Of a stretch of 64,000 nt of DNA, positions 1 through 64,000 are shown in pieces. The DNA comes from Clostridia bacterium (GTDB lineage Bacteria > Bacillota > Clostridia > Oscillospirales > CAG-272). The stretch lies in the NCBI GenBank assembly GCA_017456145.1, contig JAFTJZ010000039.1, positions 1-64,000 of the forward strand, read 5' to 3'. The notes under the pieces are model-generated. The model had not been told where the DNA came from and ran no database searches. It worked only from the letters and a program-made list of their open reading frames with translations. Position 1 is the first letter of the stretch. Each line of letters opens with the position of its first letter. The translations under genes were made by a program, and so were the position numbers.

Positions 1-17
1 CTCTGCCCCAAACCCCG

Positions 18-179
18 CCAAAGAACCTTTTTGAAAAAGGGTTCTTTGGAAACTCCAAAAACCTTGATCTGTGTTTGAAAGATATATTGTATATAATTTG
101 ATCAAAATTCTTTGGAGATCCAAGAACCTTTCTTCTAAGAAAGGTTCTTGGCAGGGCTCCAAGGGGCAGCGCCCCTTGG
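18..179. repeat. Intergenic hairpin element, copy 1 (two or three stems)
   Basis: Three inverted repeats lie close together: 18-49 (CCAAAGAACC ... GGTTCTTTGG), 120-151 (a stem of about 14 bp around CCAAGAACCTTTCTT), and 159-179 (CCAAGGGGC-AGC-GCCCCTTGG). The prefix CTGCCCCAAACCCCGCCAAA recurs before similar hairpins near 35970 and 42580, so this belongs to a dispersed family. It may also terminate transcription from upstream of the window. Confidence 0.6.
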
Positions 180-215
180 TTGCCGAAGGCAAAAGATGCA
201 TAGAAAGGAACCGAA

Positions 216-1718
216 ATGAACATACGTTTAATCACATATATGCTGGGACAGGTCATTCGTGCGACGGGCGCGGTGATGGTGATCCCTGTATGCTGTTCCA
301 TATGGTATCGGGAGGACACGTGGTATGCGCTTGTATTTCCGATGCTGTTTATGCTGCTGTTTGGTACGGTACTGACGCATTATCGTCCCGCGGATGGGGA
401 GGGGATGCAGGCGCGGGACGGTCTTGTCGCTGTGGGGCTGGCATGGATCGTGCTCTCGCTGCTTGGAATGCTGCCGTTCATTCTGAGCGGAGACCTGATA
501 CATCCCGCCGATGCTTTTTTTGAGACCGTTTCGGGCTTTACGACGACGGGCGCAACGGTTATGGGTGAGGCGGTCGGTGTCAACCCTGCGGATCTGGATC
601 GGGGCATTGCCATGTGGCGCTCGCTGACCCACTGGATCGGCGGTATGGGTGTGCTGGTCTTTGTCATGGCGGTCATGCCCAAGCAGGACTTCAAGAGCAC
701 TCGCCTGATGCATGCCATGCGCGCCGAGGTGCCGGGGCCCGTTGCCACAAAGGTCGTGCCGACGCTGCGCCACTCGGCGCGGATCATGTACGGCATCTAC
801 ATCGCCATGACGGTGCTGATGGTGGTATTTTTGTTGGCGGGAGGAATGTCTCTTTACGATGCGGTGCTCCATTCGCTCTCTACGGCGGGTACGGGTGGCT
901 TTTCCAACATGAACGCCTCGATCGGGGCCTACGACAGCAGCTATATCCACTGGGTGATTACCATCTTCATGTTGCTGTTTTCCATCAATTTCAATCTGTA
1001 TTATCTCATCATCACCGGGCACGTTCTGCAGGCGCTGCGCTGCGAGGAAATGCGCTGGTTCTTGATCGTGGTGGGCGGCGTGACGGCGATCATTACCCTC
1101 AATATCTCCTCTTTGTACGATCATGTCGGTATTGCACTGCGTGATGCGGCGTTTCAGGTTGCCGCCTTTATCTCGACGACGGGCTTTAATACGGCCAATT
1201 ATGACCACTGGCCGGCACTTTCCCAAGGACTTTTGGTGTTGCTCATGTTTATCGGCGGCTGTGCGGGCTCGACGGCAGGCGGTATCAAGGTCAGCCGACT
1301 CGTCATTCTCATCCGAAGCGCGGGCAGGGAGGTGCGCAATATTCTCTTCCCCCGCGAGGTACGCTGCGTACGCGCTGAGGAGCGAGCCGTCGATGAGGAT
1401 ACGGTGCGCGGGGCGAATGCTTATATCGTCCTTTATCTGCTGTTTTTCGTGGCGGGTGTACTGCTGCTGCTTGGCGACGGCCTGGATCTTGTCACCTCCT
1501 TTACAGCGGTCACTTCCTGCATCAACAACGTCGGCCCCGGCTTTGGTACGCTGATCGGCGCGACGGCAGGCAGCAGCTTTGGGGTCTTCTCTCCTTGGGT
1601 CAAGATCCTCTTGTCCTTTATCATGCTGCTGGGGCGCTTGGAGCTGTTCCCCATCCTGATGCTGTTTTATCCCGCCTCGCGCAGAGGAAAAATGAAGAAA
1701 TTGATCAAAAATTCGTAA
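216..1718 (+). CDS. trkH: TrkH-family potassium uptake channel subunit
   Basis: This is the membrane-embedded K+ translocating subunit of a Trk/Ktr system. The 500 residues are almost entirely hydrophobic, and four pore-loop selectivity motifs can be seen: SGFTTTGA (about 107), TAGTGGFS (about 222), STTGFNTAN (about 320) and SCINNVGPGFG (about 434). This is the fourfold M1-P-M2 layout of the TrkH/KtrB superfamily, and the length fits TrkH better than the shorter KtrB. The ATG follows GAAAGGA at a normal distance. The cytoplasmic gating partner TrkA/KtrA is not in the window and may lie upstream or elsewhere. The stop is followed by an imperfect stem at 1722-1752. Confidence 0.92.
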   Translation: MNIRLITYMLGQVIRATGAVMVIPVCCSIWYREDTWYALVFPMLFMLLFGTVLTHYRPADGEGMQARDGLVAVGLAWIVLSLLGMLPFILSGDLIHPADAFFETVSGFTTTGATVMGEAVGVNPADLDRGIAMWRSLTHWIGGMGVLVFVMAVMPKQDFKSTRLMHAMRAEVPGPVATKVVPTLRHSARIMYGIYIAMTVLMVVFLLAGGMSLYDAVLHSLSTAGTGGFSNMNASIGAYDSSYIHWVITIFMLLFSINFNLYYLIITGHVLQALRCEEMRWFLIVVGGVTAIITLNISSLYDHVGIALRDAAFQVAAFISTTGFNTANYDHWPALSQGLLVLLMFIGGCAGSTAGGIKVSRLVILIRSAGREVRNILFPREVRCVRAEERAVDEDTVRGANAYIVLYLLFFVAGVLLLLGDGLDLVTSFTAVTSCINNVGPGFGTLIGATAGSSFGVFSPWVKILLSFIMLLGRLELFPILMLFYPASRRGKMKKLIKNS

Positions 1719-1850
1719 AATGCCTTGATTCGCGCCGCTCTTTGGGGCGAATGGATGAAGGAGATGCCGTGCTTTTATCCCTATGGCACTCCAAATGGCA
1801 CCCGGCGGAAAAATAATTCTGAATTTTATCAAAAAATCTCAAAAAAACTA

Positions 1851-1879
1851 TTGACAATCAAACGACTGTGTGTTATAAT
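1851..1879 (+). promoter_or_regulatory. Sigma-A promoter for the SPFH gene
   Basis: TTGACA at 1851-1856 and TATAAT at 1874-1879 are separated by exactly 17 bases, a consensus housekeeping promoter about 80 bases upstream of the SPFH start codon. Confidence 0.85.
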
Positions 1880-1961
1880 ATAATCAAGTCGGAAAACGGT
1901 TGAAAAATCAACTGATGGGTTCCGAAATACAGTTTGCTGCATGATCGAAAGGAGAAATATC

Positions 1962-3014
1962 ATGGCAATCATCATTATATCCGTTGTAGCTGTTCTTGTA
2001 TTGTTTTTTGTTTTCGGCTTTACCAAGGACGGCAGCCGCCTGACTTGGAAGGTGCGTCCTCGTCAGATCCTGAGCCTTTTGGGCACACTGGTGCTGCTGG
2101 GCGGGATGTTTGCCACCGTTCCCACGGGACATACGGGGATTCTGACCACCTTCGGTCGTGTGGAAGATGTGACTCTGGAGGCGGGCTTGCACTTCAAGTC
2201 TCCCGTGCAGAAGGTTGTGGTAATGGACAATCGTACGCAAAAGTCGGTAGTTGAGTTGAGCTGCTTTTCCAGCGACATTCAGGAGGTCGCAGTGCGCTAC
2301 TCCATCAACTATCAGATCCAGAAATCCGACGCGCAGACGTTGTATAAGAACATAGGCGAAAATTATTATGATGTCGTCATGGCACCTCGCATCGAGGTCG
2401 CCGTCCGCAGTGTCATTGCGCAGTACACGGCCGAGACACTGATCGAAAACCGTGACGTGCTCTCCAAGCAGATCACCGATATTCTCCTGGAGGAGCTGAG
2501 CGTGTACAATATTGAGGTCGTGAATACTGCCATTGAGGACATGGACTTCTCCGACGTCTTTACGCAGGCGGTCGAGGCCAAGCAGGTAGCCCAGCAGGAG
2601 CTGCTCAAGGCGCAGACCGAGCAGGAGCAAAAGACCATGGAGGAGCAAGCGCAGGCAGACCGCCGCGTCATCACCGCAGAGTCGGAGGCAGAGGTCGTCA
2701 AGATCCAGGCCGAGGCAGACCGTGAGGTGCTGCAGATCCAGGCGGACGCTGCCGAGTATGCCGGTAAGAAGGATGCTGCCGTCAACGAGGCGGTTGCTGC
2801 ATCCCTGAGCGATATTCTGTTGCAGTATTATACCATCAAGCAGTGGGACGGCGAGCTGCCCATCTACTTTGTCGGCAACGGTGAGGGCGATCTTCTGTCC
2901 ATCATCTACGCCATGAACGGCGCCCCCGAGGGTGAGGTGGACGACAGCAACGCTACCGAGCAGACCCCTGACGAGAATACCGAAGAGAATACCACCCCCG
3001 CGCCCGCACCCTGA
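1962..3014 (+). CDS. SPFH/prohibitin-family membrane protein
   Basis: This membrane-anchored protein of the stomatin/prohibitin/flotillin class has 350 residues from the chosen start. That ATG is preceded by AAAGGAG, whereas an upstream ATG at 1941 lies before the site. A hydrophobic N-terminus (residues 2-20) and a second apolar stretch (about 36-52) precede the SPFH domain, which opens near VPTGHTGILTTFGRVE. A charged helical segment rich in A, E and Q (about 200-260) is a likely coiled coil for oligomerisation. The C-terminal 25 residues are acidic and Thr/Pro rich. Relatives scaffold membrane microdomains or modulate FtsH-type proteases. No NfeD partner is adjacent, so the specific role is unknown. 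Confidence 0.85.
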   Translation: MAIIIISVVAVLVLFFVFGFTKDGSRLTWKVRPRQILSLLGTLVLLGGMFATVPTGHTGILTTFGRVEDVTLEAGLHFKSPVQKVVVMDNRTQKSVVELSCFSSDIQEVAVRYSINYQIQKSDAQTLYKNIGENYYDVVMAPRIEVAVRSVIAQYTAETLIENRDVLSKQITDILLEELSVYNIEVVNTAIEDMDFSDVFTQAVEAKQVAQQELLKAQTEQEQKTMEEQAQADRRVITAESEAEVVKIQAEADREVLQIQADAAEYAGKKDAAVNEAVAASLSDILLQYYTIKQWDGELPIYFVGNGEGDLLSIIYAMNGAPEGEVDDSNATEQTPDENTEENTTPAPAP

Positions 3015-3040
3015 CAGGCTGCGTATAGAACTCACGAGGG

Positions 3041-3069
3041 AAAGGGCGTACCGCGTTTTGCAGTGCGCC
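3041..3069 (+). terminator. Weak hairpin after the SPFH gene
   Basis: AAGGGCG and CGCCCTT pair across the gap between the SPFH gene and the next membrane protein. No clear T-run follows, so partial read-through is likely. Confidence 0.35.
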
Positions 3070-3105
3070 CTTGTGCTTTATATGTTTTGAAAAAGGAGAC
3101 CGATC

Positions 3106-4431
3106 ATGGAGAAAAAATTTGATCTCAACGCCTGGCTGCGCTATCTACGTCGTCAGTATCCGCTGCCGTGGGCGGTTGCTGCCACGCTGGGGCACATTGT
3201 GCGGGCGGTGGTGCGGACGTGGGTACCGATCTCCCTTGGCTATGCTGTGTTCGGGGGGATTCTGGAGCCCATCCTCGTTGATGACCAGCGGATGCTGCCT
3301 CATTGGCTGCCCATTTTGGCGGCGGTCATCATGATGGCGATCATGATCTGGCAGGATCGCCGTTGGGAATACGAGGTGCTGCTCGCCCGTCGGGGAAAGG
3401 AGCAGCCGGGCATCCTGCACGACCTCGGTCTGATGTTTAGCAGTATTATCTACTGGACGACGACGGTGACGAGTGTGCTGTGTATGCTGAGCATGACCAC
3501 GTATTTCGTCGATATTTTCGTGCGCTGGATGCCGAATGCTTCCATGGCGCGGCACGTTCTTTTTGCGAGCGTTTTCCCCTCGCTCGTTCTGGTGATCTTT
3601 GAAACGGCAGCGTTTTTGATCTCGGCACGTATTTTTTACCGCACCATCCCCGCCGACGAGGAGCCGATCGAGCCGGAATTTCAATCGCCATACAAGCTGT
3701 TTATCAGTGCTTTGGTCTGGGGTACGGTGCTGGTCTTGCTGCCGGTGGGCGGCTGGGTGCTGGTTACGACGGGAATGGTACTGGTGCTGTTTATCGGCAA
3801 CTACTGGAAACAAGCGGTGGTGATCATCCCCTGTGTGATTGCAGCGGTGGTGCTGCTGCGTGTGTGGCGTGTGTGGCGCATCCGTTCCCACTGCGTCAAG
3901 CAGCTCAAACGGGAGATGGATGCCTCCCGCATTCGGTATGAATTTGAGCCACATCCCATTCGTTCGGCGTTTTTTGGCGGGGAGGCTGTTTCGCTTCGCA
4001 TTTTTATCGGTGATACGGTCAAGCTGGTGCGCATGGTGTCGTTTTATGCCCGCATGGGCACACTGATCGTTACCCCCGACGGCAATATCGGGCAGCTGCA
4101 CCGTATTTCCCTTGGGCGCCCGGTGCGATATACACGCCTGCATACGATGGATGCTGCATACACCGAGTTTGATCCGTCCGGCAACGGAAAAAAGAACGCC
4201 ATGACCGAGTGGATCACGCTGCGGGATACGGTATTTGCGGATGAAAATTATCCCGATGCCGAGAAGATCTATCTGATCAGCCCCACGCCCAAGTTTTGGG
4301 TAGCGGGTGATCTCAAGGCGACTGCCCCTATGGACAACGGCAGCCGCGCCTATGGCTACACCCTTTGGACAACGAGTGCCTTTTGCCGACATCTGCGGAT
4401 GCGCCAGGAGGATTTGATGAGTGGACGATAA
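3106..4431 (+). CDS. Unrecognised polytopic membrane protein with C-terminal soluble domain
   Basis: I do not recognise this 441-residue protein. The N-terminal half contains about six hydrophobic segments (residues 20-45, 60-82, 108-128, 145-170, 200-222 and 230-250). They are followed by a short basic stretch (WRVWRIRSH) and a soluble C-terminal domain of about 180 residues that ends without a recognisable motif. The start is well supported by AAAAGGAG seven bases before the ATG. It is probably co-transcribed with the short zinc-ribbon membrane protein that starts 14 bases after its stop, and perhaps with the SPFH gene upstream. The layout suggests a membrane protein with a cytoplasmic sensing or binding domain, but no function can be assigned. 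Confidence 0.75.
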   Translation: MEKKFDLNAWLRYLRRQYPLPWAVAATLGHIVRAVVRTWVPISLGYAVFGGILEPILVDDQRMLPHWLPILAAVIMMAIMIWQDRRWEYEVLLARRGKEQPGILHDLGLMFSSIIYWTTTVTSVLCMLSMTTYFVDIFVRWMPNASMARHVLFASVFPSLVLVIFETAAFLISARIFYRTIPADEEPIEPEFQSPYKLFISALVWGTVLVLLPVGGWVLVTTGMVLVLFIGNYWKQAVVIIPCVIAAVVLLRVWRVWRIRSHCVKQLKREMDASRIRYEFEPHPIRSAFFGGEAVSLRIFIGDTVKLVRMVSFYARMGTLIVTPDGNIGQLHRISLGRPVRYTRLHTMDAAYTEFDPSGNGKKNAMTEWITLRDTVFADENYPDAEKIYLISPTPKFWVAGDLKATAPMDNGSRAYGYTLWTTSAFCRHLRMRQEDLMSGR

Positions 4432-4445
4432 AGGAGGTTTTTGCG

Positions 4446-4718
4446 ATGACGTTTGCACAAAGAGTTCTGATATTCATTCTTACCGATCTCGCCCCCCTGC
4501 TGCTGTCTTTGGCTTTTATCATTTTCATCATACGGCAGCAGATCAAATGTGCCAAGGATCCGTTTGTTTGCCCCAATTGCGGGGAGAAGTTTTACATCAA
4601 ATGGTGGCAGCTGTTCGTGGGGCGGTATCTCTTTGTGGAGTTGACGGGGAAGACCGTTTTGACTTGCCCTCGATGCGGACAAAAGGACCGTTGCCGCTGG
4701 ACGGGGAGAGGACGGTAG
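4446..4718 (+). CDS. Small membrane protein with zinc ribbon
   Basis: This 90-residue protein has one hydrophobic helix (about 5-30) followed by a treble-cleft or zinc-ribbon segment with two Cys pairs, CPNCG and CPRCG. The pairs are about 36 residues apart and interrupted by WWQLFVG, which may contact the membrane. The start at 4446 is chosen because AAAGGAGG precedes it, although the frame is open to 4365. It lies 14 bases after the preceding membrane gene, so the two are probably one transcript. The function is unknown. A similarly built protein is encoded on the opposite strand just downstream. Confidence 0.65.
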   Translation: MTFAQRVLIFILTDLAPLLLSLAFIIFIIRQQIKCAKDPFVCPNCGEKFYIKWWQLFVGRYLFVELTGKTVLTCPRCGQKDRCRWTGRGR

Positions 4719-4813
4719 GAGCTTTTGGGCTAACATCGTTTTCTTGTGCCCACGCATTTGCAAAATGCAAAAAATAAGCAATCCCTTTGATCAAGGCTTT
4801 TTGAAAGGGAGCG

Positions 4814-4850
4814 CGAGGGGAAACTTTTTCTCTGAAAAAGTTTCCCCTCG
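4814..4850. terminator. Bidirectional terminator; perfect 17-bp stem
   Basis: CGAGGGGAAACTTTTTC (4814-4830) and its exact reverse complement (4834-4850) flank a TCT loop between convergent genes. The T-rich strand follows on the plus side. The upstream context CAAGGCTTTTTGAAAG resembles the dispersed hairpin family. Confidence 0.75.
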
Positions 4851-4871
4851 TATTTCTATTTCATTTTCATT

Positions 4872-5282
4872 TTACGTCTTCTTCACCGTGATCTTGTGGC
4901 ATCTTGGGCACGTGACATCCAGGGTGCCTTTCCCCTTGGGGACACGAAGAATAGCGCGACAATGGGTACAATGGAAGTATTTGTGGGTTTTACGGTCGCG
5001 AAATTTGTTTTTTTGGAGCTTGAAGAAGTTTTTGGGCTTGGCAATCAGGCGCAGATAGCGGTTGCGCTCGCGCTGACGTGCCGCGACGTTGCGGGAGAGG
5101 GAGCGGAACGTCGCCCAGATCAAAAGCGCCGCACCGACGAAATAAAAGACCCAGAGCACCCACGAGAGCAGCAAAAAGACCAGTGCCGTGCCCATCAAAA
5201 ACAATGTCAACTCATCGGAGCCGTAGCGTCCGTACATAAACCGCTGCATCCGCGATGCAATGCGGGCAAAGAAATTTTTCAT
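4872..5282 (-). CDS. Membrane-anchored zinc-ribbon protein
   Basis: This protein has 136 residues. A short basic N-terminus is followed by two closely spaced hydrophobic helices (about 26-60), a strongly basic linker (RQRERNRYLR to KNKFRDRKTHK), and a C-terminal zinc ribbon with CTHC and CPRC pairs 21 residues apart. The ribbon and basic linker suggest nucleic-acid or protein binding at the membrane. Proteins with this architecture are common hypothetical proteins in Clostridia and have no established role. It converges on the preceding operon across a shared terminator and lies 28 bases downstream of the alarmone synthetase gene, so both minus-strand genes may share a transcript. Confidence 0.7.
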   Translation of the reverse strand: MKNFFARIASRMQRFMYGRYGSDELTLFLMGTALVFLLLSWVLWVFYFVGAALLIWATFRSLSRNVAARQRERNRYLRLIAKPKNFFKLQKNKFRDRKTHKYFHCTHCRAILRVPKGKGTLDVTCPRCHKITVKKT

Positions 5283-5310
5283 GATATCATGTTATCTCCG
5301 TTTCTATCAT

Positions 5311-5994
5311 CTATGTAATACATCCGGACACCGTGCGGCGCAGGGTTTCCATGCGGTGATCCAGTGCTGCGCTGATTTCGGCGCAATCGTGCAGCTCCTT
5401 TGCCATTTCCTCGGTGAAGACGACGTCCTTTTTATAGCGCAGCTGATGCTCCAGCTCTGCCCAGAAGTCCATGGCGATGGTGCGCAGCTGAATCTCCACC
5501 TTCATCATCCGTTTTTCATGCGCCAGAAAGATGGGAACGGCGACAATCAGGTGCAAAGAGCGGTAGCCGTTGGGCTTGGGAGCGGCGATGTAGTCCTTTT
5601 TTTCGATCAGTGTGATATCGTCCTGCGAGAGCAGGGCGTCGGCAAGAAGGTAGACATCTTCGGGAAAGGAGCAGACAACTCGCACACCCGCAACGTCGTT
5701 GATGTTTTCCTCCATTGCGTGCAGCGTGATGCTGTTATGGCGGCGCTGCAGCTTTTCCCAGATGCTTTTCAGTGATTTAATGCGCGTTTTAATGGCGGAG
5801 ATGGGCTTGCGATCATGCTGCAGGGAAAACGCATGATCAAGCACCTTGAATTTGGTCTCGATCTCCATCATGGCGCAGTGGTAATATGCCATCAGCTGCT
5901 GGAACTCGGCGGCTTTTTGACTGCCCGATTCCAGCAGCGCGAGGATTTCGTCATCACTCAGATTGATATGTTGAAGTTTGCTGTCTTCATTCAT
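5311..5994 (-). CDS. Small alarmone synthetase, (p)ppGpp synthase of RelP/RelQ type
   Basis: This 227-residue protein transfers pyrophosphate from ATP to GDP or GTP to make (p)ppGpp. It consists of the RelA/SpoT synthetase domain alone, with no HD hydrolase, TGS or ACT domain, which defines a small alarmone synthetase. The RIKS segment (71-74), the D-x-x-G-x-R motif (100-105), KPNGYRSLH (140-148) and the E-x-Q-L-R-T/FWAELEH block (167-185) are all intact, so the enzyme should be active. The ATG at 5994 follows AAGGAGA on the minus strand and is preferred to an upstream in-frame ATG that has no ribosome site. Relatives respond transcriptionally to cell-wall or other stress. Confidence 0.9.
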   Translation of the reverse strand: MNEDSKLQHINLSDDEILALLESGSQKAAEFQQLMAYYHCAMMEIETKFKVLDHAFSLQHDRKPISAIKTRIKSLKSIWEKLQRRHNSITLHAMEENINDVAGVRVVCSFPEDVYLLADALLSQDDITLIEKKDYIAAPKPNGYRSLHLIVAVPIFLAHEKRMMKVEIQLRTIAMDFWAELEHQLRYKKDVVFTEEMAKELHDCAEISAALDHRMETLRRTVSGCIT

Positions 5995-6159
5995 GTATCT
6001 TCTCCTTGTGTGTTTGGAATTTAAGGTTGCTTTTAACTTTACACACTCATTATACACCGTAATTATAAACGAAATCGGAACAAATTTCAACTTTTCTGTG
6101 ATTTTTCGGAGAATTTTTTGTAAAAACTCATCACACAGCCATTTTTTTGCCCGAATACC

Positions 6160-6188
6160 TTGCAAAAACGCGCGGAGTGTGATATACT
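6160..6188 (+). promoter_or_regulatory. Sigma-A promoter for the esterase-acyltransferase operon
   Basis: TTGCAA (6160-6165), a 17-base spacer and TATACT (6183-6188) lie about 70 bases before the chosen start of the fusion gene. Confidence 0.75.
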
Positions 6189-6259
6189 AAATGACATGAT
6201 GCCGTTTTTCTTGCCATATGGCAAGCGACGGCTATGCAGAGGGAAGGAGCCGTATCGAT

Positions 6260-8443
6260 ATGCCACTGTCCGCAAAATTCTGTCGTAAGCAGCTTGAACT
6301 GGTGCAGCCGCTGCTCAATGCCACCTCACTTGAGCACGTTCGCCGCGGGCAGGACAAGCTGGGTGTGCTGATGGCGGCAACCAAGCGAAAGCAAGTGACG
6401 GTTGAGAATGTCAGCGCGGGCGGTGTTCCGTCGGCGATGATCACACCAAAGGACGAAACGCGCCGCGGGGTGCTGCTCTATTTGCACGGCGGCGGTTATT
6501 GCTGCGGGGATCTGGAATATGCGGCAGGGGTTGGGGCAGTGCTTGCCTCCGAGTGCGGCATCCGTACACTGGCACCCGCATATCGCTTGGCACCCGAGCA
6601 TCCGTATCCCGCCGCACCCGACGATGCATTGCGCGCGTATCGTTATCTGCTTGCTGAGGGATATACCAATTCCGAGATCGTTTTGTGCGGTGAGAGTGCA
6701 GGGGGCGGATTGATCTTTACGCTTTGTCGACGCCTTCGCATGGAGGGGCTGCCGCCCCCCGCGGGAGTGATCGCCATTTCTCCGTGGAGCGATCTGACGG
6801 CCTCGGGGAACTCCTATCGCACCAATGAGAAAAACGATCCGTCGCTTACCGAACAGCGCTTGGATCGCTTTGCCGACGCTTATACGACCGATCGGAAAAA
6901 TCCCGAGGTCTCGCCGCTGTTCTCCGAGCTGCGCGGGACACCGCGCACACTGATATTCGTTGGCGGCGATGAGATCATGCTGGACGATGCAACACAATTA
7001 CACGACGCTCTTTTGCGGGACGGTGTGCGCAGTGAGCTGGTTGTCGCGCCGCATATGTGGCATGCCTACATTCTGTATAATCTGCGCGAGCGGGAGGAGG
7101 ACATCACGCGGATCAACGCCTTTTTGAGCGAGGTGCTGCCCCGCCCGCACAAGCTGCGCTGGATGCGCTTGGACAATGCGGCAAAGCTATATCCTGCCGC
7201 GCGAAATCGGAATTGGAGCAACGTATTCCGTCTGTCCGCTACCATGAGCGAGCCGGTCAACTGTGAAATTTTGCAATCGGCGCTGGACGTGACGGCGCGC
7301 CGCTTTCCTTCCATGGCGGTTCGGCTGTGTACGGGAGCGTTCTGGTATTATCTGGAGGAGGTCTCCGCGGCGCCGAGCGTGGGGATGGACTACTGTTATC
7401 CGTTGCGCCGCATGGGCAAGCGGGAGACACGGCGCTGCGCTGTGCGTGTTCACGTATACGGCTGTCGGATAGCGGTGGAGATCTTCCATTCGGTGACCGA
7501 CGGCACGGGCGGCTTGATCTTTCTCAAATCGCTGCTTGCGGAGTATATCGAGCAGCGTTACGGTGTCAATGTGCCCGCGACACAGGGCGTTCTTGATCGC
7601 AGACAGCCGCCGCGGGAGGAGGAGCTGGAGGACAGCTTTCTCAAATACAGCGGTGACGTTTCCATTCGCCGCGACGACACCGATGCCTTTGCCGTCACGG
7701 GCAAGAAGGAGGAGCGGGGCGTGACGCACGTTGTCTGCCTTCGGGCGCAGGTGAGCGAGGTCAAGGCACTCGCCAAACAGTATGGCGTGAGCGTGACGGT
7801 GCTGTGCTGTGCCATTATGATGCAGGCACTTATGCGGGTGCAGGAGAAACAGATCGAAATTATCCGCCGACGCAAGCCCGTACGTGTGCTGGTTCCCGTC
7901 AATCTGCGGAATCTTTTTGAAAGTCATACGCTGCGCAATTTTGCTCTGTACGCCATTCCCGAGGTCAATCCCCGCATGGGAGAGTATACCTTTGAGGAAA
8001 TCTGCCGCGCTGTGACCTACCATATGGGTATGGAGCTGACCGCCAAGCGGATGGCTGCCCACTTTACGACCAACGTCAATGACGAAAAGCATCTGATCAT
8101 CAAGGTCATGCCGCTTTTCATCAAGAATATTGTCATGAAAATGGTATTCAACGCGGTGGGGGAGAGAACCTCTTGTCTGACCATGTCCAATCTGGGCGCG
8201 GTGCAGCTGCCCGAGGAGATGAAGGCGTACGTTCGAAGATTCGACTTTATTCTGAGTGCACCGTCCTCTCGCCCGTATAACTGCGGAATCATTTCTTATG
8301 AAGATAATCTATATATCAACTTTATCCGGAATACCCGTGAGCCGGTGCTTGAGGCAGCGTTTCACGAGGTTGCCCGCGAGCTTGGCCTGCATCTGCGAGC
8401 AGAGAGCAATGCAAGCGCACTGGAGCGTGCGCCGCGGGACTGA
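6260..8443 (+). CDS. Fusion of HSL-type alpha/beta-hydrolase and BAHD/condensation-like acyltransferase
   Basis: The first part of this 727-residue protein (about 1-300) is a hormone-sensitive-lipase-type esterase. It has an HGGG oxyanion motif (about 75), a GESAGG nucleophile elbow (about 144), the GGDE Asp and the His of HMWHAY (about 267). The second part (about 310-720) resembles alcohol acetyltransferase or condensation-fold acyltransferases, with the catalytic H-x-x-x-D-G motif seen as HSVTDG near 410. One chain therefore carries an acyl-ester hydrolase and an acyl transfer domain. The start at 6260 follows GGAAGGAG, whereas the earlier ATG at 6218 has no site. The substrate is unknown. 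The next gene is a zinc-ribbon membrane protein 27 bases downstream, which suggests work at the membrane. Confidence 0.85.
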   Translation: MPLSAKFCRKQLELVQPLLNATSLEHVRRGQDKLGVLMAATKRKQVTVENVSAGGVPSAMITPKDETRRGVLLYLHGGGYCCGDLEYAAGVGAVLASECGIRTLAPAYRLAPEHPYPAAPDDALRAYRYLLAEGYTNSEIVLCGESAGGGLIFTLCRRLRMEGLPPPAGVIAISPWSDLTASGNSYRTNEKNDPSLTEQRLDRFADAYTTDRKNPEVSPLFSELRGTPRTLIFVGGDEIMLDDATQLHDALLRDGVRSELVVAPHMWHAYILYNLREREEDITRINAFLSEVLPRPHKLRWMRLDNAAKLYPAARNRNWSNVFRLSATMSEPVNCEILQSALDVTARRFPSMAVRLCTGAFWYYLEEVSAAPSVGMDYCYPLRRMGKRETRRCAVRVHVYGCRIAVEIFHSVTDGTGGLIFLKSLLAEYIEQRYGVNVPATQGVLDRRQPPREEELEDSFLKYSGDVSIRRDDTDAFAVTGKKEERGVTHVVCLRAQVSEVKALAKQYGVSVTVLCCAIMMQALMRVQEKQIEIIRRRKPVRVLVPVNLRNLFESHTLRNFALYAIPEVNPRMGEYTFEEICRAVTYHMGMELTAKRMAAHFTTNVNDEKHLIIKVMPLFIKNIVMKMVFNAVGERTSCLTMSNLGAVQLPEEMKAYVRRFDFILSAPSSRPYNCGIISYEDNLYINFIRNTREPVLEAAFHEVARELGLHLRAESNASALERAPRD

Positions 8444-8470
8444 CGATCACTCCCCAGAAAGGAAGGCTTT

Positions 8471-9187
8471 GTGAAAAGCCATGGTTTATTTATGTATTGT
8501 ATGAAATGCGGCGTAGAGCTTGCCGCCAGTGAACGCACCTGTCCGCTTTGCGGTACTGCTGCGTACCATCCCGAGTTGCCCGCCCCTGACGGCGCTCCTA
8601 CCTACCCGCCCCGTTATCCCGAGCGCAGACACATCAACCGTCATGCCCCTTTGTATCTGATCTCCTTGCTGGCGGTTATGATCGGGATCCAGCTGATCGT
8701 TCTGGATATCCGCACCGGTGCAGGACTTTCGTGGTCGTACTATGCCACGGGCGGCTTGATTCTCGGGTATCTTTATGTCGTTTTGCCGCTGTGGTTCCGT
8801 CGTCCGAATCCCGTAATTTTTGTCCCCTGCGATTTTGCCGCAACCATATTGTACGTGCTCGGCATCAATATCCTTACGGGCGGCGACTGGTTTATGAGCT
8901 TTGCGTTTCCCGTGGTGGGAGGTTTCGGACTTTTGACCACGACCGTCCTTGCGCTGTGTCGCTATGTGCGGCGGGGATATTTCTTTATCTGGGGCGGTGC
9001 TGTCCTTGCCCTGGGCGGCTATCTGGTTTTGCTGGAAATGTTCATTCACATTACCTTTTCTCCCGCGCACACCATCTTCTGGTCGTTTTATCCGCTGGTC
9101 GGCTGCATCCTGTTCGGCGCATTCTTGCTCCTTGCGGGAATCTGTCGCCCTTTGAGAGAAGCATTGGCAAAGAAATTCTTCTTGTAA
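8471..9187 (+). CDS. Zinc-ribbon polytopic membrane protein (DUF6320-like)
   Basis: This protein has 238 residues. An N-terminal zinc ribbon (CMKCG, then CPLCG 14 residues on) is followed by a Pro-rich linker and about six transmembrane helices that fill the rest of the chain. In Clostridia, membrane proteins of this build are commonly encoded beside acyltransferase-hydrolase fusions, as here, and the DUF6320 assignment rests on that remembered pairing. GTG at 8471 is used because GAAAGGAAGG lies just upstream; an ATG at 8492, directly before the ribbon, is the alternative. It probably acts with the upstream fusion enzyme, perhaps presenting a lipid or glycan substrate, but that role is inferred only from position. 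Confidence 0.7.
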   Translation: MKSHGLFMYCMKCGVELAASERTCPLCGTAAYHPELPAPDGAPTYPPRYPERRHINRHAPLYLISLLAVMIGIQLIVLDIRTGAGLSWSYYATGGLILGYLYVVLPLWFRRPNPVIFVPCDFAATILYVLGINILTGGDWFMSFAFPVVGGFGLLTTTVLALCRYVRRGYFFIWGGAVLALGGYLVLLEMFIHITFSPAHTIFWSFYPLVGCILFGAFLLLAGICRPLREALAKKFFL

Positions 9188-9200
9188 TTACATCATCAAA

Positions 9201-9246
9201 GCAAAAGGAGTACCCGCTGTATATGGTGCTCCTTTTGATTTTTTTC
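9201..9246 (+). terminator. Rho-independent terminator
   Basis: AAAAGGAGTACC pairs with GGTGCTCCTTTT (one G-T pair) and is followed by GATTTTTTTC. It closes the esterase-acyltransferase operon. Confidence 0.75.
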
Positions 9247-9247
9247 A

Positions 9248-9780
9248 GTGACGCGTATCCGCCGAATACCACGAAATCGCAGAAAATCTTTACCTGCCCT
9301 TCCTTTTGTACGTTTCCGTTTGGCTTCGGTATAGCCGAAACATCGTTTTCTTTGACGCATGTCAAAGAAATGAGCAAAAAGCAAAACAAGTTCAGAAAGT
9401 TACGTTCACACAATCTTTATTCAGTTAAAATTTTCGCAGATTTCAAATTCGGGATTCTGTCTTTCATCCCGTCAGCATGACCAAGTTTTTCGTCGTGGCT
9501 TTCCCACGACGGAAAGCGAGGTCTCGGAGCCGTTTCAGCCGCGTGCGCATCAGCGGTCGCAAGACCGCGTTAGCACGCGAAGGAGGGGATACGTAAGGGG
9601 CTCGCCCCTTGCGCGCGTTTTCTTTGGTTCGTTTCTTTGACGCGTTTCAAAGAAATGAACCATAAACAAAGCAAGGTTAGAACGTTGTACTCGCACAACC
9701 CTGATTCAACCTGTGCCTCCCGTAAACCGCAGACCGCTCAACAGCGTTCTCAATGGCGAATGCCGCTAAAATGCATCCCC
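9248..9780. repeat. Gene-free repeat-rich spacer with paired hairpins
   Basis: No credible gene is visible on either strand. Two diverged copies of a unit of about 85 bases occur. Each opens with a hairpin (9347-9370, TTTCTTTGAC-GCAT-GTCAAAGAAA; 9632-9655, TTTCTTTGA ... TCAAAGAAA) and continues into a similar tail (GTTCAGAAAGTTACGTTCAC compared with GGTTAGAACGTTGTACTCGC). Between them are a GTCGTGG/CCACGAC hairpin (about 9492) and a nested stem CGCGTGC ... GCGGTC-GCAA-GACCGC ... GCACGCG (about 9540-9580). Confidence 0.5.
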
Positions 9781-12483
9781 TCACTGCGCCAGCAGCCGAT
9801 ATTTTCCCGAGCCCAGTCGAATGTGATACACCGTGTCTTCAATGGGATAATTTGCAATACGATCGTTGAGAAACAGCGTTTCGGTGCCACCGGGAAGAAC
9901 AGGAAGATAAATGTCTGCGACCGTGTTTGCCGGAATGGTCACCTCCGCCTCGTATGCCTCGCTGTTCTGTCCGAGCGAGACGCGAATGGTTCCCTTGACG
10001 GTCGGAACACGAATGGAGGCGTAGGATAGATCCCCGATCCTGGGACGAATCTCAAAGGTGCGGAATCCCGGTGCCGTCGGACGAATACCAAACATACACC
10101 GTGTGATCAGCGACGCGGGTGCCGAGCCCCACGGGTGCGAGAAGGTCATGTTGCTTTTTTCCTCTACGTACCAAGCCTCAGGAGCAATGGTAATGTCCTT
10201 GGCGGCGAGTGAGGCCGCCCAGGAATGAACCCCCGCTGTGGTGCCGTCGTCGGCAAGCAGCGCCGTGGCGTAGTTGCCAAAGCCCGCACCATACAGAGCC
10301 TCCATCAAAAAGTACGCGCCGTAAACGCTGGTGCGGATGTCACCCTGCCCGACGATGTAGCGCCCACAGGCATCTGCGATGCTGTGCGGCTCGCATACTC
10401 CCGCATAAAGAGGGAAAACCGTTGCGTGCTGGGCATAATGCTCAATGGGAGTGCCGTCCTCATAAAGACCATCGCGGAATGCGCCCGCCTCCTCGTTGTA
10501 TAAATAAGTCAGCATCGCACTCTGCAGCGCATCCTTGGCGGCGCGCCAATCTCTGCGGTCGTTCTCTTTGCCAAGCTCCTTGGCAATATACTCCATGTCA
10601 GAGAGAACGGCATAATAAAAGGCGTTGTATACCGTGTTGAAATGTGCGTTTTGCGTGTCGTAGCCGTCGCGGGAATCCATCGGCCAATCCACAAGAATTG
10701 CGTCCATTCCGTGCTGGTTTGCCGTGCGGCGCGGCATCAGCCCCGTAGAGGGATCGGGCGTCTCGCGGGTGAGAATCGTACGCAGACGTGGGTAGGTCTC
10801 CTTGATCAACGCGCGGTTGCCCGTATACAGATAATCCAGCAGGATGGCGCGGATGGTGGTCAATTCGTATTCTGCAGGCCAGGTGCGGTGGGTCAGCAGA
10901 TAGCGCGCCGAAAAACGGGGGAGCATACCCGGCAGCTCAAAGGTGTACGCCGAGAGCATATTGATCAGTAGATCGCCCTCGTAAGCAGCGCGCTCGCGGC
11001 TCTGGGAGTCGACGTACAGATCCTGATTGGTGGCGCAGATGGCGTATTTGAAGGTGTCATACAGCTCGCAGAGCGTGTCGTTGACACAGGTGAAGGAGGA
11101 CAGCTCCTCGTCAAATTCCCGCCGAAGCGCAATGCCGTTGACATTCTGTACCGTGAGCGGGACGGGGCAATCGATGATCTCGATGTAACGGTAGGTCATC
11201 ATGCCGTAGTTTTCCATGACGGGAACGTCGGGGCTGCACAGCCAGCGCTCGGTATAGACGTTGCTTGTGCGCATACGGTATTTGACGCTACCGTCCTCGT
11301 TGAGCTCCTCGCCGTAGCGCAGCGTGATCTCACATTCGGTCGGTACGTTGATGGCCAGCTGCAGCCCGCCGACGATCTCTCGCCCAAGGTCGACCAAAAG
11401 GATTCCGCTGTCCCGCTCGGTCACGCTGACGGCGGGGCAGCTGTGGCGCTCCACGTTCTCGCCGGGGAAGGGCGCCAGCGGATGCTGCGCGGACTTTCTG
11501 ACAACAGCAGAAAAGGCAGAGGCGTCGTAGCGGGGCATATCATATCCGTACGGGAAACGGGAGGCATCGATGTTCTGGGCTGCGGCAACGTAGTAGTTCG
11601 TGCCGATGGAATTGCTGCCGCGGAAAATACCGCGACCACTCATACCCATAAAGTCCTCGGCGTCTCTGCCGGTGTTGAGAACGATGCGCTTGGTTCCGTT
11701 TTTATAATAAAGAGTCAGCTGGCACAGGAAGGACTGCTCTGCTTGCGTGTAACACAGCGCGCCCAGAGCATTGCTGCCGGCTTGAATGCTGTCTGTGACG
11801 TCATAGGTGTGGTAATATTGCAGCTCGCGTCCCTGCTCATCTCGATCAAAGCGAGCGGGACCCAAGCCGACAAAGCATCCGTTGAGAAAAACATGATAGA
11901 CAAACTGCCGCGCGGGCTCGGGAGAGGCGGCGGTGACACTCAGAATGGCTTTTTCAATGCGATCTGTCATGGGACATTCAAACTCGGTGCGCAGAAAAGC
12001 AAAATCGTCCCCGTTGGTTTTCGGTAACTCTTCCGATGATGTCTCGCGGGCGCACCAGATGCCGTCTGTGGATTCCCATTCCTCACCGACGGCCGTGGTG
12101 AAGGGCTGCCATTCGGACATACGGCTCTCCAGCCCGTTTTTGTTACGGGTGCGAACCGACCAATAATACAGCTCATTATCCTTGAGGACGGAATCAAGAC
12201 CGGCGATGTGAACGTCGCTGTTTTCATCGGAAGCGATCCAACCGGTGTCCAGCAGATAATCCTCCTCAAAGGAGGCCTGACGATCTGCGATGCAGATGCG
12301 GTAGCCCGTTTGGATCTCCTCGGTACTGCTCTCTGCAACACGCATACGCCAGGAGAAGGACGGGTCTGCGGTGGGTAGACCAAGCGGTGTGGAAAGCAGA
12401 TTGATCCGCAGACGATCGGGGGCGGCAAGTGTCGGCGCAGTCTGCGCGGGGGCTGTGATCTTAGCGGTGGGAGCTTGTTGCAT
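9781..12483 (-). CDS. GH78 alpha-L-rhamnosidase
   Basis: This 900-residue protein hydrolyses terminal alpha-L-rhamnosides. The order is that of GH78: an N-terminal fibronectin-like domain (W-R-M ... Y-x-I ... W-x-V-R-T-R-N, about 25-135), beta-sandwich domains, an (alpha/alpha)6 barrel with the catalytic block DSQSRERAAYEGD (about 492-505), and a C-terminal beta-sandwich after SHPWGSAP. There is no signal peptide, so it acts on imported oligosaccharides in the cytoplasm. The start is set by AAAGGAGG at the usual distance. It has its own promoter. Together with a second GH78-like gene at 55265 and the aldolase-type microcompartment, it points to use of rhamnose-containing glycans. Confidence 0.9.
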   Translation of the reverse strand: MQQAPTAKITAPAQTAPTLAAPDRLRINLLSTPLGLPTADPSFSWRMRVAESSTEEIQTGYRICIADRQASFEEDYLLDTGWIASDENSDVHIAGLDSVLKDNELYYWSVRTRNKNGLESRMSEWQPFTTAVGEEWESTDGIWCARETSSEELPKTNGDDFAFLRTEFECPMTDRIEKAILSVTAASPEPARQFVYHVFLNGCFVGLGPARFDRDEQGRELQYYHTYDVTDSIQAGSNALGALCYTQAEQSFLCQLTLYYKNGTKRIVLNTGRDAEDFMGMSGRGIFRGSNSIGTNYYVAAAQNIDASRFPYGYDMPRYDASAFSAVVRKSAQHPLAPFPGENVERHSCPAVSVTERDSGILLVDLGREIVGGLQLAINVPTECEITLRYGEELNEDGSVKYRMRTSNVYTERWLCSPDVPVMENYGMMTYRYIEIIDCPVPLTVQNVNGIALRREFDEELSSFTCVNDTLCELYDTFKYAICATNQDLYVDSQSRERAAYEGDLLINMLSAYTFELPGMLPRFSARYLLTHRTWPAEYELTTIRAILLDYLYTGNRALIKETYPRLRTILTRETPDPSTGLMPRRTANQHGMDAILVDWPMDSRDGYDTQNAHFNTVYNAFYYAVLSDMEYIAKELGKENDRRDWRAAKDALQSAMLTYLYNEEAGAFRDGLYEDGTPIEHYAQHATVFPLYAGVCEPHSIADACGRYIVGQGDIRTSVYGAYFLMEALYGAGFGNYATALLADDGTTAGVHSWAASLAAKDITIAPEAWYVEEKSNMTFSHPWGSAPASLITRCMFGIRPTAPGFRTFEIRPRIGDLSYASIRVPTVKGTIRVSLGQNSEAYEAEVTIPANTVADIYLPVLPGGTETLFLNDRIANYPIEDTVYHIRLGSGKYRLLAQ

Positions 12484-12548
12484 GGTGAATCCTCCTTTGG
12501 AGCGCGCATCGATGTACGCGTACAGCACGGATCGCTGATAATGATGAT

Positions 12549-12577
12549 ATTGTATGACATTTTTTCGTTTTTGTCAA
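12549..12577 (-). promoter_or_regulatory. Sigma-A promoter for the GH78 gene
   Basis: Read on the minus strand, TTGACA (12577-12572), a 17-base spacer and TACAAT (12554-12549) lie 66 bases upstream of the rhamnosidase start. Confidence 0.8.
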
Positions 12578-12669
12578 GCCCCATGCCGTAAAAAATCGGA
12601 AATCGGGTATCAATGCGGCAATGTTTTGAATTTTTTTGGGAAAAATCCGATCTTTTTTCAAAAAAGGGG

Positions 12670-12698
12670 TTGCAAAATTCGAAGAGTTGGTGTATAAT
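12670..12698 (+). promoter_or_regulatory. Sigma-A promoter for tRNA-Val
   Basis: TTGCAA (12670-12675), 17 bases, then TATAAT (12693-12698), ending 13 bases before the mature tRNA 5' end. Confidence 0.8.
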
Positions 12699-12711
12699 AA
12701 TATAGTCGTTC

Positions 12712-12788
12712 GGAGGCATAGCTCAGTTGGTCAGAGCGTTCGGTTCACATCCGAGAGGTCATAGGTTCGAGCCCTATTGTCTCCACCA
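12712..12788 (+). tRNA. tRNA-Val (anticodon CAC)
   Basis: A full cloverleaf can be drawn. The acceptor arm is GGAGGCA with TGTCTCC (one G-T pair). The D stem is GCTC/GAGC, and the anticodon stem is TTCGG/CCGAG with loop TTCACAT, giving anticodon CAC for the valine codon GUG. The T arm is ATAGG-TTCGAGC-CCTAT, and CCA is encoded at 12786-12788. It has its own promoter and a very strong terminator immediately 3' of it. Confidence 0.9.
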
Positions 12789-13085
12789 AACACAAAAGCC
12801 ACCCCGATGGGGTGGCTTTTGTGTTTGATCGAAAATATGCGGCGAAGAAGCTCGCAAATTGCATGCAATTTGCAGCGTTTGCGAGAAGTCACTGCAGTTG
12901 CATCCGTACAGTGGCGCAAACGCGAGGTTCAGAGCCCTATTGTCTCCACCAAACACAAAAGCCACCCCGATGGGGTGACTTTTGTGTTTGATTGAAAATA
13001 TGCGGCGAAGAAGCTCGCAAATTGCATGCAATTTGCAGCGTTTGCGAGAAGTCACTGCAGTTGCATCCGTACAGTGGCGCAAACG
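12769..13085 (+). repeat. 163-bp tandem repeat carrying the tRNA-Val 3' end and its terminator
   Basis: Copy 1 (12769-12931) runs from inside the T loop of tRNA-Val through the terminator, a perfect 20-bp palindrome (GCAAATTGCATGCAATTTGC) and the tail CAGTGGCGCAAACG. Copy 2 (12932-13085) repeats this with only a few substitutions. The second copy holds only the last 20 or so bases of the tRNA, so it is not a second gene. No protein-coding gene is present here. Confidence 0.85.
12788..12826 (+). terminator. Perfect 18-bp terminator stem after tRNA-Val
   Basis: The arms at 12788-12805 and 12809-12826 are exact reverse complements around a GAT loop. The descending arm ends TTTTGTGTTT. It is duplicated with one change in the following tandem repeat. 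Confidence 0.8.
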
Positions 13086-13115
13086 AAAAAACCTACTGTC
13101 GGCTTTTTTATGCAG

Positions 13116-13140
13116 GGGCTGCGCGAATGGCGCAGCCCAT
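13116..13140 (+). terminator. Hairpin before the beta-helix cluster
   Basis: GGGCTGCGC and GCGCAGCCC form a 9-bp stem with a GAATG loop, followed by ATAAAAACTC. There is no T-run, so this is a weak terminator or only a structural element. Confidence 0.4.
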
Positions 13141-13229
13141 AAAAACTCTACGAGAGGAAAGATGGCGTTTCAAAGTTAAACCTGTGAGCACATCTTTCAA
13201 ACGATATGAAACATATTCCGAATTCGCCC

Positions 13230-13258
13230 TTGACTTTCCTATGATTTTATTGTATAAT
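13230..13258 (+). promoter_or_regulatory. Sigma-A promoter for the beta-helix lipoprotein operon
   Basis: TTGACT (13230-13235), 17 bases and TATAAT (13253-13258), 75 bases before the first lipoprotein start. Confidence 0.8.
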
Positions 13259-13332
13259 GATGGTATAAGGAGAGGTGTACCCTTTTGGGCGCTGCACTCC
13301 CGACCACTCGCGAAAGGATTGGTTATTAAAAG

Positions 13333-15903
13333 ATGAAAAAACAAATGTTTTGGCGGATGCTCCTGCTTATGCTGTGCACGACGTTTCTTCTGTGCGGTCT
13401 TATGGGCTGTACGGATGGCGACGATACGGCGGATGGCGATGGTGGCGAGGATCTTCCCGCCGACGAGGTGCTGACCTTGATGGATGAGGCAACGCTGACG
13501 GGGATTTATTCCGTGGTGCGCGGCGACGAGAACGCCGAGCAACGCGTGATCGATGCGGCAAGCAATCTGCGCCTGCGTCTGATTGATTTCTATGGCGCCG
13601 AGGAGTGGAATATTACCACCGACTGGGAGCTGAACCCCGACGAGGCGGCGATCGCGGCAAGATATGAAATTCTGGTCGGTCAGACCAATCGCCCCGAGAG
13701 TGCAGAGGTGTTAGCAACGCTGGGTGCGGATCAGTATGCCATTCGTGCCATCAATAACAAGCTGGTCATCATCGGTGTGGATGACAAACGCACGATCATG
13801 GCGGTGAATGCATTCATCGATACTTACCTTTGCGAGGATGCGCCTGCCGTGCCGAAGAGCCTTGACGTGCTGACCACGGCGGTCTATACCACCCAGAGCA
13901 CCGCGGACGGTCCCATCATCGTCAACACGACCTACACCAATGAGGACGTGGTCATTGCAGATATCTATCTTTCGGAGGATGAATACAGTGTAGACCCCTC
14001 GGGGCAGTCCGACAGCTCAAGTGCCATTCAGAACGCGCTCAACGAGTGTCACAAGAATGGCGGCGGTACGGTTTTCCTCCCCGCGGGTACATACAGGATC
14101 ACCAAGAATATTACCGTCCCCGCCTTTGTCTGCCTGCGCGGAGACTGGCAGGATCCCGATGAGGGCAACGAATACGGCACGGTTATTTTAGCCGACGTCA
14201 AGAGCAAGTCCTCGACGGAGGAGGGCCTCTTTATCCTGAGCGGCTCGGCGGGCGTTTACGGGGTAACGGTGTATTATCCGGAGCAATCCGTGGACAATCC
14301 CAAGCCCTATCCTGCGACCTTCTTTGTTCGTGAGAACACCAACCAAGGCTTTATGGCCTCCACGGTCAAGAACGTTACGGTGGTCAACGGCTATGAGGGG
14401 ATCCGTACCCACAGAACCATCAACCACGAGCAGCTGACGGTGGAGAACTTCAAGGCGACCTGCCTGTCGGTCGGTCTGTATCTGACCAACTCCTCCGACG
14501 TGGGAACCTGCACCAATATCGTAGTGTCTCCCGACTACTGGGCTCCCTTTGCTAAGGCTAAGGGCTACACTGCGCCCGACCAGAGCAAGCTGACCGCCTA
14601 TACCCGTGCCAACGCAGCGGGCTTTATGATCGGAGACCTGGAGTGGACGGAATTTATCCACGTCACCGTCACCGATTGTAAGTACGGCATTCATATCATC
14701 GACGGCGAGCGTATCAGCTTTGCAGGCAGCTTTTACGATACGGTCATCATGGACTGTGACGTTGCCCTGCAGGCGGACGACATGGATGCCCGCTGGGGTA
14801 TGCAGATCTCCAACAGCTATCTGGTTGGCAGCGAATACGCCATTATTAACAATTCCAATGCCGTGATCAAGACGGCGGGTACGACGGCAAAGGGCGGTCT
14901 GAAGGGCACCGTGCTGGTCGATACCGACAATCTCAGTGAATACAAGATCGACACGGGCGTGACCTACCAAAAGCCCGTGGAAAAGCTGTACACCGATCCC
15001 ACCATCGACAAGACGGGCAAGGAGGATATCTCCTCCAAGCTGCAAGCGCTGCTGGACGAGGCGGGTAAGACGGGCGGCGTGGTATATCTGCCCGCGGGCA
15101 CCTATCTGCTGGCAAAGCCCGTCACCGTTCCCACGGGCGTCGAGCTGCGCGGCTGCTCCTCTCTGCCCACGCGCGAGCAGAGCGGCATGAGCCGGGGAAC
15201 CATGATCCACGTGACGCACGGACTTGGCGGCGATGAGGACGATACGGCGGCGGTGACGCTGTCGGCATCATCGGGTGTCAACGGCATCCGATTCCAGTAT
15301 TGGGATAACAACGGTGCCAAGCGCGAGACGGCGTACGTCGTGCGCGGCAACGGTGCGGGTGTTTACGCCGTCAACTGTGAGATGATGGCGGCGGGGCGCG
15401 GCATTGATTTTTACGGCTGCGACAACCACCTGATCAAAAAGCTGACTACATTCTGTTATATCAACGACATCCGCGTGGGCGGAGAAAACGGCTACATTGT
15501 CGGAATGCTGCACAACGCGACGGTCATCATGCGGCACGGTCTGTCCGGCGCTACCTACCCCACGACCGAGGGCTACGCGAGCGAGAACCATGTAGCACGT
15601 GATTATAACACCACCATCATCGTTGAGGACGCCAAGAACCAGAAGATCTTCAATTCCTTTGCCTACGGCGTACGCCATTTGATCCACAACGTCGATAGCG
15701 AAGGTACGCTGGCGGTCAACGTCGGCGCGGACAACATCGGAGACGCGACTCCCCAGCTTTTGCTGGAGGGCGGCTCCTTCACCGGTGTCAATATCTTGCG
15801 CTATAACGGTGTCTCCTGCGAATATACCGACGGCACGACGGTGCGTCTGTATTCGCGTCTTGCCATCAACGAGCGACGCGAGGAGACGCTGATCGTGAAA
15901 TAA
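13333..15903 (+). CDS. Lipoprotein with two pectate-lyase-like beta-helix domains (paralog 1)
   Basis: This is an exported lipoprotein of 856 residues with signal peptide and lipobox LMGC (Cys 26), followed by an Asp-rich linker. Residues about 55-180 form an N-terminal domain containing G-Q-T-N-R. Two right-handed beta-helix segments of the pectate-lyase-3 type follow. Each opens with a D-x-[ST]-x-x-[IL]-Q-x-[AL]-L helix and the GGxVxLPAGTY hairpin (near 219 and 566). This fold usually binds or cleaves acidic or deoxysugar-rich polysaccharides, but I cannot point to catalytic residues. It is first of three paralogs transcribed together, downstream of GH78, which suits pectin or rhamnogalacturonan binding or cleavage at the cell surface. 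Confidence 0.8.
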   Translation: MKKQMFWRMLLLMLCTTFLLCGLMGCTDGDDTADGDGGEDLPADEVLTLMDEATLTGIYSVVRGDENAEQRVIDAASNLRLRLIDFYGAEEWNITTDWELNPDEAAIAARYEILVGQTNRPESAEVLATLGADQYAIRAINNKLVIIGVDDKRTIMAVNAFIDTYLCEDAPAVPKSLDVLTTAVYTTQSTADGPIIVNTTYTNEDVVIADIYLSEDEYSVDPSGQSDSSSAIQNALNECHKNGGGTVFLPAGTYRITKNITVPAFVCLRGDWQDPDEGNEYGTVILADVKSKSSTEEGLFILSGSAGVYGVTVYYPEQSVDNPKPYPATFFVRENTNQGFMASTVKNVTVVNGYEGIRTHRTINHEQLTVENFKATCLSVGLYLTNSSDVGTCTNIVVSPDYWAPFAKAKGYTAPDQSKLTAYTRANAAGFMIGDLEWTEFIHVTVTDCKYGIHIIDGERISFAGSFYDTVIMDCDVALQADDMDARWGMQISNSYLVGSEYAIINNSNAVIKTAGTTAKGGLKGTVLVDTDNLSEYKIDTGVTYQKPVEKLYTDPTIDKTGKEDISSKLQALLDEAGKTGGVVYLPAGTYLLAKPVTVPTGVELRGCSSLPTREQSGMSRGTMIHVTHGLGGDEDDTAAVTLSASSGVNGIRFQYWDNNGAKRETAYVVRGNGAGVYAVNCEMMAAGRGIDFYGCDNHLIKKLTTFCYINDIRVGGENGYIVGMLHNATVIMRHGLSGATYPTTEGYASENHVARDYNTTIIVEDAKNQKIFNSFAYGVRHLIHNVDSEGTLAVNVGADNIGDATPQLLLEGGSFTGVNILRYNGVSCEYTDGTTVRLYSRLAINERREETLIVK

Positions 15904-15967
15904 TCCGCTACCCGAAGGAAAACGTTTCAGAATACACATAAGTTTATCACTAAGAGAGGTAAAAAAC

Positions 15968-18574
15968 ATGAAAACGACTCGTCAATTTCTACATCTTTGC
16001 TTGATTGTTCTTTCCCTTGCTTTTTTGCTGACGATGGTAGCCTGTACCACCGATCCTGCTCCGGATCGGGAAGGGGATGAGAGCCCGACGCCCGGACAGA
16101 CCACCGAGGTGACTTTTTCCTTGACTGAAGCAGACGGCTCCTCCCGCTACACCGTCGTATACCCTGAATATAAGGGTGCTGACGCAGTCAAGGGTGCAGC
16201 CGAGAACGTTCGCGATGCGCTTGCTACCGCACTGGGTAAGCAGGCTGCGGATATCTCGCTGCAGGCTGATAGCGCGGCTGCTGTGACGTATGAAATTCTG
16301 ATCGGCGAGACCGATCGTCAGGAGAGCGCGACGGCGACCGAGGCACTCGGTGAGACGGAATACATCATTTGTGTGGATGGGGAGAAGATCGTTATCGCCG
16401 GCGGCTCGCCTACCGCGATCTGCGCTGCTGCGACGGTGTTTGCTGATACCTATCTGGCCGATCCTGCCACCGTTACCTCAACGCTTTCGGTGACGGGGCA
16501 GTGCGAGCTGGTCATTGACGGTCCACACCTTGTCAGAACGCTGTACCCGACCGAAGATACCGTGGTTGCGGATATTATGCCTTATGAAATGGGCTACGAC
16601 GTAGACCCGACGGGCACCAAGGATAGTACGGCAGGAATTCAGAAGGCACTGGATGATTGTGCCAATTTGGGAGGCGGTACGGTGTTTTTATCAGCGGGTC
16701 ACTACCGCTTGACGGGAACGGTTACCGTGCCCTCCTTCGTGACTTTACGCGGTGACTGGCAGGACCCCGACACCGGTAATGAGTACGGTACGGTCATCGT
16801 GGCAGACGTGACCGAAAACATCGGTCCCATGATCGCTGCGGCGCAGAGTGCCGGTGTGCGCGGATTGACCTTTTACTATCCGCATCAGAGTGCGGAAAAT
16901 CCCATCGATCTTGGCTGGGCAATCGAATCTGCCCGCGACGGTACGCAGTGCCCAAACATTCTGGATATCACGCTGATCAATGCTTATAACGGTGTTGGTC
17001 TCTCACAGCCGCCGCACCAGTGGACAGCAACCTCGAACGGTTGGTTTTACAACATTAAGGGCACGGCGCTCAATATTGGTTTTGCTGTTTATAATAACTC
17101 CGGTGCCTGCAGTTATGAGAAGATGCATTTCTCCCCTAATTATTGGCTGGCAGCAGGGGAGAAGTACAACGCGCCCGATGAGAACACGCTGAAGAAATAT
17201 CTTCGTGAAAACGCAACGGGTATCGTGCTTGGTGACCTGGAAATGCCCTTGGTCTATAAGCTGGAGGTGGATGGCTATCATTACGGTATTCATATTGCCG
17301 ACGGCGATAAGAGAAAATTCTGGGGCTCCGGTATGGCAGAGCTTAACGTGACTGATTGTGACGTGGCGCTGTTTATCGAAGAGCACTGGGAGGGTCGTAT
17401 GACAGGTATCGTCCGCAGCACGCTGATGGGTAGCGAGGCCTCGATCATCATGGGTGAGAAGGCAAGCAAATCGACCGTGCTGGTTACCGACTGCGTTCTC
17501 TCGCACGAGCCGCAGGGCGTGACCATGATCGTTGACAACAGCGGTGATTCCGAAAAAGCGTACGAAGCCTTCACGGGAACGGCGCATGCTACGGGACGCG
17601 AGTTTGTCAACGTGACGCTCGCACCGTACAATTGTCCGATGCAGCCCATCAATTATGAGGGTAACTTTGGCACGGAGGATGCAACTCCCGCAATTCAGGC
17701 AGCACTGGATCATGTGGGCAATGCCGGCGGCGGTGTCGTATATCTGCCTGCGGGTTATTACCGCATCGAGGGCTATTTGACGATTCCGGCGGGCGTTGAG
17801 CTGCGTGGTGCAGGTGCAATTCCGTATGCTCCGTCGTATCTTGGTGGTACTAATCTGATGATTTACTCCGGTAAAGAGCCGGACGATCCCTATACTGCAC
17901 AGGCTACGATCACTGTGGTCGGCGAGGGAGCGGGGTTGCGCGATCTGCAATTCTTCTATCCCGAAAATCCCTTTGCTGATCCCTCCAAGCATGAAACATT
18001 GGTGCCATTCTCCTATACCATTCGTTTGGATGCTGTGGACGCCTTCATAGAGAATACATTCTTCAGTAACCCATATCTTGCAATCGATATCACCGAGAAT
18101 GCCGATAATCACTACATCAAGCGTCTGGGTGGTACGGCGGCGTTGAACATGATCCGCGTTGGTGCTTGCTCCGGCGGCTGGATCGAATCTCTCCACGATA
18201 TCAATCCCACCTATTGGATGCAAGGCAATGACCGCCACCGCATGGGCGTGGATTGGATGTGGAAGGACGATCTTGGTGCGTTTATGGGCTTCCAGCAAGC
18301 CAATTGCGACCTGATTGTGATCGAAGGAACCGACTGCGAGTATATTCTGGATATTCTGCAATTTGGCGGCGGTGAGCTGATCGTGGTCAATGATGATGGC
18401 TACGCGATCGCATGGAATGTCTCAATCGACCAGGGCGGTTACAGCTGTGTAACGGTCAACGATGGGTATTTTATCGGTATGAATGTCCAAAGAACGTACA
18501 GCGGTCCGAACGGTGATATTGTCATCCGCGGTGACGGAGACACATGGATCTATAACGAATTTCATTTATATTGA
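15968..18574 (+). CDS. Lipoprotein with two pectate-lyase-like beta-helix domains (paralog 2)
   Basis: This 868-residue protein has a signal peptide with lipobox MVAC (Cys 26). It has the same order as its neighbours: an N-terminal domain with G-E-T-D-R (about 45-170), a first beta-helix from about 212 (DPTGTKDSTAGIQKAL, then GGTVFLSAGHY), and a second from about 571 (ATPAIQAALDHVG, then GGVVYLPAGYY). It is the most diverged of the three paralogs, since its C-terminal half shares mainly the framework motifs with the others. AGAGAGGT precedes the ATG. The gap to the next paralog is only 22 bases, so the genes form one operon. The substrate is unknown; a surface polysaccharide or pectin role is inferred from fold and context. 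Confidence 0.8.
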   Translation: MKTTRQFLHLCLIVLSLAFLLTMVACTTDPAPDREGDESPTPGQTTEVTFSLTEADGSSRYTVVYPEYKGADAVKGAAENVRDALATALGKQAADISLQADSAAAVTYEILIGETDRQESATATEALGETEYIICVDGEKIVIAGGSPTAICAAATVFADTYLADPATVTSTLSVTGQCELVIDGPHLVRTLYPTEDTVVADIMPYEMGYDVDPTGTKDSTAGIQKALDDCANLGGGTVFLSAGHYRLTGTVTVPSFVTLRGDWQDPDTGNEYGTVIVADVTENIGPMIAAAQSAGVRGLTFYYPHQSAENPIDLGWAIESARDGTQCPNILDITLINAYNGVGLSQPPHQWTATSNGWFYNIKGTALNIGFAVYNNSGACSYEKMHFSPNYWLAAGEKYNAPDENTLKKYLRENATGIVLGDLEMPLVYKLEVDGYHYGIHIADGDKRKFWGSGMAELNVTDCDVALFIEEHWEGRMTGIVRSTLMGSEASIIMGEKASKSTVLVTDCVLSHEPQGVTMIVDNSGDSEKAYEAFTGTAHATGREFVNVTLAPYNCPMQPINYEGNFGTEDATPAIQAALDHVGNAGGGVVYLPAGYYRIEGYLTIPAGVELRGAGAIPYAPSYLGGTNLMIYSGKEPDDPYTAQATITVVGEGAGLRDLQFFYPENPFADPSKHETLVPFSYTIRLDAVDAFIENTFFSNPYLAIDITENADNHYIKRLGGTAALNMIRVGACSGGWIESLHDINPTYWMQGNDRHRMGVDWMWKDDLGAFMGFQQANCDLIVIEGTDCEYILDILQFGGGELIVVNDDGYAIAWNVSIDQGGYSCVTVNDGYFIGMNVQRTYSGPNGDIVIRGDGDTWIYNEFHLY

Positions 18575-18596
18575 TTAAAATAAGGAGTTTGATTTT

Positions 18597-21227
18597 ATGA
18601 AAAGAATTTTAATTGTTTTGTTGGCTGTGCTGCTGTGCACGGGAATGCTGTTTGCGGCAGCTTGCACGGATGAGACACCCGATGAGGAGAAGACTCCCGC
18701 CGAGGAAACTCCGACGGACGACCAAACGGACACGGGTCTTTCCTTTGCGCTGGCGGACGGCTCCAGCCGTTATACGGTGATGAGAAGTGATCTGGAGTCG
18801 GGGACACACCCCGTTACAGCAGCTGCGGTCAGCATCCGCGACGCGCTGCAGGAAAAGCTGGGGACCACCGTTACCATTGCGACCGACTGGGATATGGGGG
18901 ATCCCACGCCCGAGGAGATCGCTGCCCGTTACGAGATCTGCGTCGGCAACACCAACCGCCCCGAATCCGAGGCGGCAAAGGCGACGCTGGAGCAGTACAG
19001 CTGGACCATCCGCGTAGACGGCAACAAGATCGTCATCGTGGGTGACAGTGACAAGGCGACCGTGATGGCGGCACAGGCATTTATCGCCACCTATATCAAG
19101 GGGGACGGTGTGATCTCCGAGACGCTCAGCGTTACCGAGACCTACACCCCCACTCCCACCGAGATCATCCCCAAAGACAACTCCACAGGGAAGATGAATC
19201 CCGGCATCGTGACCACGGTATATCCCACCGAGGACGTGGTCATCGCCGACGTTGACGTCGTCAAGGACGGTTATGCCGTCGACCCGACGGGCATGAGTGA
19301 CAGCACCGCGGGAATTCAGAAGGCACTCAACGACGTTTCCAAGGCGGGCGGCGGAACGGTATGGCTGCCTGCGGGCACCTACGTCGTCTCCGGAACCATC
19401 AACGTTCCCGCCTTCGTTACGCTGCGCGGCGATTGGCAGGATCCCGACACGGGCAACGAGTACGGTACCATCATCAGCGTCTGGATGGAGCCCGAGGATG
19501 CGGGCAAGGTCGGTGTGTTCCATCTCGGCGGCTCGGGTGGTGTCATCGGTCTGACCGTTTATTATCCGCATCAATCGCTGACCGACGTCAAGGCATATCC
19601 CTTTGCTTTCTATACCAACGGTCAGGGCGTCAACTATATGCTGGCGACCGCCAAGAATATTACGGTCATCAACGGCTACCGCGGTCTTGGCTGCTGCGTT
19701 GCCGAGGGCAATGCTCACGAGCAGATGACGGTGGAGAACTTCAAGGGTACCTTTTTGTACTGTGGTGCCGAGGTCTACAATCAGGCGGACGTCGGTACGT
19801 GGCAGGATGTGACCGTCAGTGCGAAATATTGGCAGGACGCGCTGAGCTCCTCCGCCATTGCAGCCCTGAGCGAGACAGCAGCACCCACAGCCGAGGAGAT
19901 CGCGACCTATGTCAAGGAAAACGCTGTCGGTCTCAAGCTGGGAGACTTGGAGTGGACGGAGTTTGAGTCCCTTAAGGTCGAGGGCTGCAAGATCGGTATT
20001 GAGATCGTCAAGGGCAAGCGTATTCAGTTTGCAGGCTCCTTGTACGACACCGCCATCACGGGCTGTACGCAGGGTATCGTGGTACACGATCTGGACCCCC
20101 GCTGGGGTATGGTCGTTGCCAACAGTACCATAGAGAACGGTATTTATAACGAGACCGACGGCATGGTTAAGCTGTGTGGTGTCGAGACGACGGGTGCGCT
20201 GGAGGGACAGATCTCCACCATCGATCAGGGTGATACGCTGAAATATTACAAGGTGGATTACACGGCAAGCTACCAAAAGCCGATAGAAAAGTTGTATCTG
20301 TTCTCCACTGAGAAGGCATCGTCCGATAACAGTGCGGCGCTGCAGGCACTGCTGGATGAGGCGGGCAAGACGGGCGGCGTGGTTTACGTTTCCGCAGGTC
20401 ATTATCGTCTGGACAATCCGCTGACCGTTCCCGCGGGCGTTGAGCTGCGCGGAGCCTCCTCGGTCGCCAACCGTGATCAGGGCGGACTCAGTGCAGGCAC
20501 GGTGTTCGAGTGCTTTTACGGAGACGACGATGAGAGCGGTGTGGACGATCAGGCGTTCATCACGCTTGCAGGCGAAAATGCGGGTTTGAACGGTATTCGT
20601 ATCATCTATCCCGAGAACAGCCCGCTCGGCAGTAACCTCAACACCACCTATACCGTGCGCGGCACGGCGAAGGGGGTTTATATGGTCAACTGCGGCATCT
20701 CCGCATCGGCATACGGCGTGGACTTCCGCGGCTGTGATAATCACTTCATCAAGAAGGTCACCACCTGCTGCTATTATAATACCTTTATCGTCGGCGGTGA
20801 GGGCGGTATCCTCTCGGGGTGCCTGCAGAACGGTACGGTCATCTACAGAACCTCCGGCGCGGGGCTTGTCAACTGGCCGACTGCGGAGGGACAAATCTGG
20901 GCAGAACTGTTTGATCCCATTACTCGTTTGTATAACAACTACATCATTGTTGACGGTGCGACCGATCAGCTGATCTACAACACCTTTATTTACGGCTGTG
21001 CCTCCATGGTGATCAACCGCAATTCCGAGGACACGCTGGCAGTCAACATCGGCTCGGACAACATCGGCTCCAAGACGGCACAGATCGTCATGGAGAGCGG
21101 CTCTCTGGTTGTGATCAACTCCATGCGCTATAACGGTCATTCTTACGACTATGAGGATGGCGAGCTGGAGCTTTACAACCGCATTACGATCAACGACAAG
21201 AACGAGGAGACGCTCGTCCTTCCTTGA
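18597..21227 (+). CDS. Lipoprotein with two pectate-lyase-like beta-helix domains (paralog 3)
   Basis: This 876-residue protein has a signal peptide with lipobox AAAC (Cys 23) and a Thr/Glu/Asp-rich linker. The N-terminal domain carries G-N-T-N-R. Beta-helix segments start near 225 (STAGIQKAL, then GGTVWLPAGTY) and 575 (SAALQALLDEAGKTGG, then VVYVSAGHY). It is closer to paralog 1 than to paralog 2: both share RGDWQDPD, GLKLGDLEWTEF/MIGDLEWTEF and the C-terminal ending N-E/R-R/K-x-E-E-T-L. The start follows AAGGAGTT. The gene is last in the operon and is followed by a terminator. Catalytic activity is not demonstrable from the sequence; some proteins of this fold are structural or binding only. 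Confidence 0.8.
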   Translation: MKRILIVLLAVLLCTGMLFAAACTDETPDEEKTPAEETPTDDQTDTGLSFALADGSSRYTVMRSDLESGTHPVTAAAVSIRDALQEKLGTTVTIATDWDMGDPTPEEIAARYEICVGNTNRPESEAAKATLEQYSWTIRVDGNKIVIVGDSDKATVMAAQAFIATYIKGDGVISETLSVTETYTPTPTEIIPKDNSTGKMNPGIVTTVYPTEDVVIADVDVVKDGYAVDPTGMSDSTAGIQKALNDVSKAGGGTVWLPAGTYVVSGTINVPAFVTLRGDWQDPDTGNEYGTIISVWMEPEDAGKVGVFHLGGSGGVIGLTVYYPHQSLTDVKAYPFAFYTNGQGVNYMLATAKNITVINGYRGLGCCVAEGNAHEQMTVENFKGTFLYCGAEVYNQADVGTWQDVTVSAKYWQDALSSSAIAALSETAAPTAEEIATYVKENAVGLKLGDLEWTEFESLKVEGCKIGIEIVKGKRIQFAGSLYDTAITGCTQGIVVHDLDPRWGMVVANSTIENGIYNETDGMVKLCGVETTGALEGQISTIDQGDTLKYYKVDYTASYQKPIEKLYLFSTEKASSDNSAALQALLDEAGKTGGVVYVSAGHYRLDNPLTVPAGVELRGASSVANRDQGGLSAGTVFECFYGDDDESGVDDQAFITLAGENAGLNGIRIIYPENSPLGSNLNTTYTVRGTAKGVYMVNCGISASAYGVDFRGCDNHFIKKVTTCCYYNTFIVGGEGGILSGCLQNGTVIYRTSGAGLVNWPTAEGQIWAELFDPITRLYNNYIIVDGATDQLIYNTFIYGCASMVINRNSEDTLAVNIGSDNIGSKTAQIVMESGSLVVINSMRYNGHSYDYEDGELELYNRITINDKNEETLVLP

Positions 21228-21242
21228 TGTAGCTCATATTCT

Positions 21243-21275
21243 CAAGGGGCAAGACTTGTGTTTTGCCCCTTTTTG
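21243..21275 (+). terminator. Terminator of the beta-helix operon
   Basis: AAGGGGCAA ... TTGCCCCTT stem followed by a T-run (CCCCTTTTTG) just after the third lipoprotein gene. Confidence 0.75.
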
Positions 21276-21316
21276 AAGGGATTTTTAAAAAAAATCAAGA
21301 AATTTTCAAAAATCAC

Positions 21317-21345
21317 TTGATTTTAGCGCGCAGATATTGTATTAT
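21317..21345 (+). promoter_or_regulatory. Promoter for the DUF1836-mrnC operon
   Basis: TTGATT (21317-21322), 17 bases, TATTAT (21340-21345), about 25 bases before the start codon. Confidence 0.6.
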
Positions 21346-21369
21346 AAAGGGAGGAAGGGGGGAAGACCC

Positions 21370-22041
21370 ATGAACGAACAACTTCGTGCCTTACTTGCCG
21401 AGGCGATTCGTGATGCCAACCTGCACAGCCAAGACATTCCCGCGATCGATTTGTATCTGGATCAGATCATGAATCTGGTCGCCGATGCACAGGGCAAGGG
21501 GGCGGCACATTTTGCCGAGCGGCAGCTCACCAAGACCATGATCAACAACTACTCCAAAGACGGACTTATCATGCCCGTCAAGGGGAAGAAGTATACAAGA
21601 GAGCACATTGTACAGATGCTGCTGGTATATTCACTGAAAAACACGTTGTCCATGACCGAGATCAAGCGGATCCTATGCGACGTTTATGATAAGGATGTAC
21701 CGCTGATCGATTGCTACGACGGTTATCTTGCAACCAAACCCGACGATCGGGAGCTTTGTCTTGCCGCGGTGGACACGGTGATCTCCCGTCACAGCTACGA
21801 CATGGAAAGCGACGCCGATTACTTCAAGGCTCTTCTTGAGCTGTGCACGTTATCGGATTATTTCCGTTGCATGGCGCAGGCGATGCTGTTGTCCCGTTAT
21901 CCCGATCCCGAGGAAAAGCTGCAGCAGGAAAAGGATGAAAAGCAGCAGCAAAAGAGTGCCGCAAAGCAGCAGAAAAAAGCCGCAAAGGCTGCGGCCGCTG
22001 CCGATGAACCCGAGAAGAGCGGGGAGGAAGAGCAGGCATGA
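21370..22041 (+). CDS. DUF1836 putative transcriptional regulator
   Basis: This 223-residue protein matches the DUF1836 pattern. A central MerR-like helix-turn-helix region reads TMINNYSKDGLIMPVKGKKYT and is followed by HIVQMLLVYSLKNTLSMTEIKRIL, as in small DNA-binding proteins. The last 50 residues are low-complexity (Lys, Gln, Ala, Glu) and probably disordered or helical. The ATG at 21370 is preceded by a purine-rich GGAGGAAGG run. The next gene, mrnC, begins in a 4-base ATGA overlap, so the two are translationally coupled. The regulatory target is unknown. Confidence 0.75.
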   Translation: MNEQLRALLAEAIRDANLHSQDIPAIDLYLDQIMNLVADAQGKGAAHFAERQLTKTMINNYSKDGLIMPVKGKKYTREHIVQMLLVYSLKNTLSMTEIKRILCDVYDKDVPLIDCYDGYLATKPDDRELCLAAVDTVISRHSYDMESDADYFKALLELCTLSDYFRCMAQAMLLSRYPDPEEKLQQEKDEKQQQKSAAKQQKKAAKAAAAADEPEKSGEEEQA

Positions 22042-22427
22042 CAGATGCGCCCGACATGAAAACGATGTCCAATGCGGCACTTGCCTACCTTGGCGACAGT
22101 GTGTTGGAGCTATTGGTGCGTGAGCGGCTGGTGTGCTGCGGATTATCTACTGCGGCTCGCCTGAACGCTGCAGCGCGGGAGTACGTGACCGCCCCCCGCC
22201 AAGCGGAGGCGATGGAACGCATATTGCCACGGCTGACCGAGGAGGAGAGTGCGATCTACCGTCGCGGGCGGAACAATGTTCACGCCAACGTGCCAAAGAG
22301 CGCCACGGTTGCTCAATACCGTGCTGCGACGGGGATGGAGTGTCTGTTTGCGGCGCTTTATCTGACGGGCAAGCAAGCGCGGGCGAGGGAACTGTTTGAG
22401 ATCGCCTACGGGGAGCATGCGAAGTGA
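22038..22427 (+). CDS. mrnC: Mini-ribonuclease III
   Basis: This dimeric endoribonuclease trims 23S rRNA precursor ends. Its 129 residues form a stand-alone RNase III catalytic domain with no double-stranded-RNA-binding domain. The signature NAALAYLGDSVLELLVRE carries the catalytic Asp, followed by a GRN motif (RRGRNN) and the YRAATGMECLFAALYLTG helix. Mini-III is typical of Bacillota and is usually found near cysS and rlmB. Here its partner is the DUF1836 gene, with a 4-base overlap. Length and motifs are normal for the family. Confidence 0.9.
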   Translation: MTDAPDMKTMSNAALAYLGDSVLELLVRERLVCCGLSTAARLNAAAREYVTAPRQAEAMERILPRLTEEESAIYRRGRNNVHANVPKSATVAQYRAATGMECLFAALYLTGKQARARELFEIAYGEHAK

Positions 22428-22749
22428 GAGGCTGCTGACGGCTACACGCCGTCATCGTGCAAGCACGCACTAAAAAACCTGCTGCCGAAAAGCATCCGAA
22501 AAATCCGTCCTTCACGTCTGCGAACGCGGGCTTGCAACCACTGACACGCACACGGCTGCACGGCGCCGAACCTTTCGCCTTTTGACTTGATAACGCCGCA
22601 TTCGCGGAAGGCAGAAGCGGGTAGAGCGCAAGGCCCAAGCGGTTGGATCTGTCGTAAGAGCGAAGACGGGCAAACATTTTGTCTGCACAACCCGATAGTT
22701 TCTGTTTGAAATATCACATCTTAATTCACTATATGAAAGGAAGTTAATT
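22428..22749. other. Gene-free spacer
   Basis: No gene is credible here. A hairpin TGACGGC-TACAC-GCCGTCA occupies 22436-22454 just after mrnC but lacks a T-run. The remainder is GC-rich with short inverted repeats. Near 22670 the sequence GGGCAAACATTTTGTCTGCACAACCC loosely resembles the tail of the repeats around 9680. The cyclophilin ribosome site (AAAGGAAG) ends the spacer. Confidence 0.4.
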
Positions 22750-23253
22750 ATGAAAAATCCCATCATTAAATTTTATATCCGCGACCTCGGCACCATGACG
22801 GCCGAGCTGTATCCCGACATGGCCCCCAAGACCGTTGAGAATTTTCTTTCTTTGATCAGAAACAATTTCTTTGACGATCTGATTTTCCACCGTGTCATTA
22901 AGGGCTTTATGATTCAGGGCGGCGGTTACACCGCAACCTTTGATGAGAGAGAAACAGACGCCATCAAGGGCGAGTTCCGTGCCAACGGCTTTATGGACAA
23001 CACTCTTAAACACACCCGCGGCGTACTGTCCATGGCACGCACCTCCGACCCGAACAGCGCCTCCTCACAGTTCTTTATCATGCACGCCGACGCGCCCCAT
23101 CTGGATGCTCAATATGCAGGCTTTGGAAAGCTGACCGACGGCTTTGACGTGCTTGACCAAATTGCCAATACCAAAACGGGTCGTTACGGATATTTTTCCG
23201 ACGTTCCCCGTACTCCCATCGTGATCGATCAGGTCGAAATTATTGAAGAGTAA
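22750..23253 (+). CDS. Cyclophilin-type peptidyl-prolyl cis-trans isomerase
   Basis: This 167-residue cytoplasmic enzyme interconverts cis and trans peptidyl-prolyl bonds. The cyclophilin core is intact: FHRVIKGFMIQGG (with the catalytic Arg), GVLSMARTSDPNSASSQFFI (with the conserved substrate-binding residues), and a YAGFGKL motif where eukaryotic cyclophilins have WLDGKHVVFG. There is no signal peptide or membrane helix, so it acts inside the cell. The start follows AAAGGAAG. The URO-D family gene begins 11 bases after its stop, suggesting co-transcription without an obvious functional link. Confidence 0.9.
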   Translation: MKNPIIKFYIRDLGTMTAELYPDMAPKTVENFLSLIRNNFFDDLIFHRVIKGFMIQGGGYTATFDERETDAIKGEFRANGFMDNTLKHTRGVLSMARTSDPNSASSQFFIMHADAPHLDAQYAGFGKLTDGFDVLDQIANTKTGRYGYFSDVPRTPIVIDQVEIIEE

Positions 23254-23264
23254 AGGAGATTCCC

Positions 23265-24209
23265 ATGCCTACCACAATGACTCACCGCGAACGCGCCATC
23301 GCCGCACTGGAGTGCCGCGTACCCGATCGCATCCCCACCTTTGAGCTGGAGTATCAGCTCGCACCGTTGATGTTCGGTCACGATTTTCTGTATTCACATC
23401 AGCTGGGCGGCCTGACGCAAAAGGAAATCGACTATAAGATTGAGGAAAACGCAAACTTCATGGTCGAGGTTTACGACGAGCTGGAGTATTCCATCATTCC
23501 CATGTCGTTTATGAGCGAGGAGCACGTCATCGCGACGGCTAAGCATATTCACCGGCTGACGGGTGGCAAGGTGCTGCTGACCCACCACGGCGACGGAACC
23601 TTTGAGATCCCCGACGGCAACCATATGTATGACTTTGCATATCGCATTGCCGATGATCCCGATGAGGTTCATGAGGAGGCCGAGCGCCGCATGAATTGGG
23701 CAATGGAGCGCAACAAAAGATTGTTTGACGCGGGCATTGAGAGCTTTATCCTCTGTGCTGACTATTGCTACAACTCCGGCCCGTTCCTCTCACCCAATAT
23801 GTTCCGTGAGTTTATCACGCCGTATCTTGCCAAGATCATTGACCACATCCGCAGTATGGGCGGTTATGCCATCAAGCATACCGACGGTAATATCATGCCC
23901 ATTCTCGATCAGCTGATCGAATGCCGTCCGCACGCCATTCACTCGCTGGATCCCATGGCGGGCGTCGATATTGCCGAGGTCAAAAAGATCACGGCAGCGG
24001 CGGGGGTTGCCATCTGCGGTAACGTCAACTGCGCCCTGATGCAGACGGGTACAGACGACGAGGTCAGAGCCAGCGCTCTGTACGCCTTGGAGCACGGCAA
24101 GCCCGGCGGCGGTTACTTCTACACCACCTCCAACGTCCCCTTCCGCGGCCTGCCCGCCGAGAGATACCGTATGGTTCTGGATATCTGGAAGGAGCATCGG
24201 GATTATTGA
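23265..24209 (+). CDS. URO-D/MtaA superfamily protein
   Basis: This 314-residue protein has the TIM-barrel fold of uroporphyrinogen decarboxylase and of methylcobalamin:CoM methyltransferases. Visible motifs include the opening REROAIAALE-like helix (RERAIAALECRVPDRIP), GPFLSPNMFREFITPYL, the KHTDGNI strand, HSLDPMAGVDIAEVKK and AICGNVNCALMQTGT. The N-terminal RxxxR segment used by true HemE is weak, and no haem genes are nearby, so a corrinoid-dependent or sugar-related role is as likely as decarboxylation. Genes of this family are common beside carbohydrate loci in gut bacteria without known function. A decayed copy of its 3' end lies downstream. Confidence 0.75.
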   Translation: MPTTMTHRERAIAALECRVPDRIPTFELEYQLAPLMFGHDFLYSHQLGGLTQKEIDYKIEENANFMVEVYDELEYSIIPMSFMSEEHVIATAKHIHRLTGGKVLLTHHGDGTFEIPDGNHMYDFAYRIADDPDEVHEEAERRMNWAMERNKRLFDAGIESFILCADYCYNSGPFLSPNMFREFITPYLAKIIDHIRSMGGYAIKHTDGNIMPILDQLIECRPHAIHSLDPMAGVDIAEVKKITAAAGVAICGNVNCALMQTGTDDEVRASALYALEHGKPGGGYFYTTSNVPFRGLPAERYRMVLDIWKEHRDY

Positions 24210-24227
24210 TCGAAAGCTGTATAAAAA

Positions 24228-24263
24228 AGCGCACTCTCCGAATGTGGAGGGTGCGCTCTTTCG
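24228..24263 (+). terminator. Terminator after the URO-D family gene
   Basis: AGCGCACTCTCC (24228-24239) pairs with GGAGGGTGCGCT (24246-24257; one G-T) and is followed by CTTTCG. An A-run precedes it, so it may also work in reverse. Confidence 0.7.
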
Positions 24264-24308
24264 TTAGAAATGCGATATCATGGGTGCTACAAGCCTTCTG
24301 TCAATCCA

Positions 24309-24405
24309 CGACGGCCTGCCTGCCGAGAGATATCGAATGGCTCCGGATATCCGGAAGGAGCATCGGAACGATTGATCGAATACTGTATAAAAATGCGCAA
24401 TCTTC
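24309..24405 (+). pseudogene. Decayed duplicate of the URO-D gene 3' end
   Basis: GGCCTGCCTGCCGAGAGATA through GAAGGAGCATCGG and TGATCGAA...CTGTATAAAAA repeats positions 24147-24235 at an offset of about 166 bases. It carries several substitutions and a degraded terminator arm (GCGCAATCTTCG). It has no start and encodes at most the last 20 residues, so it is a remnant of a tandem duplication. Confidence 0.75.
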
Positions 24406-24428
24406 GAAAGGAAACCTGAAAAATCATT

Positions 24429-26561
24429 TCACTTCCAGTTTGTAGGAAGGTTTGCGTAGTTGCGCAGCGAGGGATCGTCCTCCCGATACGCCTGCAAGCC
24501 ACCCTCGCGGAAGAACGCGCCGTAGTCGGTCATCTTGATGGCAAGATCGCGGTTATACGCCACGTAAGCATTGGCAACCTGCTCGCGGATCAGCTTGGTC
24601 ACGCCGCTTTTGATCGTGCTCAGCTCCTGCTCGCTGAATTCGTCACCAAAGACGGCGGGAATTCCCTTTCCGAACAGCTGCGTGACGAAGTTGCTCGTTT
24701 TGTTCTGCTCGCCGTACAGATAATAGGAGCGCAGCGTGTGGACCTGCATGTAGGAGCGCTCGATGCGTGCTCGCTGCTCATCGGTCTCGGCCGCCTCCAG
24801 TGCAGCGGTGAACAGTCTGTCACCCTCGCTGATGATGCGTGGCACAGCACTGGAATACCAGTAGATGTACTGCGACCAATCCACATTCTCATAGTCACGG
24901 ATCATTTCGGCTGTCAGACCCTCGGGTACGGTGGTGTACTCGTGATGCTGCACTGCCTCGCCCTTCCAGTCGTACATATCCAGCGCATTGCTCTGCATAA
25001 ACAGGCAGTGATCCTCGGACGCAGCCTGCATGACGGTGATATAGTCGCGGATGTTCTGACCGCCGGGGCCGTAGTAATCCATGATAAATTCCATCATCAG
25101 CGCCTCCACCTCGTCTGCGCTCATGTAGGGATCCCACATCATCTTGGACAGCAGGTAGGAGCGCAGCTCACCAAACTCCAGACTGATGCATTCGCCGTTG
25201 CCTTGCTCCATGAGCATGGTTACACCGCTGTCTGCAAAATAGCGAATATTCTGGCGCATAGTGTCAAAGTTCGGATAACTGATGGTATAGTCGTAATAGT
25301 TGGTGGTATAGTCCCAAATTGCCATATTATCGCAGATCTCATACCAACTCTCCAAATTTTGGTTGAACGGGACGCTGCTGCGTGTGGTGGAGCATTCGTC
25401 CGAAGTTTCTAAGGGATGACGGGCACACTCATAGGGCGTACAAAGCTCAACAATTACGTTATCCGCAGGCTCAATGCCCTCGGGACATATGTCAGTGCCG
25501 CGATAAGCAAAGGTGACGAACCACAGATCGGGGTAATCCGCACCAAGCTCCTCGGCAACACGGTTGACAAAGTCAAGCATCACGCCGCCGTATGAGCCGT
25601 ATTCCTCCTCCAGCGCAGCGCAGCCCTCGCAGCGACAGTAGCTGGTGCTGTCCTTCATGGTAACGGACAGGAAGGTTGCACCGGGAGATGCTTCGATCCA
25701 CTCTCTGGCATTGGCTATCAGCGAATCGTATACCTCATCGGACGTCAGACAGGGCTGCCTTTGTCCGGGATACATCGCAGCGATCTCCTCGTCCAAAATG
25801 TAGTACATGGTGTGTGCAGGATAACCGCCCGCCCAGGCGGGAGAGCCACCGTATGCTTCGTCGTATACACCCCATCTGCGGTGGTTCATCTTGCGCTTGG
25901 CTGCAAACTCGCTGCTCCCCTCCCCGTTCAGATAGTCGTACCAGTACAACATTCTGTAGGCGAAGGTGGGAATCTGCGTATCCCCCTCGATGGCATTAAG
26001 CGTGACCGTCTTGTTCTCCGGTACCTTCTCAAAGTCCGCCGTATAGAAACGGCAGCCCATATACGCCTCCAGGAACTCATAGACGGCGTAGAGCGTGCCT
26101 CTCTGCTCGCCGCCGACCAAAAACAGTCTGTGGGCGCGGGTCTTGATGGTAAAGCCGTCGTCACCCAGCTTTTTGCGGTTAAATTCACCATCTGCCTCAC
26201 GGTTGGTTTTGCCGACCACGATCTCGGTACGGATGGCGGCTTGGTCGTCGGTCACGATGGGCAGCTCGACACCGCTGATCTGCTTGAGGTAGGCTTGCAG
26301 CTCACTTGCCGCCGTCACCTCGGCGGGCGAGGCATCCTTGCCGCGCACGATGACGTAGTCGGACGCACCGTCGGCGATCATGCTCAGCGTTGCCACGGCT
26401 TCGTTGTCGGTCTTAGGGTCGTAAGTTGGCTCCACAGGGTCGTCGGTCTGCTCTGTCTGCCCGTCGTCCGGAAGTTCTTCTGTCGGCTCGTTGTTACAGC
26501 CCACCAGGAGCGGAATGAGCAGCAGGGAGATCAAAAGCAGGCATAAAATGGTTTTTTTCAT
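24429..26561 (-). CDS. DUF4838 lipoprotein (paralog A)
   Basis: This is an exported lipoprotein of 710 residues. The signal peptide ends in lipobox LVGC (Cys 22) and an acidic linker follows. Residues about 60-185 form an N-terminal domain like the non-catalytic N-domains of GH67/GH20 enzymes (IVVGKTNRE, then LFLVGGEQRGTLYAVYEFLE). The following TIM-barrel-like DUF4838 region contains the Cys cluster YCRCEGCAALEEEYG and a long helical C-terminus. DUF4838 proteins are associated with glycan degradation, but their chemistry is not established. It is the last gene of a minus-strand operon, 68 bases after paralog B, and its first 530 or so bases are nearly identical to that paralog. Confidence 0.85.
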   Translation of the reverse strand: MKKTILCLLLISLLLIPLLVGCNNEPTEELPDDGQTEQTDDPVEPTYDPKTDNEAVATLSMIADGASDYVIVRGKDASPAEVTAASELQAYLKQISGVELPIVTDDQAAIRTEIVVGKTNREADGEFNRKKLGDDGFTIKTRAHRLFLVGGEQRGTLYAVYEFLEAYMGCRFYTADFEKVPENKTVTLNAIEGDTQIPTFAYRMLYWYDYLNGEGSSEFAAKRKMNHRRWGVYDEAYGGSPAWAGGYPAHTMYYILDEEIAAMYPGQRQPCLTSDEVYDSLIANAREWIEASPGATFLSVTMKDSTSYCRCEGCAALEEEYGSYGGVMLDFVNRVAEELGADYPDLWFVTFAYRGTDICPEGIEPADNVIVELCTPYECARHPLETSDECSTTRSSVPFNQNLESWYEICDNMAIWDYTTNYYDYTISYPNFDTMRQNIRYFADSGVTMLMEQGNGECISLEFGELRSYLLSKMMWDPYMSADEVEALMMEFIMDYYGPGGQNIRDYITVMQAASEDHCLFMQSNALDMYDWKGEAVQHHEYTTVPEGLTAEMIRDYENVDWSQYIYWYSSAVPRIISEGDRLFTAALEAAETDEQRARIERSYMQVHTLRSYYLYGEQNKTSNFVTQLFGKGIPAVFGDEFSEQELSTIKSGVTKLIREQVANAYVAYNRDLAIKMTDYGAFFREGGLQAYREDDPSLRNYANLPTNWK

Positions 26562-26629
26562 GGTTTTTTCCTCTTTCTGTGTTTGTTTTACTGCGAAAAA
26601 TCCTTACAATATCACGAAATTACGCGCGT

Positions 26630-28780
26630 TTATTGCACCAGCCAGTTGGTCGGAACCTCGGCATAATTGCGATTGTTTTTGCGTTTTTCGGGGTCATCGG
26701 GATAGGGTGTCCACTCCGCCTCTCGAACATAAGTGTTGTAGCTTTGCATCGTTTGAGCAAGTGTCTCATTATACTCCACGTATGCATCGGCTACCTGTGT
26801 TATGATCAGCTTGGCAACAGCGGTCTTGATCTCGGTCAACTCCTGCTTGGTAAACTCATCGGGGAAAACAGCGGGGATCCCCGTTCCAAACAGACGCGAC
26901 ACAAAGCTACTCGTTTTATTCTTCTCAAGGTAGAGGTGATAGGATCGGAGTACATCGATCTGCTTGGAGCAACGCTCAATGCGTGCTCTCTGCTCGTCCG
27001 TTTCTGCCGCTGTCAGTGCCTGAGCGAACAGGCGCTCACCCTCGCTGATGATACGCGGCGTATTGCCGGAATACCAGTAAACATACTGCGACCAATCCAC
27101 ATTCTCATAATCACGGATCATGTCTGCAGTCAAGCCGTCCGGCACGGTGTCGCTCGCATGATTTTGTACGGACTTACCTACCAAATCATACATATCGAAT
27201 GCACTGCTTTGCATGAAGATACAACGATCCTCCGATTCCTCATGCATGACCGTGATGTACTCGCGAATGCTCTCGGCGCCGGGGCCGTAGAAATCCACCA
27301 GAAATTCCATCATCAGTGCCTCATACTCGTCCGCACTCATATAGGGATCCCACATCAGCTTGGACGCCAGATACGATCTTAATTCCTCAAATTCCAGACT
27401 GACACACTGATAATTTCCGTGAACCATGAGCGATTTAGCACCGTTATCCGCAAACAAACGGATATCCTGACGCAAGACCTCAAAATCGGGATAGCTGAGC
27501 GAATAATCGAAAAAATCCGTGGTGAAATACGTGATGAACAAATTGTCGTTCATGCAGATCTCTCCCCACTCCTCAAGTTTCTGATTGAACGGAACGGAGC
27601 TGCGAGTGGTGGTACATTCGTCTGCCGTCTCCAGCGGATGACGGTTGCACTCATATACGGCACCTAACTCAACCAGCACGTTGTCCGCCGGCTCGATGCC
27701 GTCGGGGCAGGCATCTGTGCCGCGGTATGCCATGGTGTGAATCCAGACATCGGGATAATCCTGCGCGATCTCCTCTGCTATGCGGTTAACAAAGGTCAGA
27801 ATAACACCGGCATACGAGCCGTATTCCTCCTCCAGCGCCGCGCAGTTCTCGCAGCGGCAGTAGCTTTCGGTATCCTTTTGAGAAATCGAGATCACTTCCG
27901 CACCGGGGGTCTGCTCCAGCCACTGCAAAGCGTCGCTGAGTATCTGCTGATAAACCTCCTCATCCGTCAGACAAGGCTGCAGACGTCCGGGGTATTTGGA
28001 TGCCAGATCCCCAAGGCTGTATTGCATGGAATGGCATGGGTGACCTGCCCAGATCTGAGAACCACCGTAGGCATCGTCGTATACCCCCCAGCGACGCAGG
28101 TTGATCTTGCGCTTTGCCGAAAACACGCTGCCATTCAATTCCGTGTAGAGATAATCGTAGCTGTACAGTATTCTTTGTGAAAACTCGGGGGTCTGTGTGT
28201 CGCCCTCGATAGCAGAAAGCGTGACCGTCTTGTTCTCCGGCACCTTCTCAAAGTCCGCCGTATAGAAACGGCAGCCCATGTATGCCTCCAGGAACTCATA
28301 GACGGCGTAGAGCGTGCCTCTCTGCTCACCGCCGACCAAAAACAGTCTGTGGGCGCGGGTCTTGATGGTGAAACCATCGTCGCCCAGCTTTTTGCGGTCA
28401 AATTCACCATCTGCCTCACGGTTGGTTTTGCCGACCACGATCTCGGTACGGATGGCGGCTTGGTCGTCGGTCACGATGGGTAGCTCGACACCGCTGATCT
28501 GCTTGAGGTAGGCTTGCAGCTCACTTGCCGCCGTCACCTCAGCGGGCGAGGCATCCTTGCCGCGCACGATGACGTAGTCGGACGCACCGTCGGCGATCAT
28601 GCTCAGCGTTGCCACGGCTTCGTTGTCGGTCGCAGGGTCGTAAGTTGGCTCCCCGGGGTCGTCGGTCTGCTCTGCCTGCCCGTCGTCCGGAAGTTCTTCT
28701 GCCGGCTCGTTGTTGCAGCCCACCAGCAGCGGCAAAAGAAGCATGGCGATCAGTAAAAAATACAGAATTATTTTTTTCAT
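26630..28780 (-). CDS. DUF4838 lipoprotein (paralog B)
   Basis: This 716-residue protein has a signal peptide with lipobox LVGC (Cys 22). It has the same architecture as paralog A: linker, G-K-T-N-R N-domain, and a DUF4838 region with YCRCENCAALEEEYG. Outside the N-domain the two differ at many positions, including the strand RILYSYDYLYTELNGS against RMLYWYDYLNGEGSS. The start at 28780 is chosen because AAGGAG precedes it, although the frame is open to 28831. It sits between the solute-binding lipoprotein and paralog A with 68-base gaps on both sides. The likely role is glycan recognition or hydrolysis at the cell surface, inferred from neighbours. Confidence 0.85.
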   Translation of the reverse strand: MKKIILYFLLIAMLLLPLLVGCNNEPAEELPDDGQAEQTDDPGEPTYDPATDNEAVATLSMIADGASDYVIVRGKDASPAEVTAASELQAYLKQISGVELPIVTDDQAAIRTEIVVGKTNREADGEFDRKKLGDDGFTIKTRAHRLFLVGGEQRGTLYAVYEFLEAYMGCRFYTADFEKVPENKTVTLSAIEGDTQTPEFSQRILYSYDYLYTELNGSVFSAKRKINLRRWGVYDDAYGGSQIWAGHPCHSMQYSLGDLASKYPGRLQPCLTDEEVYQQILSDALQWLEQTPGAEVISISQKDTESYCRCENCAALEEEYGSYAGVILTFVNRIAEEIAQDYPDVWIHTMAYRGTDACPDGIEPADNVLVELGAVYECNRHPLETADECTTTRSSVPFNQKLEEWGEICMNDNLFITYFTTDFFDYSLSYPDFEVLRQDIRLFADNGAKSLMVHGNYQCVSLEFEELRSYLASKLMWDPYMSADEYEALMMEFLVDFYGPGAESIREYITVMHEESEDRCIFMQSSAFDMYDLVGKSVQNHASDTVPDGLTADMIRDYENVDWSQYVYWYSGNTPRIISEGERLFAQALTAAETDEQRARIERCSKQIDVLRSYHLYLEKNKTSSFVSRLFGTGIPAVFPDEFTKQELTEIKTAVAKLIITQVADAYVEYNETLAQTMQSYNTYVREAEWTPYPDDPEKRKNNRNYAEVPTNWLVQ

Positions 28781-28848
28781 CACTTTACTCCTTATCTTTC
28801 TTTTAAAAAGCGTTCTTCCTACTGAATACAAGTTGTTTCAAAAAAGTG

Positions 28849-30315
28849 TCAGTACATCATCTCGGAAAATTTCGTTTGCAGTTCTTCCAAGCGAGCTTCA
28901 ACCATGGCTGTTTTCGATGCATAATACGAAGCATAATTGTTGCTTTGATCGGCAATCACGACGTCCGCCAATGCACGGGTACAAGCATCCGTAACGTAAA
29001 TATAGGAAAAATCCTGTAATCTGCCCGCATTGATGATTTCCAGCATCTTCACGGAAGAATCATCACGCGTGTATCTTCCCTTGAGTGCCGTCTCATACAC
29101 CGCAGGAGTGATCTGACGATAACCTTCCGCCGACATTGCTTCAAGAATGGTTGCGACAAAATCGGTATCCTTGCAGGTGTTGGGAATGACAAAGAATCGA
29201 TCGGTATGACCGGCAAAATACTCTTCTTGCATATCGTCCAACATGGGATACGGAACGATGCCGTATTCAAATTCCGCATTGCGCAACAATGTAATATAAT
29301 CCAACTGGATGGTCAGAAAAAGAGATTGCTCTGCCATGAACATCTGCGCGGTATCGTCACGCACCGTGGCATACCCAAAATCGCTTTCGTTCAGAATGTA
29401 ATGGTACTGATCAACCAGATCGTACATTCTGTCATCCGAGCCGTTGAAGATCAGCTCCTCCCCGTCGATACTCTTGGTGACCAGTTCGATGCCATAGCTG
29501 GGAATAACGGAATACATCTCCTGCGGCATCAGGATACCAAAGATATCCTCCTCGTCCTTGCCGTTGTTATTGACATCCTGATACATATTCTGGGCATAAT
29601 AGATCATATCCTCCAGATACCACTTGCCGTCAAGCACCGCCTGATAGGGATATTCAATTTCATGATCGTCCATCATCTTTTTGTTGAAAAAGACGACCTG
29701 CGTAGCACCCAAGCCCTGCCAGCTCATAGCCGTTGAAATCAAATACATACGATCCTGATAAGTCAGAGATTCTACGGTATTAGGCGACCACCACGGTTTG
29801 GAAAAATCAAACTGCGGCATCGACCTGATATTGAGCAGCATATCCGCCACGGACATATTACCGCCCTGTCGGTCGCTCATATGCGAAACGTCAAAATCGG
29901 TTGCACCCGTTTGCAATTGTGCGATAATGGCAGTATTATACGCACCCTCGTTATCCGCTCCCATGGTCGCGATGATATCCACGTCAAAGCGCTCTTCCGT
30001 TGCGGCAAGGGAATTCCAGATTGCATCGGGAATCAGATCTCCAATCTTGTTCTCCGAATAGAAAAACGCACGGTACGCATCACGATAATACCAGATATTA
30101 AATTCTCTCCCATCAAATGTGACCTCGGGCAGACTGTCCGGCACGTTGTAGGGGTTCTCCTCCACGTCACCGTTGTCGCCCTCGGTGGGATCCTCGATCT
30201 CCTCGCCGCCCGGATCCTTTTCGTTCCCGGGGGTGTCCTCAGGGGTACTGCAGCTGAGTGCCGCGAGCATGAGCAGCAGCATGGCAAGCAGAAAACTGAA
30301 AGCTCTCATCTTCAT
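28849..30315 (-). CDS. ABC-type extracellular solute-binding lipoprotein
   Basis: This 488-residue protein captures a substrate at the cell surface for an ABC importer. The signal peptide has lipobox ALSC (Cys 22) and a long Glu/Asp/Gly/Pro linker. The rest matches family 1 sugar-binding proteins: an opening strand VTFDGREFNIWYY, TGATDFDVSHMSD, TQVVFFNKKMMDD, DGKWYLEDMIYYAQNMYQDVN and a C-terminal helical lobe. No permease or ATPase is present in the window, so transport partners must be elsewhere. It is the first gene of the operon with the two DUF4838 genes, divergent from an AraC regulator, which suggests uptake of an oligosaccharide released by those proteins. ATG 30315 follows AAAGGA. 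Confidence 0.85.
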   Translation of the reverse strand: MKMRAFSFLLAMLLLMLAALSCSTPEDTPGNEKDPGGEEIEDPTEGDNGDVEENPYNVPDSLPEVTFDGREFNIWYYRDAYRAFFYSENKIGDLIPDAIWNSLAATEERFDVDIIATMGADNEGAYNTAIIAQLQTGATDFDVSHMSDRQGGNMSVADMLLNIRSMPQFDFSKPWWSPNTVESLTYQDRMYLISTAMSWQGLGATQVVFFNKKMMDDHEIEYPYQAVLDGKWYLEDMIYYAQNMYQDVNNNGKDEEDIFGILMPQEMYSVIPSYGIELVTKSIDGEELIFNGSDDRMYDLVDQYHYILNESDFGYATVRDDTAQMFMAEQSLFLTIQLDYITLLRNAEFEYGIVPYPMLDDMQEEYFAGHTDRFFVIPNTCKDTDFVATILEAMSAEGYRQITPAVYETALKGRYTRDDSSVKMLEIINAGRLQDFSYIYVTDACTRALADVVIADQSNNYASYYASKTAMVEARLEELQTKFSEMMY

Positions 30316-30376
30316 AATTTTAATATTCCTTTCGTTTTTTAGGAATTCCTGCCGTTTTTGACGGCTTGGTGACAAA

Positions 30377-30405
30377 AGTATAGCATATTTTTGTGCAGCT
30401 TACAA
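30377..30405 (-). promoter_or_regulatory. Promoter for the solute-binding/DUF4838 operon
   Basis: On the minus strand TTGTAA (30405-30400), 17 bases, TATACT (30382-30377). It faces away from the AraC promoter 20 bases farther on, so one regulator site could control both. Confidence 0.75.
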
Positions 30406-30424
30406 TATACATTTTGTAATTATC

Positions 30425-30453
30425 TTGACAAAATTAAGATTATATGTTATACT
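30425..30453 (+). promoter_or_regulatory. Promoter for the AraC-family regulator
   Basis: TTGACA (30425-30430), 17 bases, TATACT (30448-30453), with the start codon 27 bases downstream. Confidence 0.8.
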
Positions 30454-30479
30454 GAGATATCTTATTTTCGGAGGTCAAT

Positions 30480-31319
30480 ATGCGATACATCACGATTTCT
30501 TCTCTGCCATCGATCCGCTTTGCCCACTCCTATCAGGCTCCGTCGTATGTACGCCGGCTGCATCAGGATAACCGCCCCATCGAAATTCTCTATGTGACCA
30601 AGGGGTATCTGGACATGACCTACGGTGAGGAGCACTACGTCGCTAATGAGGGAGATATTCTCTGCATTCTGTACGAGAGCGATCCCCATATGTTCTGCGC
30701 CGGTTTCCATTCCCACCGCACCGTTGGCTTTTCGATCGATTATACCATGAGCGATGTCGATACCCCGGGCGCGCTGCTGCTGCCCGAGGTGACACACGCC
30801 AGCCCGCAAAGCGAAGAATGCCTGCGGCTGATGCTGGAGATCAGTCGGTTTTACTCCCTGCACCCCGAGGAAACGCTGCAGTGCAGCGGGCTGTTTTTGC
30901 AGCTGCTTTGTGAGGTCAGCAATATCAACCGCAGTGCCGCTGCCCTGAATAAGGAATATCTTTACGTCAAGCGGGCGAAAAAGTACGTCTACGATCGCAT
31001 CAGCGTCCCCATCCACCAGCGGGACGTGGCGGCGCATCTGGGCATCACGCCCGAATACCTCTGCGCCATTTTCAAAAAGAGTGAGGGCATTCCGCTCATG
31101 CGCTTTGTCAACACGGCAAAGCTGACCAGCATCCGCTCTCTGATGGAAAAGGAGGGGCTGACGCTCGCTCAGGCGTCGCTGCTGTACGGTTATGCCGATC
31201 CCAACTATGTCAGCCGTCTGTACAAGCAGTATTTTCATATCAACATCACCGACGCAGTGCAGAGATACCCCTACACCCATCATGATAGATATAAGATACA
31301 ATTGCCCTCAAAGCCTTGA
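30480..31319 (+). CDS. AraC-family transcriptional regulator
   Basis: This 279-residue protein has an N-terminal cupin-like sensing domain (about 1-165: RPIEILYVTKGYLDMTYG, then EGDILCILYESDPH) and a C-terminal AraC DNA-binding domain with two helix-turn-helix units (VAAHLGITPEYLCAIFKKSEG and LTLAQASLLYGYADPNYVSRLYKQYF). It is transcribed divergently from the solute-binding/DUF4838 operon, whose promoter begins 20 bases away. It is therefore the likely local activator, responding to a sugar released from the cognate glycan. ATG is preceded by CGGAGGT. Confidence 0.88.
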   Translation: MRYITISSLPSIRFAHSYQAPSYVRRLHQDNRPIEILYVTKGYLDMTYGEEHYVANEGDILCILYESDPHMFCAGFHSHRTVGFSIDYTMSDVDTPGALLLPEVTHASPQSEECLRLMLEISRFYSLHPEETLQCSGLFLQLLCEVSNINRSAAALNKEYLYVKRAKKYVYDRISVPIHQRDVAAHLGITPEYLCAIFKKSEGIPLMRFVNTAKLTSIRSLMEKEGLTLAQASLLYGYADPNYVSRLYKQYFHINITDAVQRYPYTHHDRYKIQLPSKP

Positions 31320-31770
31320 CACAATGCCCGAATTCCATACATAACGGCAGATATACACCACTACCCCCTTGAACAAAAGGCAGAAAGCAGAATGGTAAAA
31401 CCCCGAGGGAAAGGAGGCGTATTTCCCAAAGGCGGAATACGCAACACCACTTATGAATGAGCACATGACGAAATCAATATAAGCAACAACCAAAAGCAAC
31501 GCAAAAGAGCGCATAAATTTTTTGTTTGTGATGCCTCTCTTTTCAAACGATTTTTTACAGAGTCTTCGCTTGTTCTCCCGTTGTAACACAAATGCGCTCA
31601 TGTACTCATAAATATGTGAAATCTATATTATAATGAAGATCATTATAATGAAGATCATGCTATCTTCAAATGTGAGGCAAGGCATAGGGTGGATTCGGCT
31701 GTTGTCGGAATGATAATGTAATAAAAAACAAGGCGCATCCTCCGTTTGCTTGGGAAGATGCGCTTTTTTC
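31320..31770. other. Spacer without a convincing gene
   Basis: No supported gene lies between the AraC gene and the minus-strand hydrolase. A 97-codon minus-strand frame (31308-31601) contains a hydrophobic stretch but no suitably spaced ribosome site. A 15-base tandem duplication, ATTATAATGAAGATC, occupies 31627-31656. Confidence 0.4.
31731..31770 (-). terminator. Terminator of the minus-strand barrel hydrolase gene
   Basis: GCGCATC ... GATGCGC stem, extended by CC/GG pairs with one mismatch. Read on the minus strand it is followed by CTTGTTTTTTATT, directly after the stop at 31771. On the plus strand it is followed by TTTTTTC, so it may act both ways. Confidence 0.7.
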
Positions 31771-33483
31771 TTATGCTTTTTCGATTGTGATATGCACGCG
31801 GACGCTGCCGCTGCCGCTTGCCAGTGCGCGGTGATAGGTGCCGTTGCGGTTTTGGTAGAGCAGGGGCTTTTCGTTCTCGTCACAGCACAGGGAGAAGGTT
31901 CCGTCCGTTTTGGTGCGGCAGAACCATTCGTCGCAGCTGACGACGAGAGTGTCGTCGATCATGGCGTAGTTGGTGGTGCCCGCTCCGTCGCTGACAAAGA
32001 TCGGCAGCTCGATGCCGACCTGACCCTTGCCCGTGACGGTCAGTGTGACCCCGTCGGCATTCAACTCGATCTCATGCGTTAAAATATCGCCGCAGGGGAG
32101 GGTGCAGGTGTAGGTAATGGAGGCGGTTTTTGTGGAGGTGGCCTGCTCGGTCAGCGTATAGAGCGTCCCCTTGGCAGAGGTGAACTGCCAGCTGCCGTCC
32201 TCGGTTTGCACGCCCCCGCTGATGGCAAGCGGAGATGGATTGGGGGCGGATAGCGTATAGGTGGTCGGCGCGCAGGGGAAGGGAACCGACAGACAAAGTG
32301 CCCCCGGGGCGTTGACTTTGTGGATGCGCCCGATCCCGTTGGAGTCGTAGGTGAAATCGGCGTTACTCTCCAGCTCGACGGTGTAGCCGCCCGCACTCAG
32401 AAAGGTTTTGTGGAAATGCGGCGAGGTGGACCAGACGTAGCCGCCGATCTCGGCAGGGCAGGGACGCTCTGCGATGTCATCGTCCGCGAAGAAATAGGCA
32501 AGGTAAGCCCAAGAACCCATGGTGACCATATATTTGTCAAAATAGGCATACCCCTCGCAGCCGATCATGCTGTCTTGGGGATACCGATTTTTGATGTGAT
32601 GCATATCTCCCTCCGACAGCCACGGGGTCAGACTGTCCACGGCAAGACGAGCGGCAGATTTGAACTGCCCCGCCAGTGCATCGTCGCCCTTTTGGTGATA
32701 AAGCGCGGCGTAATATTCACAAAGTGCGGCATAGAAGGTTTCATTGTGCAAAAATTGATTGCTGCGACCGCCAAAGGGAATCTCGCCGCTGACCGATTGC
32801 ATATACAGCGTCGGCAGTGCGGAGGTGTGCATAAGCTCCTCCAGCGTAGCGCGGTCCTCTCCGTCGTAGCCGTTTGCCAGAACGACAGCGAGCTGCAACC
32901 GGGTGACCATGTCGTAAACCATCGGCTCGTGGGGATCGCGGTACATGCCGTTTTCATCAAAAACCAGCAACTGCGAGCGCACCTGATTGTAAATAAAATC
33001 GCTCTGCTCTGTCATGCCTGCCCGGACGCGGGTCTGCTCGCTGGCCGCAGAGAAGGCTGCCCAGTTGCCAACGATTTTCACAGGGACGGGGGCGATGCAG
33101 CTGTAGGTGGTGTACGGGTCGAGCGAGGATAGGCTTTTTCGCCATGCATCCGTCAGAGAACGGTCGAAAATCCCGGCGCGCTCCAGCTCCAGCAGGCACA
33201 TCACCAGCTCCTTGACCGAAAAATCGTTGCCCGCATTGCCACCTGCCCGCGCCCTCGCCGTCGGAACCTCGTCGCAGCAAAGCGTCATCATGTCGGGAAA
33301 ATAAGAAAGGCGATGCATTCCCCGACCGTGAGCGAGCAGAATGCCGATGTTGGCGACCAGGCGGGGATACCCGTGCTCACGCAAGCCGTTTGTGCGGACG
33401 GAGGCGATGTATCGAGCGATGTGCTCCTCGCTGTAGGCGGAGACCGCCAGCTCTATCAGATCCAGATAGCGTTGCTTGTTCAT
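31771..33483 (-). CDS. Cytoplasmic (alpha/alpha)-barrel carbohydrate-active enzyme, family uncertain
   Basis: This 570-residue protein has no signal peptide. The first 350 or so residues are helix-rich, with features of (alpha/alpha)6-toroid glycosidases and lyases: GGNAGNDFSVKELVMCLLELE, the block GEIPFGGRSNQFLHNETFYAALCEYYA and DSMIGCEGYAYFDKYMVTMGSWAYLAY. The last 200 or so residues form beta-sandwich domains (HEIELNADGVTLTVTG). The pattern resembles GH154-like or related uronic-acid-active enzymes, but I cannot fix the family. Its cytoplasmic location suits breakdown of imported oligosaccharides, in line with GH78 and the microcompartment operon that starts on the other strand nearby. It has its own promoter and terminator. 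Confidence 0.6.
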   Translation of the reverse strand: MNKQRYLDLIELAVSAYSEEHIARYIASVRTNGLREHGYPRLVANIGILLAHGRGMHRLSYFPDMMTLCCDEVPTARARAGGNAGNDFSVKELVMCLLELERAGIFDRSLTDAWRKSLSSLDPYTTYSCIAPVPVKIVGNWAAFSAASEQTRVRAGMTEQSDFIYNQVRSQLLVFDENGMYRDPHEPMVYDMVTRLQLAVVLANGYDGEDRATLEELMHTSALPTLYMQSVSGEIPFGGRSNQFLHNETFYAALCEYYAALYHQKGDDALAGQFKSAARLAVDSLTPWLSEGDMHHIKNRYPQDSMIGCEGYAYFDKYMVTMGSWAYLAYFFADDDIAERPCPAEIGGYVWSTSPHFHKTFLSAGGYTVELESNADFTYDSNGIGRIHKVNAPGALCLSVPFPCAPTTYTLSAPNPSPLAISGGVQTEDGSWQFTSAKGTLYTLTEQATSTKTASITYTCTLPCGDILTHEIELNADGVTLTVTGKGQVGIELPIFVSDGAGTTNYAMIDDTLVVSCDEWFCRTKTDGTFSLCCDENEKPLLYQNRNGTYHRALASGSGSVRVHITIEKA

Positions 33484-33510
33484 GTAACGTTCACCTCGCT
33501 TTTTTTCTTT

Positions 33511-33539
33511 ATTTTATCACAAGACATGTCGTTTGTAAA
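33511..33539 (-). promoter_or_regulatory. Promoter for the barrel hydrolase gene
   Basis: On the minus strand TTTACA (33539-33534), 17 bases, TAAAAT (33516-33511), 28 bases before the start codon. Confidence 0.65.
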
Positions 33540-33759
33540 GACCATGGTGCCATTTTTGCTTTGTGTAAAACGCTGATTTTGTTTGTGCAATGTGCTGAAT
33601 TTTTTGCGTGGGCACGGGGTGGTGGAGAGCGCGCACGGGAAAAGCGGGAGGCGAATTTTCGGGCGTTGCACAAAAATACGACAAAAAATAAGAAAAATGC
33701 GGGGAAAATTTCGGTAAGATTTTTTTCACATATTATTGAGGTTTTTTTCGTAAATACCC

Positions 33760-33788
33760 TTGAAAAATAAAGCGTGTTGTGCTATAAT
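33760..33788 (+). promoter_or_regulatory. Sigma-A promoter of the microcompartment operon
   Basis: TTGAAA (33760-33765), 17 bases, TATAAT (33783-33788). It leaves an untranslated leader of about 200 bases before ackA. Confidence 0.8.
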
Positions 33789-33794
33789 ATGTAT

Positions 33795-33960
33795 TAAGTA
33801 GAGGTATAGCCTTGCGCGGATCGCAAAATCGCCTACTTTTTTCCGAGAGCGGTAAAAAATGCCTTTTTTGCGCGACAATGCATACCCGACGGTTCCTTCC
33901 CACGCCGTGTGCCCGATTGCCGAGACTCCTTCGGTGTGCGGCAACAACATGACGGAGATC
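33795..33960 (+). promoter_or_regulatory. Structured 5' leader of the microcompartment operon
   Basis: Just after the promoter, AAGTAG pairs with CTACTT. Inside it the hairpin TTGCG-CGGAT-CGCAA sits on GCC/GGT-type flanks, and the outer stem runs straight into CTACTTTTTT. This has the form of an intrinsic terminator inside the leader, before any gene. A second stem, TTGCCG ... CGGCAA, lies at about 33917-33945. It could be an attenuator, but no known riboswitch class was recognised. Confidence 0.4.
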
Positions 33961-33995
33961 GAAAACCGAAAAAAACAACGGAGGTTTCGCTTTTC

Positions 33996-35192
33996 ATGAA
34001 AATTTTGGTCGTAAACGCCGGCAGCTCGTCGCTCAAGTATCAGCTGTTCGACATGGACGAGCACCGAGTCATCGCAAAGGGAAATTGCGAGAAGATCGGC
34101 ATCGGCGGTTTTGTCACACACAAGCGTCCCGGTAAGGACGATTATGCGGCGGAGGTGACCCTGAAGGATCACGACGACGCCATTACGCTGGTGCTTAAGC
34201 TCCTGACCGACGCCGAGCTGGGCGTCATTGCAACGGTCGATGAGATCGATGCCATCGGTCACCGCGTCGCGCACGGCGGTAAGCTCAAGGAATCTACGCT
34301 GGTCAGCGATGAGACGCTGGAGTATCTGTATTCCATCGTCGGCATCAATCCTTTGCACGGCCCCCCTGCCATCAAGGGGATCGAGGCTTGCCGCAAGGCT
34401 TGCCCGAATAAGCCCATGGTCTGCGTTTTCGACACTGCATTCCACAGCACCATGGAGCCGGTTTCCTACATCTACCCCCTGCCTTACGAATATTACGAGC
34501 AGTTCGGCCTGCGTCGCTACGGTTTCCACGGCACCTCGCACCGCTACGTTGCGGGTCGTGTGGCAGAGCTTGTCGGCAAGCCGCTCTGTGAGCTGAAGGT
34601 CATCACCTGCCACCTGGGCAACGGTTCTTCCATTACTGCGATCAAGAACGGCAAGGTCGTGGACACCACCATGGGATTCACTCCCAATGAGGGTGTTCCC
34701 ATGGGTACCCGCTGCGGCACCATCGACCCCACCATCGTTCCGTATCTGATGAAACAGCTGAACGTCACTCCCGACGAGATGGACAACATTCTCAACAAGA
34801 AGTCCGGACTCTTGGGTGTGTCCGGTGTCTCCAGTGACTGCCGCGAGGTCAACGCTGCTGCCGATGCCGGTAACGCACGTGCCAAGCTCGCCATCGATCA
34901 GCTGATCCACTACACCAAGAAGATCATCGGCTCCTACGTTGCCGAGATGAACGGCGTGGATGCCATCGTCTTTACCGCAGGGATCGGCGAGAACGACCGC
35001 AAGCTGCGTCAGAGCATCTGCACCGATATGGATTTTGTCGGTATCAAGATGGACAACGAGCGCAACGCCGAGTGCCCCCGCGGTACGGCCTGCGATCTGA
35101 CGGCTGAGGGTTCTCGCGCCAAGGTGTACGTCATCCCCACCGATGAGGAATACATGATCGCTCTGGACACCCAGAAGATCGCCAACGCTTAA
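33996..35192 (+). CDS. ackA: Acetate (acyl) kinase
   Basis: This 398-residue cytoplasmic enzyme converts an acyl phosphate plus ADP to acid plus ATP. The ASKHA signatures are complete: MKILVVNAGSSSLKYQLFDM at the N-terminus, the catalytic region RRYGFHGTSHRYV, HLGNGSSI, and GIGEND near the end. The ATG at 33996 follows CGGAGG. As the first gene of the microcompartment operon, it probably takes the acyl phosphate made by PduL (lactyl phosphate if lactaldehyde is the aldehyde, otherwise acetyl or propionyl phosphate) to yield ATP. No encapsulation peptide is visible, so it probably works outside the shell, unlike the other enzymes of the cluster. Confidence 0.93.
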   Translation: MKILVVNAGSSSLKYQLFDMDEHRVIAKGNCEKIGIGGFVTHKRPGKDDYAAEVTLKDHDDAITLVLKLLTDAELGVIATVDEIDAIGHRVAHGGKLKESTLVSDETLEYLYSIVGINPLHGPPAIKGIEACRKACPNKPMVCVFDTAFHSTMEPVSYIYPLPYEYYEQFGLRRYGFHGTSHRYVAGRVAELVGKPLCELKVITCHLGNGSSITAIKNGKVVDTTMGFTPNEGVPMGTRCGTIDPTIVPYLMKQLNVTPDEMDNILNKKSGLLGVSGVSSDCREVNAAADAGNARAKLAIDQLIHYTKKIIGSYVAEMNGVDAIVFTAGIGENDRKLRQSICTDMDFVGIKMDNERNAECPRGTACDLTAEGSRAKVYVIPTDEEYMIALDTQKIANA

Positions 35193-35217
35193 TTCACAAA
35201 GATAACGAGGTATTGAT

Positions 35218-35961
35218 ATGCCCAATCTGTTTGAAATCAAAAAGCAGATGGTCGAGGTCGGTAAGCTGATGTATGAAAAGGGCTTGGTCATCGCCAAGCA
35301 CGGCAACATCTCTTATAAGATCAGCGACAATGAATATATCTGCACGCCCGGCGGACTTTGCAAGGCGTTTCTGACGCCCGATAAGCTGGTTCGCGTCAAC
35401 GCCAAGGGCGAGTCGCTCGAGGCAGGAAAAAAGCCCACCTCCGAGATCAAGATGCACATTGCCATCTATGCGCTGCGCCCCGACATCAACTGTATCGTTC
35501 ACGCTCAGCCCGCAGCCACCACCGCCTTTGCCATCTCGGATATCGATGCGGCCAAGTTTGTGCTGCCCGGTGACAAGAAAGCGTACTTCGGCTACGTTCC
35601 CGCAGCCGCTTACGACAAGGCAAATCACGATGCCAACACGCTCGCGCAGTACATGAGCGACAAGGCGCAGCAGGCATACGTCTTCCACGGCGACTCCTCG
35701 CTGTCGGTCGGCGATACACTGTATAACGCCTTTGATGCCATCGAGTCCTTGGAGCACTACTGCAAGGTCAGCATTTATGCGCGTGCGCTCAATGCCATTG
35801 AGGGTGAGCCCGTCTGCCGCTGCGAGCAGCAGAAAAAGGCTGCACAGACATCCGCCGCGCCGACCTCCTCTGCGATGAGTCATTCCACCGTGGCAGGTGC
35901 TCCCGAGGCGGCAACGGTCAATGAGGTCATCCGCCGCGTTATTGCGGAGCTGAATCGGTGA
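35218..35961 (+). CDS. Class II aldolase (fuculose/rhamnulose-phosphate type) with C-terminal encapsulation peptide
   Basis: This 247-residue enzyme probably cleaves L-fuculose- or L-rhamnulose-1-phosphate to lactaldehyde and DHAP. Class II aldolase features are HGNIS (phosphate site), TPGG, PTSEIKMH with the catalytic Glu, INCIVHAQP and YVFHGDSS. The usual HxH zinc pair reads HAQ, so one zinc-ligand His is replaced by Gln. After the catalytic domain, an Ala/Ser/Thr/Pro linker (about 209-231) leads to the amphipathic helix ATVNEVIRRVIAELNR (232-247), a typical microcompartment targeting peptide. It lies 25 bases after ackA. It is the only candidate signature enzyme of this compartment. Confidence 0.85.
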   Translation: MPNLFEIKKQMVEVGKLMYEKGLVIAKHGNISYKISDNEYICTPGGLCKAFLTPDKLVRVNAKGESLEAGKKPTSEIKMHIAIYALRPDINCIVHAQPAATTAFAISDIDAAKFVLPGDKKAYFGYVPAAAYDKANHDANTLAQYMSDKAQQAYVFHGDSSLSVGDTLYNAFDAIESLEHYCKVSIYARALNAIEGEPVCRCEQQKKAAQTSAAPTSSAMSHSTVAGAPEAATVNEVIRRVIAELNR

Positions 35962-36093
35962 TTGGGGCGCTGCCCCAAACTCCGCCAAAAGCCTTTTGAG
36001 AAAAAAGAAGATCGCAAGTGATCTTCAAGCTTGGCCCGGCGGCTGCGTCCGTCGTTTCGGGATAACCCGAAAATTCCGAGCATCGGCTTTTGG
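35962..36093. repeat. Intergenic hairpin element, copy in the microcompartment operon
   Basis: GGGGC-GCT-GCCCC (35964-35976) is followed by CTCCGCCAAAAGCC, whose CCAAAAGCC (35985-35993) pairs with GGCTTTTGG at 36085-36093. The spacing between the arms holds further short stems (GATC-type, CGGGATAACCCG). It shares its prefix with the copies at 1-49 and 42580-42631. Confidence 0.55.
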
Positions 36094-36149
36094 ATGCCCA
36101 AAAAATTTGGATCAAGTGAATTTACTTCAATATTATAAAGGAGAATACA

Positions 36150-37607
36150 ATGGCAATCAATTGGACTGAGGCACAGATCAATGAGATCGTTGGTGCTGTG
36201 CTCAAAGAGATCGGCAACGAGAAGACGGCTGCTTGCGGGACTTGGAATTCCACCTCCTACTGCGGACGCAAGCTGATCGGTATCTATGCCGATATGAACG
36301 ACGCCATCGCAGCCGCAAACGAAGGCTACAAGGCTGTACGCGCCATGTCGGTGGCTGAAAGAGAAAAATTGATCACCGCCATCCGCACTCTGACCCGCGA
36401 GGAGGCGTCCGTTATGGCGGCGCTGGGCGTGGCAGAGACCAAGATGGGACGTGTCGATCACAAAACCGCAAAGCACATTCTGGTGGCGGATAAGACCCCC
36501 GGCACCGAAGATATCAAGGCAGAGGCAATTACGGGTGACAATGGTCTGACTCTGACCGAGATGGCACCTTTTGGCGTGGTGGGCAGCATCACTCCCTCCA
36601 CCAACCCCTCCGAGACGGTTATTTGTAACAGCATTGGTATGATCGCGGCAGGCAACGGTGTGGTATTTAACCCCCACCCCAACGCGATCTCTACCTCCAA
36701 CTATGCGGTTGACCTGGTCAACCGTGCATCCGCCAGCGTCGGCGGCCCCGAGGTTCTGGTCGCATCGGTGGTCAAGCCCACTATGGAGACGGCACAGGTC
36801 ATGTATAAGTCTCCTCTGATCCGACTTCTGGTCTGCACCGGTGGTCCCGGCGTCGTCAAGGCGGTGCTCTCCTCCGGCAAGAAGGCGATCGGCGCAGGTG
36901 CGGGTAACCCCCCCGTTATCGTCGACGACACGGCAGATATTGCAAAGGCCGCCAAGGACATCATCGACGGCTGTACCTTTGATAATAACCTCCCCTGCAT
37001 CGCAGAGAAGGAAGTCTTCGTATTTAATAACGTTGCCGATCAGCTCATCGACGGCATGATGCACCACGGCTGCTACAAGCTGACGCTGCAGCAGGCTGAT
37101 GCACTGGCTGACATTGTTCTTGACAAGGTCAAGGACGACAAGGGCAACGTCATCAAGCGCGTGGTCAATCGCGACTGCGTCGGCCGTGACGCCAAGGTGC
37201 TGCTCGCCAAGATGGGGATCACGGTGGGTGACGACATCCGCTGCATCATCGCTGAGGTTCCCTTTGAGCATCTGTTCGTGCAGGAGGAGCTGATGATGCC
37301 GATTCTCGGTATCGTTCGCGTGGCAAATATCGATGAGGCGATCGACAAGGCCTGCAAGGCTGAGCACGGCAACCGCCACACCGCTCATATGCACTCCAAG
37401 AATATCGACAACCTTTCTCGCTTTGCCAAGGCGGTGGAAACCACCATCTTCGTCAAGAACGCGCCCTCTTATGCGGGCATCGGCTTTGGCGGTGAGGGTC
37501 ATACCACCTTTACCATTGCAGGTCCTACCGGTGAGGGTATCACCAGTGCGCGCAGCTTTACTCGCCGCCGCCGCTGCGTGATGGCAGACAGTTTCCGCAT
37601 CATTTGA
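36150..37607 (+). CDS. pduP: CoA-acylating aldehyde dehydrogenase with N-terminal encapsulation peptide
   Basis: This 485-residue enzyme oxidises an aldehyde (lactaldehyde or propionaldehyde) with CoA and NAD+ to the acyl-CoA. Residues 5-21 form the amphipathic targeting helix WTEAQINEIVGAVLKEIG, and a linker leads to the ALDH core at about 40. The catalytic Cys lies in FDNNLPCIAEKE (about residue 286). SITPSTNPSETVICN and the GGPGVVKAVLSSGKKAIGAGAGN nucleotide region are typical of the PduP/EutE group. Its product feeds PduL and then acetate kinase. ATG follows AAAGGAG. Confidence 0.92.
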   Translation: MAINWTEAQINEIVGAVLKEIGNEKTAACGTWNSTSYCGRKLIGIYADMNDAIAAANEGYKAVRAMSVAEREKLITAIRTLTREEASVMAALGVAETKMGRVDHKTAKHILVADKTPGTEDIKAEAITGDNGLTLTEMAPFGVVGSITPSTNPSETVICNSIGMIAAGNGVVFNPHPNAISTSNYAVDLVNRASASVGGPEVLVASVVKPTMETAQVMYKSPLIRLLVCTGGPGVVKAVLSSGKKAIGAGAGNPPVIVDDTADIAKAAKDIIDGCTFDNNLPCIAEKEVFVFNNVADQLIDGMMHHGCYKLTLQQADALADIVLDKVKDDKGNVIKRVVNRDCVGRDAKVLLAKMGITVGDDIRCIIAEVPFEHLFVQEELMMPILGIVRVANIDEAIDKACKAEHGNRHTAHMHSKNIDNLSRFAKAVETTIFVKNAPSYAGIGFGGEGHTTFTIAGPTGEGITSARSFTRRRRCVMADSFRII

Positions 37608-37622
37608 TCGGGTGGAAATAAA

Positions 37623-38819
37623 ATGAACGAAAATCAGATCAATGCATTAGTCAAAAGAGTATTGGACAGCTTGGATGCAGACAATGCCGCAACATGTGGC
37701 TCGCCTGCGGACGGTATGGCTAAGGTAGCGGTTCTGACCAAGCCGGGGTGCATTGAGCTCCGCGACGTTGCAATTCCGCCCTTGGGCGATGACGATATTC
37801 TGGTCAAGGTGGAAGGCGCGGGCATTTGCGGTACCGATGTTCACGAGTGGCGCGGTGACCCCTTTGGCATGTGTCCTGTAATCCTCGGTCATGAGGGAAC
37901 GGGCGAGATCATTGCTATGGGGAAAAACGTCAAACGGGATACCAACGGTCGTCCGCTTAAGATCGGAGACAAGGTCGTTACCTCGGGAATTACCTGTGGA
38001 GAATGCCACGTTTGCCGTATGCATCCGGCATATTCCAATCTTTGCGATACACAAAGTGTGTTTGGTCTGTTCCCGATGGATCCGAACAACCCGCTCAACG
38101 GATGGTTTGCAAGCCATTTGCTGATCCGCGGTCGGGGCGCAACCTATTTTGAGGTCAACGATCTCAATCTCAATCAGCGTATGCTGCTGGAGGCGGCTGC
38201 GGTCTGCGTTCATGCTCTCGGCAGAGCGCAAAAGACGGGGCTGCTGAATTTCAATGCCAAGGTCGTCGTTATGGGCTGCGGCCCGATCGGGCTGCTTATG
38301 TGTGCCGTGCTCCGCGCGGCGGGCATCAACCATATTATCGCGATCGACGGTACGGAAAAGAGGTTGCAGATGGCCAAGCGCCTGGGCGTCAAAACGACGA
38401 TCAACTTCAAGGAGATCCCGACGCTGTCAGATCGTGTCAGCCTCGTTAAGGAGCTGTCCGACGGACAGGGTGCGGATTTTGCCTTCCAATGCACGGGAGC
38501 ACCTGCGGCTGCCGCAAGCATTTATGAGTACATTCGCCGCGGTGGCGGTCTGTGCGAAATGGGCTTTTTCGTCAACAACGGCGAATATGATATCAATCCG
38601 CATTTCGCCATGTGTAACAAAGAAATCACGTTGGTGGGCTCCTGGGGCTATCCCGCGGAGGATTACCCGACGACCATTGCTTTCCTGCGTCAGTGTCGTG
38701 AGATGAATATCCCGATTGAGGAGCTCATCACGCACACCTTCCCGCTGGATCGCCTGGATGAGGGAATGCGCGTCAACGTGTCGCAAGAGGGCATCAAAAT
38801 CTGCTATCTTGCCCAATGA
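37623..38819 (+). CDS. Zinc-dependent alcohol dehydrogenase 1 with N-terminal encapsulation peptide
   Basis: This 398-residue medium-chain dehydrogenase has a targeting helix at residues 3-17 (NENQINALVKRVLDSLD), a short Ala/Asp/Gly linker, and the GroES-like domain from about 32. Catalytic-zinc residues are in GICGTDVHE and GHEGTGE, structural-zinc cysteines in CGECHVC ... NLC, and the Rossmann motif is VMGCGPIGLL. In the compartment it would reduce the aldehyde (lactaldehyde to 1,2-propanediol) and regenerate NAD+ for the aldehyde dehydrogenase. It starts 15 bases after that gene and is followed by a close paralog of identical length, so the pair arose by tandem duplication. Confidence 0.9.
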   Translation: MNENQINALVKRVLDSLDADNAATCGSPADGMAKVAVLTKPGCIELRDVAIPPLGDDDILVKVEGAGICGTDVHEWRGDPFGMCPVILGHEGTGEIIAMGKNVKRDTNGRPLKIGDKVVTSGITCGECHVCRMHPAYSNLCDTQSVFGLFPMDPNNPLNGWFASHLLIRGRGATYFEVNDLNLNQRMLLEAAAVCVHALGRAQKTGLLNFNAKVVVMGCGPIGLLMCAVLRAAGINHIIAIDGTEKRLQMAKRLGVKTTINFKEIPTLSDRVSLVKELSDGQGADFAFQCTGAPAAAASIYEYIRRGGGLCEMGFFVNNGEYDINPHFAMCNKEITLVGSWGYPAEDYPTTIAFLRQCREMNIPIEELITHTFPLDRLDEGMRVNVSQEGIKICYLAQ

Positions 38820-38868
38820 TTCAGTAATCCATAAAACCACATATATAGAGAAAGAAAGGAAATTCAAT

Positions 38869-40065
38869 ATGGAATTGACAAGTTCTCAGGTCGAGAGCGT
38901 TGTCCGCAAGGTGCTTGCCAGCATGGGCGCTGCCCCCGCTGCATCCTCCTGCGCTTCCGGCATGGCAAAGGTCGCTGTGCTGACCGCTCCCAAGACCATC
39001 GAAATTCAAGAGGTTCCGATCCCTGAGCTGGGCGATGACGATATTCTCGTCAAGGTCGAGGGCGCAGGCGTTTGCGGTACCGACGTTCACGAGTGGAAGG
39101 GTGATCCCTTCGGTATGTGCCCCGTTATTCTCGGTCACGAGGGTACCGGTGAGGTCATTGCACTCGGTAAGAACATCAAGTGCGACACAGCAGGCAAGCC
39201 CCTGAAGGTCGGCGACAAGATCGTCACCTCGGTCATCTCCTGCGGTGAGTGCCACACCTGCCGTATGCATCCCGGTAACACCAACCTTTGCGACGCACAG
39301 GGTATCTTCGGTCTGATGCCTCAGAGCAAGGAGAATCCTCTCAACGGTTGGTTTGCAACCCACCTGCTCATCAGAGCCAAGGGTGCTACTTATTTTCAGG
39401 TCAACGGTCTGGACGTCAAGCAGAGAATGCTGCTTGAGGCTGCTTGCGTTTGCGTTCACGCAGTTGCTCGCGGTCAGTCTACCGGCTTGATCAACTTCAA
39501 CTCCAAGGTTCTCGTGCTTGGTTGCGGTCCCATTGGTCTGCTGATGTGCTCCGTTCTGCGTGCTGCAGGCGTTAACCACATCATCGCCATCGACGGCTCC
39601 GAGAAGAGACTGGATATGGCAAAGAGAATGGGCGTTAAGACCACCATCAACTTCAAGGAGGTCCCCGACGCTGCAGAGCGTGTCAAGATCGTCAAGGAGC
39701 TCTCCGATGGTCAGGGCGCGGACTTCGCCTTCCAGTGCACGGGTGCTCCCGCAGCGGCTGCATCGATCTACGACTACATCCGTCGCGGCGGCGGTCTGTG
39801 TGAGGTCGGTTTCTTCGTCAATAATGGCGAATATTCCATCAATCCCCACTTTGCTATGTGTAACAAGGAAATCACCATCGTCGGCTCTTGGGACTACACC
39901 GCTGAGGACTATCCCACGACCATGGCATTCCTTCGCCAGGCAAAAGAGATGAACATTCCGATCGAAGAGCTGATCACGCACTCCTTCCCGCTGGAAAAGC
40001 TCAACGAAGCAATGGAAGTTAACGTCTCGCAGGCAGGTATCAAGATTTGCTATCTTCCCGACTGA
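38869..40065 (+). CDS. Zinc-dependent alcohol dehydrogenase 2 with N-terminal encapsulation peptide
   Basis: This 398-residue paralog of the preceding gene has the same motif set (GVCGTDVHEW, GHEGTGEV, CGECHTC ... NLC, VLGCGPIGLL). Residues 2-18 are the targeting helix ELTSSQVESVVRKVLASMG, whose sequence differs from that of ADH 1 although the helix pattern is the same. The linker AAPAASSCAS is also different. AAAGGAA precedes the ATG at 38869; the open frame extends farther upstream into the previous gene. Keeping two near-duplicates suggests different aldehyde or cofactor preference, but the sequence alone does not show which. Confidence 0.9.
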   Translation: MELTSSQVESVVRKVLASMGAAPAASSCASGMAKVAVLTAPKTIEIQEVPIPELGDDDILVKVEGAGVCGTDVHEWKGDPFGMCPVILGHEGTGEVIALGKNIKCDTAGKPLKVGDKIVTSVISCGECHTCRMHPGNTNLCDAQGIFGLMPQSKENPLNGWFATHLLIRAKGATYFQVNGLDVKQRMLLEAACVCVHAVARGQSTGLINFNSKVLVLGCGPIGLLMCSVLRAAGVNHIIAIDGSEKRLDMAKRMGVKTTINFKEVPDAAERVKIVKELSDGQGADFAFQCTGAPAAAASIYDYIRRGGGLCEVGFFVNNGEYSINPHFAMCNKEITIVGSWDYTAEDYPTTMAFLRQAKEMNIPIEELITHSFPLEKLNEAMEVNVSQAGIKICYLPD

Positions 40066-40095
40066 TCCGATCAGTGCGGATATTGGAGGTAAGCT

Positions 40096-40413
40096 ATGGC
40101 ACTTGGTATGATCGAATGTTTCGGCTTTGTCACCTCGGTGGTTGTCGCCGATAAGGGTCTGAAGACCGCTGACGTCGAGCTGGTCGCCATTGACAAAAAC
40201 AAGCCCGCGAACGCAGAAAAGTGCGCGGTGCCTCTGGTTATGGTGGTCAAGTTTGAGGGCTCGGTCTCCGCTGTCGATATGGCAGTACAGGCCGGCAAGG
40301 CAGAAGCAGAAAAGCGCGGTATGTTCATCGCATCCCGCATCATCCCGCGTCAGGAGGAGCAGATTGAATGGCTGGCTCACCTGAATGCACTTGGGAAAAG
40401 CTCGACGATCTGA
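40096..40413 (+). CDS. BMC-H shell protein 1 (single BMC domain with C-terminal extension)
   Basis: This 105-residue protein has a single Pfam00936-type domain (MALGMIECFGFVTSVVVADKGLKTADVEL, then GSVSAVDMAVQAGKAEAEK and IIPRQEEQIEWL). The sequence DKNKPANAEKCAVPL in the pore and loop region differs from the PduA-type duplicates downstream, and the C-terminal tail is longer. Proteins like this form hexameric tiles of the shell. Gene order directly after the second ADH and 30 bases from it places it in the operon. The pore should be distinct from that of the other BMC-H proteins, so it may pass a different metabolite. Confidence 0.9.
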   Translation: MALGMIECFGFVTSVVVADKGLKTADVELVAIDKNKPANAEKCAVPLVMVVKFEGSVSAVDMAVQAGKAEAEKRGMFIASRIIPRQEEQIEWLAHLNALGKSSTI

Positions 40414-40492
40414 TCGGATCGTTGTCAAACCGTTCAAAAATATTTGAAAATAAAAAACAAACCAAATGAAATCAAAAGGAGATTTACTTATT

Positions 40493-40768
40493 ATGATGGA
40501 AGCTCTTGGTATGGTAGAGACCCGCGGCCTGGTTGCCGCAATTGAGGCTGCAGATGCTATGTGCAAGGCTGCAAACGTTGTTCTGATCGGCTCCGAGAAG
40601 ATCGGCTCCGGCTTGGTAAGCGTCATGGTCCGCGGCGACGTCGGCGCTGTTAAGGCTGCTGTTGAGGCAGGCGGTGCTGCTGCTGCTAACCTTGGCGAGG
40701 TCGTTGCGACCCACGTCATCCCCAGACCTCACTCCGATGTGGAGAAGGTTCTGCCCGTTATCAAATAA
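40493..40768 (+). CDS. BMC-H shell protein 2 (PduA/EutM-like, duplicate a)
   Basis: This is a canonical hexamer-forming BMC-H protein of 91 residues ([54 protein letters not shown]). The pore region KIGSGLV is that of PduA/EutM-type proteins. Two adjacent ATGs (40493, 40496) follow AAAAGGAG. The second matches the start of the near-identical copy at 41279 and may be the true one. Proteins of this kind are usually the most abundant shell tile. A different BMC-H gene lies between the two copies. Confidence 0.93.
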
Positions 40769-40882
40769 TCTACTGTTCGTAACTGCTGCATGAGCGCATC
40801 GCTCGTGCTGTGATCTGCCCATGCGCGCGGCTGCCAAGACAGCCGCGGGTGGGCACCCGTCAAAAGAAAGGAACGGTATATT

Positions 40883-41170
40883 ATGGAGGACAAGGCAATC
40901 GCTTTACTTGAGGTGCAGGCGATGGTCGCGGCGATCGTCGGTCTTGATGCGATGCTCAAGGCTGCCAACGTACAGTTTATCTGCGCAGAGAAACGTCTGG
41001 GCGGCAAGCTGGTTACGGTGGTGGTTGAGGGCTCCGTGTCTGCGGTGACTGCTGCACTGGAGGCCGGCGTTGCTGCTGCCGCAGAGGTTGGCAGCGTGAA
41101 GCTGAGCGAGGTCATTGCACGCCCTCATCCCGGCATTCTTCGTTTCCTCAAGAAGGAAAAGAAGGCATAA
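40883..41170 (+). CDS. BMC-H shell protein 3 (divergent)
   Basis: This 95-residue single BMC domain lies between the two PduA-like copies. It shares their layout (ALLEVQAMVAAIVGLDAMLKAANV, GGKLVTVVVEGSVSAVTAALEAG, VIARPHPGI) but has the pore-loop sequence RLGGKLV instead of KIGSGLV and a basic C-terminal end, RFLKKEKKA. The basic tail may face the lumen or bind partner proteins or nucleic acid, which would be unusual for a BMC-H tile. RBS AAAGGAA precedes ATG. Its position suggests it arose from an old duplication and then specialised. Confidence 0.9.
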   Translation: MEDKAIALLEVQAMVAAIVGLDAMLKAANVQFICAEKRLGGKLVTVVVEGSVSAVTAALEAGVAAAAEVGSVKLSEVIARPHPGILRFLKKEKKA

Positions 41171-41278
41171 GGGAGGCAAGACACCCGAGCGGTCTTGCGT
41201 CGGCTCTGCCGATATCGGCTCGGAATATCAAATTTGTTGGTTCATCCCAAACTATAAATTTTAATGGAGGATTCTACA

Positions 41279-41551
41279 ATGGAAGCTCTTGGTATGGTTG
41301 AGACCCGTGGTCTGGTTGCCGCAATCGAGGCTGCCGATGCTATGTGCAAGGCTGCAAACGTTGTCCTGATCGGTTCTGAGAAGATCGGTTCCGGTTTGGT
41401 AAGCGTCATGGTTCGTGGCGACGTCGGTGCTGTTAAGGCTGCTGTTGAGGCAGGCGGCGCTGCTGCTGCTAACCTTGGTGAAGTCGTTGCTACGCACGTC
41501 ATTCCCAGACCCCATGGCGACGTTGAGAAGGTTCTGCCTAAGATCGGCTAA
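41279..41551 (+). CDS. BMC-H shell protein 4 (PduA/EutM-like, duplicate b)
   Basis: This 90-residue protein is nearly identical to shell protein 2. The visible changes are [12 protein letters not shown] at the C-terminus against [12 protein letters not shown], and most nucleotide differences are silent. GGAGG precedes the ATG at 41279. The near-identity despite silent drift suggests strong protein-level selection, recent gene conversion, or both. Together with its twin it should supply most of the facet tiles. Confidence 0.93.
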
Positions 41552-41853
41552 TCTTTTCTCGTCTATATGCGTCGCGTGGCTTTATGCCGCGCGGCGCATG
41601 GCTCGTATTCAAACCCCGAGCGAGGGGGTAGTCGCTCAGAGTGCATTTTTTGACTTGCACCAAATAAAAAGCAAGACTTGACTTGCGGCAGTGCATAAGC
41701 GCTGCTTTCCGCCGCCGTGGCGGTAGGTTCGTGTATCATTAACTTTAATTTTGTCAATAATTCTCCGCTTGCGGAGATCAAGGGCGGCCTGTTTTCAGGT
41801 GCGGCCCGCATAAATCAGTAAAAAATATACTACATATACAGAGAAAGGCTTTC
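41552..41853. other. Gene-free spacer before pduL
   Basis: No gene is visible. It contains short inverted repeats (TCTCCGC-TTGCGGAGA near 41761; GCCGCGCGGCGC near 41590) and GGGCGGCCTG ... CAGGTGCGGCCC near 41785. These could be mRNA-processing or partial termination structures that tune shell-to-enzyme ratios, but this is not shown. Confidence 0.35.
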
Positions 41854-42540
41854 ATGATGGAATACAATGCATCAATCGTCGCCGAAATGGTAAAAAAGGT
41901 GCTTGCCGAGCTGGAGAACAAGCCCACCGCGCAGCCCAAGGAAACTGTACAGAGTAAGAGTGCCGACGGAGAGATCCCCGTGGGTATCTCCAACCGCCAT
42001 ATTCACCTCTCACGCGCTGACGTTGACACCCTGTTCGGCGCGGGCTACGAGCTGACTCCCATGAAGGATCTCTCACAGCCCGGACAGTATGCTTGCAAGG
42101 AGACACTGACGCTGGTCGGTCCCTCCATGCGCGCCATCGAAGGTGTCCGTGTTCTCGGCCCGATCCGCAAGGCGTCGCAGGTTGAGATCTCCAAGACCGA
42201 TTCCTTCACGCTTAAGGTCAAACCGCCCGTACGCGAGTCGGGTAAGATCGACGGCTCCGCGCCCGTGATTATCGTCGGGCCCAAGGGAATTGTTTCCCTG
42301 AAGGAGGGCTGCATTATCGCTAACCGCCATATCCATATGAGTCCCGATGATGCCAAAAAATTCAACGTTACAGACGGCGATTATATTGACGTGGATGTCA
42401 ATTCCGGTACGCGCCGTACCCGCTGGTTTGATGTTCAGATCCGCGTGAATGAGCAGTTCCGTCTGGAAATGCACGTGGATACCGACGATGCCAATGCAGT
42501 TGGTATTGGTAACGGCAGCACGGTAACGGTTGTAAAATAA
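41854..42540 (+). CDS. pduL: PduL-type phosphotransacylase with N-terminal encapsulation peptide
   Basis: This 228-residue enzyme converts acyl-CoA plus phosphate to acyl phosphate plus CoA, recycling CoA inside the compartment. Residues 3-21 (YNASIVAEMVKKVLAELE) are a targeting helix, followed by a Lys/Thr/Pro/Gln linker. The two zinc-binding repeats are intact: GISNRHIHLS and ANRHIHMSPDDA. The fold is unrelated to Pta and is the usual microcompartment form. Two adjacent ATGs (41854, 41857) follow GAGAAAGG. The product goes to acetate kinase at the start of the operon. Confidence 0.95.
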   Translation: MMEYNASIVAEMVKKVLAELENKPTAQPKETVQSKSADGEIPVGISNRHIHLSRADVDTLFGAGYELTPMKDLSQPGQYACKETLTLVGPSMRAIEGVRVLGPIRKASQVEISKTDSFTLKVKPPVRESGKIDGSAPVIIVGPKGIVSLKEGCIIANRHIHMSPDDAKKFNVTDGDYIDVDVNSGTRRTRWFDVQIRVNEQFRLEMHVDTDDANAVGIGNGSTVTVVK

Positions 42541-42601
42541 GGAGCGATCGGGGGCGGCCCCGAGGAGGAGCACGGGATGCGGGGCACTGTCCCGAACCCC
42601 G

Positions 42602-42631
42602 CCAAAAGCTTTCTTGAAAGAAAACTTTTGG
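42602..42631. repeat. Intergenic hairpin element, copy after pduL
   Basis: CCAAAAG-C-TTTCTT pairs with AAGAAA-A-CTTTTGG with one mismatch. The prefix CTGTCCCGAACCCCGCCAAAAG matches the copies near 1-20 and 35970. Additional CGGGACCCTGTCCCG symmetry lies at about 42707-42721, before the EutN-like gene. Confidence 0.55.
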
Positions 42632-42737
42632 ATTTCAAAGAACGTTGGTTCGGGATTTGATTCGCTGAACGGTTTCGTTTGCCCAAAGGTGGGCAGAGCA
42701 AGATACGGGACCCTGTCCCGTTGCACAGGAGAATTTT

Positions 42738-42986
42738 ATGTTAAAAGGAAAAGTCGTATCTAACATCGTTTCGACCAGAAAGCAAGCGGCTCTTGTCGGC
42801 TCCAAGTTTTTGGAGGTTCGTCTGATCGAAAACAATGAGATGACCGATAAATTTATTATAGCCGTGGACAGTGTTGGAGCCGGTATCGGTGAGATCGTCC
42901 TGATTACCACGGGCAGCGGCGCACGTTTGGCGCTGCACAACAAGGAAACACCGACCGATGCGGTGGTTGTGGGTATTGTCGATTGA
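42738..42986 (+). CDS. BMC-P vertex protein (EutN/CcmL family)
   Basis: This 82-residue protein forms pentamers that cap the vertices of the polyhedral shell. Characteristic features are the opening MLKGKVVSNIVST, the KFLEVRLI strand, AVDSVGAGIGEIVLITTGSGARL and the closing DAVVVGIVD. It is the only BMC-P gene in the window and is sufficient for closure of a shell. AGGAGAAT precedes the ATG. Confidence 0.95.
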   Translation: MLKGKVVSNIVSTRKQAALVGSKFLEVRLIENNEMTDKFIIAVDSVGAGIGEIVLITTGSGARLALHNKETPTDAVVVGIVD

Positions 42987-43056
42987 CAAGGTCTTACAGC
43001 GCGGATGATCGCGTTTCTGTTGGCTTTTCATCGTTGTTAAAGGAGCTAATATCATT

Positions 43057-44388
43057 TTGGAACTGAACGAGTTAAAGTCGCTGCTCCAAGCCGCCGGCGT
43101 TGTTGGTGCGGGGGGCGCGACATTCCCTACATATGTCAAACTCGCGCCCGGCGCAGACACTCTGGTGATCAACGCCGCGGAGTGTGAGCCTTTGTTATAT
43201 ACGGATCTGACGATTATGGAGCTGCACATGGATAAGGTGCTGTCCGGTATTCGTACCGTGATGGAGGCAGCCTCGATCCCCTCCGCTTTGATCGGTATCA
43301 AGTCGAGCAAGGGAAAGCTGCTCCACCTGATGCATGGTCAGGAGCTTGCACCCGGGATCAAAGTCTGCTTGCTCCCCGACGTCTACCCGATGGGCGATGA
43401 GATCAATTTGATCTATGAAACGACGGGGCGCCTTGTGCCTCCCGGTAAGTTGCCCATGACTGTGGGTGTGATCGTCATGAATCTGGAGACGGTATATAAT
43501 ATTCATCTGGCACGCTATGAAGATCGGCCCGTCATTGAGAAGTGGCTGACGATCAACGGCAACGTCAAGCCTTGCGTGATCCGCGTTCCGTTGGGCGTTC
43601 GCGTGCGGGATCTGTTTTTACAATTGGGCATCAAGGTGCCCGCCGGTCACGTTGTGATGGATGGTGGCCCTTCAATGGGGCGTATCATTGACATCAATAC
43701 CGCAATTGTGACCAAAGCGACCAAGGGACTTTTGATCCTGCCTGAGGATATTCCCGCAGTCGTGACCAAGCAGCGTGATATGCGTGTGCAGCTTGCCATG
43801 GCATCCTCCGCTTGCTGCGGCTGCTCCCGTTGTACCGATCTTTGCCCCCGTGCTCTGCTCGGCTATCCGCTCGAGCCCCACAAGCATATCCGTGTGACGG
43901 TTTCCTCCGAGCATATCAACCCCGAGGAGGTGCTCTCCGCGACACTTTGCTGCGCTTGCGGGATATGCGAGATCGCAGCCTGCTGTCAGGAAATCTCGCC
44001 TCGCGCCGTCATCGCCGAGCATAAGACCATTCTCGGCAAGGCGAAGATGCGTTTTACGGCGACCGATGACTCACAATATAAGGTCAGCCCCGATCGTGCA
44101 TACCGTCAGATGTCCTCTGCGCGCTGGATGCAATATCTGGGCGTGGATCGATATAGCGCACATCCCGAATACATTTCCGAGATGCCGCAGTTCGATCGCG
44201 TCGAGATCCGGCTCAGTCAGCATATCGGTGTACCTTCCGTGCCTCGGGTTGCTGTCGGAAATCCGGTTAGCGTCGGGCAGATGATTGCCGCTCCCGCAGG
44301 CGGTCTCTCCGTTGCTCAGCACGCCCCGATCGACGGAACCGTGGTCGCTCTGGACGCCAATCGTATCGTCATTGAGGCGGTACGCTGA
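43057..44388 (+). CDS. pduS: PduS-like flavin/Fe-S electron-transfer protein
   Basis: This 443-residue RnfC-like protein has a flavin- or NADH-binding domain (GAGGATFPTYVKL and NAAECEPLLYTD near the N-terminus), an SLBB-like segment and two Fe-S cysteine clusters. C-x2-C-x2-C-x3-CP is at about 253-263 and CCACGICEIAACC at about 297-309, the latter with altered spacing. PduS-type proteins move electrons or reactivate cofactors across the shell together with PduT. The start is TTG, 11 bases after AAAGGAG. No corrinoid enzyme is encoded in the window, so a role in NAD+/NADH or ferredoxin balance of the lumen is more likely than cobalamin reduction. Confidence 0.88.
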   Translation: MELNELKSLLQAAGVVGAGGATFPTYVKLAPGADTLVINAAECEPLLYTDLTIMELHMDKVLSGIRTVMEAASIPSALIGIKSSKGKLLHLMHGQELAPGIKVCLLPDVYPMGDEINLIYETTGRLVPPGKLPMTVGVIVMNLETVYNIHLARYEDRPVIEKWLTINGNVKPCVIRVPLGVRVRDLFLQLGIKVPAGHVVMDGGPSMGRIIDINTAIVTKATKGLLILPEDIPAVVTKQRDMRVQLAMASSACCGCSRCTDLCPRALLGYPLEPHKHIRVTVSSEHINPEEVLSATLCCACGICEIAACCQEISPRAVIAEHKTILGKAKMRFTATDDSQYKVSPDRAYRQMSSARWMQYLGVDRYSAHPEYISEMPQFDRVEIRLSQHIGVPSVPRVAVGNPVSVGQMIAAPAGGLSVAQHAPIDGTVVALDANRIVIEAVR

Positions 44389-44405
44389 AGAAAGGTTAGA
44401 AAACT

Positions 44406-44951
44406 ATGTATCAAGCCATTGGAGTTATAGAATTGAAGAGTATTGCCAAGGGTATTGAGGCTTGTGACGTTGCGCTCAAGAGCGCAGGGATTCGCTTGGT
44501 CTCCTCGCACCCCTCCTGCCCGGGAAAATACGAAATTATCATCACGGGAAATATCTCAAGCGTGACCGCCTCGATCGACGTGGTTCGCGCCCGCTTTAGT
44601 GCGTCGTTGATCGATACCTCGATTATGGGACGCATTGATCCGACCGTGATCACCGCTTTGTTTGGCACGCAAGCTGCCGGAAGAGAGGGGAGCGTCGGTG
44701 TTATTGAGACCTTTTCGGCGGCAAGTGCCATCAAGGCGGCAGATATTGCGGTCAAGACGGCAAAGGTTGAGATTTACGATCTGCGTATCTCCCGCGGCAT
44801 GGGCGGTAAGGGCATCGTCATTATGACGGGCGATGTCGGAGATGTGACCGCCTCGGTGGAGGCGGGCGCAAAATATGCGGCGGATCAGGGCTTGCTGGGC
44901 AACAGCACGGTCATTCCCGCACCGCATAAAGAGCTTTGGGAGCAATTGTAA
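44406..44951 (+). CDS. pduT: PduT-like tandem BMC-T shell protein with central Fe-S site
   Basis: This 181-residue protein consists of two BMC domains (1-90 and 95-181: MYQAIGVIELKSIAKG and GSVGVIETFSAASAIKAAD) and forms pseudo-hexameric trimers. HPSCPGKY places a cysteine at residue 38, the position that holds the [4Fe-4S] cluster in the pore of PduT. It follows the PduS-like gene by 17 bases, consistent with the known PduS-PduT pairing. The trimer is therefore a likely electron conduit through the shell. Confidence 0.9.
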   Translation: MYQAIGVIELKSIAKGIEACDVALKSAGIRLVSSHPSCPGKYEIIITGNISSVTASIDVVRARFSASLIDTSIMGRIDPTVITALFGTQAAGREGSVGVIETFSAASAIKAADIAVKTAKVEIYDLRISRGMGGKGIVIMTGDVGDVTASVEAGAKYAADQGLLGNSTVIPAPHKELWEQL

Positions 44952-44952
44952 T

Positions 44953-45336
44953 ATGGAAGATAACAAATTGAGTCTGGACCAAATGCACGATAAAATGCGC
45001 ATCGTGCAGGAGCTGGTTCCCGGCAGACAGATCACACTGGCGCATATCATCGCAAATCCCGGACAGATCCTCTACCAAAAGCTGGGTCTTGATCCCGCAG
45101 TGGAATATTCGCGTTCTGCCATCGGTGTGCTGACCATCAGCCCCTCCGAGACGGCGGTCATTGCCGCGGATATTGCCATTAAATCCTCCAACGCCGACCT
45201 TGGCTTTGTCGACCGTTTCAGCGGTACACTGATCCTGACGGGTACGGTCTCCGCCGTCGAGTCCTCCTTTAACGCCATTGCAACCTATGTGCGCGACAAG
45301 CTGGGCTTTACCGTCTGTGAGGTCACAAGAACCTGA
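44953..45336 (+). CDS. EutS/PduU-like circularly permuted BMC-H protein
   Basis: This 127-residue protein has an N-terminal extension, VQELVPGRQITLAHIIANPG, which forms the beta-barrel cap typical of PduU and EutS. A permuted BMC domain follows (AIGVLTISPSETAVIAADIAIKSS, FSGTLILTGTVSAVESSFNAI). Such hexamers block or gate the pore and, in PduU, interact with PduV. The gene begins one base after the stop of the PduT-like gene and precedes the EutP/PduV GTPase, so a PduU-PduV type partnership is plausible. The ribosome site is weak, so coupling to upstream translation is likely. Confidence 0.9.
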   Translation: MEDNKLSLDQMHDKMRIVQELVPGRQITLAHIIANPGQILYQKLGLDPAVEYSRSAIGVLTISPSETAVIAADIAIKSSNADLGFVDRFSGTLILTGTVSAVESSFNAIATYVRDKLGFTVCEVTRT

Positions 45337-45360
45337 TGAGAAGGCGGCAAGCATTCAACT

Positions 45361-45888
45361 GTGAAAAAACTGATATTGATCGGTCGTGTCGCCGCAGGGA
45401 AGACGACACTGATGCAAGCACTCAAGGGGGAGCAGCTTTCCTACTGTAAAACGCAGTACGTTTACTATACCGATACCATCATCGACACCCCCGGTGAGTA
45501 TACAGAAAACGGGCGACTGGCATCGGCACTTGCGCTGTATACCTACGAGGCGGATGTGGTCGGATTGCTGATCTCGTCCAATTATCCCTACAACCCTTTC
45601 CCTCCCAACTGCACCACGTCCTGCAATCGCGACGTGATCGGCCTTGTGACGGGCATTGATAAGCCCGACGGCAATCCCGAGCGCGTGGAGCGCTGGCTGC
45701 GGCTGGCAGGATGCAAAACGGTCTTTCACATCAGCTCGTATACGGGTGAGGGAATCCGCGACGTCATCGCCTATCTGGACGATGGTACGGATGAGAGGAT
45801 CTCTCCCCCGGAGGCTGCCGCGCAGACCGCCAATCACACCGAAAGAAACGCAGCGACTGTCGCCTGCGACGAGGTGAGTCATGAGTAA
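45361..45888 (+). CDS. EutP/PduV-family GTPase-like protein
   Basis: This 175-residue P-loop protein of the EutP/PduV family has GRVAAGKTTL (Walker A) and DTPGEY (G3). The G4 position, normally TKxD, reads TGID, so guanine specificity may be relaxed. The C-terminal 25 residues are a polar, likely unstructured tail. PduV is implicated in microcompartment movement, and EutP relatives have also been linked to acetate kinase activity. The start is GTG. The ParA-type gene starts 8 bases before this one ends, indicating translational coupling and a shared task. Confidence 0.85.
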   Translation: MKKLILIGRVAAGKTTLMQALKGEQLSYCKTQYVYYTDTIIDTPGEYTENGRLASALALYTYEADVVGLLISSNYPYNPFPPNCTTSCNRDVIGLVTGIDKPDGNPERVERWLRLAGCKTVFHISSYTGEGIRDVIAYLDDGTDERISPPEAAAQTANHTERNAATVACDEVSHE

Positions 45889-46672
45889 AACCAAAGTTAT
45901 CTGCTTTGCCAATAACAAAGGCGGCAGCGGAAAATCCACCACCTGCTCCAACGTGGGCTATAACCTCTCGCAGATGGGAAAGAGAGTGCTGCTGATCGAC
46001 GGCGATATGCAGCTCAATCTGACGCTCTCCTTCTTCCCTGAGGACATAGCGCTTGGCTTTGTGCAGAGTGGCAATAATCTTTACACTGCCATCAAGGAGC
46101 AAAAGTCACTGCAGGAGTATATCGTTCACACACCGTATGACGGCGTGGATATCGTTCCTTCCTCCACTTTGATGAGCTCCATTGAGTATGAGCTGTTCAC
46201 CAAGTGGCAAAGGGAATTTATTCTGCGCAAGTGCCTGGAGCCCGTCAAGGCAACGGGGGTTTACGATTACGTGCTGATCGATTCTCCTCCGACGCTGGGG
46301 GGCTGGGTCATGAATATTATGTGTGCGTCGGATTATTTGGTCGTTCCCGTAGAGGCAAGTCCTTGGGGACTGTTTGGACTGGCGAATATGTTTGATTTCG
46401 TCGGGCAGGTGCGCCAGATTGCACCGAATCTCAACATTCTGGGCATCGCGATCACCAAGGCGGATGAGAGAAAGAACTACTTCCACCAGACGGTTGACGC
46501 ATTACGCGGATATGAAAATATCAAATTGCTTGAAAATTATATTCGCATCGACAGCTCGATCGAGTGGGCACAGGACAACAGCAAGCCCGTTGGCGCCTAC
46601 AAGAAGAGCAGCCGCAGCGCGAAGGAATATTATGATTTGACAAAGGAGATCTTAGAATATGCCGATCGGTAA
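45881..46672 (+). CDS. ParA/MinD-type ATPase, candidate microcompartment-positioning protein (McdA-like)
   Basis: This 263-residue protein has a deviant Walker A, NNKGGSGKST (signature Lys 13 and Lys 18), Walker A' LLIDGDMQ (40-42) and Walker B YVLIDSPP (Asp 134). The C-terminal part contains a basic YKKSSRSAKEYY stretch, as used by ParA proteins for nonspecific DNA binding. ParA ATPases bind the nucleoid when ATP-bound and are released by an adaptor that stimulates hydrolysis. The location within the shell operon, overlapping an EutP/PduV gene and the small disordered protein, argues for positioning the compartment and not plasmids. No ParB or parS-like repeat is nearby. Confidence 0.85.
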   Translation: MSKTKVICFANNKGGSGKSTTCSNVGYNLSQMGKRVLLIDGDMQLNLTLSFFPEDIALGFVQSGNNLYTAIKEQKSLQEYIVHTPYDGVDIVPSSTLMSSIEYELFTKWQREFILRKCLEPVKATGVYDYVLIDSPPTLGGWVMNIMCASDYLVVPVEASPWGLFGLANMFDFVGQVRQIAPNLNILGIAITKADERKNYFHQTVDALRGYENIKLLENYIRIDSSIEWAQDNSKPVGAYKKSSRSAKEYYDLTKEILEYADR

Positions 46673-47033
46673 GAACAGCATTTCCCGCGTAGCCGGTGAG
46701 CCGGCAGTTGAGTCTGAAAAAAAGACCGCAGCCGCCGAGACATCCGCAAAAGACCCCAAGCCCGCTGCCCCTGAGAATGTCGCAGCTGCCAAGCCCGCGA
46801 CCACCGCCAAAACCACCAAGCCCCGAACCACAGCCGCAACCAAGGCCTCTGGCTCCTCTGCGCCCAAAAAGAGCGCACCCAAAAAAGCCGCCGCCCCCAA
46901 AACCGAGACGGTTGAGCGGATCGAGACCGTCGCCAAGACTGTGACCAAGGCTGCCAAGCCCGCCCCCGCCAAGAGCGAGGATGTCAAGGCGTACGTTACC
47001 ATTACAGATGAACTTCCGACCTACCTGCTTTGA
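46659..47033 (+). CDS. Intrinsically disordered Ala/Lys/Pro-rich protein, candidate ParA adaptor (McdB-like)
   Basis: This 124-residue protein contains about 27 Ala, 19 Lys and 12 Pro, has no Cys or Trp, and has a net positive charge of about 9. A distinct N-terminus, MPIGKNSISRVA, and C-terminus, DVKAYVTITDELPTYLL, flank a low-complexity basic middle. It overlaps the ParA gene by 14 bases. ParA-stimulating partners commonly carry a basic, disordered N-terminus and a separate cargo-binding end. The ordered C-terminal end could bind a shell protein. The carboxysome McdB C-terminal Trp is absent, so this would be a different adaptor type. Confidence 0.65.
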   Translation: MPIGKNSISRVAGEPAVESEKKTAAAETSAKDPKPAAPENVAAAKPATTAKTTKPRTTAATKASGSSAPKKSAPKKAAAPKTETVERIETVAKTVTKAAKPAPAKSEDVKAYVTITDELPTYLL

Positions 47034-47106
47034 TGGTCGGTATTCATACACGCGTCCCATAAGAAAGTAAATAATATAAATCTACAACATAGAGGAGAGT
47101 AAAAAA

Positions 47107-47955
47107 ATGTTAGCTACTTTGAATGACGTATTACCCCGCGCGAAAGCCGAGCATTACGCTGTCGGTCTGTTTAACACCGTTGACCTTGAGATGGCAAAGG
47201 GCGTTATCGCCGCTGCCGAGGAGCTGCGCGCTCCCATCATCATCGGTACTGCAGAGGTTCTGACCCCCTTCGCATCGCTGGAGGATCTGTCTTCCTTCCT
47301 GATCCCGCTGGCAAAGAAGGCAACCGTTCCGGTCGTTCTGCACTTTGACCACGGTCTGAACCTTTCCATGGTTAAGAAGGCAATCCAGCTGGGTTTCACA
47401 TCCGTTATGTACGACTGCTCCACCGACGACTACTATTCCAACATGGGTCGTGTTCGTTGCCTGGTTCAGTATGCGCATGACAGAGGCGTAACCGTTGAGG
47501 CAGAGCTTGGTCACGTCGGTGCAAACGACGGCAGTGCCGAGAACCACGGCCCCGGCGACCACAGCATCTACACCGATCCCGCACAGGCGAAGGAGTATGC
47601 AGAGGCTACCGGTGTTGACGCACTGGCAATCGCTATCGGTACCGCTCACGGTGCATATAAGTCCAAGCCGAAGCTCGATTTTGAGAGACTGGAAACCATT
47701 GCCAACATGATCAAGACACCTCTGGTTCTGCACGGCGGCTCGGGTCTGTCCGATGACGACTTCAAGCAGGCCGTTGCCAAGGGTATCTCTAAGATCAACA
47801 TTTTCACCGATATCAACGCTGCCTTCGCAAAGACCGCCGCTGCTATGTACAAGCCCGGCATGGGTCAGACCGACCTGATGCCCGCCGTCAAGCAGGCTGT
47901 CAAAGAGGCAACCATGGAGAAGATTAAGCTGTTCGGTGCTGCCGGCAGATATTGA
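47107..47955 (+). CDS. fba: Class II fructose-bisphosphate (or tagatose-bisphosphate) aldolase
   Basis: This 282-residue zinc-dependent TIM-barrel aldolase has LHFDHG (metal His and catalytic Asp), EAELGHVG, TAHGAY, LHGGSGLSDDD and KINIFTD all in place. It catalyses reversible aldol cleavage or condensation of DHAP with glyceraldehyde-3-phosphate or a related aldose. As the last gene of the microcompartment operon (73 bases after the disordered protein), it could recapture DHAP released by the class II aldolase, or could act on tagatose-1,6-bisphosphate. It carries no targeting peptide, so it should be cytosolic. RBS GAGGAG lies 8 bases before ATG. Confidence 0.9.
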   Translation: MLATLNDVLPRAKAEHYAVGLFNTVDLEMAKGVIAAAEELRAPIIIGTAEVLTPFASLEDLSSFLIPLAKKATVPVVLHFDHGLNLSMVKKAIQLGFTSVMYDCSTDDYYSNMGRVRCLVQYAHDRGVTVEAELGHVGANDGSAENHGPGDHSIYTDPAQAKEYAEATGVDALAIAIGTAHGAYKSKPKLDFERLETIANMIKTPLVLHGGSGLSDDDFKQAVAKGISKINIFTDINAAFAKTAAAMYKPGMGQTDLMPAVKQAVKEATMEKIKLFGAAGRY

Positions 47956-47970
47956 TTTTTATCAATGTAA

Positions 47971-48003
47971 AAGGAGAGACTACCCTTTGTGGGGTCTCTC
48001 CTT
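47971..48003. terminator. Terminator of the microcompartment operon
   Basis: AAGGAGAGAC (47971-47980) pairs with GTCTCTCCTT (47994-48003), extended by CCC/GGG. It lies between convergent genes and may serve both. Confidence 0.65.
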
Positions 48004-48015
48004 CCCTTTATACTG

Positions 48016-48762
48016 TTACCCGTCCGTGCTTTGTCGGATGTATTCCGTCGGGGTCATGCCGGTGCGCTCCTTGAAAATGTGGGAGAAGTAGTACTGCCCC
48101 GAAAAGCCGCAGACCTCAGCAACGGCGGATATTTTTAGATTGCCCTCTCGCAAAAGCAGCTTTGCCTTGCCAAGGCGAAAGTCCAGCAGCCATTGCCGTG
48201 GAGAGAGATGATATTGCCGCGTGAACAGCTTGCGAAAATATACCTCGCTGATATTGCATTGGGCGGCAAGCGTGGCGTTGGTCAGATGCGGGTCGCCGTA
48301 GTGCTTTTCTATGTGTGCCAGCGCAGGAGCAAGCAGCGTACTGACGGGCGGCGTGAGCAGACGGTGGAGCATTTCATAAAACAAGCTCATCATTTGCAGC
48401 TCGTGTCCGCCCATCAAATGTAGCGTTCGCAACTTTTCGTATGTTGCAAGGTATGGCTCCGCATTGTCTATCGGAAATAGGATCGGCGTGTGGCAAATGG
48501 GAGAGGCACATCGAAAATTGATCAGAGGAAACCTCCCACCGACGTTGCCGCGAATGGTATAGCCCTCACCCTCCGGGAGTAGAATGGCACAGCCGCGATG
48601 CGAAACATAGTCAATTCCGTTGTGGGTGTAGGTGATCCTCCCGCTCTCACAAAAGGACAGCCCGTAGTATTTTCGGCGGTGCATCTGCTCGTATCTGCCG
48701 CGCTTGGAATGGACGGTCATCATGCTGATCAATTCGGTAACGATGATATCCTTTTCTGTCAT
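48016..48762 (-). CDS. AraC-family transcriptional regulator
   Basis: This 248-residue protein has an N-terminal cupin-like domain (RYEQMHRRKYYGLSFCESG, then HRGCAILLPEGEGY) and a C-terminal pair of helix-turn-helix units (LTNATLAAQCNISEVYFRKLF, and KISAVAEVCGFSGQYYFSHIFKERTGMTPTEYI, a textbook AraC signature). It is divergent from the dehydrogenase operon at 48955 across a 190-base gap that holds both promoters, so it most likely controls that operon. It is convergent with, and therefore probably not the regulator of, the microcompartment operon. Confidence 0.9.
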   Translation of the reverse strand: MTEKDIIVTELISMMTVHSKRGRYEQMHRRKYYGLSFCESGRITYTHNGIDYVSHRGCAILLPEGEGYTIRGNVGGRFPLINFRCASPICHTPILFPIDNAEPYLATYEKLRTLHLMGGHELQMMSLFYEMLHRLLTPPVSTLLAPALAHIEKHYGDPHLTNATLAAQCNISEVYFRKLFTRQYHLSPRQWLLDFRLGKAKLLLREGNLKISAVAEVCGFSGQYYFSHIFKERTGMTPTEYIRQSTDG

Positions 48763-48809
48763 ACGATCCTCCCGCCATCGGTTGTACCGATGATGTGCAT
48801 TATTACATC

Positions 48810-48838
48810 ATTGTATCATATCTCGCAAGGAAAATCAA
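48810..48838 (-). promoter_or_regulatory. Promoter for the AraC gene at 48762
   Basis: On the minus strand TTGATT (48838-48833), 17 bases, TACAAT (48815-48810). Confidence 0.75.
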
Positions 48839-48889
48839 TGATTTTTCTCAAAATGTATCGGAAAAACAAAATCAATATCGTTTTGTTTA

Positions 48890-48918
48890 TTGAAAAATAA
48901 TGTGCGAAAGTATATAAT
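48890..48918 (+). promoter_or_regulatory. Promoter for the dehydrogenase operon
   Basis: TTGAAA (48890-48895), 17 bases, TATAAT (48913-48918), with the start codon 36 bases on. Confidence 0.8.
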
Positions 48919-48954
48919 GAAACAATAAACCATGCAATTTTCAAGGAGGTTGGC

Positions 48955-49968
48955 ATGAAACAGATCACCTTTACCAAAGTCAATCTTGCGGAGTTGATTG
49001 ATGTTCCCGTCAAAGAAATGAGCGAAGGAGACGTCCTCGTTCGCACGGAATTTTCTACCGTGAGCTGTGGCACCGAGCGTGCAAACATTACCGATTCGCT
49101 TGGCGGCTCGGCCTCGCGCACTTCCAAGGTGCATTTTCCCCATACGCTGGGATATTCGACCTCAGGTATCGTGGAGAAGGTCGGAGAGGCGGTAACGTCG
49201 CTCAAGGTCGGGGATCGCGTTGTTATGTATTGGAGCACGCACTCGCAGTATAACGTGCTGCCGGCGCATCAGGTTGTCAAGATTGAGGACGACCGTATTT
49301 CGATGCAAGAAGCGGCGCTTTCATTCATTGCGACCTTCCCCATGGCTGCCATTCGCAAAACGCGACTGGAGATGGGCGAGAGTGTGCTGGTCATGGGGCA
49401 GGGACTTCTGGGGCTGCTTGCCGTGAAACTGGCGCGCCTTGCGGGCGGCTGCCCGATTGTTGCCGTCGATCCCGTGGAGGAACGGCGTGCTCTGGCGTTG
49501 CAGTACGGTGCGGATTACGCCTTTTCTCCCTATGAGGAGGGCTTTGCGAAAAAGGTCAGGGCAGTGACGGGCGGCGGTGCCAACGTGGCCATTGAGGTGA
49601 CCGGGGTTGGCGCGGGATTGGACGGCGCACTGGACTGCATGAAACGCTTTGGCAGAGTGGCGCTGCTTGGGTGTACCCGCTTTGCCGATTTTAACATCGA
49701 TTATTATCAAAAGGTGCACTGCCCCGGTATTACCATGATTGGCGCCCATACCATGGCGCGGCCCGAAGAGGAGTCTTATCCCGGTTATTTCACCCATCGT
49801 GACGATATTTTGGCGGTTCTGCGGCTGTGTGCCATGGGACGGTTGCATTTGTCGGAAATGATCATGGAAACGCACGCGCCCGCCGATTGCACCGCGGTGT
49901 ATGACCGCTTGATCAAGGATAAAAATTTCCCACCGGTGGTTCAGTTTGATTGGAGGGGTGTGCGATGA
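48955..49968 (+). CDS. Zinc-type medium-chain dehydrogenase
   Basis: This 337-residue protein of the alcohol/sorbitol dehydrogenase superfamily has a GroES-like N-domain (SCGTERAN and GYSTSGIVEKVG where the metal ligands usually sit) and a Rossmann motif VMGQGLLGLLAVKLARLAG. The structural-zinc Cys4 lobe is missing and the GHE motif reads LGYST. It therefore resembles the Thr-DH/BchC-like subgroup that often works on cyclic polyols or sugar acids. It is the first of three oxidoreductases that overlap by ATGA, regulated by the divergent AraC gene. RBS AGGAGG. Confidence 0.85.
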   Translation: MKQITFTKVNLAELIDVPVKEMSEGDVLVRTEFSTVSCGTERANITDSLGGSASRTSKVHFPHTLGYSTSGIVEKVGEAVTSLKVGDRVVMYWSTHSQYNVLPAHQVVKIEDDRISMQEAALSFIATFPMAAIRKTRLEMGESVLVMGQGLLGLLAVKLARLAGGCPIVAVDPVEERRALALQYGADYAFSPYEEGFAKKVRAVTGGGANVAIEVTGVGAGLDGALDCMKRFGRVALLGCTRFADFNIDYYQKVHCPGITMIGAHTMARPEEESYPGYFTHRDDILAVLRLCAMGRLHLSEMIMETHAPADCTAVYDRLIKDKNFPPVVQFDWRGVR

Positions 49969-50981
49969 GAAAAATCAAGGTTGCCCAGATCGGCATCAGC
50001 CGTTACAGCCACGGGTTTGACGTGTTTTCTACCATGCGCAAGCAAAGCGAGCTGTACGAGATCGTCGGCTATGCGCTGCCCGAGGGTGAGCGGGAGAAAT
50101 TCCCCGAAAATATGCATATTTTTGAGGGCTATCGGGAGATGACGGTCGAGCAGATCCTCGCCGATCCCGAGATCGAAGCGGTCACGGTGGAGACCGAGGA
50201 AATCTATCTGACCAAATACGCCCGCATGGTGGCAAGAGCGGGCAAGCATATGCATATGGAAAAGCCGGGCGGGCAGGTACTTGCTGAATTTGAAGCTTTG
50301 ATCGACGAGCTGCGAGCAAGCGGCGCGGTCTTTCACGTCGGCTATATGTATCGCTACAATCCGACCATCGCTGCGGCAATCGATAAGGTCAAGCGCGGCG
50401 AGCTGGGCGATATTCTTTGCGTGGAGGCGCAGATGAACTGCTGCCATCCCGATGTGGCGCGGGCGTGGATGTCCACCTTCCGTGGCGGGATGATGTTCTT
50501 TCTTGGCTGCCATATGATCGATCTGATCCTGCAAATTCAAGGGGTTCCGCAAAAGGTGCATCCGTTTATCAAGTGCACGGCAAAGAACGGCGTTGTATCC
50601 GAGGATTTCGGCATGGCGGTGCTGGAGTATGAGAATGGCGTTTCGTTCGCCAAAACGACTGACACCGAGATGGCCGGCTTTGCGCGGCGGCAACTGGTGA
50701 TCAGCGGTAGTAAGGGCACGCTGGAGATCCGTCCGCTGGAGGTGACACTGCCACAGCCGTATACCATGTACGCGTGCTCCAAATTCTGCGACAAGGACAG
50801 CCCTACGCTGGCATTTGAGCAATCCGAGGCCTTTGACCGTTATGAGGCAATGATGGCGTCGTTTGCTGCCATGGTGCGCGGGGAAAAGCGAAATCCGTGG
50901 AGCCTTGATTATGAGCTGGCGCTTTACCGTACCGTGCTGCAGGCGTGCGGTATAAGCGGAGGAGAGAAAGAAAAGCAATGA
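49965..50981 (+). CDS. Gfo/Idh/MocA-family oxidoreductase
   Basis: This 338-residue NAD(P)-dependent sugar or polyol dehydrogenase has an N-terminal Rossmann domain (RKIKVAQIGISRYSHG) and the EKPGG catalytic Lys motif (MHMEKPGGQVLAEFE). The substrate domain opens with VGYMYRYNPTIAAAIDKVKRGELGDI and contains the H in FFLGCHMIDLIL. It overlaps the preceding dehydrogenase by the ATGA junction, so the two enzymes are probably steps of one sugar or inositol-type pathway. An earlier in-frame TTG is less likely than ATG 49965, which follows GGAGGGG. Confidence 0.88.
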   Translation: MRKIKVAQIGISRYSHGFDVFSTMRKQSELYEIVGYALPEGEREKFPENMHIFEGYREMTVEQILADPEIEAVTVETEEIYLTKYARMVARAGKHMHMEKPGGQVLAEFEALIDELRASGAVFHVGYMYRYNPTIAAAIDKVKRGELGDILCVEAQMNCCHPDVARAWMSTFRGGMMFFLGCHMIDLILQIQGVPQKVHPFIKCTAKNGVVSEDFGMAVLEYENGVSFAKTTDTEMAGFARRQLVISGSKGTLEIRPLEVTLPQPYTMYACSKFCDKDSPTLAFEQSEAFDRYEAMMASFAAMVRGEKRNPWSLDYELALYRTVLQACGISGGEKEKQ

Positions 50982-51961
50982 AAGCAATAATGGTAAATCA
51001 AGATCAAAGTCTGCGCTGGGGCGACGTGCCCGATCCGGTGCTCAACACGGACGACGTGCTGATCGAAATCCACGCAGCAGCACTCAACCGAGCGGATCTG
51101 ATGCAGCGCGAAGGAAATTATCCGCCTCCCCCCGGTGCACCCGCATGGATGGGCTTGGAGGTCGCCGGTGTCATCATCGATATGGGCGAGGACGCTGCAC
51201 AAAAATCCCGATTCACCATCGGGGATCGGGTGTGCGCACTGCTGGGCGGTGGCGGATATGCCGAGTACGTGGCGGTGCGCTACGATATGCTGATGCCCAT
51301 TCCCGACGGCTTTTCCATGGTGGAGGCTGCGGCTATGCCCGAGGCGTTTGCAACGGCGTACTTGAATTTGTTTTATGAGGGAGGAATCCGCTCGGGCGAT
51401 ACGCTCTTGGTCACGGCGGGTGCGTCCGGACTGGCAAGCGTGATCATTCCTATGGCGAAGGCGTTTGGTATCCGCGTGATCACCACGGTGCGCAGCGACA
51501 GCAAAGCGAAACGCATCGCCCCTTTAGGCGCGGATCGCATTGTAAACACCAAGACGACCTCCTTGGCGGAGGTGCTGCGTGAGGAACTGGAGGGAGGACA
51601 CGGTGTTGACGTGGCCATTGACTGCGTCGGTGGTGCGGAGATGGGCGCTTGCTTGCCATATTTGAACCGAGGTGCACGCTGGATTATGATCGCAGCGCTG
51701 GGCGGCGAGATGACCGAGATCGATCTGAAAAACATCTACGTTCGCAATATCCGCATCATCGGCAGTACGTTGCGCTCCCGCGCGCCTGAGGTAAAGGCCG
51801 GCATTCTGGCAGACGTCGTTGACAAGGTATATCCCTTGATCGAGCGCCATTCTTTGCGGCCGACCGTTTTTGCGGTGCTGCCTATTGAGCAGGCCGAGGC
51901 TGCGCAGGATATGCTGTATCGGAGCGAGAACGTTGGCAAGGTCGTCATGACGGTAAGGTAA
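50978..51961 (+). CDS. Quinone-oxidoreductase-like NAD(P)H dehydrogenase
   Basis: This 327-residue medium-chain reductase of the QOR group has no metal site. Characteristic segments are AAALNRADLMQREGNYPPPPGAP, GLEVAGVI, LVTAGASGLASVIIPMAKAFG (nucleotide binding) and GADRIVNTK. Members reduce quinones, enones or other activated carbonyls with NAD(P)H. The start is the ATG of an ATGA overlap with the previous gene (50978). The substrate cannot be inferred, but tight coupling with the two preceding dehydrogenases suggests a common catabolic route. Confidence 0.88.
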   Translation: MKAIMVNQDQSLRWGDVPDPVLNTDDVLIEIHAAALNRADLMQREGNYPPPPGAPAWMGLEVAGVIIDMGEDAAQKSRFTIGDRVCALLGGGGYAEYVAVRYDMLMPIPDGFSMVEAAAMPEAFATAYLNLFYEGGIRSGDTLLVTAGASGLASVIIPMAKAFGIRVITTVRSDSKAKRIAPLGADRIVNTKTTSLAEVLREELEGGHGVDVAIDCVGGAEMGACLPYLNRGARWIMIAALGGEMTEIDLKNIYVRNIRIIGSTLRSRAPEVKAGILADVVDKVYPLIERHSLRPTVFAVLPIEQAEAAQDMLYRSENVGKVVMTVR

Positions 51962-51978
51962 AGGAGGAGGAGGACGTT

Positions 51979-52554
51979 ATGCAAACGCAAGATCGAACGG
52001 TACTGATGCATACCTGCTGTGCGCCGTGCTCGCTGTCCTGCATCGACCCGCTGCGACAGGAGGGGATTGAGCCGGTGGCGTTTTGGTATAATCCCAATAT
52101 TCACCCTTGGAAGGAATATGAGGCGCGGCGGGATTGTCTGGTTCAGTATGCGCCGACGATCGGGATGCAGTTGATTGTTTCCGAGCATTATGGCCTGCGT
52201 CCGTTTGTTCGGGCTGTCGCCGATGATATCGATCACCGTTGTCGTTATTGTTATGAGCATCGCCTCGAAATGACCGCCAAATATGCCGCCGAGCATGATT
52301 TCAAAGCCTTTACCACAACGCTGCTCTGCAGCCTTTATCAGGATCATGACGGTATCGCTGCCGCTGCCGAGCGGTATGCCGCCCAATATGGCGTACAGTT
52401 TCTTTATCGCGATTTTCGCCCCAACTTCCGCGCGGGGAATGCGCGTGCCAAGGAGCTGGGATTTTATATGCAGAAGTATTGCGGCTGTGTTTTTTCTGAG
52501 GAAGATCGCTATCAAAAGCAGATCGCCCGCGCCAAAGAGCAGTGGGGGTGCTGA
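51979..52554 (+). CDS. queH: Epoxyqueuosine reductase QueH
   Basis: This 191-residue enzyme reduces epoxyqueuosine in tRNA to queuosine, the last step of that modification, and is unrelated to QueG. The family Cys motifs are present: HTCCAPC at the N-terminus, RCRYCYEHRL in the middle and QKYCGCVFSE near the end, as needed for the Fe-S centre and accessory metal. GGAGGAGG lies before the ATG, 17 bases after the previous gene, so it may be co-transcribed with the dehydrogenase operon by position only. A GGGGGTGC/GCACCCCC stem overlaps its stop codon. Confidence 0.93.
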   Translation: MQTQDRTVLMHTCCAPCSLSCIDPLRQEGIEPVAFWYNPNIHPWKEYEARRDCLVQYAPTIGMQLIVSEHYGLRPFVRAVADDIDHRCRYCYEHRLEMTAKYAAEHDFKAFTTTLLCSLYQDHDGIAAAAERYAAQYGVQFLYRDFRPNFRAGNARAKELGFYMQKYCGCVFSEEDRYQKQIARAKEQWGC

Positions 52555-52619
52555 AACGGCACCCCCGAGTTCTATCCTGTGCTCCCACCGAAGACCGCTT
52601 GCGCCTTGATGATAAAGCC

Positions 52620-55058
52620 TTATCCCGCCACGATCTTGAGTACGGCTACGGTCATGTCATCGACAGAGCCGTGATCGTGGGCGGCGTCGAGAATGCGCTC
52701 GATCAAGGCACGCGCTGCCGCATCGTCTGCGGGCGGCGCGTTACCCAGCAGATCGTAGAGCCAATGCTCCTCACGTTTTGCCTCGGTAGATGCACTTGCC
52801 GCGGATGGGACGGCATCTTCGCCATCAACCGCTGAGACGGATACCGTGACGGGCTCCATAGCACTGTCCATGATGCCGTCGCTCATCATAAAGATACAGT
52901 CTCCCTCCTCCAGTGTGAAGGGAACGACTTGTACGTCCACGCCCGAGAGTATCCCGAGCGGGAAGGTGCGGCAACCGACCGAAAACAGCTGTCCGCTGCG
53001 TAAAATCAGCGTATCTGCTGCACCGCTTTTGACAAAACGCGTTTTGCCGCTGAACAGATCTAAAGAAAGTAGATCCACCGTCGAGGTCGTCTCTGCCATT
53101 TCTCCCTCGCGGGAATATAAATAGTGATTGAGCAGCGTCAGCGCCGTGTCCATGCCCACACCTGCGCGCAGCATTCTCTCCAGAAACAGAACACTGACCC
53201 CCGAGGTCAACGCCGCAGCCTCTCCCGTCCCCATGCCGTCACATAGCAGTGCAAAAAAGTGATCTTGCCCATCCGAGAAGAAGCGAATCGTGTCCCCGCA
53301 GCCGGGGGCTTTTTTTGTTTCTGTGCCGCGGGGGAGGCTCCCGTCTGCGGTGAGCCATTGCCCTGCTGCGACCGAGCGGTAGATGCACTGCACAGCCAGA
53401 GGCGGGCGCGGGCGCAATGTGTAGATGCCGCCATCCTCGCCGCTGCCGTCATAGCTTGGGGTTCGCAGCGTGGTTCCCGTTACTTTCTCGGCAATGCGAT
53501 GCAGCTGCTCGGGGCGCAATCCGATGTGTGCCGGGCTGCAGCCGTGTATTTGAACGCGGCAGCGACCGTTGCCCGACAGGCACGTGATCTGTCGGAATTG
53601 CCCGCCCTGCTCTCGCAGTGCTTGCCCGAGTGAGGTGGCGGTCTCATCGTCGGCGGGAATGGTGAGTGCATCCTCGGCAAGAGCATCCCGAAGAAGACCT
53701 GCCATTACCGAGCAATCCTTGGCGAAGGATTCTGCATGTGCACTTTCTCGCCGGTTATCAAAGGGTGAAGAGCCGGTGCTGCTGTCGCTGCTGCGGCGAA
53801 GTGAGTCACTCATGCGGAGCAGCACCTCGCACAGCCCTCCGAATGCGCCCGACATGGCACAAAGTCGCGCTGTCAGCCGCTCCGAGCGTGCTCTCTCTGC
53901 TGCCAGAGCTGCAAACGTGGTGTCATGGTGATATGCGGCATCGGTCTTTTGAAGACTGCGGGCGTGATGCTTGGCAAGAGAGATATATACGCTCATAAGC
54001 AAAACTCCGACACACAGCGAGGGCGCTAATTGGCGAAACAGACTCTCTCCGCCCACCAGCGTAGATGCGATGCCACCGATCGACGCGACAAGAAGTGCGA
54101 TCCGTTCACTCATGCCCTGAAGAAAAGCGTAAAGCAGCACCGTGATGATCAGTGGTGGTATGACTGTCGCGTCAATGGCAAGCCCGCCGAGCAACACACC
54201 GCAAAGAGAAAACAGAAGTCCACGGCATCGCACCTGATAAAGGGCAAAGGACAAAAGCAGGGCGATGGCGAGAGAGATGGTGAGAAATGTGATGCTGCGC
54301 AGGCAAAAGCTGACTGCAACCAGCAGCGCACCGTGACCTGCAAACGCGCGGAGCGGTGTGCATTTACCGATCTTTTCATCCAGAGAAAAGCTGAACAAGG
54401 CGCAGGCCAGAGGGGACAGCAGCAAAAATACTGCCGCACCGTAGAGATCGTAAAAGGCAAAATCACCGCTGATACAAAGACAGATCGCGCCGATGGTTCC
54501 ACCGACGGCCGCAGCCAGAGTGCGATAGGAAACGGGAAGGGAGGTGTCGATGGCAAAGGCCGGGGGCTTGGAGTCCTCTTCCTGCGTATTTTCAGAGGTA
54601 TCTCCTTGCGCACTTCCCGTGCACAGCTTTCGGACATAAACTTGAAGGCTTTGTCGGAACATACGGCGGTATTCCTGCCGCCGTAAGGCATTCTCATCTC
54701 CGGCGGGATAGTAGTACAGTCGCAGAATCAAACGGATGAGAAATCCCGTGCCAAGAGAGAGCAGGGTCAGATATGGATGCGGCGCACCTTGCCACAGTCC
54801 GAACAGAATGCCAAGCAGGGTGGCGAGCGTGGCGTATGGAGTGGCAACGAAAAAGGCGGCGGGGAGCGGATTGACCGAAAACAGCAGCGGTGTGCGGGTG
54901 AGCGACCAGGCGAGCAGGGCGCAGCACCCCCGACGGAGCCATGCGGAATATCGGACATTGTCCAAGGGCTCGTCGGCGTGGTTGAGAACGTGTCGCCGCG
55001 ACAGCAGCCAGTGCTTGATCCGTGCGGCGCGGGAAGGAGGTGCTTTTTGATGTTCCAT
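52620..55058 (-). CDS. spoIIE: Stage II sporulation protein E (SpoIIE) phosphatase
   Basis: This 812-residue membrane phosphatase dephosphorylates the anti-sigma antagonist SpoIIAA and so activates sigma-F in the forespore. An N-terminal region of about ten membrane helices (about 40-330) is followed by a linker and a C-terminal PP2C/SpoIIE phosphatase domain with ALLCDGMGTGEAA and MMSDGIMD metal-binding motifs. The closest upstream AAAGGA lies 22 bases before the chosen ATG (55058), across a GCCC-TTC-GGGGC hairpin, an unusual spacing. The frame is open to 55172. It shows that the host belongs to the endospore-forming lineage. Confidence 0.92.
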   Translation of the reverse strand: MEHQKAPPSRAARIKHWLLSRRHVLNHADEPLDNVRYSAWLRRGCCALLAWSLTRTPLLFSVNPLPAAFFVATPYATLATLLGILFGLWQGAPHPYLTLLSLGTGFLIRLILRLYYYPAGDENALRRQEYRRMFRQSLQVYVRKLCTGSAQGDTSENTQEEDSKPPAFAIDTSLPVSYRTLAAAVGGTIGAICLCISGDFAFYDLYGAAVFLLLSPLACALFSFSLDEKIGKCTPLRAFAGHGALLVAVSFCLRSITFLTISLAIALLLSFALYQVRCRGLLFSLCGVLLGGLAIDATVIPPLIITVLLYAFLQGMSERIALLVASIGGIASTLVGGESLFRQLAPSLCVGVLLMSVYISLAKHHARSLQKTDAAYHHDTTFAALAAERARSERLTARLCAMSGAFGGLCEVLLRMSDSLRRSSDSSTGSSPFDNRRESAHAESFAKDCSVMAGLLRDALAEDALTIPADDETATSLGQALREQGGQFRQITCLSGNGRCRVQIHGCSPAHIGLRPEQLHRIAEKVTGTTLRTPSYDGSGEDGGIYTLRPRPPLAVQCIYRSVAAGQWLTADGSLPRGTETKKAPGCGDTIRFFSDGQDHFFALLCDGMGTGEAAALTSGVSVLFLERMLRAGVGMDTALTLLNHYLYSREGEMAETTSTVDLLSLDLFSGKTRFVKSGAADTLILRSGQLFSVGCRTFPLGILSGVDVQVVPFTLEEGDCIFMMSDGIMDSAMEPVTVSVSAVDGEDAVPSAASASTEAKREEHWLYDLLGNAPPADDAAARALIERILDAAHDHGSVDDMTVAVLKIVAG

Positions 55059-55165
55059 GAGACTTTTGCCCCGAAGGGCGTCCTTTCTTTGGTGTGATGG
55101 TCTGCATGGATATTTTACCGCATATCTCGCGTATATTTTGTCGAATGGTGCGATGAGCGTCGCGG

Positions 55166-55194
55166 TTGACAAGCTCTTGGTTTTATGCTATAAT
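55166..55194 (+). promoter_or_regulatory. Sigma-A promoter for the second GH78-like gene
   Basis: TTGACA (55166-55171), 17 bases, TATAAT (55189-55194), 70 bases upstream of the start. Confidence 0.85.
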
Positions 55195-55264
55195 GATACC
55201 GTTGATCCGTGCATATTTTGTCATATCCGTATCGGTATGCGATTGGGAAGAAAGGAATCTACGT

Positions 55265-57343
55265 ATGTATCAATATCTGCAACAGGCAAAATGGATCTGG
55301 GCCAAAGGCTACGATCGTCCGAATATGTTTTTAGTCGCGCGTTGTCCCGATCGTATCCCCGCAGATGCTGCGGGTGAATGGACGCTGCATATCAGCGTCG
55401 ATGCGGATTTTGCGCTGCTTTGTGAGTGGGAGGGCCGACAGGAATGGATCGCCTTCGGACAATTTCCCGATTATGCCTCCCACAAGGTCTGCGAGGTGCG
55501 TCACATAGATGCCAGCGTCCTGCGGGGTGCAACATTGTATCTGCTGCTGACCTCTCAAAACTGTGATACCTCTACGGATCGTAAAGAGAGGGCGGGCGTG
55601 ATCTTCTCCTTGCGCGATGCACAAGGGCGCTGCATATGGGCATCTGATGGCGGTACGGAGCTTTATCATACCTCCCGCCACCGCGATGAGGGCGTACCGC
55701 TGGTTACAGGACAGCTTGGCTTTTCCTTTGATATCGACCTGACCGCCCCGCTGTGCGGTCATAGATGTGAGGTCGAGCTGCTGCAGAATATGCCGACAGA
55801 ACTCTATCCGCGCCCGATAGCGCCACTGAAGATGGGAGAACGACTCCCCGGTGTCCCGGTGCTGCAGACTGCGTTTGCCGAGCAGCAGGATTTGCCCGAT
55901 ACTGCGTTCGGGATGCGGATGCAGTGCGCCCGTTTCCTTGCCGACGGGGAAGATGGCGATGGGCAGGCGTATATTTATGATCTCGGTGCCGAGCAGGTCG
56001 GCTTTTTATCGCTGGAGATCACAGCCGCGCAGGATACCGACGTTCTGATCGGCTGGGGGGAGCATCTTGCCGATGGAAGAGTGCGCACTGATATCAGCGG
56101 GCGTTGCTTTGGCGCACGCTGCCATCTGCGTGCGGGTGAAAATCATCTTCTCTACCCGCTGCGACGCTTGGGGCTGCGTTTTTTGCAGCTCAACGTCTAT
56201 GCGCCTGCGGACGGCGTAACCATTACTTACACGGGGATATGTCCCGTGGATTATCCGCTGCCGCCCGCCAAGGAATATCCGTATACGGCACAGAGCGGTC
56301 TGCCTCGCGCGATCTATGAGACCTGTCTGCGTACGTTGCGGATGTGCTTGCACGATCATTATGAGGATTGTCCGTGGCGTGAGCAGGCGCTCTATACCAT
56401 GGATTCGCGCAATCAGATGCTTTGCGGCTATTATGCTTATGGTGAGACGGCGGCTCCCCGTGCGTCGTTGGAGTTGATCGCCCGTTCTTTGCGGGAAGAT
56501 GCACTGCTGGAGCTTTGCTCGCCCGCCCGTTGCAGCATTACCATTCCCGCCTTCAGCGCGATGTTCGTCGTTCAGCTTGCCGAATATGTTGATTTTTCCA
56601 AAGATATTGACGGTGTGAGAGAGCTGCTGCTGCCGACCGCGCAGCGCATTGTGGATGGATTTGTCGCCCGCATGGATCATGCGCACGGCGGACTTTTGAA
56701 ATGTTATCCCGAGGAACGCCATTGGAACTTCTACGAATGGCAAGAGGGGCTTTCGGGCAGTATTTCCGGCAGTGTTAAGGACGAGGATATGACCTACGAT
56801 GCGCCGCTTTGCTGCTTTGTTTCATTGGCAATGGAGGCGTTGACGCGCTTGTATGGATATTTTGGCATGGACGCGGCGCGCAAACAGCTGCAAACCACCC
56901 GCATACAGCTCAATCGCGCCATTCACGAAAGCTTTTACGACGATAAGACGGCGGTCTATGAGGGATATTTACGCTTGCGGGACGGTTATCGGTATCACCG
57001 TGCGCAGCTGACGCAGGCTCTTGCCATCGTTTGCGGTGCTTGCCCACCCGCGGAGCTGAATCGCGCACGGGAGCGTCTTGCCAACGACAAGACGCTGCTC
57101 CCTGTCACCTTGTCGCACAGCATTTTCCGTTATGACGCGCTGCTTGCGGACAAGACTTATCTTCCCATGGTGCTTGACGAGATCGAGCGGGTCTGGGGCG
57201 GGATGCTGCAAGCGGGTGCGACGACCTTTTGGGAGACGGCGGCCGGCGAGAGGGATTTTTCCAACGCCGGTAGCCTTTGCCACGGCTGGTCAGCGATTCC
57301 GATCTACGTTTATTGGAAATATGCGACGAATGGAAAAAATTAA
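55265..57343 (+). CDS. GH78-like alpha-L-rhamnosidase (short form)
   Basis: This 692-residue cytoplasmic protein has no signal peptide. Beta-sandwich domains (about 1-330) are followed by an (alpha/alpha)6 barrel with EDCPWREQALYTMDSRNQ (the GH78 DCP-x-RE acid block, about 395-412), then TTFWETAAGERDFSNAGSLCHGWSA, where the second catalytic Glu and the SxCHGW motif lie. It is shorter than the first GH78 because the N-terminal and C-terminal accessory domains are reduced. The ATG at 55265 follows GAAAGGAA. It is divergent from spoIIE with its own strong promoter. Confidence 0.8.
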   Translation: MYQYLQQAKWIWAKGYDRPNMFLVARCPDRIPADAAGEWTLHISVDADFALLCEWEGRQEWIAFGQFPDYASHKVCEVRHIDASVLRGATLYLLLTSQNCDTSTDRKERAGVIFSLRDAQGRCIWASDGGTELYHTSRHRDEGVPLVTGQLGFSFDIDLTAPLCGHRCEVELLQNMPTELYPRPIAPLKMGERLPGVPVLQTAFAEQQDLPDTAFGMRMQCARFLADGEDGDGQAYIYDLGAEQVGFLSLEITAAQDTDVLIGWGEHLADGRVRTDISGRCFGARCHLRAGENHLLYPLRRLGLRFLQLNVYAPADGVTITYTGICPVDYPLPPAKEYPYTAQSGLPRAIYETCLRTLRMCLHDHYEDCPWREQALYTMDSRNQMLCGYYAYGETAAPRASLELIARSLREDALLELCSPARCSITIPAFSAMFVVQLAEYVDFSKDIDGVRELLLPTAQRIVDGFVARMDHAHGGLLKCYPEERHWNFYEWQEGLSGSISGSVKDEDMTYDAPLCCFVSLAMEALTRLYGYFGMDAARKQLQTTRIQLNRAIHESFYDDKTAVYEGYLRLRDGYRYHRAQLTQALAIVCGACPPAELNRARERLANDKTLLPVTLSHSIFRYDALLADKTYLPMVLDEIERVWGGMLQAGATTFWETAAGERDFSNAGSLCHGWSAIPIYVYWKYATNGKN

Positions 57344-57457
57344 CGTACAGAGTCGCACACACGAAACATTCGATCTGCAGTATAAAATTGCGGACGATCG
57401 ACCATACTTTCACTGAACGGATATATTCCGTATTGTAAGAAAGGAATGGTGGCAATT

Positions 57458-57679
57458 ATGATTATGGATCGCATTGCGCTGATCCTCGCTGTCATCGGCG
57501 CGTTGAACTGGGGCAGCATCGGGCTGTTTCAATTTGATATCGTCGCATGGATCGGCGGCGGACAGACCGGGCTTATCAGCCGCATTATCTATACCCTTGT
57601 CGCTCTCGCGGGTGTCTGGTGCATCTCTTTGATTTTCCGCGCGCGCGATAGCTTTGAGGAGATCGGCGAGCGTCAGTAA
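57458..57679 (+). CDS. DUF378 small membrane protein
   Basis: This protein of about 73 residues has two transmembrane helices (IALILAVIGALNWGSIGLF and RIIYTLVALAGVWCISLIF) joined by a Gly-rich loop, with the N-W-G-S-I-G signature of DUF378. The start is uncertain among ATGs at 57446, 57458 and 57464; 57458 has the best spacing from GAAAGGA. The function of the family is unknown. It stands alone between GH78 and a terminator. Confidence 0.75.
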   Translation: MIMDRIALILAVIGALNWGSIGLFQFDIVAWIGGGQTGLISRIIYTLVALAGVWCISLIFRARDSFEEIGERQ

Positions 57680-57694
57680 CCGATCAATAAAAAA

Positions 57695-57737
57695 AGGAGT
57701 GCTGCTCTCCGTGGGAGTGCGCACTCCTATATTTTTT
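57695..57737. terminator. Bidirectional terminator
   Basis: AGGAGTGC (57695-57702) pairs with GCACTCCT (57721-57728), with an inner CTC/GAG extension. T-runs on both strands (TATTTTTTGA; on the minus strand CTTTTTTTTATT) fit its position between convergent genes. Confidence 0.8.
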
Positions 57738-57743
57738 GAGGGA

Positions 57744-57962
57744 TTATTCCTCAGTGTTTTCGTATTCGGAAAGATCCACCGCGGCAGCAGCGCGGGGATC
57801 CAGACCACCGCGGGCGCGCTCATGGTATGCGACGGCATTGCGGGCGAGCATATTGATCTCGTTGTTGAGCGAACGCCCCTCCTTCTCGCATAGCAGCATC
57901 AGCTTTCGCAAAAGCTCCTCGGGCATCCGCACGGGGACGGTGAATTGTTTCTTCTGTGCCAT
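57744..57962 (-). CDS. Arc-type ribbon-helix-helix DNA-binding protein
   Basis: This 72-residue protein has the ribbon-helix-helix pattern. An N-terminal strand (KKQFTVPVRMP) contacts DNA, followed by EELLRKLMLLCEKEGRSLNNEINMLARNAV (two helices with the G-R-S-L-N-x-E-I turn of the Arc/MetJ group). The acidic tail LSEYENTEE is short. No toxin partner is adjacent, so it is more likely a stand-alone regulator than an antitoxin. It sits 12 bases downstream of the next minus-strand gene, so the two are co-transcribed. Confidence 0.8.
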   Translation of the reverse strand: MAQKKQFTVPVRMPEELLRKLMLLCEKEGRSLNNEINMLARNAVAYHERARGGLDPRAAAAVDLSEYENTEE

Positions 57963-57974
57963 TTTATCCCTCCA

Positions 57975-58499
57975 TCAATAACGGACCTCGGATATGACCG
58001 TGCCCTGGTTATAGTAGCGGAGAATCTTCAAGGCGGGCTTGGTTGCCTCAAAGTAAACGATCCCGCGGCGGGCATCTGCCGTCTCAAACAGAGCGAAATA
58101 CAGATCGGGGCTCTGCATCGAGGAGGTAAAATCGTAGGTCTTTTCGGGCTTGTACGCCTCTGCTTGCTTGATGTATTCGCCATCATAAGGGGCGATGACG
58201 TGCATTTCCTTAATGCGAACCTCCAGCACCTTCTTACGGGTACGACCGCCCAGAATCTTGGTCAGTGTCATAATGCCGGAGACGAAGGAATATTCATATT
58301 CAACCGAAACGTAACGCCATGTGAACCAGATCAGGATCCACGTCGTCAGCGGGATCAGCGCCATCATCGGCACCAAAAATTGGGTTACTACACCCACGAT
58401 AAAGAAAATCAATGCATATGCGATGTAACCGATGATCGCCAACACACGCTTGAGCCGCCAGATGGGCTGCTTTGCGGGGGAGACGACGTATTCATACAT
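57975..58499 (-). CDS. Two-helix membrane protein, unrecognised (DUF6106-like)
   Basis: This 174-residue protein opens with MYEYVVSPAKQPIWRLKR, then has two adjacent hydrophobic helices (about 20-66) and a soluble beta-rich C-terminal domain (EVRIKEMHVIAPYDGEYI, then DLYFALFETADARRGIVYFEA). The start at 58499 is chosen because GGAAGGAC lies six bases upstream; the frame is open to 58535. The layout resembles small bPH2/YdbT-like membrane-associated domains. The DUF6106 label is tentative. It is probably co-transcribed with the ribbon-helix-helix gene downstream. Confidence 0.65.
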   Translation of the reverse strand: MYEYVVSPAKQPIWRLKRVLAIIGYIAYALIFFIVGVVTQFLVPMMALIPLTTWILIWFTWRYVSVEYEYSFVSGIMTLTKILGGRTRKKVLEVRIKEMHVIAPYDGEYIKQAEAYKPEKTYDFTSSMQSPDLYFALFETADARRGIVYFEATKPALKILRYYNQGTVISEVRY

Positions 58500-58659
58500 A
58501 TTTTGTCCTTCCATGATCAAACCATACCTTTGCAATTATTTATAGATCGCGCAGTGCGAACCATGGATATGATACCATAATTTCGAAGAAAAAGCAAGGG
58601 ATATATCAAAAATTCTCCTAAAAAAATTAACAGATACATAAAAAATTTTTATAAAGTTC

Positions 58660-58688
58660 TTGAATAACGGTTAAATTTGTGGTACAAT
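58660..58688 (+). promoter_or_regulatory. Promoter for the lipoprotein at 58753
   Basis: TTGAAT (58660-58665), 17 bases, TACAAT (58683-58688). Confidence 0.7.
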
Positions 58689-58752
58689 AGAGATGCATTC
58701 ATACAGCTCCTCGCGTGGGGCTGATATTCATACGCAAAGGAGATAAATGCTG

Positions 58753-60522
58753 ATGAAAAAACAATGGAAACGCTTGCTGATCTGTTTGTGCGGCGCGATG
58801 CTGCTGCCCTTGTGCCTGGGTGTGGTTGGGTGTGCCCCTGCCGATGACGGCAACGATGAAAATGAGGGTGAAAATGAGCAAAACGAGCAAAACGGTGATA
58901 ATACCGAAGTGCCGTCGGCAGAGCTTGTGACCTTTCTTGCGGGTGGGGCTTGCGAGTACACCGTAGTGCGTCCCGAAATGTCTCCCAACGTGACCGATGC
59001 CGCAGTGCTGGTTCGCGACACGCTGCAGGCGCTGAGTGGCTCGGCGGTGAAAATTTCCGACGACTATGTTGACCGTGGTGTGAGTGTGCCGACCGACACG
59101 CTGGAGATTCTGGTCGGTCTGACCAACCGTCAGGAGAGCATCGATGCCCATGCAGCACTCAAGGAGACCGAATATGTGATCAAGGTCGTTGGCAAGCGCT
59201 TGGTGATCGTCGGCTACGATGACAACTGCACGATCGCAGCGACCAAGGCGTTTGCAGAGCTTATTCCCACGCTTGCAACGGAGGAGAGTGGAGCTAAGAC
59301 CCTGGCGCTGGCAAGTGATTATTCCTATCTGGATACTTACGTTGTCAAGGTGTGGCTGAACGAGTTTGACAAGACTTCCTACTCTTATTACGCCGATAAA
59401 AATCTGAAATACGACGAGGAGGAGCTGCTGGGGCTGGATTATTACGATGATTGCGATTATAAAGGCAGCTTTGAGATTGAGAGCCCTGTGGGAGAGGGTA
59501 TCGGGTTCAAGACCGATCGTGATAACACCCATTGGACGCTGATCAGCACGCCCACCGACAGCTTTTCCTTGGAGATTTATGACAAATTCACCCAGACCAT
59601 CAAAATGTGGGTGTACGTCAACGACACCGATCTGATGGCCTGCGACCACGATGCGGTTTACAACACGCCGCAGGTCGGCAGTCAAACGCTGTACATCACG
59701 CTTTCCGAAAAACAGGGCGGGGTCGGTCACACGTGGCAGCACACCTTCTACGGCAGCGGCTGGCATGAGATCGAGCTGTCCTTTACCTGCCACAATGTTG
59801 CATACCCCAATCTGGGGAAGATCAATTACGAGAATCTGACCAGTCTGACCGCTTGGTGTAACGCTAAGGCAGGGTTGGAGATCTATTTTGACAGTATGCG
59901 CGTCTGCGAATACCGCAATCCCAACTACGACGAGCCCGAGGCGCCCTACAACGGCAGATGGCTGACCACCTGTGACTACGATGCGCTGGACGGCCCCATT
60001 CTGACCGAGTGGTACGGTTCGTATTATGATCTGGATGAGAAGGTGCAGGGGAATGCATCCCTTGCTATCACGGGACACAAGGAGAACGTAGACCATCGTG
60101 TCTGCATCGGTATTGACGACGTGGATGTCGTTTACGATGAGGACACCGTCTGCTTTGATATGTATATCAGTGATCTCTCTCTCTTGGGCACGGATTGGCA
60201 AATTCGCTTTGAACACAATGCGCAGGCTGCGCACTACAGCATCAACTACTCCATGATACAGAGCAGCGTGGTAGATGATAACATGAATCCCACCTCGCTC
60301 AAAAACGGTTGGAACCATATCCAGCTGCCGTTGAACAAGACGCGCGTGGCGATCGGGGATGCATATAAGAATCAATTCACCAACGATCTGACCCTGACCC
60401 AGCTGGTCTTTTACATAGCGGGCACAGGCAAGACCGAGGAGCAGAATTATCTCATTCGCTACGATAACATGTATGTAGCAAAGACAGCGGACCTTCAGGC
60501 GGCAAGAGAGGCTCTGAATTAA
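58753..60522 (+). CDS. Lipoprotein with G-x-T-N-R N-domain and beta-sandwich C-terminal region
   Basis: This exported 589-residue protein has a signal peptide and lipobox VVGC (Cys 27), followed by a Glu/Asn/Gln linker. Residues about 55-185 form the same N-domain as in the other lipoproteins of the window (ILVGLTNRQES, RLVIVGYDDN). The rest consists of beta-rich, jelly-roll-like modules (FEIESPVGEGIGFKTD, then VKVWLNEFDK earlier; a C-terminal ALDGPILTEWYGSYYDLDEKVQGNASLAI unit) resembling carbohydrate-binding domains. No catalytic motif is visible. ATGs at 58747 and 58753 both follow AAAGGAG; the second has better spacing. It is monocistronic, and a terminator follows. Confidence 0.75.
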   Translation: MKKQWKRLLICLCGAMLLPLCLGVVGCAPADDGNDENEGENEQNEQNGDNTEVPSAELVTFLAGGACEYTVVRPEMSPNVTDAAVLVRDTLQALSGSAVKISDDYVDRGVSVPTDTLEILVGLTNRQESIDAHAALKETEYVIKVVGKRLVIVGYDDNCTIAATKAFAELIPTLATEESGAKTLALASDYSYLDTYVVKVWLNEFDKTSYSYYADKNLKYDEEELLGLDYYDDCDYKGSFEIESPVGEGIGFKTDRDNTHWTLISTPTDSFSLEIYDKFTQTIKMWVYVNDTDLMACDHDAVYNTPQVGSQTLYITLSEKQGGVGHTWQHTFYGSGWHEIELSFTCHNVAYPNLGKINYENLTSLTAWCNAKAGLEIYFDSMRVCEYRNPNYDEPEAPYNGRWLTTCDYDALDGPILTEWYGSYYDLDEKVQGNASLAITGHKENVDHRVCIGIDDVDVVYDEDTVCFDMYISDLSLLGTDWQIRFEHNAQAAHYSINYSMIQSSVVDDNMNPTSLKNGWNHIQLPLNKTRVAIGDAYKNQFTNDLTLTQLVFYIAGTGKTEEQNYLIRYDNMYVAKTADLQAAREALN

Positions 60523-60532
60523 AAACATATGT

Positions 60533-60567
60533 CGTCGGCGGTGATATGCCGCCGACGGCTCATTTTT
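60533..60567 (+). terminator. Terminator after the lipoprotein gene
   Basis: CGTCGGCGG (60533-60541) and CCGCCGACG (60549-60557) form a perfect 9-bp stem followed by a T-run at 60562-60567. Confidence 0.85.
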
Positions 60568-60628
60568 TACAAAGCACGCATGGACACGGGAAATTTTACA
60601 AGTGTTGGGGAAAAATGAAGTTTAGAAC

Positions 60629-60657
60629 TTGAAAATGCAGCGCGTTTGTGGTATAAT
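60629..60657 (+). promoter_or_regulatory. Promoter for the ACT/UPF0210/plsY operon
   Basis: TTGAAA (60629-60634), 17 bases, TATAAT (60652-60657). Transcription would begin at the first tandem repeat, so the repeats are in the 5' untranslated leader. Confidence 0.8.
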
Positions 60658-60661
60658 AAGT

Positions 60662-60890
60662 GTGGCTATAGAATAAGTGCGAACAAAGCGTAGCCACACG
60701 GGATTTCGCTGCGCAAAATCCCCCCCGATGATTGGTAAAAAGTGTTGCTGACATGTGGCTATAAAATAAGTGCGAACAAAGCGTAGCCACACGGGATTTC
60801 GCTGCGCAAAATCCCCCGATGATTGGGAAAAAGTGTTGCTGACACGTGACTTTATCATAAGTGCGAACAAAGAGTGGCGCACAAGAATCG
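60662..60890 (+). repeat. Three tandem 91-93-bp hairpin repeats in the operon leader
   Basis: Copies start at 60662, 60755 and 60846. Copies 1 and 2 differ at only a few positions, and copy 3 is a decayed first third. Each full unit has GTGGCTA pairing with TAGCCAC (about 29 bases apart) and then GGGATTT pairing with AAATCCC, ending GTGTTGCTGACA. The repeats are directly adjacent with no unique spacers, so this is not a CRISPR array. Confidence 0.8.
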
Positions 60891-60934
60891 GAATATGTAA
60901 AATAATACGATATAAAAAGGAGAAATCATAAGTT

Positions 60935-61204
60935 ATGAAGGCTGTAATTACCGTGACGGGCAAGGATACCGTGGGCATTATCGCAAGCGTCAGCGCTGTG
61001 TGCGCCAAGGATGGTGCCAACATCTGTGAGATCACCCAGAGCGTGCTGAGCGAATATTTTGCGATGATCATGCTGGCCGAGCTGGACGGCTTGACCGTCC
61101 CTTTCAGTGACTTTGCTGACGAGCTGTCCGCCCTGGGAAAAGAGAAGGGGCTGGCGATCCACACAATGCATGAGGATATCTTCAACACCATGCACCACAT
61201 TTGA
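60935..61204 (+). CDS. ACT-domain protein, UPF0237 family
   Basis: This 89-residue protein is made of one ACT domain ([35 protein letters not shown]) followed by a helix. ACT domains bind amino acids or small ligands and regulate enzymes. UPF0237 members typically occur directly before a UPF0210 gene, as here (13 bases apart), so they likely act together. It is preceded by AAAAGGAG. The biochemical role is not established. Confidence 0.9.
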
Positions 61205-61217
61205 AAGGACCATTTTC

Positions 61218-62576
61218 ATGCTCAATACACAAGATATTTTAGAAACCATTAACATGATCCGCGAGGAGAATCTGGACATCCGCACCATCACTATGGGCAT
61301 ATCGCTTTATGATTGCATCAGCGAGGACGCGGACGTTCTTTGCCGGCGGGTCTACGACAAGATCACCACCCGCGCGGAGCACCTGGTCAAGACGGGCGAG
61401 GATATTTCCAAGCAGTACGGAGTGCCGATCGTAAACAAGCGCGTGTCTATCACGCCCGCCGCGCTGATCGGCGGAAATCTGTCCCCCGACGGCTTTCTCA
61501 AGCTGGCGCACACACTGCAGCGCGCCGCTGAGACGGTGGGCATCAACTTCATCGGCGGCTTTTCCGCGTTGGTTCACAAGGGATACACCGACAGCGCCCG
61601 TAATCTGATCTCGATCATTCCGCAGGCGCTTGCCGAGACCGAGATGGTATGCTCCTCGGTCAATGTCGCCACCACCAAGGCGGGCATCAACATGGATGCT
61701 GTTGCCCAGATGGGACAGGTCATCCGTCAGTGTGCCGAGCTGACTGCCGATCGCGAATGCATCGGCGCGGCAAAGCTGGTCGTGTTTGCCAATGTTCCCG
61801 AGGATAATCCCTTTATGGCGGGAGCCTTCCATGGGGTCGGGGAGCCTGAGACGGTCATCAACGTCGGTGTATCGGGGCCCGGTGTCGTTTGCTCTGCGAT
61901 CGAACGTGCAGGGGACTGCGATCTGACCGAAATCGCCGATATCATCAAAAAGACGGCGTTCAAGATCACGCGTGTCGGGCAGTTGGTTGCCAAGGAGGCG
62001 GCAAACCGCCTGGGGGCGCCCTTCGGTATCGTCGATCTGTCGCTGGCGCCCACACCCGCCATTGGCGACTCGGTGGCGCGCATATTGGAGAGCATGGGAC
62101 TGGAGAGCTGCGGTGCACACGGCACAACAGCTGCACTGGCCATGCTTAACGACGCGGTCAAGAAGGGCGGCGTAATGGCATCCTCCCACGTTGGCGGCCT
62201 TTCCGGCGCTTTTATTCCCGTCTCTGAGGATGCGGGTATGATCGAGGCGGTTGCCAAGGGAAATCTTTCCATCGAAAAGCTGGAGGCCATGACGGCTGTC
62301 TGCTCCGTGGGGCTGGATATGATTGCCATTCCCGGTGACACCAGCGCCGAGGTTATCAGCGGTATCATCGCCGACGAGATCTCCATTGGTGTTGCCAATA
62401 CCAAGACGACGGCAGTGCGCCTGATCCCCGTCATTGGTAAGGGTGTCGGTGAGAGCGTCAATTTCGGCGGACTTTTGGGGTATGCGCCCATCATCCCGCT
62501 CAACACCTGCTCTCCTGCCAAGTTCATTCACCGCGGCGGGCGTATTCCCGCACCGATTCACAGCTTGAAGAACTGA
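61218..62576 (+). CDS. UPF0210 (DUF711) family protein
   Basis: This 452-residue protein is uniformly conserved across its length with the family: [22 protein letters not shown] at the N-terminus, [31 protein letters not shown], a Gly-rich central region ([17 protein letters not shown]) and [15 protein letters not shown]. The family has a glycyl-radical-like barrel fold by structural comparison, but its activity is unknown. ATG 61218 follows AAAGGA, although the frame is open farther upstream. It is co-transcribed with the ACT-domain gene. Confidence 0.88.
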
Positions 62577-62621
62577 CGCTGTCGGGGCGCGGTAAATCAT
62601 GTAAGAAAACGAGGATATTTC

Positions 62622-63233
62622 ATGAAAAAAGTTGTTTTGAGCCTACTCATTGCCTATCTTTTGGGATCGATCAATCCCGCGGCAATCGTCGCAAAATTCA
62701 AGAAAAAGAATTTGCGCGAGGAGGGGACCAAGAATCTTGGCGCGACCAACACCATGATGGTGATGGGCAAAAAGTGGGGCGCTTTGGTAATGGCGTTTGA
62801 TATTGCCAAGGCTTACCTTGCCGTCAAGATCGCAGAGCTGTTGGTCCCCGCTACTGCTGCTGTGGCAATGGCATCGGGATTTTTCGCGATTGTCGGACAC
62901 TGTTTCCCCTTTCATATGAAGTTCAAGGGTGGTAAGGGCTTGGCGGCGTTTGGCGGTGTCGTGCTGGCATATAGCCCGGGGCTGTTTCTCTTCCTCTTGT
63001 CCACAGCGGTCATTTTGATCCTGATCGTCAATTATTCATTTATCATGCCGTTTTATGCCTCGGTGGCGTTCCCACTTCATGTGGCCCTTCATACCGATAG
63101 TGTGGTGGCGGTGTTGTTCGCCTTTGCGGCATCGCTTTTGATCTTTGTCAAGCACTTCGGCAACTTCAAGAAAGCCTGCCGCGGCGAGGACGTCAAGGTG
63201 CGTGAATATATTCGGACCAAGCTGTTTCATTGA
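62622..63233 (+). CDS. plsY: Glycerol-3-phosphate acyltransferase PlsY
   Basis: This 203-residue membrane enzyme transfers the acyl group from acyl phosphate to glycerol-3-phosphate, the first step of phospholipid synthesis in most bacteria. All three conserved motifs are present: GSINPAAIVAK, GTKNLGATNTMMVMGKKWG and GHCFPFHMKFKGGKGLA. Four to five hydrophobic helices fill the rest. It follows the UPF0210 gene by 45 bases and lies in the same orientation. PlsX is not in the window. Confidence 0.93.
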   Translation: MKKVVLSLLIAYLLGSINPAAIVAKFKKKNLREEGTKNLGATNTMMVMGKKWGALVMAFDIAKAYLAVKIAELLVPATAAVAMASGFFAIVGHCFPFHMKFKGGKGLAAFGGVVLAYSPGLFLFLLSTAVILILIVNYSFIMPFYASVAFPLHVALHTDSVVAVLFAFAASLLIFVKHFGNFKKACRGEDVKVREYIRTKLFH

Positions 63234-63247
63234 TTAGAAGGTATGGT

Positions 63248-63285
63248 GCGGGGAGAAAGCTTCTTGAAAGAAGATTTCTCCCCGC
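63248..63285. terminator. Terminator after plsY; hairpin-family member
   Basis: GCGGGGAGAAA pairs with TTTCTCCCCGC, and the inner CTTCTTGAAAGAAG resembles the cores of the intergenic hairpin family. It lies between convergent genes. Confidence 0.65.
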
Positions 63286-63429
63286 GCCCCTTTGTCATGA
63301 ACTTTAATAAAAAATGGATCGACCCGATCGGTAACGATGCGAGCCTATCCGATGGATTTGAATTTTTCGAGAGAGCGGGGGAGTCCAATGCAGAAATGCA
63401 TGATAACTCCCCCCCTTTGCTTTTATCTA

Positions 63430-64000
63430 TCACACCATCAATTCCTCGACGCTGCGTTTAGGCACGTAATGGGTGCCGTTTTGGTCACGATAATAACGGA
63501 TGCTGCCGTCTTTTCCGACGGGGACAAGCTCAACCTGCTCGACAGGCTGGCCCAGCGCGATGACAAGTGCGACGTGCCACTGCGCTGCGGGCAGATCAAG
63601 CGCTGTGAGCAGCGCGTCGCTCTGTACGCTTTTGATCATGCAGCCGCCCAGCCCCCGCTCAGTGGCGGCGAGCAGAATGCTCTGGGCACAAATGCCGGTG
63701 TCAATGGCAAGGAGATGGTTATCTTCCTCGGGGCGGCAGAGGAGAACGATATACCCGCGCGGACGCTCGTGTGGGACAGGACCATCCCAGTCGGAAAGGT
63801 AGCCGGCCCATTTCAGCGTTGGGTAGACGGCGGCGCAGATGCTCTCTCCCGCAACGGCGCAAAAACGCAAGCGCTGCAGATTACCGCCCGAAGGAGTCAG
63901 CGTGCAACATTCGATCAAATCACGCAGGTCGGAATCGGTCAGCCACTGACCGCCAAAGCGGCGATAAGAACGGTTTTTACGCAAAAGGGAGGGGATGATG
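63430..64000 (-). CDS. Nitroreductase-family protein (5' end outside the window)
   Basis: At least 190 residues are present of a flavin-dependent NAD(P)H oxidoreductase of the NfsB/FRP superfamily. The FMN-binding motif RKNRSYRRFGGQ, CTLTPSGGNLQRLRF, DTGICAQSILLAATERGLGGC and the C-terminal ALGQPVEQVELVPVGKDGSIRYY (a common end of the putative-nitroreductase subgroup) are visible. The reading frame stays open to the last base (upstream codons IIPSLL), so the true start lies beyond the window. A TTG at 63984 would be internal. Confidence 0.85.
   Translation of the reverse strand, partial: IIPSLLRKNRSYRRFGGQWLTDSDLRDLIECCTLTPSGGNLQRLRFCAVAGESICAAVYPTLKWAGYLSDWDGPVPHERPRGYIVLLCRPEEDNHLLAIDTGICAQSILLAATERGLGGCMIKSVQSDALLTALDLPAAQWHVALVIALGQPVEQVELVPVGKDGSIRYYRDQNGTHYVPKRSVEELMV

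Follow-up and report, generated by a model that had tools for sequence, protein, structure and literature searches.

In the McdAB scheme, ATP-bound ParA occupies the nucleoid, a tether with a basic N-terminus stimulates it, and the C-terminus of the tether holds the shell (PMC8262871). In H. neapolitanus McdB, binding to McdA requires the first 20 residues, with their key lysines, and these residues suffice for it; the known ParA partners carry basic residues near the N-terminus (PMC12204374). Carboxysome binding requires the C-terminal Trp of McdB, for which Tyr and Phe substitute to varying degrees, and in the putative McdB-like proteins encoded at PDU and GRM loci, one of the last five residues is a Tyr or Phe near acidic residues (PMC11321042). 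ParA genes in microcompartment (BMC) loci were already noted in 2014 (PMC4207490), and reports of 2021 and 2024 described putative McdAB systems in several BMC operons, with an aromatic residue at the C-terminus (PMC8262871, PMC11321042). The core idea, McdAB-like pairs for other metabolosomes, is already in print. Metabolosomes need not use a positioning system, because Salmonella Pdu compartments were unaffected by engineered McdAB or by the loss of ParA or MinD (PMC12866334), and the literature treats the placement of catabolic microcompartments within the cell as a question still to be answered (PMC8262871, PMC13052382).

Here, we analyzed a 64,000-nucleotide stretch of DNA (the window), in which all of the features described below lie on the forward (+) strand. 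The window operon is an aldolase-type metabolosome locus; the compartment is sugar-degrading and its host is a gut bacterium. The locus carries the genes for acetate kinase (33996..35192; PF00871, 469.8 bits), a PF00596 class II aldolase (35218..35961; 120.5 bits), and a BMC-type aldehyde dehydrogenase (36150..37607; PF00171, and NF011927 at 659.7 bits), followed by four BMC-H shell protein genes (40096..41551; PF00936 in the first gene, with further BMC matches and ORFs there), and the genes for a PduL phosphotransacylase (41854..42540; PF06130, 259.5 bits), a EutN/CcmL pentamer (42738..42986; PF03319, 93.1 bits), an RnfC/PduS-like protein (43057..44388; PF01512 and PF13375), a BMC-T (PduT-like) shell protein (44406..44951; two BMC-domain stretches), and a EutS/PduU-like shell protein (44953..45336; PF00936, 45.1 bits; NF012012 EutS, 110.1 bits, below the cut-off of 123). 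The operon also encodes two Zn-alcohol dehydrogenases, and the genome contains seven BMC-domain matches. The PF00596 aldolase is a feature of the PVM, GRM5, and ACI types in the BMC catalogue (PMC8217296). No glycyl radical enzyme was seen by eye among the ORFs of at least 150 aa between 26 and 37 kb and of at least 70 aa between 36 and 56 kb.

The EutS/PduU-like gene is followed by a EutP/PduV-like GTPase gene (45361..45888; PF10662, 152.7 bits with a cut-off of 21; TIGR02528, 130.3 bits, below the cut-off of 138.35), a ParA-type ATPase gene, for which an McdA-like role is proposed (45881..46672; AAA_31, 176.7 bits with a cut-off of 27), and a 124-aa ORF for a putative McdB-like partner (46659..47033). 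The coordinates and lengths of the three genes, as well as the 8 bases shared by the EutP/PduV-like and ParA genes and the 14 bases shared by the ParA gene and the small ORF, are as given in the original prediction. That prediction placed the end of the operon at the small gene; this was an error, as the gene for a class II aldolase of the FBA/tagatose-bisphosphate type lies 73 bases downstream of the pair (47107..47955; PF01116, 297 bits).

Like the carboxysome McdAB systems of S. elongatus and H. neapolitanus, the window has, in or near a BMC operon, a ParA gene after which a small protein of low complexity is encoded, and this partner has a basic N-terminus and an aromatic residue near the C-terminus. 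In contrast to the carboxysome systems, residue -3 is mostly Tyr (Tyr also in the window) rather than Trp, and some relatives of the partner carry a ParB_N domain. We consider it probable, at roughly 0.7, that ParA and the small protein constitute an McdAB-like system that would distribute this metabolosome over the nucleoid.

The window ParA possesses the deviant Walker A motif with the signature lysine of the ParA family (NKGGSGKST, 45914..45940), in which K13 and K18 are invariant among 37 aligned ParA/Soj rows; such a motif is a feature of the type 2 beta-McdA and alpha-McdA proteins (PMC8262871). Two near relatives in the alignment were 82-87% identical to this ParA and 33 further ones 65-73%; its identity to the Soj of its own genome was 32%. 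The maximum-likelihood tree comprised 87 ParA/Soj rows, nine of them Soj, with 16 near-duplicate ParA rows left out, and replaced a first tree with one Soj row; in it, the BMC-locus ParAs were separated from the nine Soj rows with full support. A PADLOC match of the window ParA, 41 residues long and located at the P-loop, is uninformative.

Relatives of the ParA were sought in one genome per species from 84,980 species, which yielded 290 stretches, the best 80 of which were kept. Since they are the best of 290, these 80 loci are not a random sample; the even sample is a draw of 245 genomes of the order, in which ParA was called at E values up to 1e-70. BMC operon genes, detected by tblastn with the window's proteins, were present at 47 of the 80 loci. 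In a position-only test, for which an ORF had to be at least 60 aa long and begin no more than 30 bases from the ParA stop, the downstream ORF carried both of the motifs described below at 47 of these 47 BMC loci. A partner with these motifs also followed ParA in four of four other ParA-positive genomes of the order draw, and the predicted retention of the pair in related BMC loci is thereby borne out. At the other 33 loci, the position-only test gave an ORF at 31, the N motif at 19, the C motif at 21, and both at 19. In a search requiring the C motif, the partner was found at 69 of the 80 loci, with the 14-base overlap with ParA in 49 of the 69. The 124-aa partner had no match in Pfam or NCBIfam. 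A DNA pattern for its N motif matched the 2.9 Mb genome at a single place, the partner gene. The small ORF is more than a chance reading frame, because all 47 BMC relatives have a two-motif ORF at this place and the DNA pattern has a single match in the window's genome.

A recognized partner beside ParA was absent at 13 of 89 loci: L085, L087, and 11 of the 80, namely L077 and the ten loci that form a rhamnose-locus group. The strict N-motif pattern was found nowhere else in these 13 genomes, as judged with a weak detector: the pattern fits 53 of the 69 known partners and caught the partner in only two of the five ParA-positive genomes of the order draw. Across the 245 genomes of that draw, its DNA pattern gave 12 matches, two of them at the ParA gene, and the reversed control gave 12 in 10 genomes. 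At these 13 loci, ParA presumably works with a partner that has diverged or with a different factor.

In the order draw, BMC domains were present in five of five ParA-positive versus 26 of 240 ParA-negative genomes, and within the same family in five of five versus none of 13. With the window's own genome left out, the Fisher p-values were 1.9e-4 for the order and 4.2e-4 for the family. The other four ParA-positive genomes all contained EutS, EutP, ParA, a motif-bearing partner, and BMC operon genes. The class draw gave ParA in three of 341 genomes, the window's own included, which are too few for a test. These results indicate that the presence of ParA tracks that of BMC genes.

The 33 of 80 loci that lie outside recognized BMC operons would fit an alternative in which the pair positions another cargo, or serves BMCs in certain lineages only, with its place in the operon acquired later. 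The pairs of Murimonas intestini (L041) and Konateibacter massiliensis (L036) are among those outside the operon, and many of the loci of the operon form come from metagenome-assembled genomes. Two further observations are in its favor. The loci with recognized BMC operon genes need only three changes on the first tree, which was rooted with one Soj row. In family f77, ParA was found in nine of nine genomes but not beside BMC genes, which lie on different contigs or, in G353, 104 kb away, and one f77 genome (G604, 76% complete) has ParA and the partner with no BMC match. BMC domains were nevertheless present in all 33 genomes whose ParA locus lacks recognized BMC operon genes and in eight of the nine f77 genomes; the 33 loci were thus dropped as counter-evidence to a link with BMCs. 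In addition, an iron alcohol dehydrogenase homologue lies two or three ORFs after ParA at five of the 33 loci (that of L036 was identified by Pfam). Ten of the 33 form the rhamnose-locus group, in which L037 carries an AraC-type regulator, an FGGY kinase, and L-rhamnose isomerase by Pfam, and five of these ten have a BMC-domain homologue nearby (that of L037 was checked by Pfam). Taking both sides together, we regard this alternative as unlikely.

A second alternative holds that the pair is a DNA partition system, chromosomal or from a former plasmid, that happens to sit in a BMC operon. By phmmer, the window ParA scored 118.4 bits against 8ray (a ParA family protein), 82.7 bits against Soj 1wcv, and 52.8 bits against McdA 6noo, so that these pairwise scores favor Soj/ParA over McdA. 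Partition would also be in line with the ParB_N domain of the partners at 12 of the 89 loci, described below, and with the surroundings of the f77 pair, as the ParA of L111 adjoins an M18 aminopeptidase gene and lies near lepA, and the same neighbors were seen by eye at others of these loci.

The original prediction took ParB and parS nearby in relatives as evidence against an McdAB analogue. A ParB profile built from 11 ParB/Noc-like stretches of nine Soj loci revealed no complete ParB in the window or in 90 loci; its only matches there were the ParB_N parts of partners, and it missed the ParB_N of L064, while tblastn with one ParB found only that of L035. One BMC locus, L083, does have a partner with ParB_N. 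No parS site within two mismatches was found in the window, and among the 80 loci there were three sites, each with two mismatches (L021, L022, and L075). The genome has a soj-parB-parS system elsewhere: its separate Soj gene is followed by the gene for a complete ParB and preceded by a second ParB/Noc-like gene, both with HTH_ParB, and parS sites, three of them perfect, lie at this locus. Further evidence against partition is that HTH_ParB was matched in none of the 12 ParB_N-type partners, that the window's partner is without any Pfam match, and that ParA presence tracks BMC genes. With no complete ParB and no parS within two mismatches, the partition reading was rejected for the window pair, and we judge it very improbable.

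The McdAB-like reading draws on the sequence of the partner itself, which has two fixed ends and a variable middle. The N-terminal motif has the form M-x-[IV]-G-K-x-[SA]-[IL]-x-R and reads MPIGKNSISRV in the window (46659..46691), where it may be a ParA-contacting peptide. Among 70 partners, including the window's, the Gly was present in 70 and the following Lys in 66, and an Arg or Lys occurred three residues past the Ser/Ala in all 70. The partners thus have the charged N-terminus of an McdB that is encoded beside mcdA. The C-terminal tail has the form [LM]-P-x-[YHWF]-L-[LM] and is LPTYLL in the window (47013..47030), a putative docking tag within the C-terminus ITDELPTYLL, which has a Tyr within the last five residues and an acidic residue nearby. 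The Pro and the penultimate Leu are invariant in the 70 partners, as the selection on the C motif makes automatic. Among 69 relatives, residue -3 was Tyr in 48, His in 14, Trp in five, and Phe in two; the window partner does not have the invariant C-terminal Trp of carboxysome McdB. Of 3491 ORFs of at least 60 aa in the 80 loci, 66 end in this tail, comprising 63 partners, two EutP proteins, and one ORF on the other strand.

The two ends of the partner are separated by a linker rich in Ala, Lys, Pro, and Thr (46707..46988), which is the part with the lowest identity between orthologues. Among pairs of loci with ParA identity of 60-69%, the mean identity was 0.58 over eight residues at the N-terminus and 0.70 over the last six, against 0.26 over the linker, as calculated in an analysis of 1355 locus pairs that left out the ParB_N types. 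From these values, both ends are constrained, whereas the middle is not, beyond its composition. The linker is biased and of low complexity (20% Lys, 20% Ala, 11% Glu, 10% Pro, and 9% Thr in 69 partners), its length is 33-172 aa in the type without ParB_N, taken as the protein length minus 30, and from its composition it is presumably disordered.

The original prediction assigned the stimulation of the ATPase to the basic middle of the small protein. This assignment is not supported, as the middle is the variable part and the known ParA partners use N-terminal basic residues; the conserved basic N-terminal end is the likelier contact of the ATPase. By analogy, the two conserved ends would fit the ParA-binding and the carboxysome-binding roles of McdB.

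The gene order, the overlaps, the conserved ends with the variable middle, the BMC association, and the lack of a complete ParB nearby support an McdAB-like system, for which we infer DNA binding, ATPase stimulation, shell docking, and spacing by analogy with McdAB. In such a system, ParA-ATP dimers would bind to nucleoid DNA, and the small protein would be tethered to the BMC shell by its C-terminal [LM]-P-x-[aromatic/His]-L-L tail. The basic N-terminus would reach ParA across the flexible linker and stimulate ATP hydrolysis, which would release ParA from the DNA, and the compartments would then climb the ParA gradient and be spaced out.

The low-complexity linker, with its Lys, Ala, Glu, and Pro, together with the short hydrophobic tail, could also be read differently, namely that ParA and its partner serve the biogenesis or regulation of BMCs, such as assembly or condensates, instead of their positioning, and that the tail is a signal for encapsulation or degradation. 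Carboxysome McdBs do form condensates (PMC11321042, PMC8262871). However, pairs that position cargo usually consist of a ParA ATPase and a partner with a charged N-terminus, encoded directly after it (PMC8262871), and a role in biogenesis or regulation appears very improbable.

Compared with the putative McdB-like proteins from PDU and GRM loci, as these are described in print (PMC11321042), the window partner is similar in lying near a non-carboxysome BMC operon, in carrying a Tyr or Phe among its five C-terminal residues, and in the acidic residues close to it. It differs from their description in the fixed [LM]-P-x-[YHWF]-L-[LM] tail, the existence of His and Trp forms, and the aldolase-type locus, and the His at -3 in 14 of 69 relatives departs from the published Tyr/Phe rule. 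The proposal that the pair represents an independent adaptor class since it lacks the Trp fails, because Tyr/Phe forms of non-carboxysome BMCs were already published (PMC11321042) and the window partner ends in LPTYLL. Overall, the predicted McdAB analogue of an aldolase-type metabolosome is retained as regards the conserved pair in BMC loci and the lack, in the window, of a complete ParB and of a parS site within two mismatches, whereas the independent class, the stimulating basic middle, and a fixed three-gene module were not supported. What the locus offers is a conserved pair with two short, separately mutable motifs.

In the partners at 12 of the 89 loci, a ParB_N domain is found between the same two ends. 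These ParB_N types comprise five of the 80 loci (L035, L039, L064, L072, and L083) and seven of the nine f77 loci, and PF02195 was matched in all 12, above the cut-off wherever a score was shown, with no Pfam match to HTH_ParB in any of them. The partner of L093 combines a long Ala/Lys/Pro-rich stretch with ParB_N, and the best solved matches of the partner of L091 were ParB, Spo0J, and Noc. The family thus resembles ParB/Spo0J/Noc in the ParB_N domain of these partners, and differs from them in the missing HTH match, in the conserved C-terminal tail, and in the window partner, which is without ParB_N.

In the maximum-likelihood tree, the loci of the ParB_N type occupy the base and recur within the disordered type, so that five changes are needed, and a tree with the disordered type on one side of a branch was rejected (AU p = 0.006, an indicative value, since this group was defined with the first tree already in view). 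The rejection therefore indicates more than one change, either losses or gains. Because the branch to Soj is long, which drew a warning from the tree program, the position of the root is uncertain, and so is the direction of change between ParB_N and the disordered type. The simplest reading of the tree would be the repeated loss of the ParB_N domain from a ParB-like adaptor, with repeated gain also possible. The ParB_N-bearing partners and their interchange with the disordered types seem to be new, and no ParB-derived BMC adaptor was found in the largely open-access literature searched. Relatives that carry ParB_N provide a possible path between partners in DNA segregation and adaptors of organelles.

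The membership of the upstream gene in the EutP/PduV family is shown by the PF10662 match over the cut-off. At the 46 loci with EutP, its gene lies at most 52 bases upstream in 40. A fixed three-gene module is not supported, however, as the pair occurs without a EutP match at 22 of the 33 loci that lack recognized BMC operon genes, some of them on short contigs. In contrast to other EutP/PduV proteins, 10 of the 46 EutP proteins carry a Lys-rich extension ending in x-W-L-L, which is absent from the window's EutP. The loci of these EutP proteins fall within one clade of 12 in the first tree, and because of this the EutP tail probably arose by one gain. A EutP tail of this type was not found in the largely open-access literature searched.

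The likeness of the two tails hints at a docking tag common to two proteins, the partner and EutP. Tentatively, and with somewhat less than even confidence, the adaptors of this family may be stripped-down ParBs, in which the basic N-terminus and the docking tag were kept and the CTPase-type ParB_N domain was lost to a disordered linker several times. In one lineage, EutP would have acquired a similar tail, x-W-L-L, and would share with the adaptor a single docking site on the shell. For the role of PduV/EutP at the shell, this similarity of tails in some EutP proteins suggests a starting point.

A lysine-rich C-terminal extension ending in x-W-L-L was found on the EutP/PduV-like protein at the following loci of ParA relatives in other genomes: L009, L015, L017, L018, L020, L022, L023, L038, L057, and L081. 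In the tree, all of the loci with an x-W-L-L-tailed EutP/PduV fall within a single clade. The x-W-L-L end is similar to the C-terminal tail of the ParA partner. Between its two conserved ends, the L093 partner (L093:1902-3401) combines a ParB_N domain with a long stretch rich in Ala, Lys and Pro; it may be an intermediate form.

In loci L110-L115 of the f77 family, the ParA pair is remote from the BMC genes, and a ParB_N-type partner was found in five of the six loci, whereas no partner was recognised in L115. A gene for an M18 aminopeptidase adjoins the pair in L111 and, as judged by eye, in others of these loci. No recognised partner was seen beside ParA in L037, L047, L059, L061, L065, L067, L078, L079, L080, and L084. 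In L037, ParA is followed by a regulator gene of the AraC type and by genes for an FGGY kinase and L-rhamnose isomerase; homologues occur in most of the other nine loci just listed.

In the operon of the window, the BMC-H proteins encoded at 40466-40768 and 41264-41551 are near-identical in the protein comparison (87/89 residues alike), and a divergent BMC-H gene sits between their genes. The pair looks like the product of a recent duplication or gene conversion. Within 35218-42540, a short terminal segment that by eye looks like an encapsulation peptide is present on the PF00596 aldolase, on the aldehyde dehydrogenase and each of the two alcohol dehydrogenases, and on PduL. Elsewhere in the window, two large paralogous lipoprotein-like genes lie in tandem (24429-26561 and 26630-28831), their likeness being visible by eye in the N-terminal parts.
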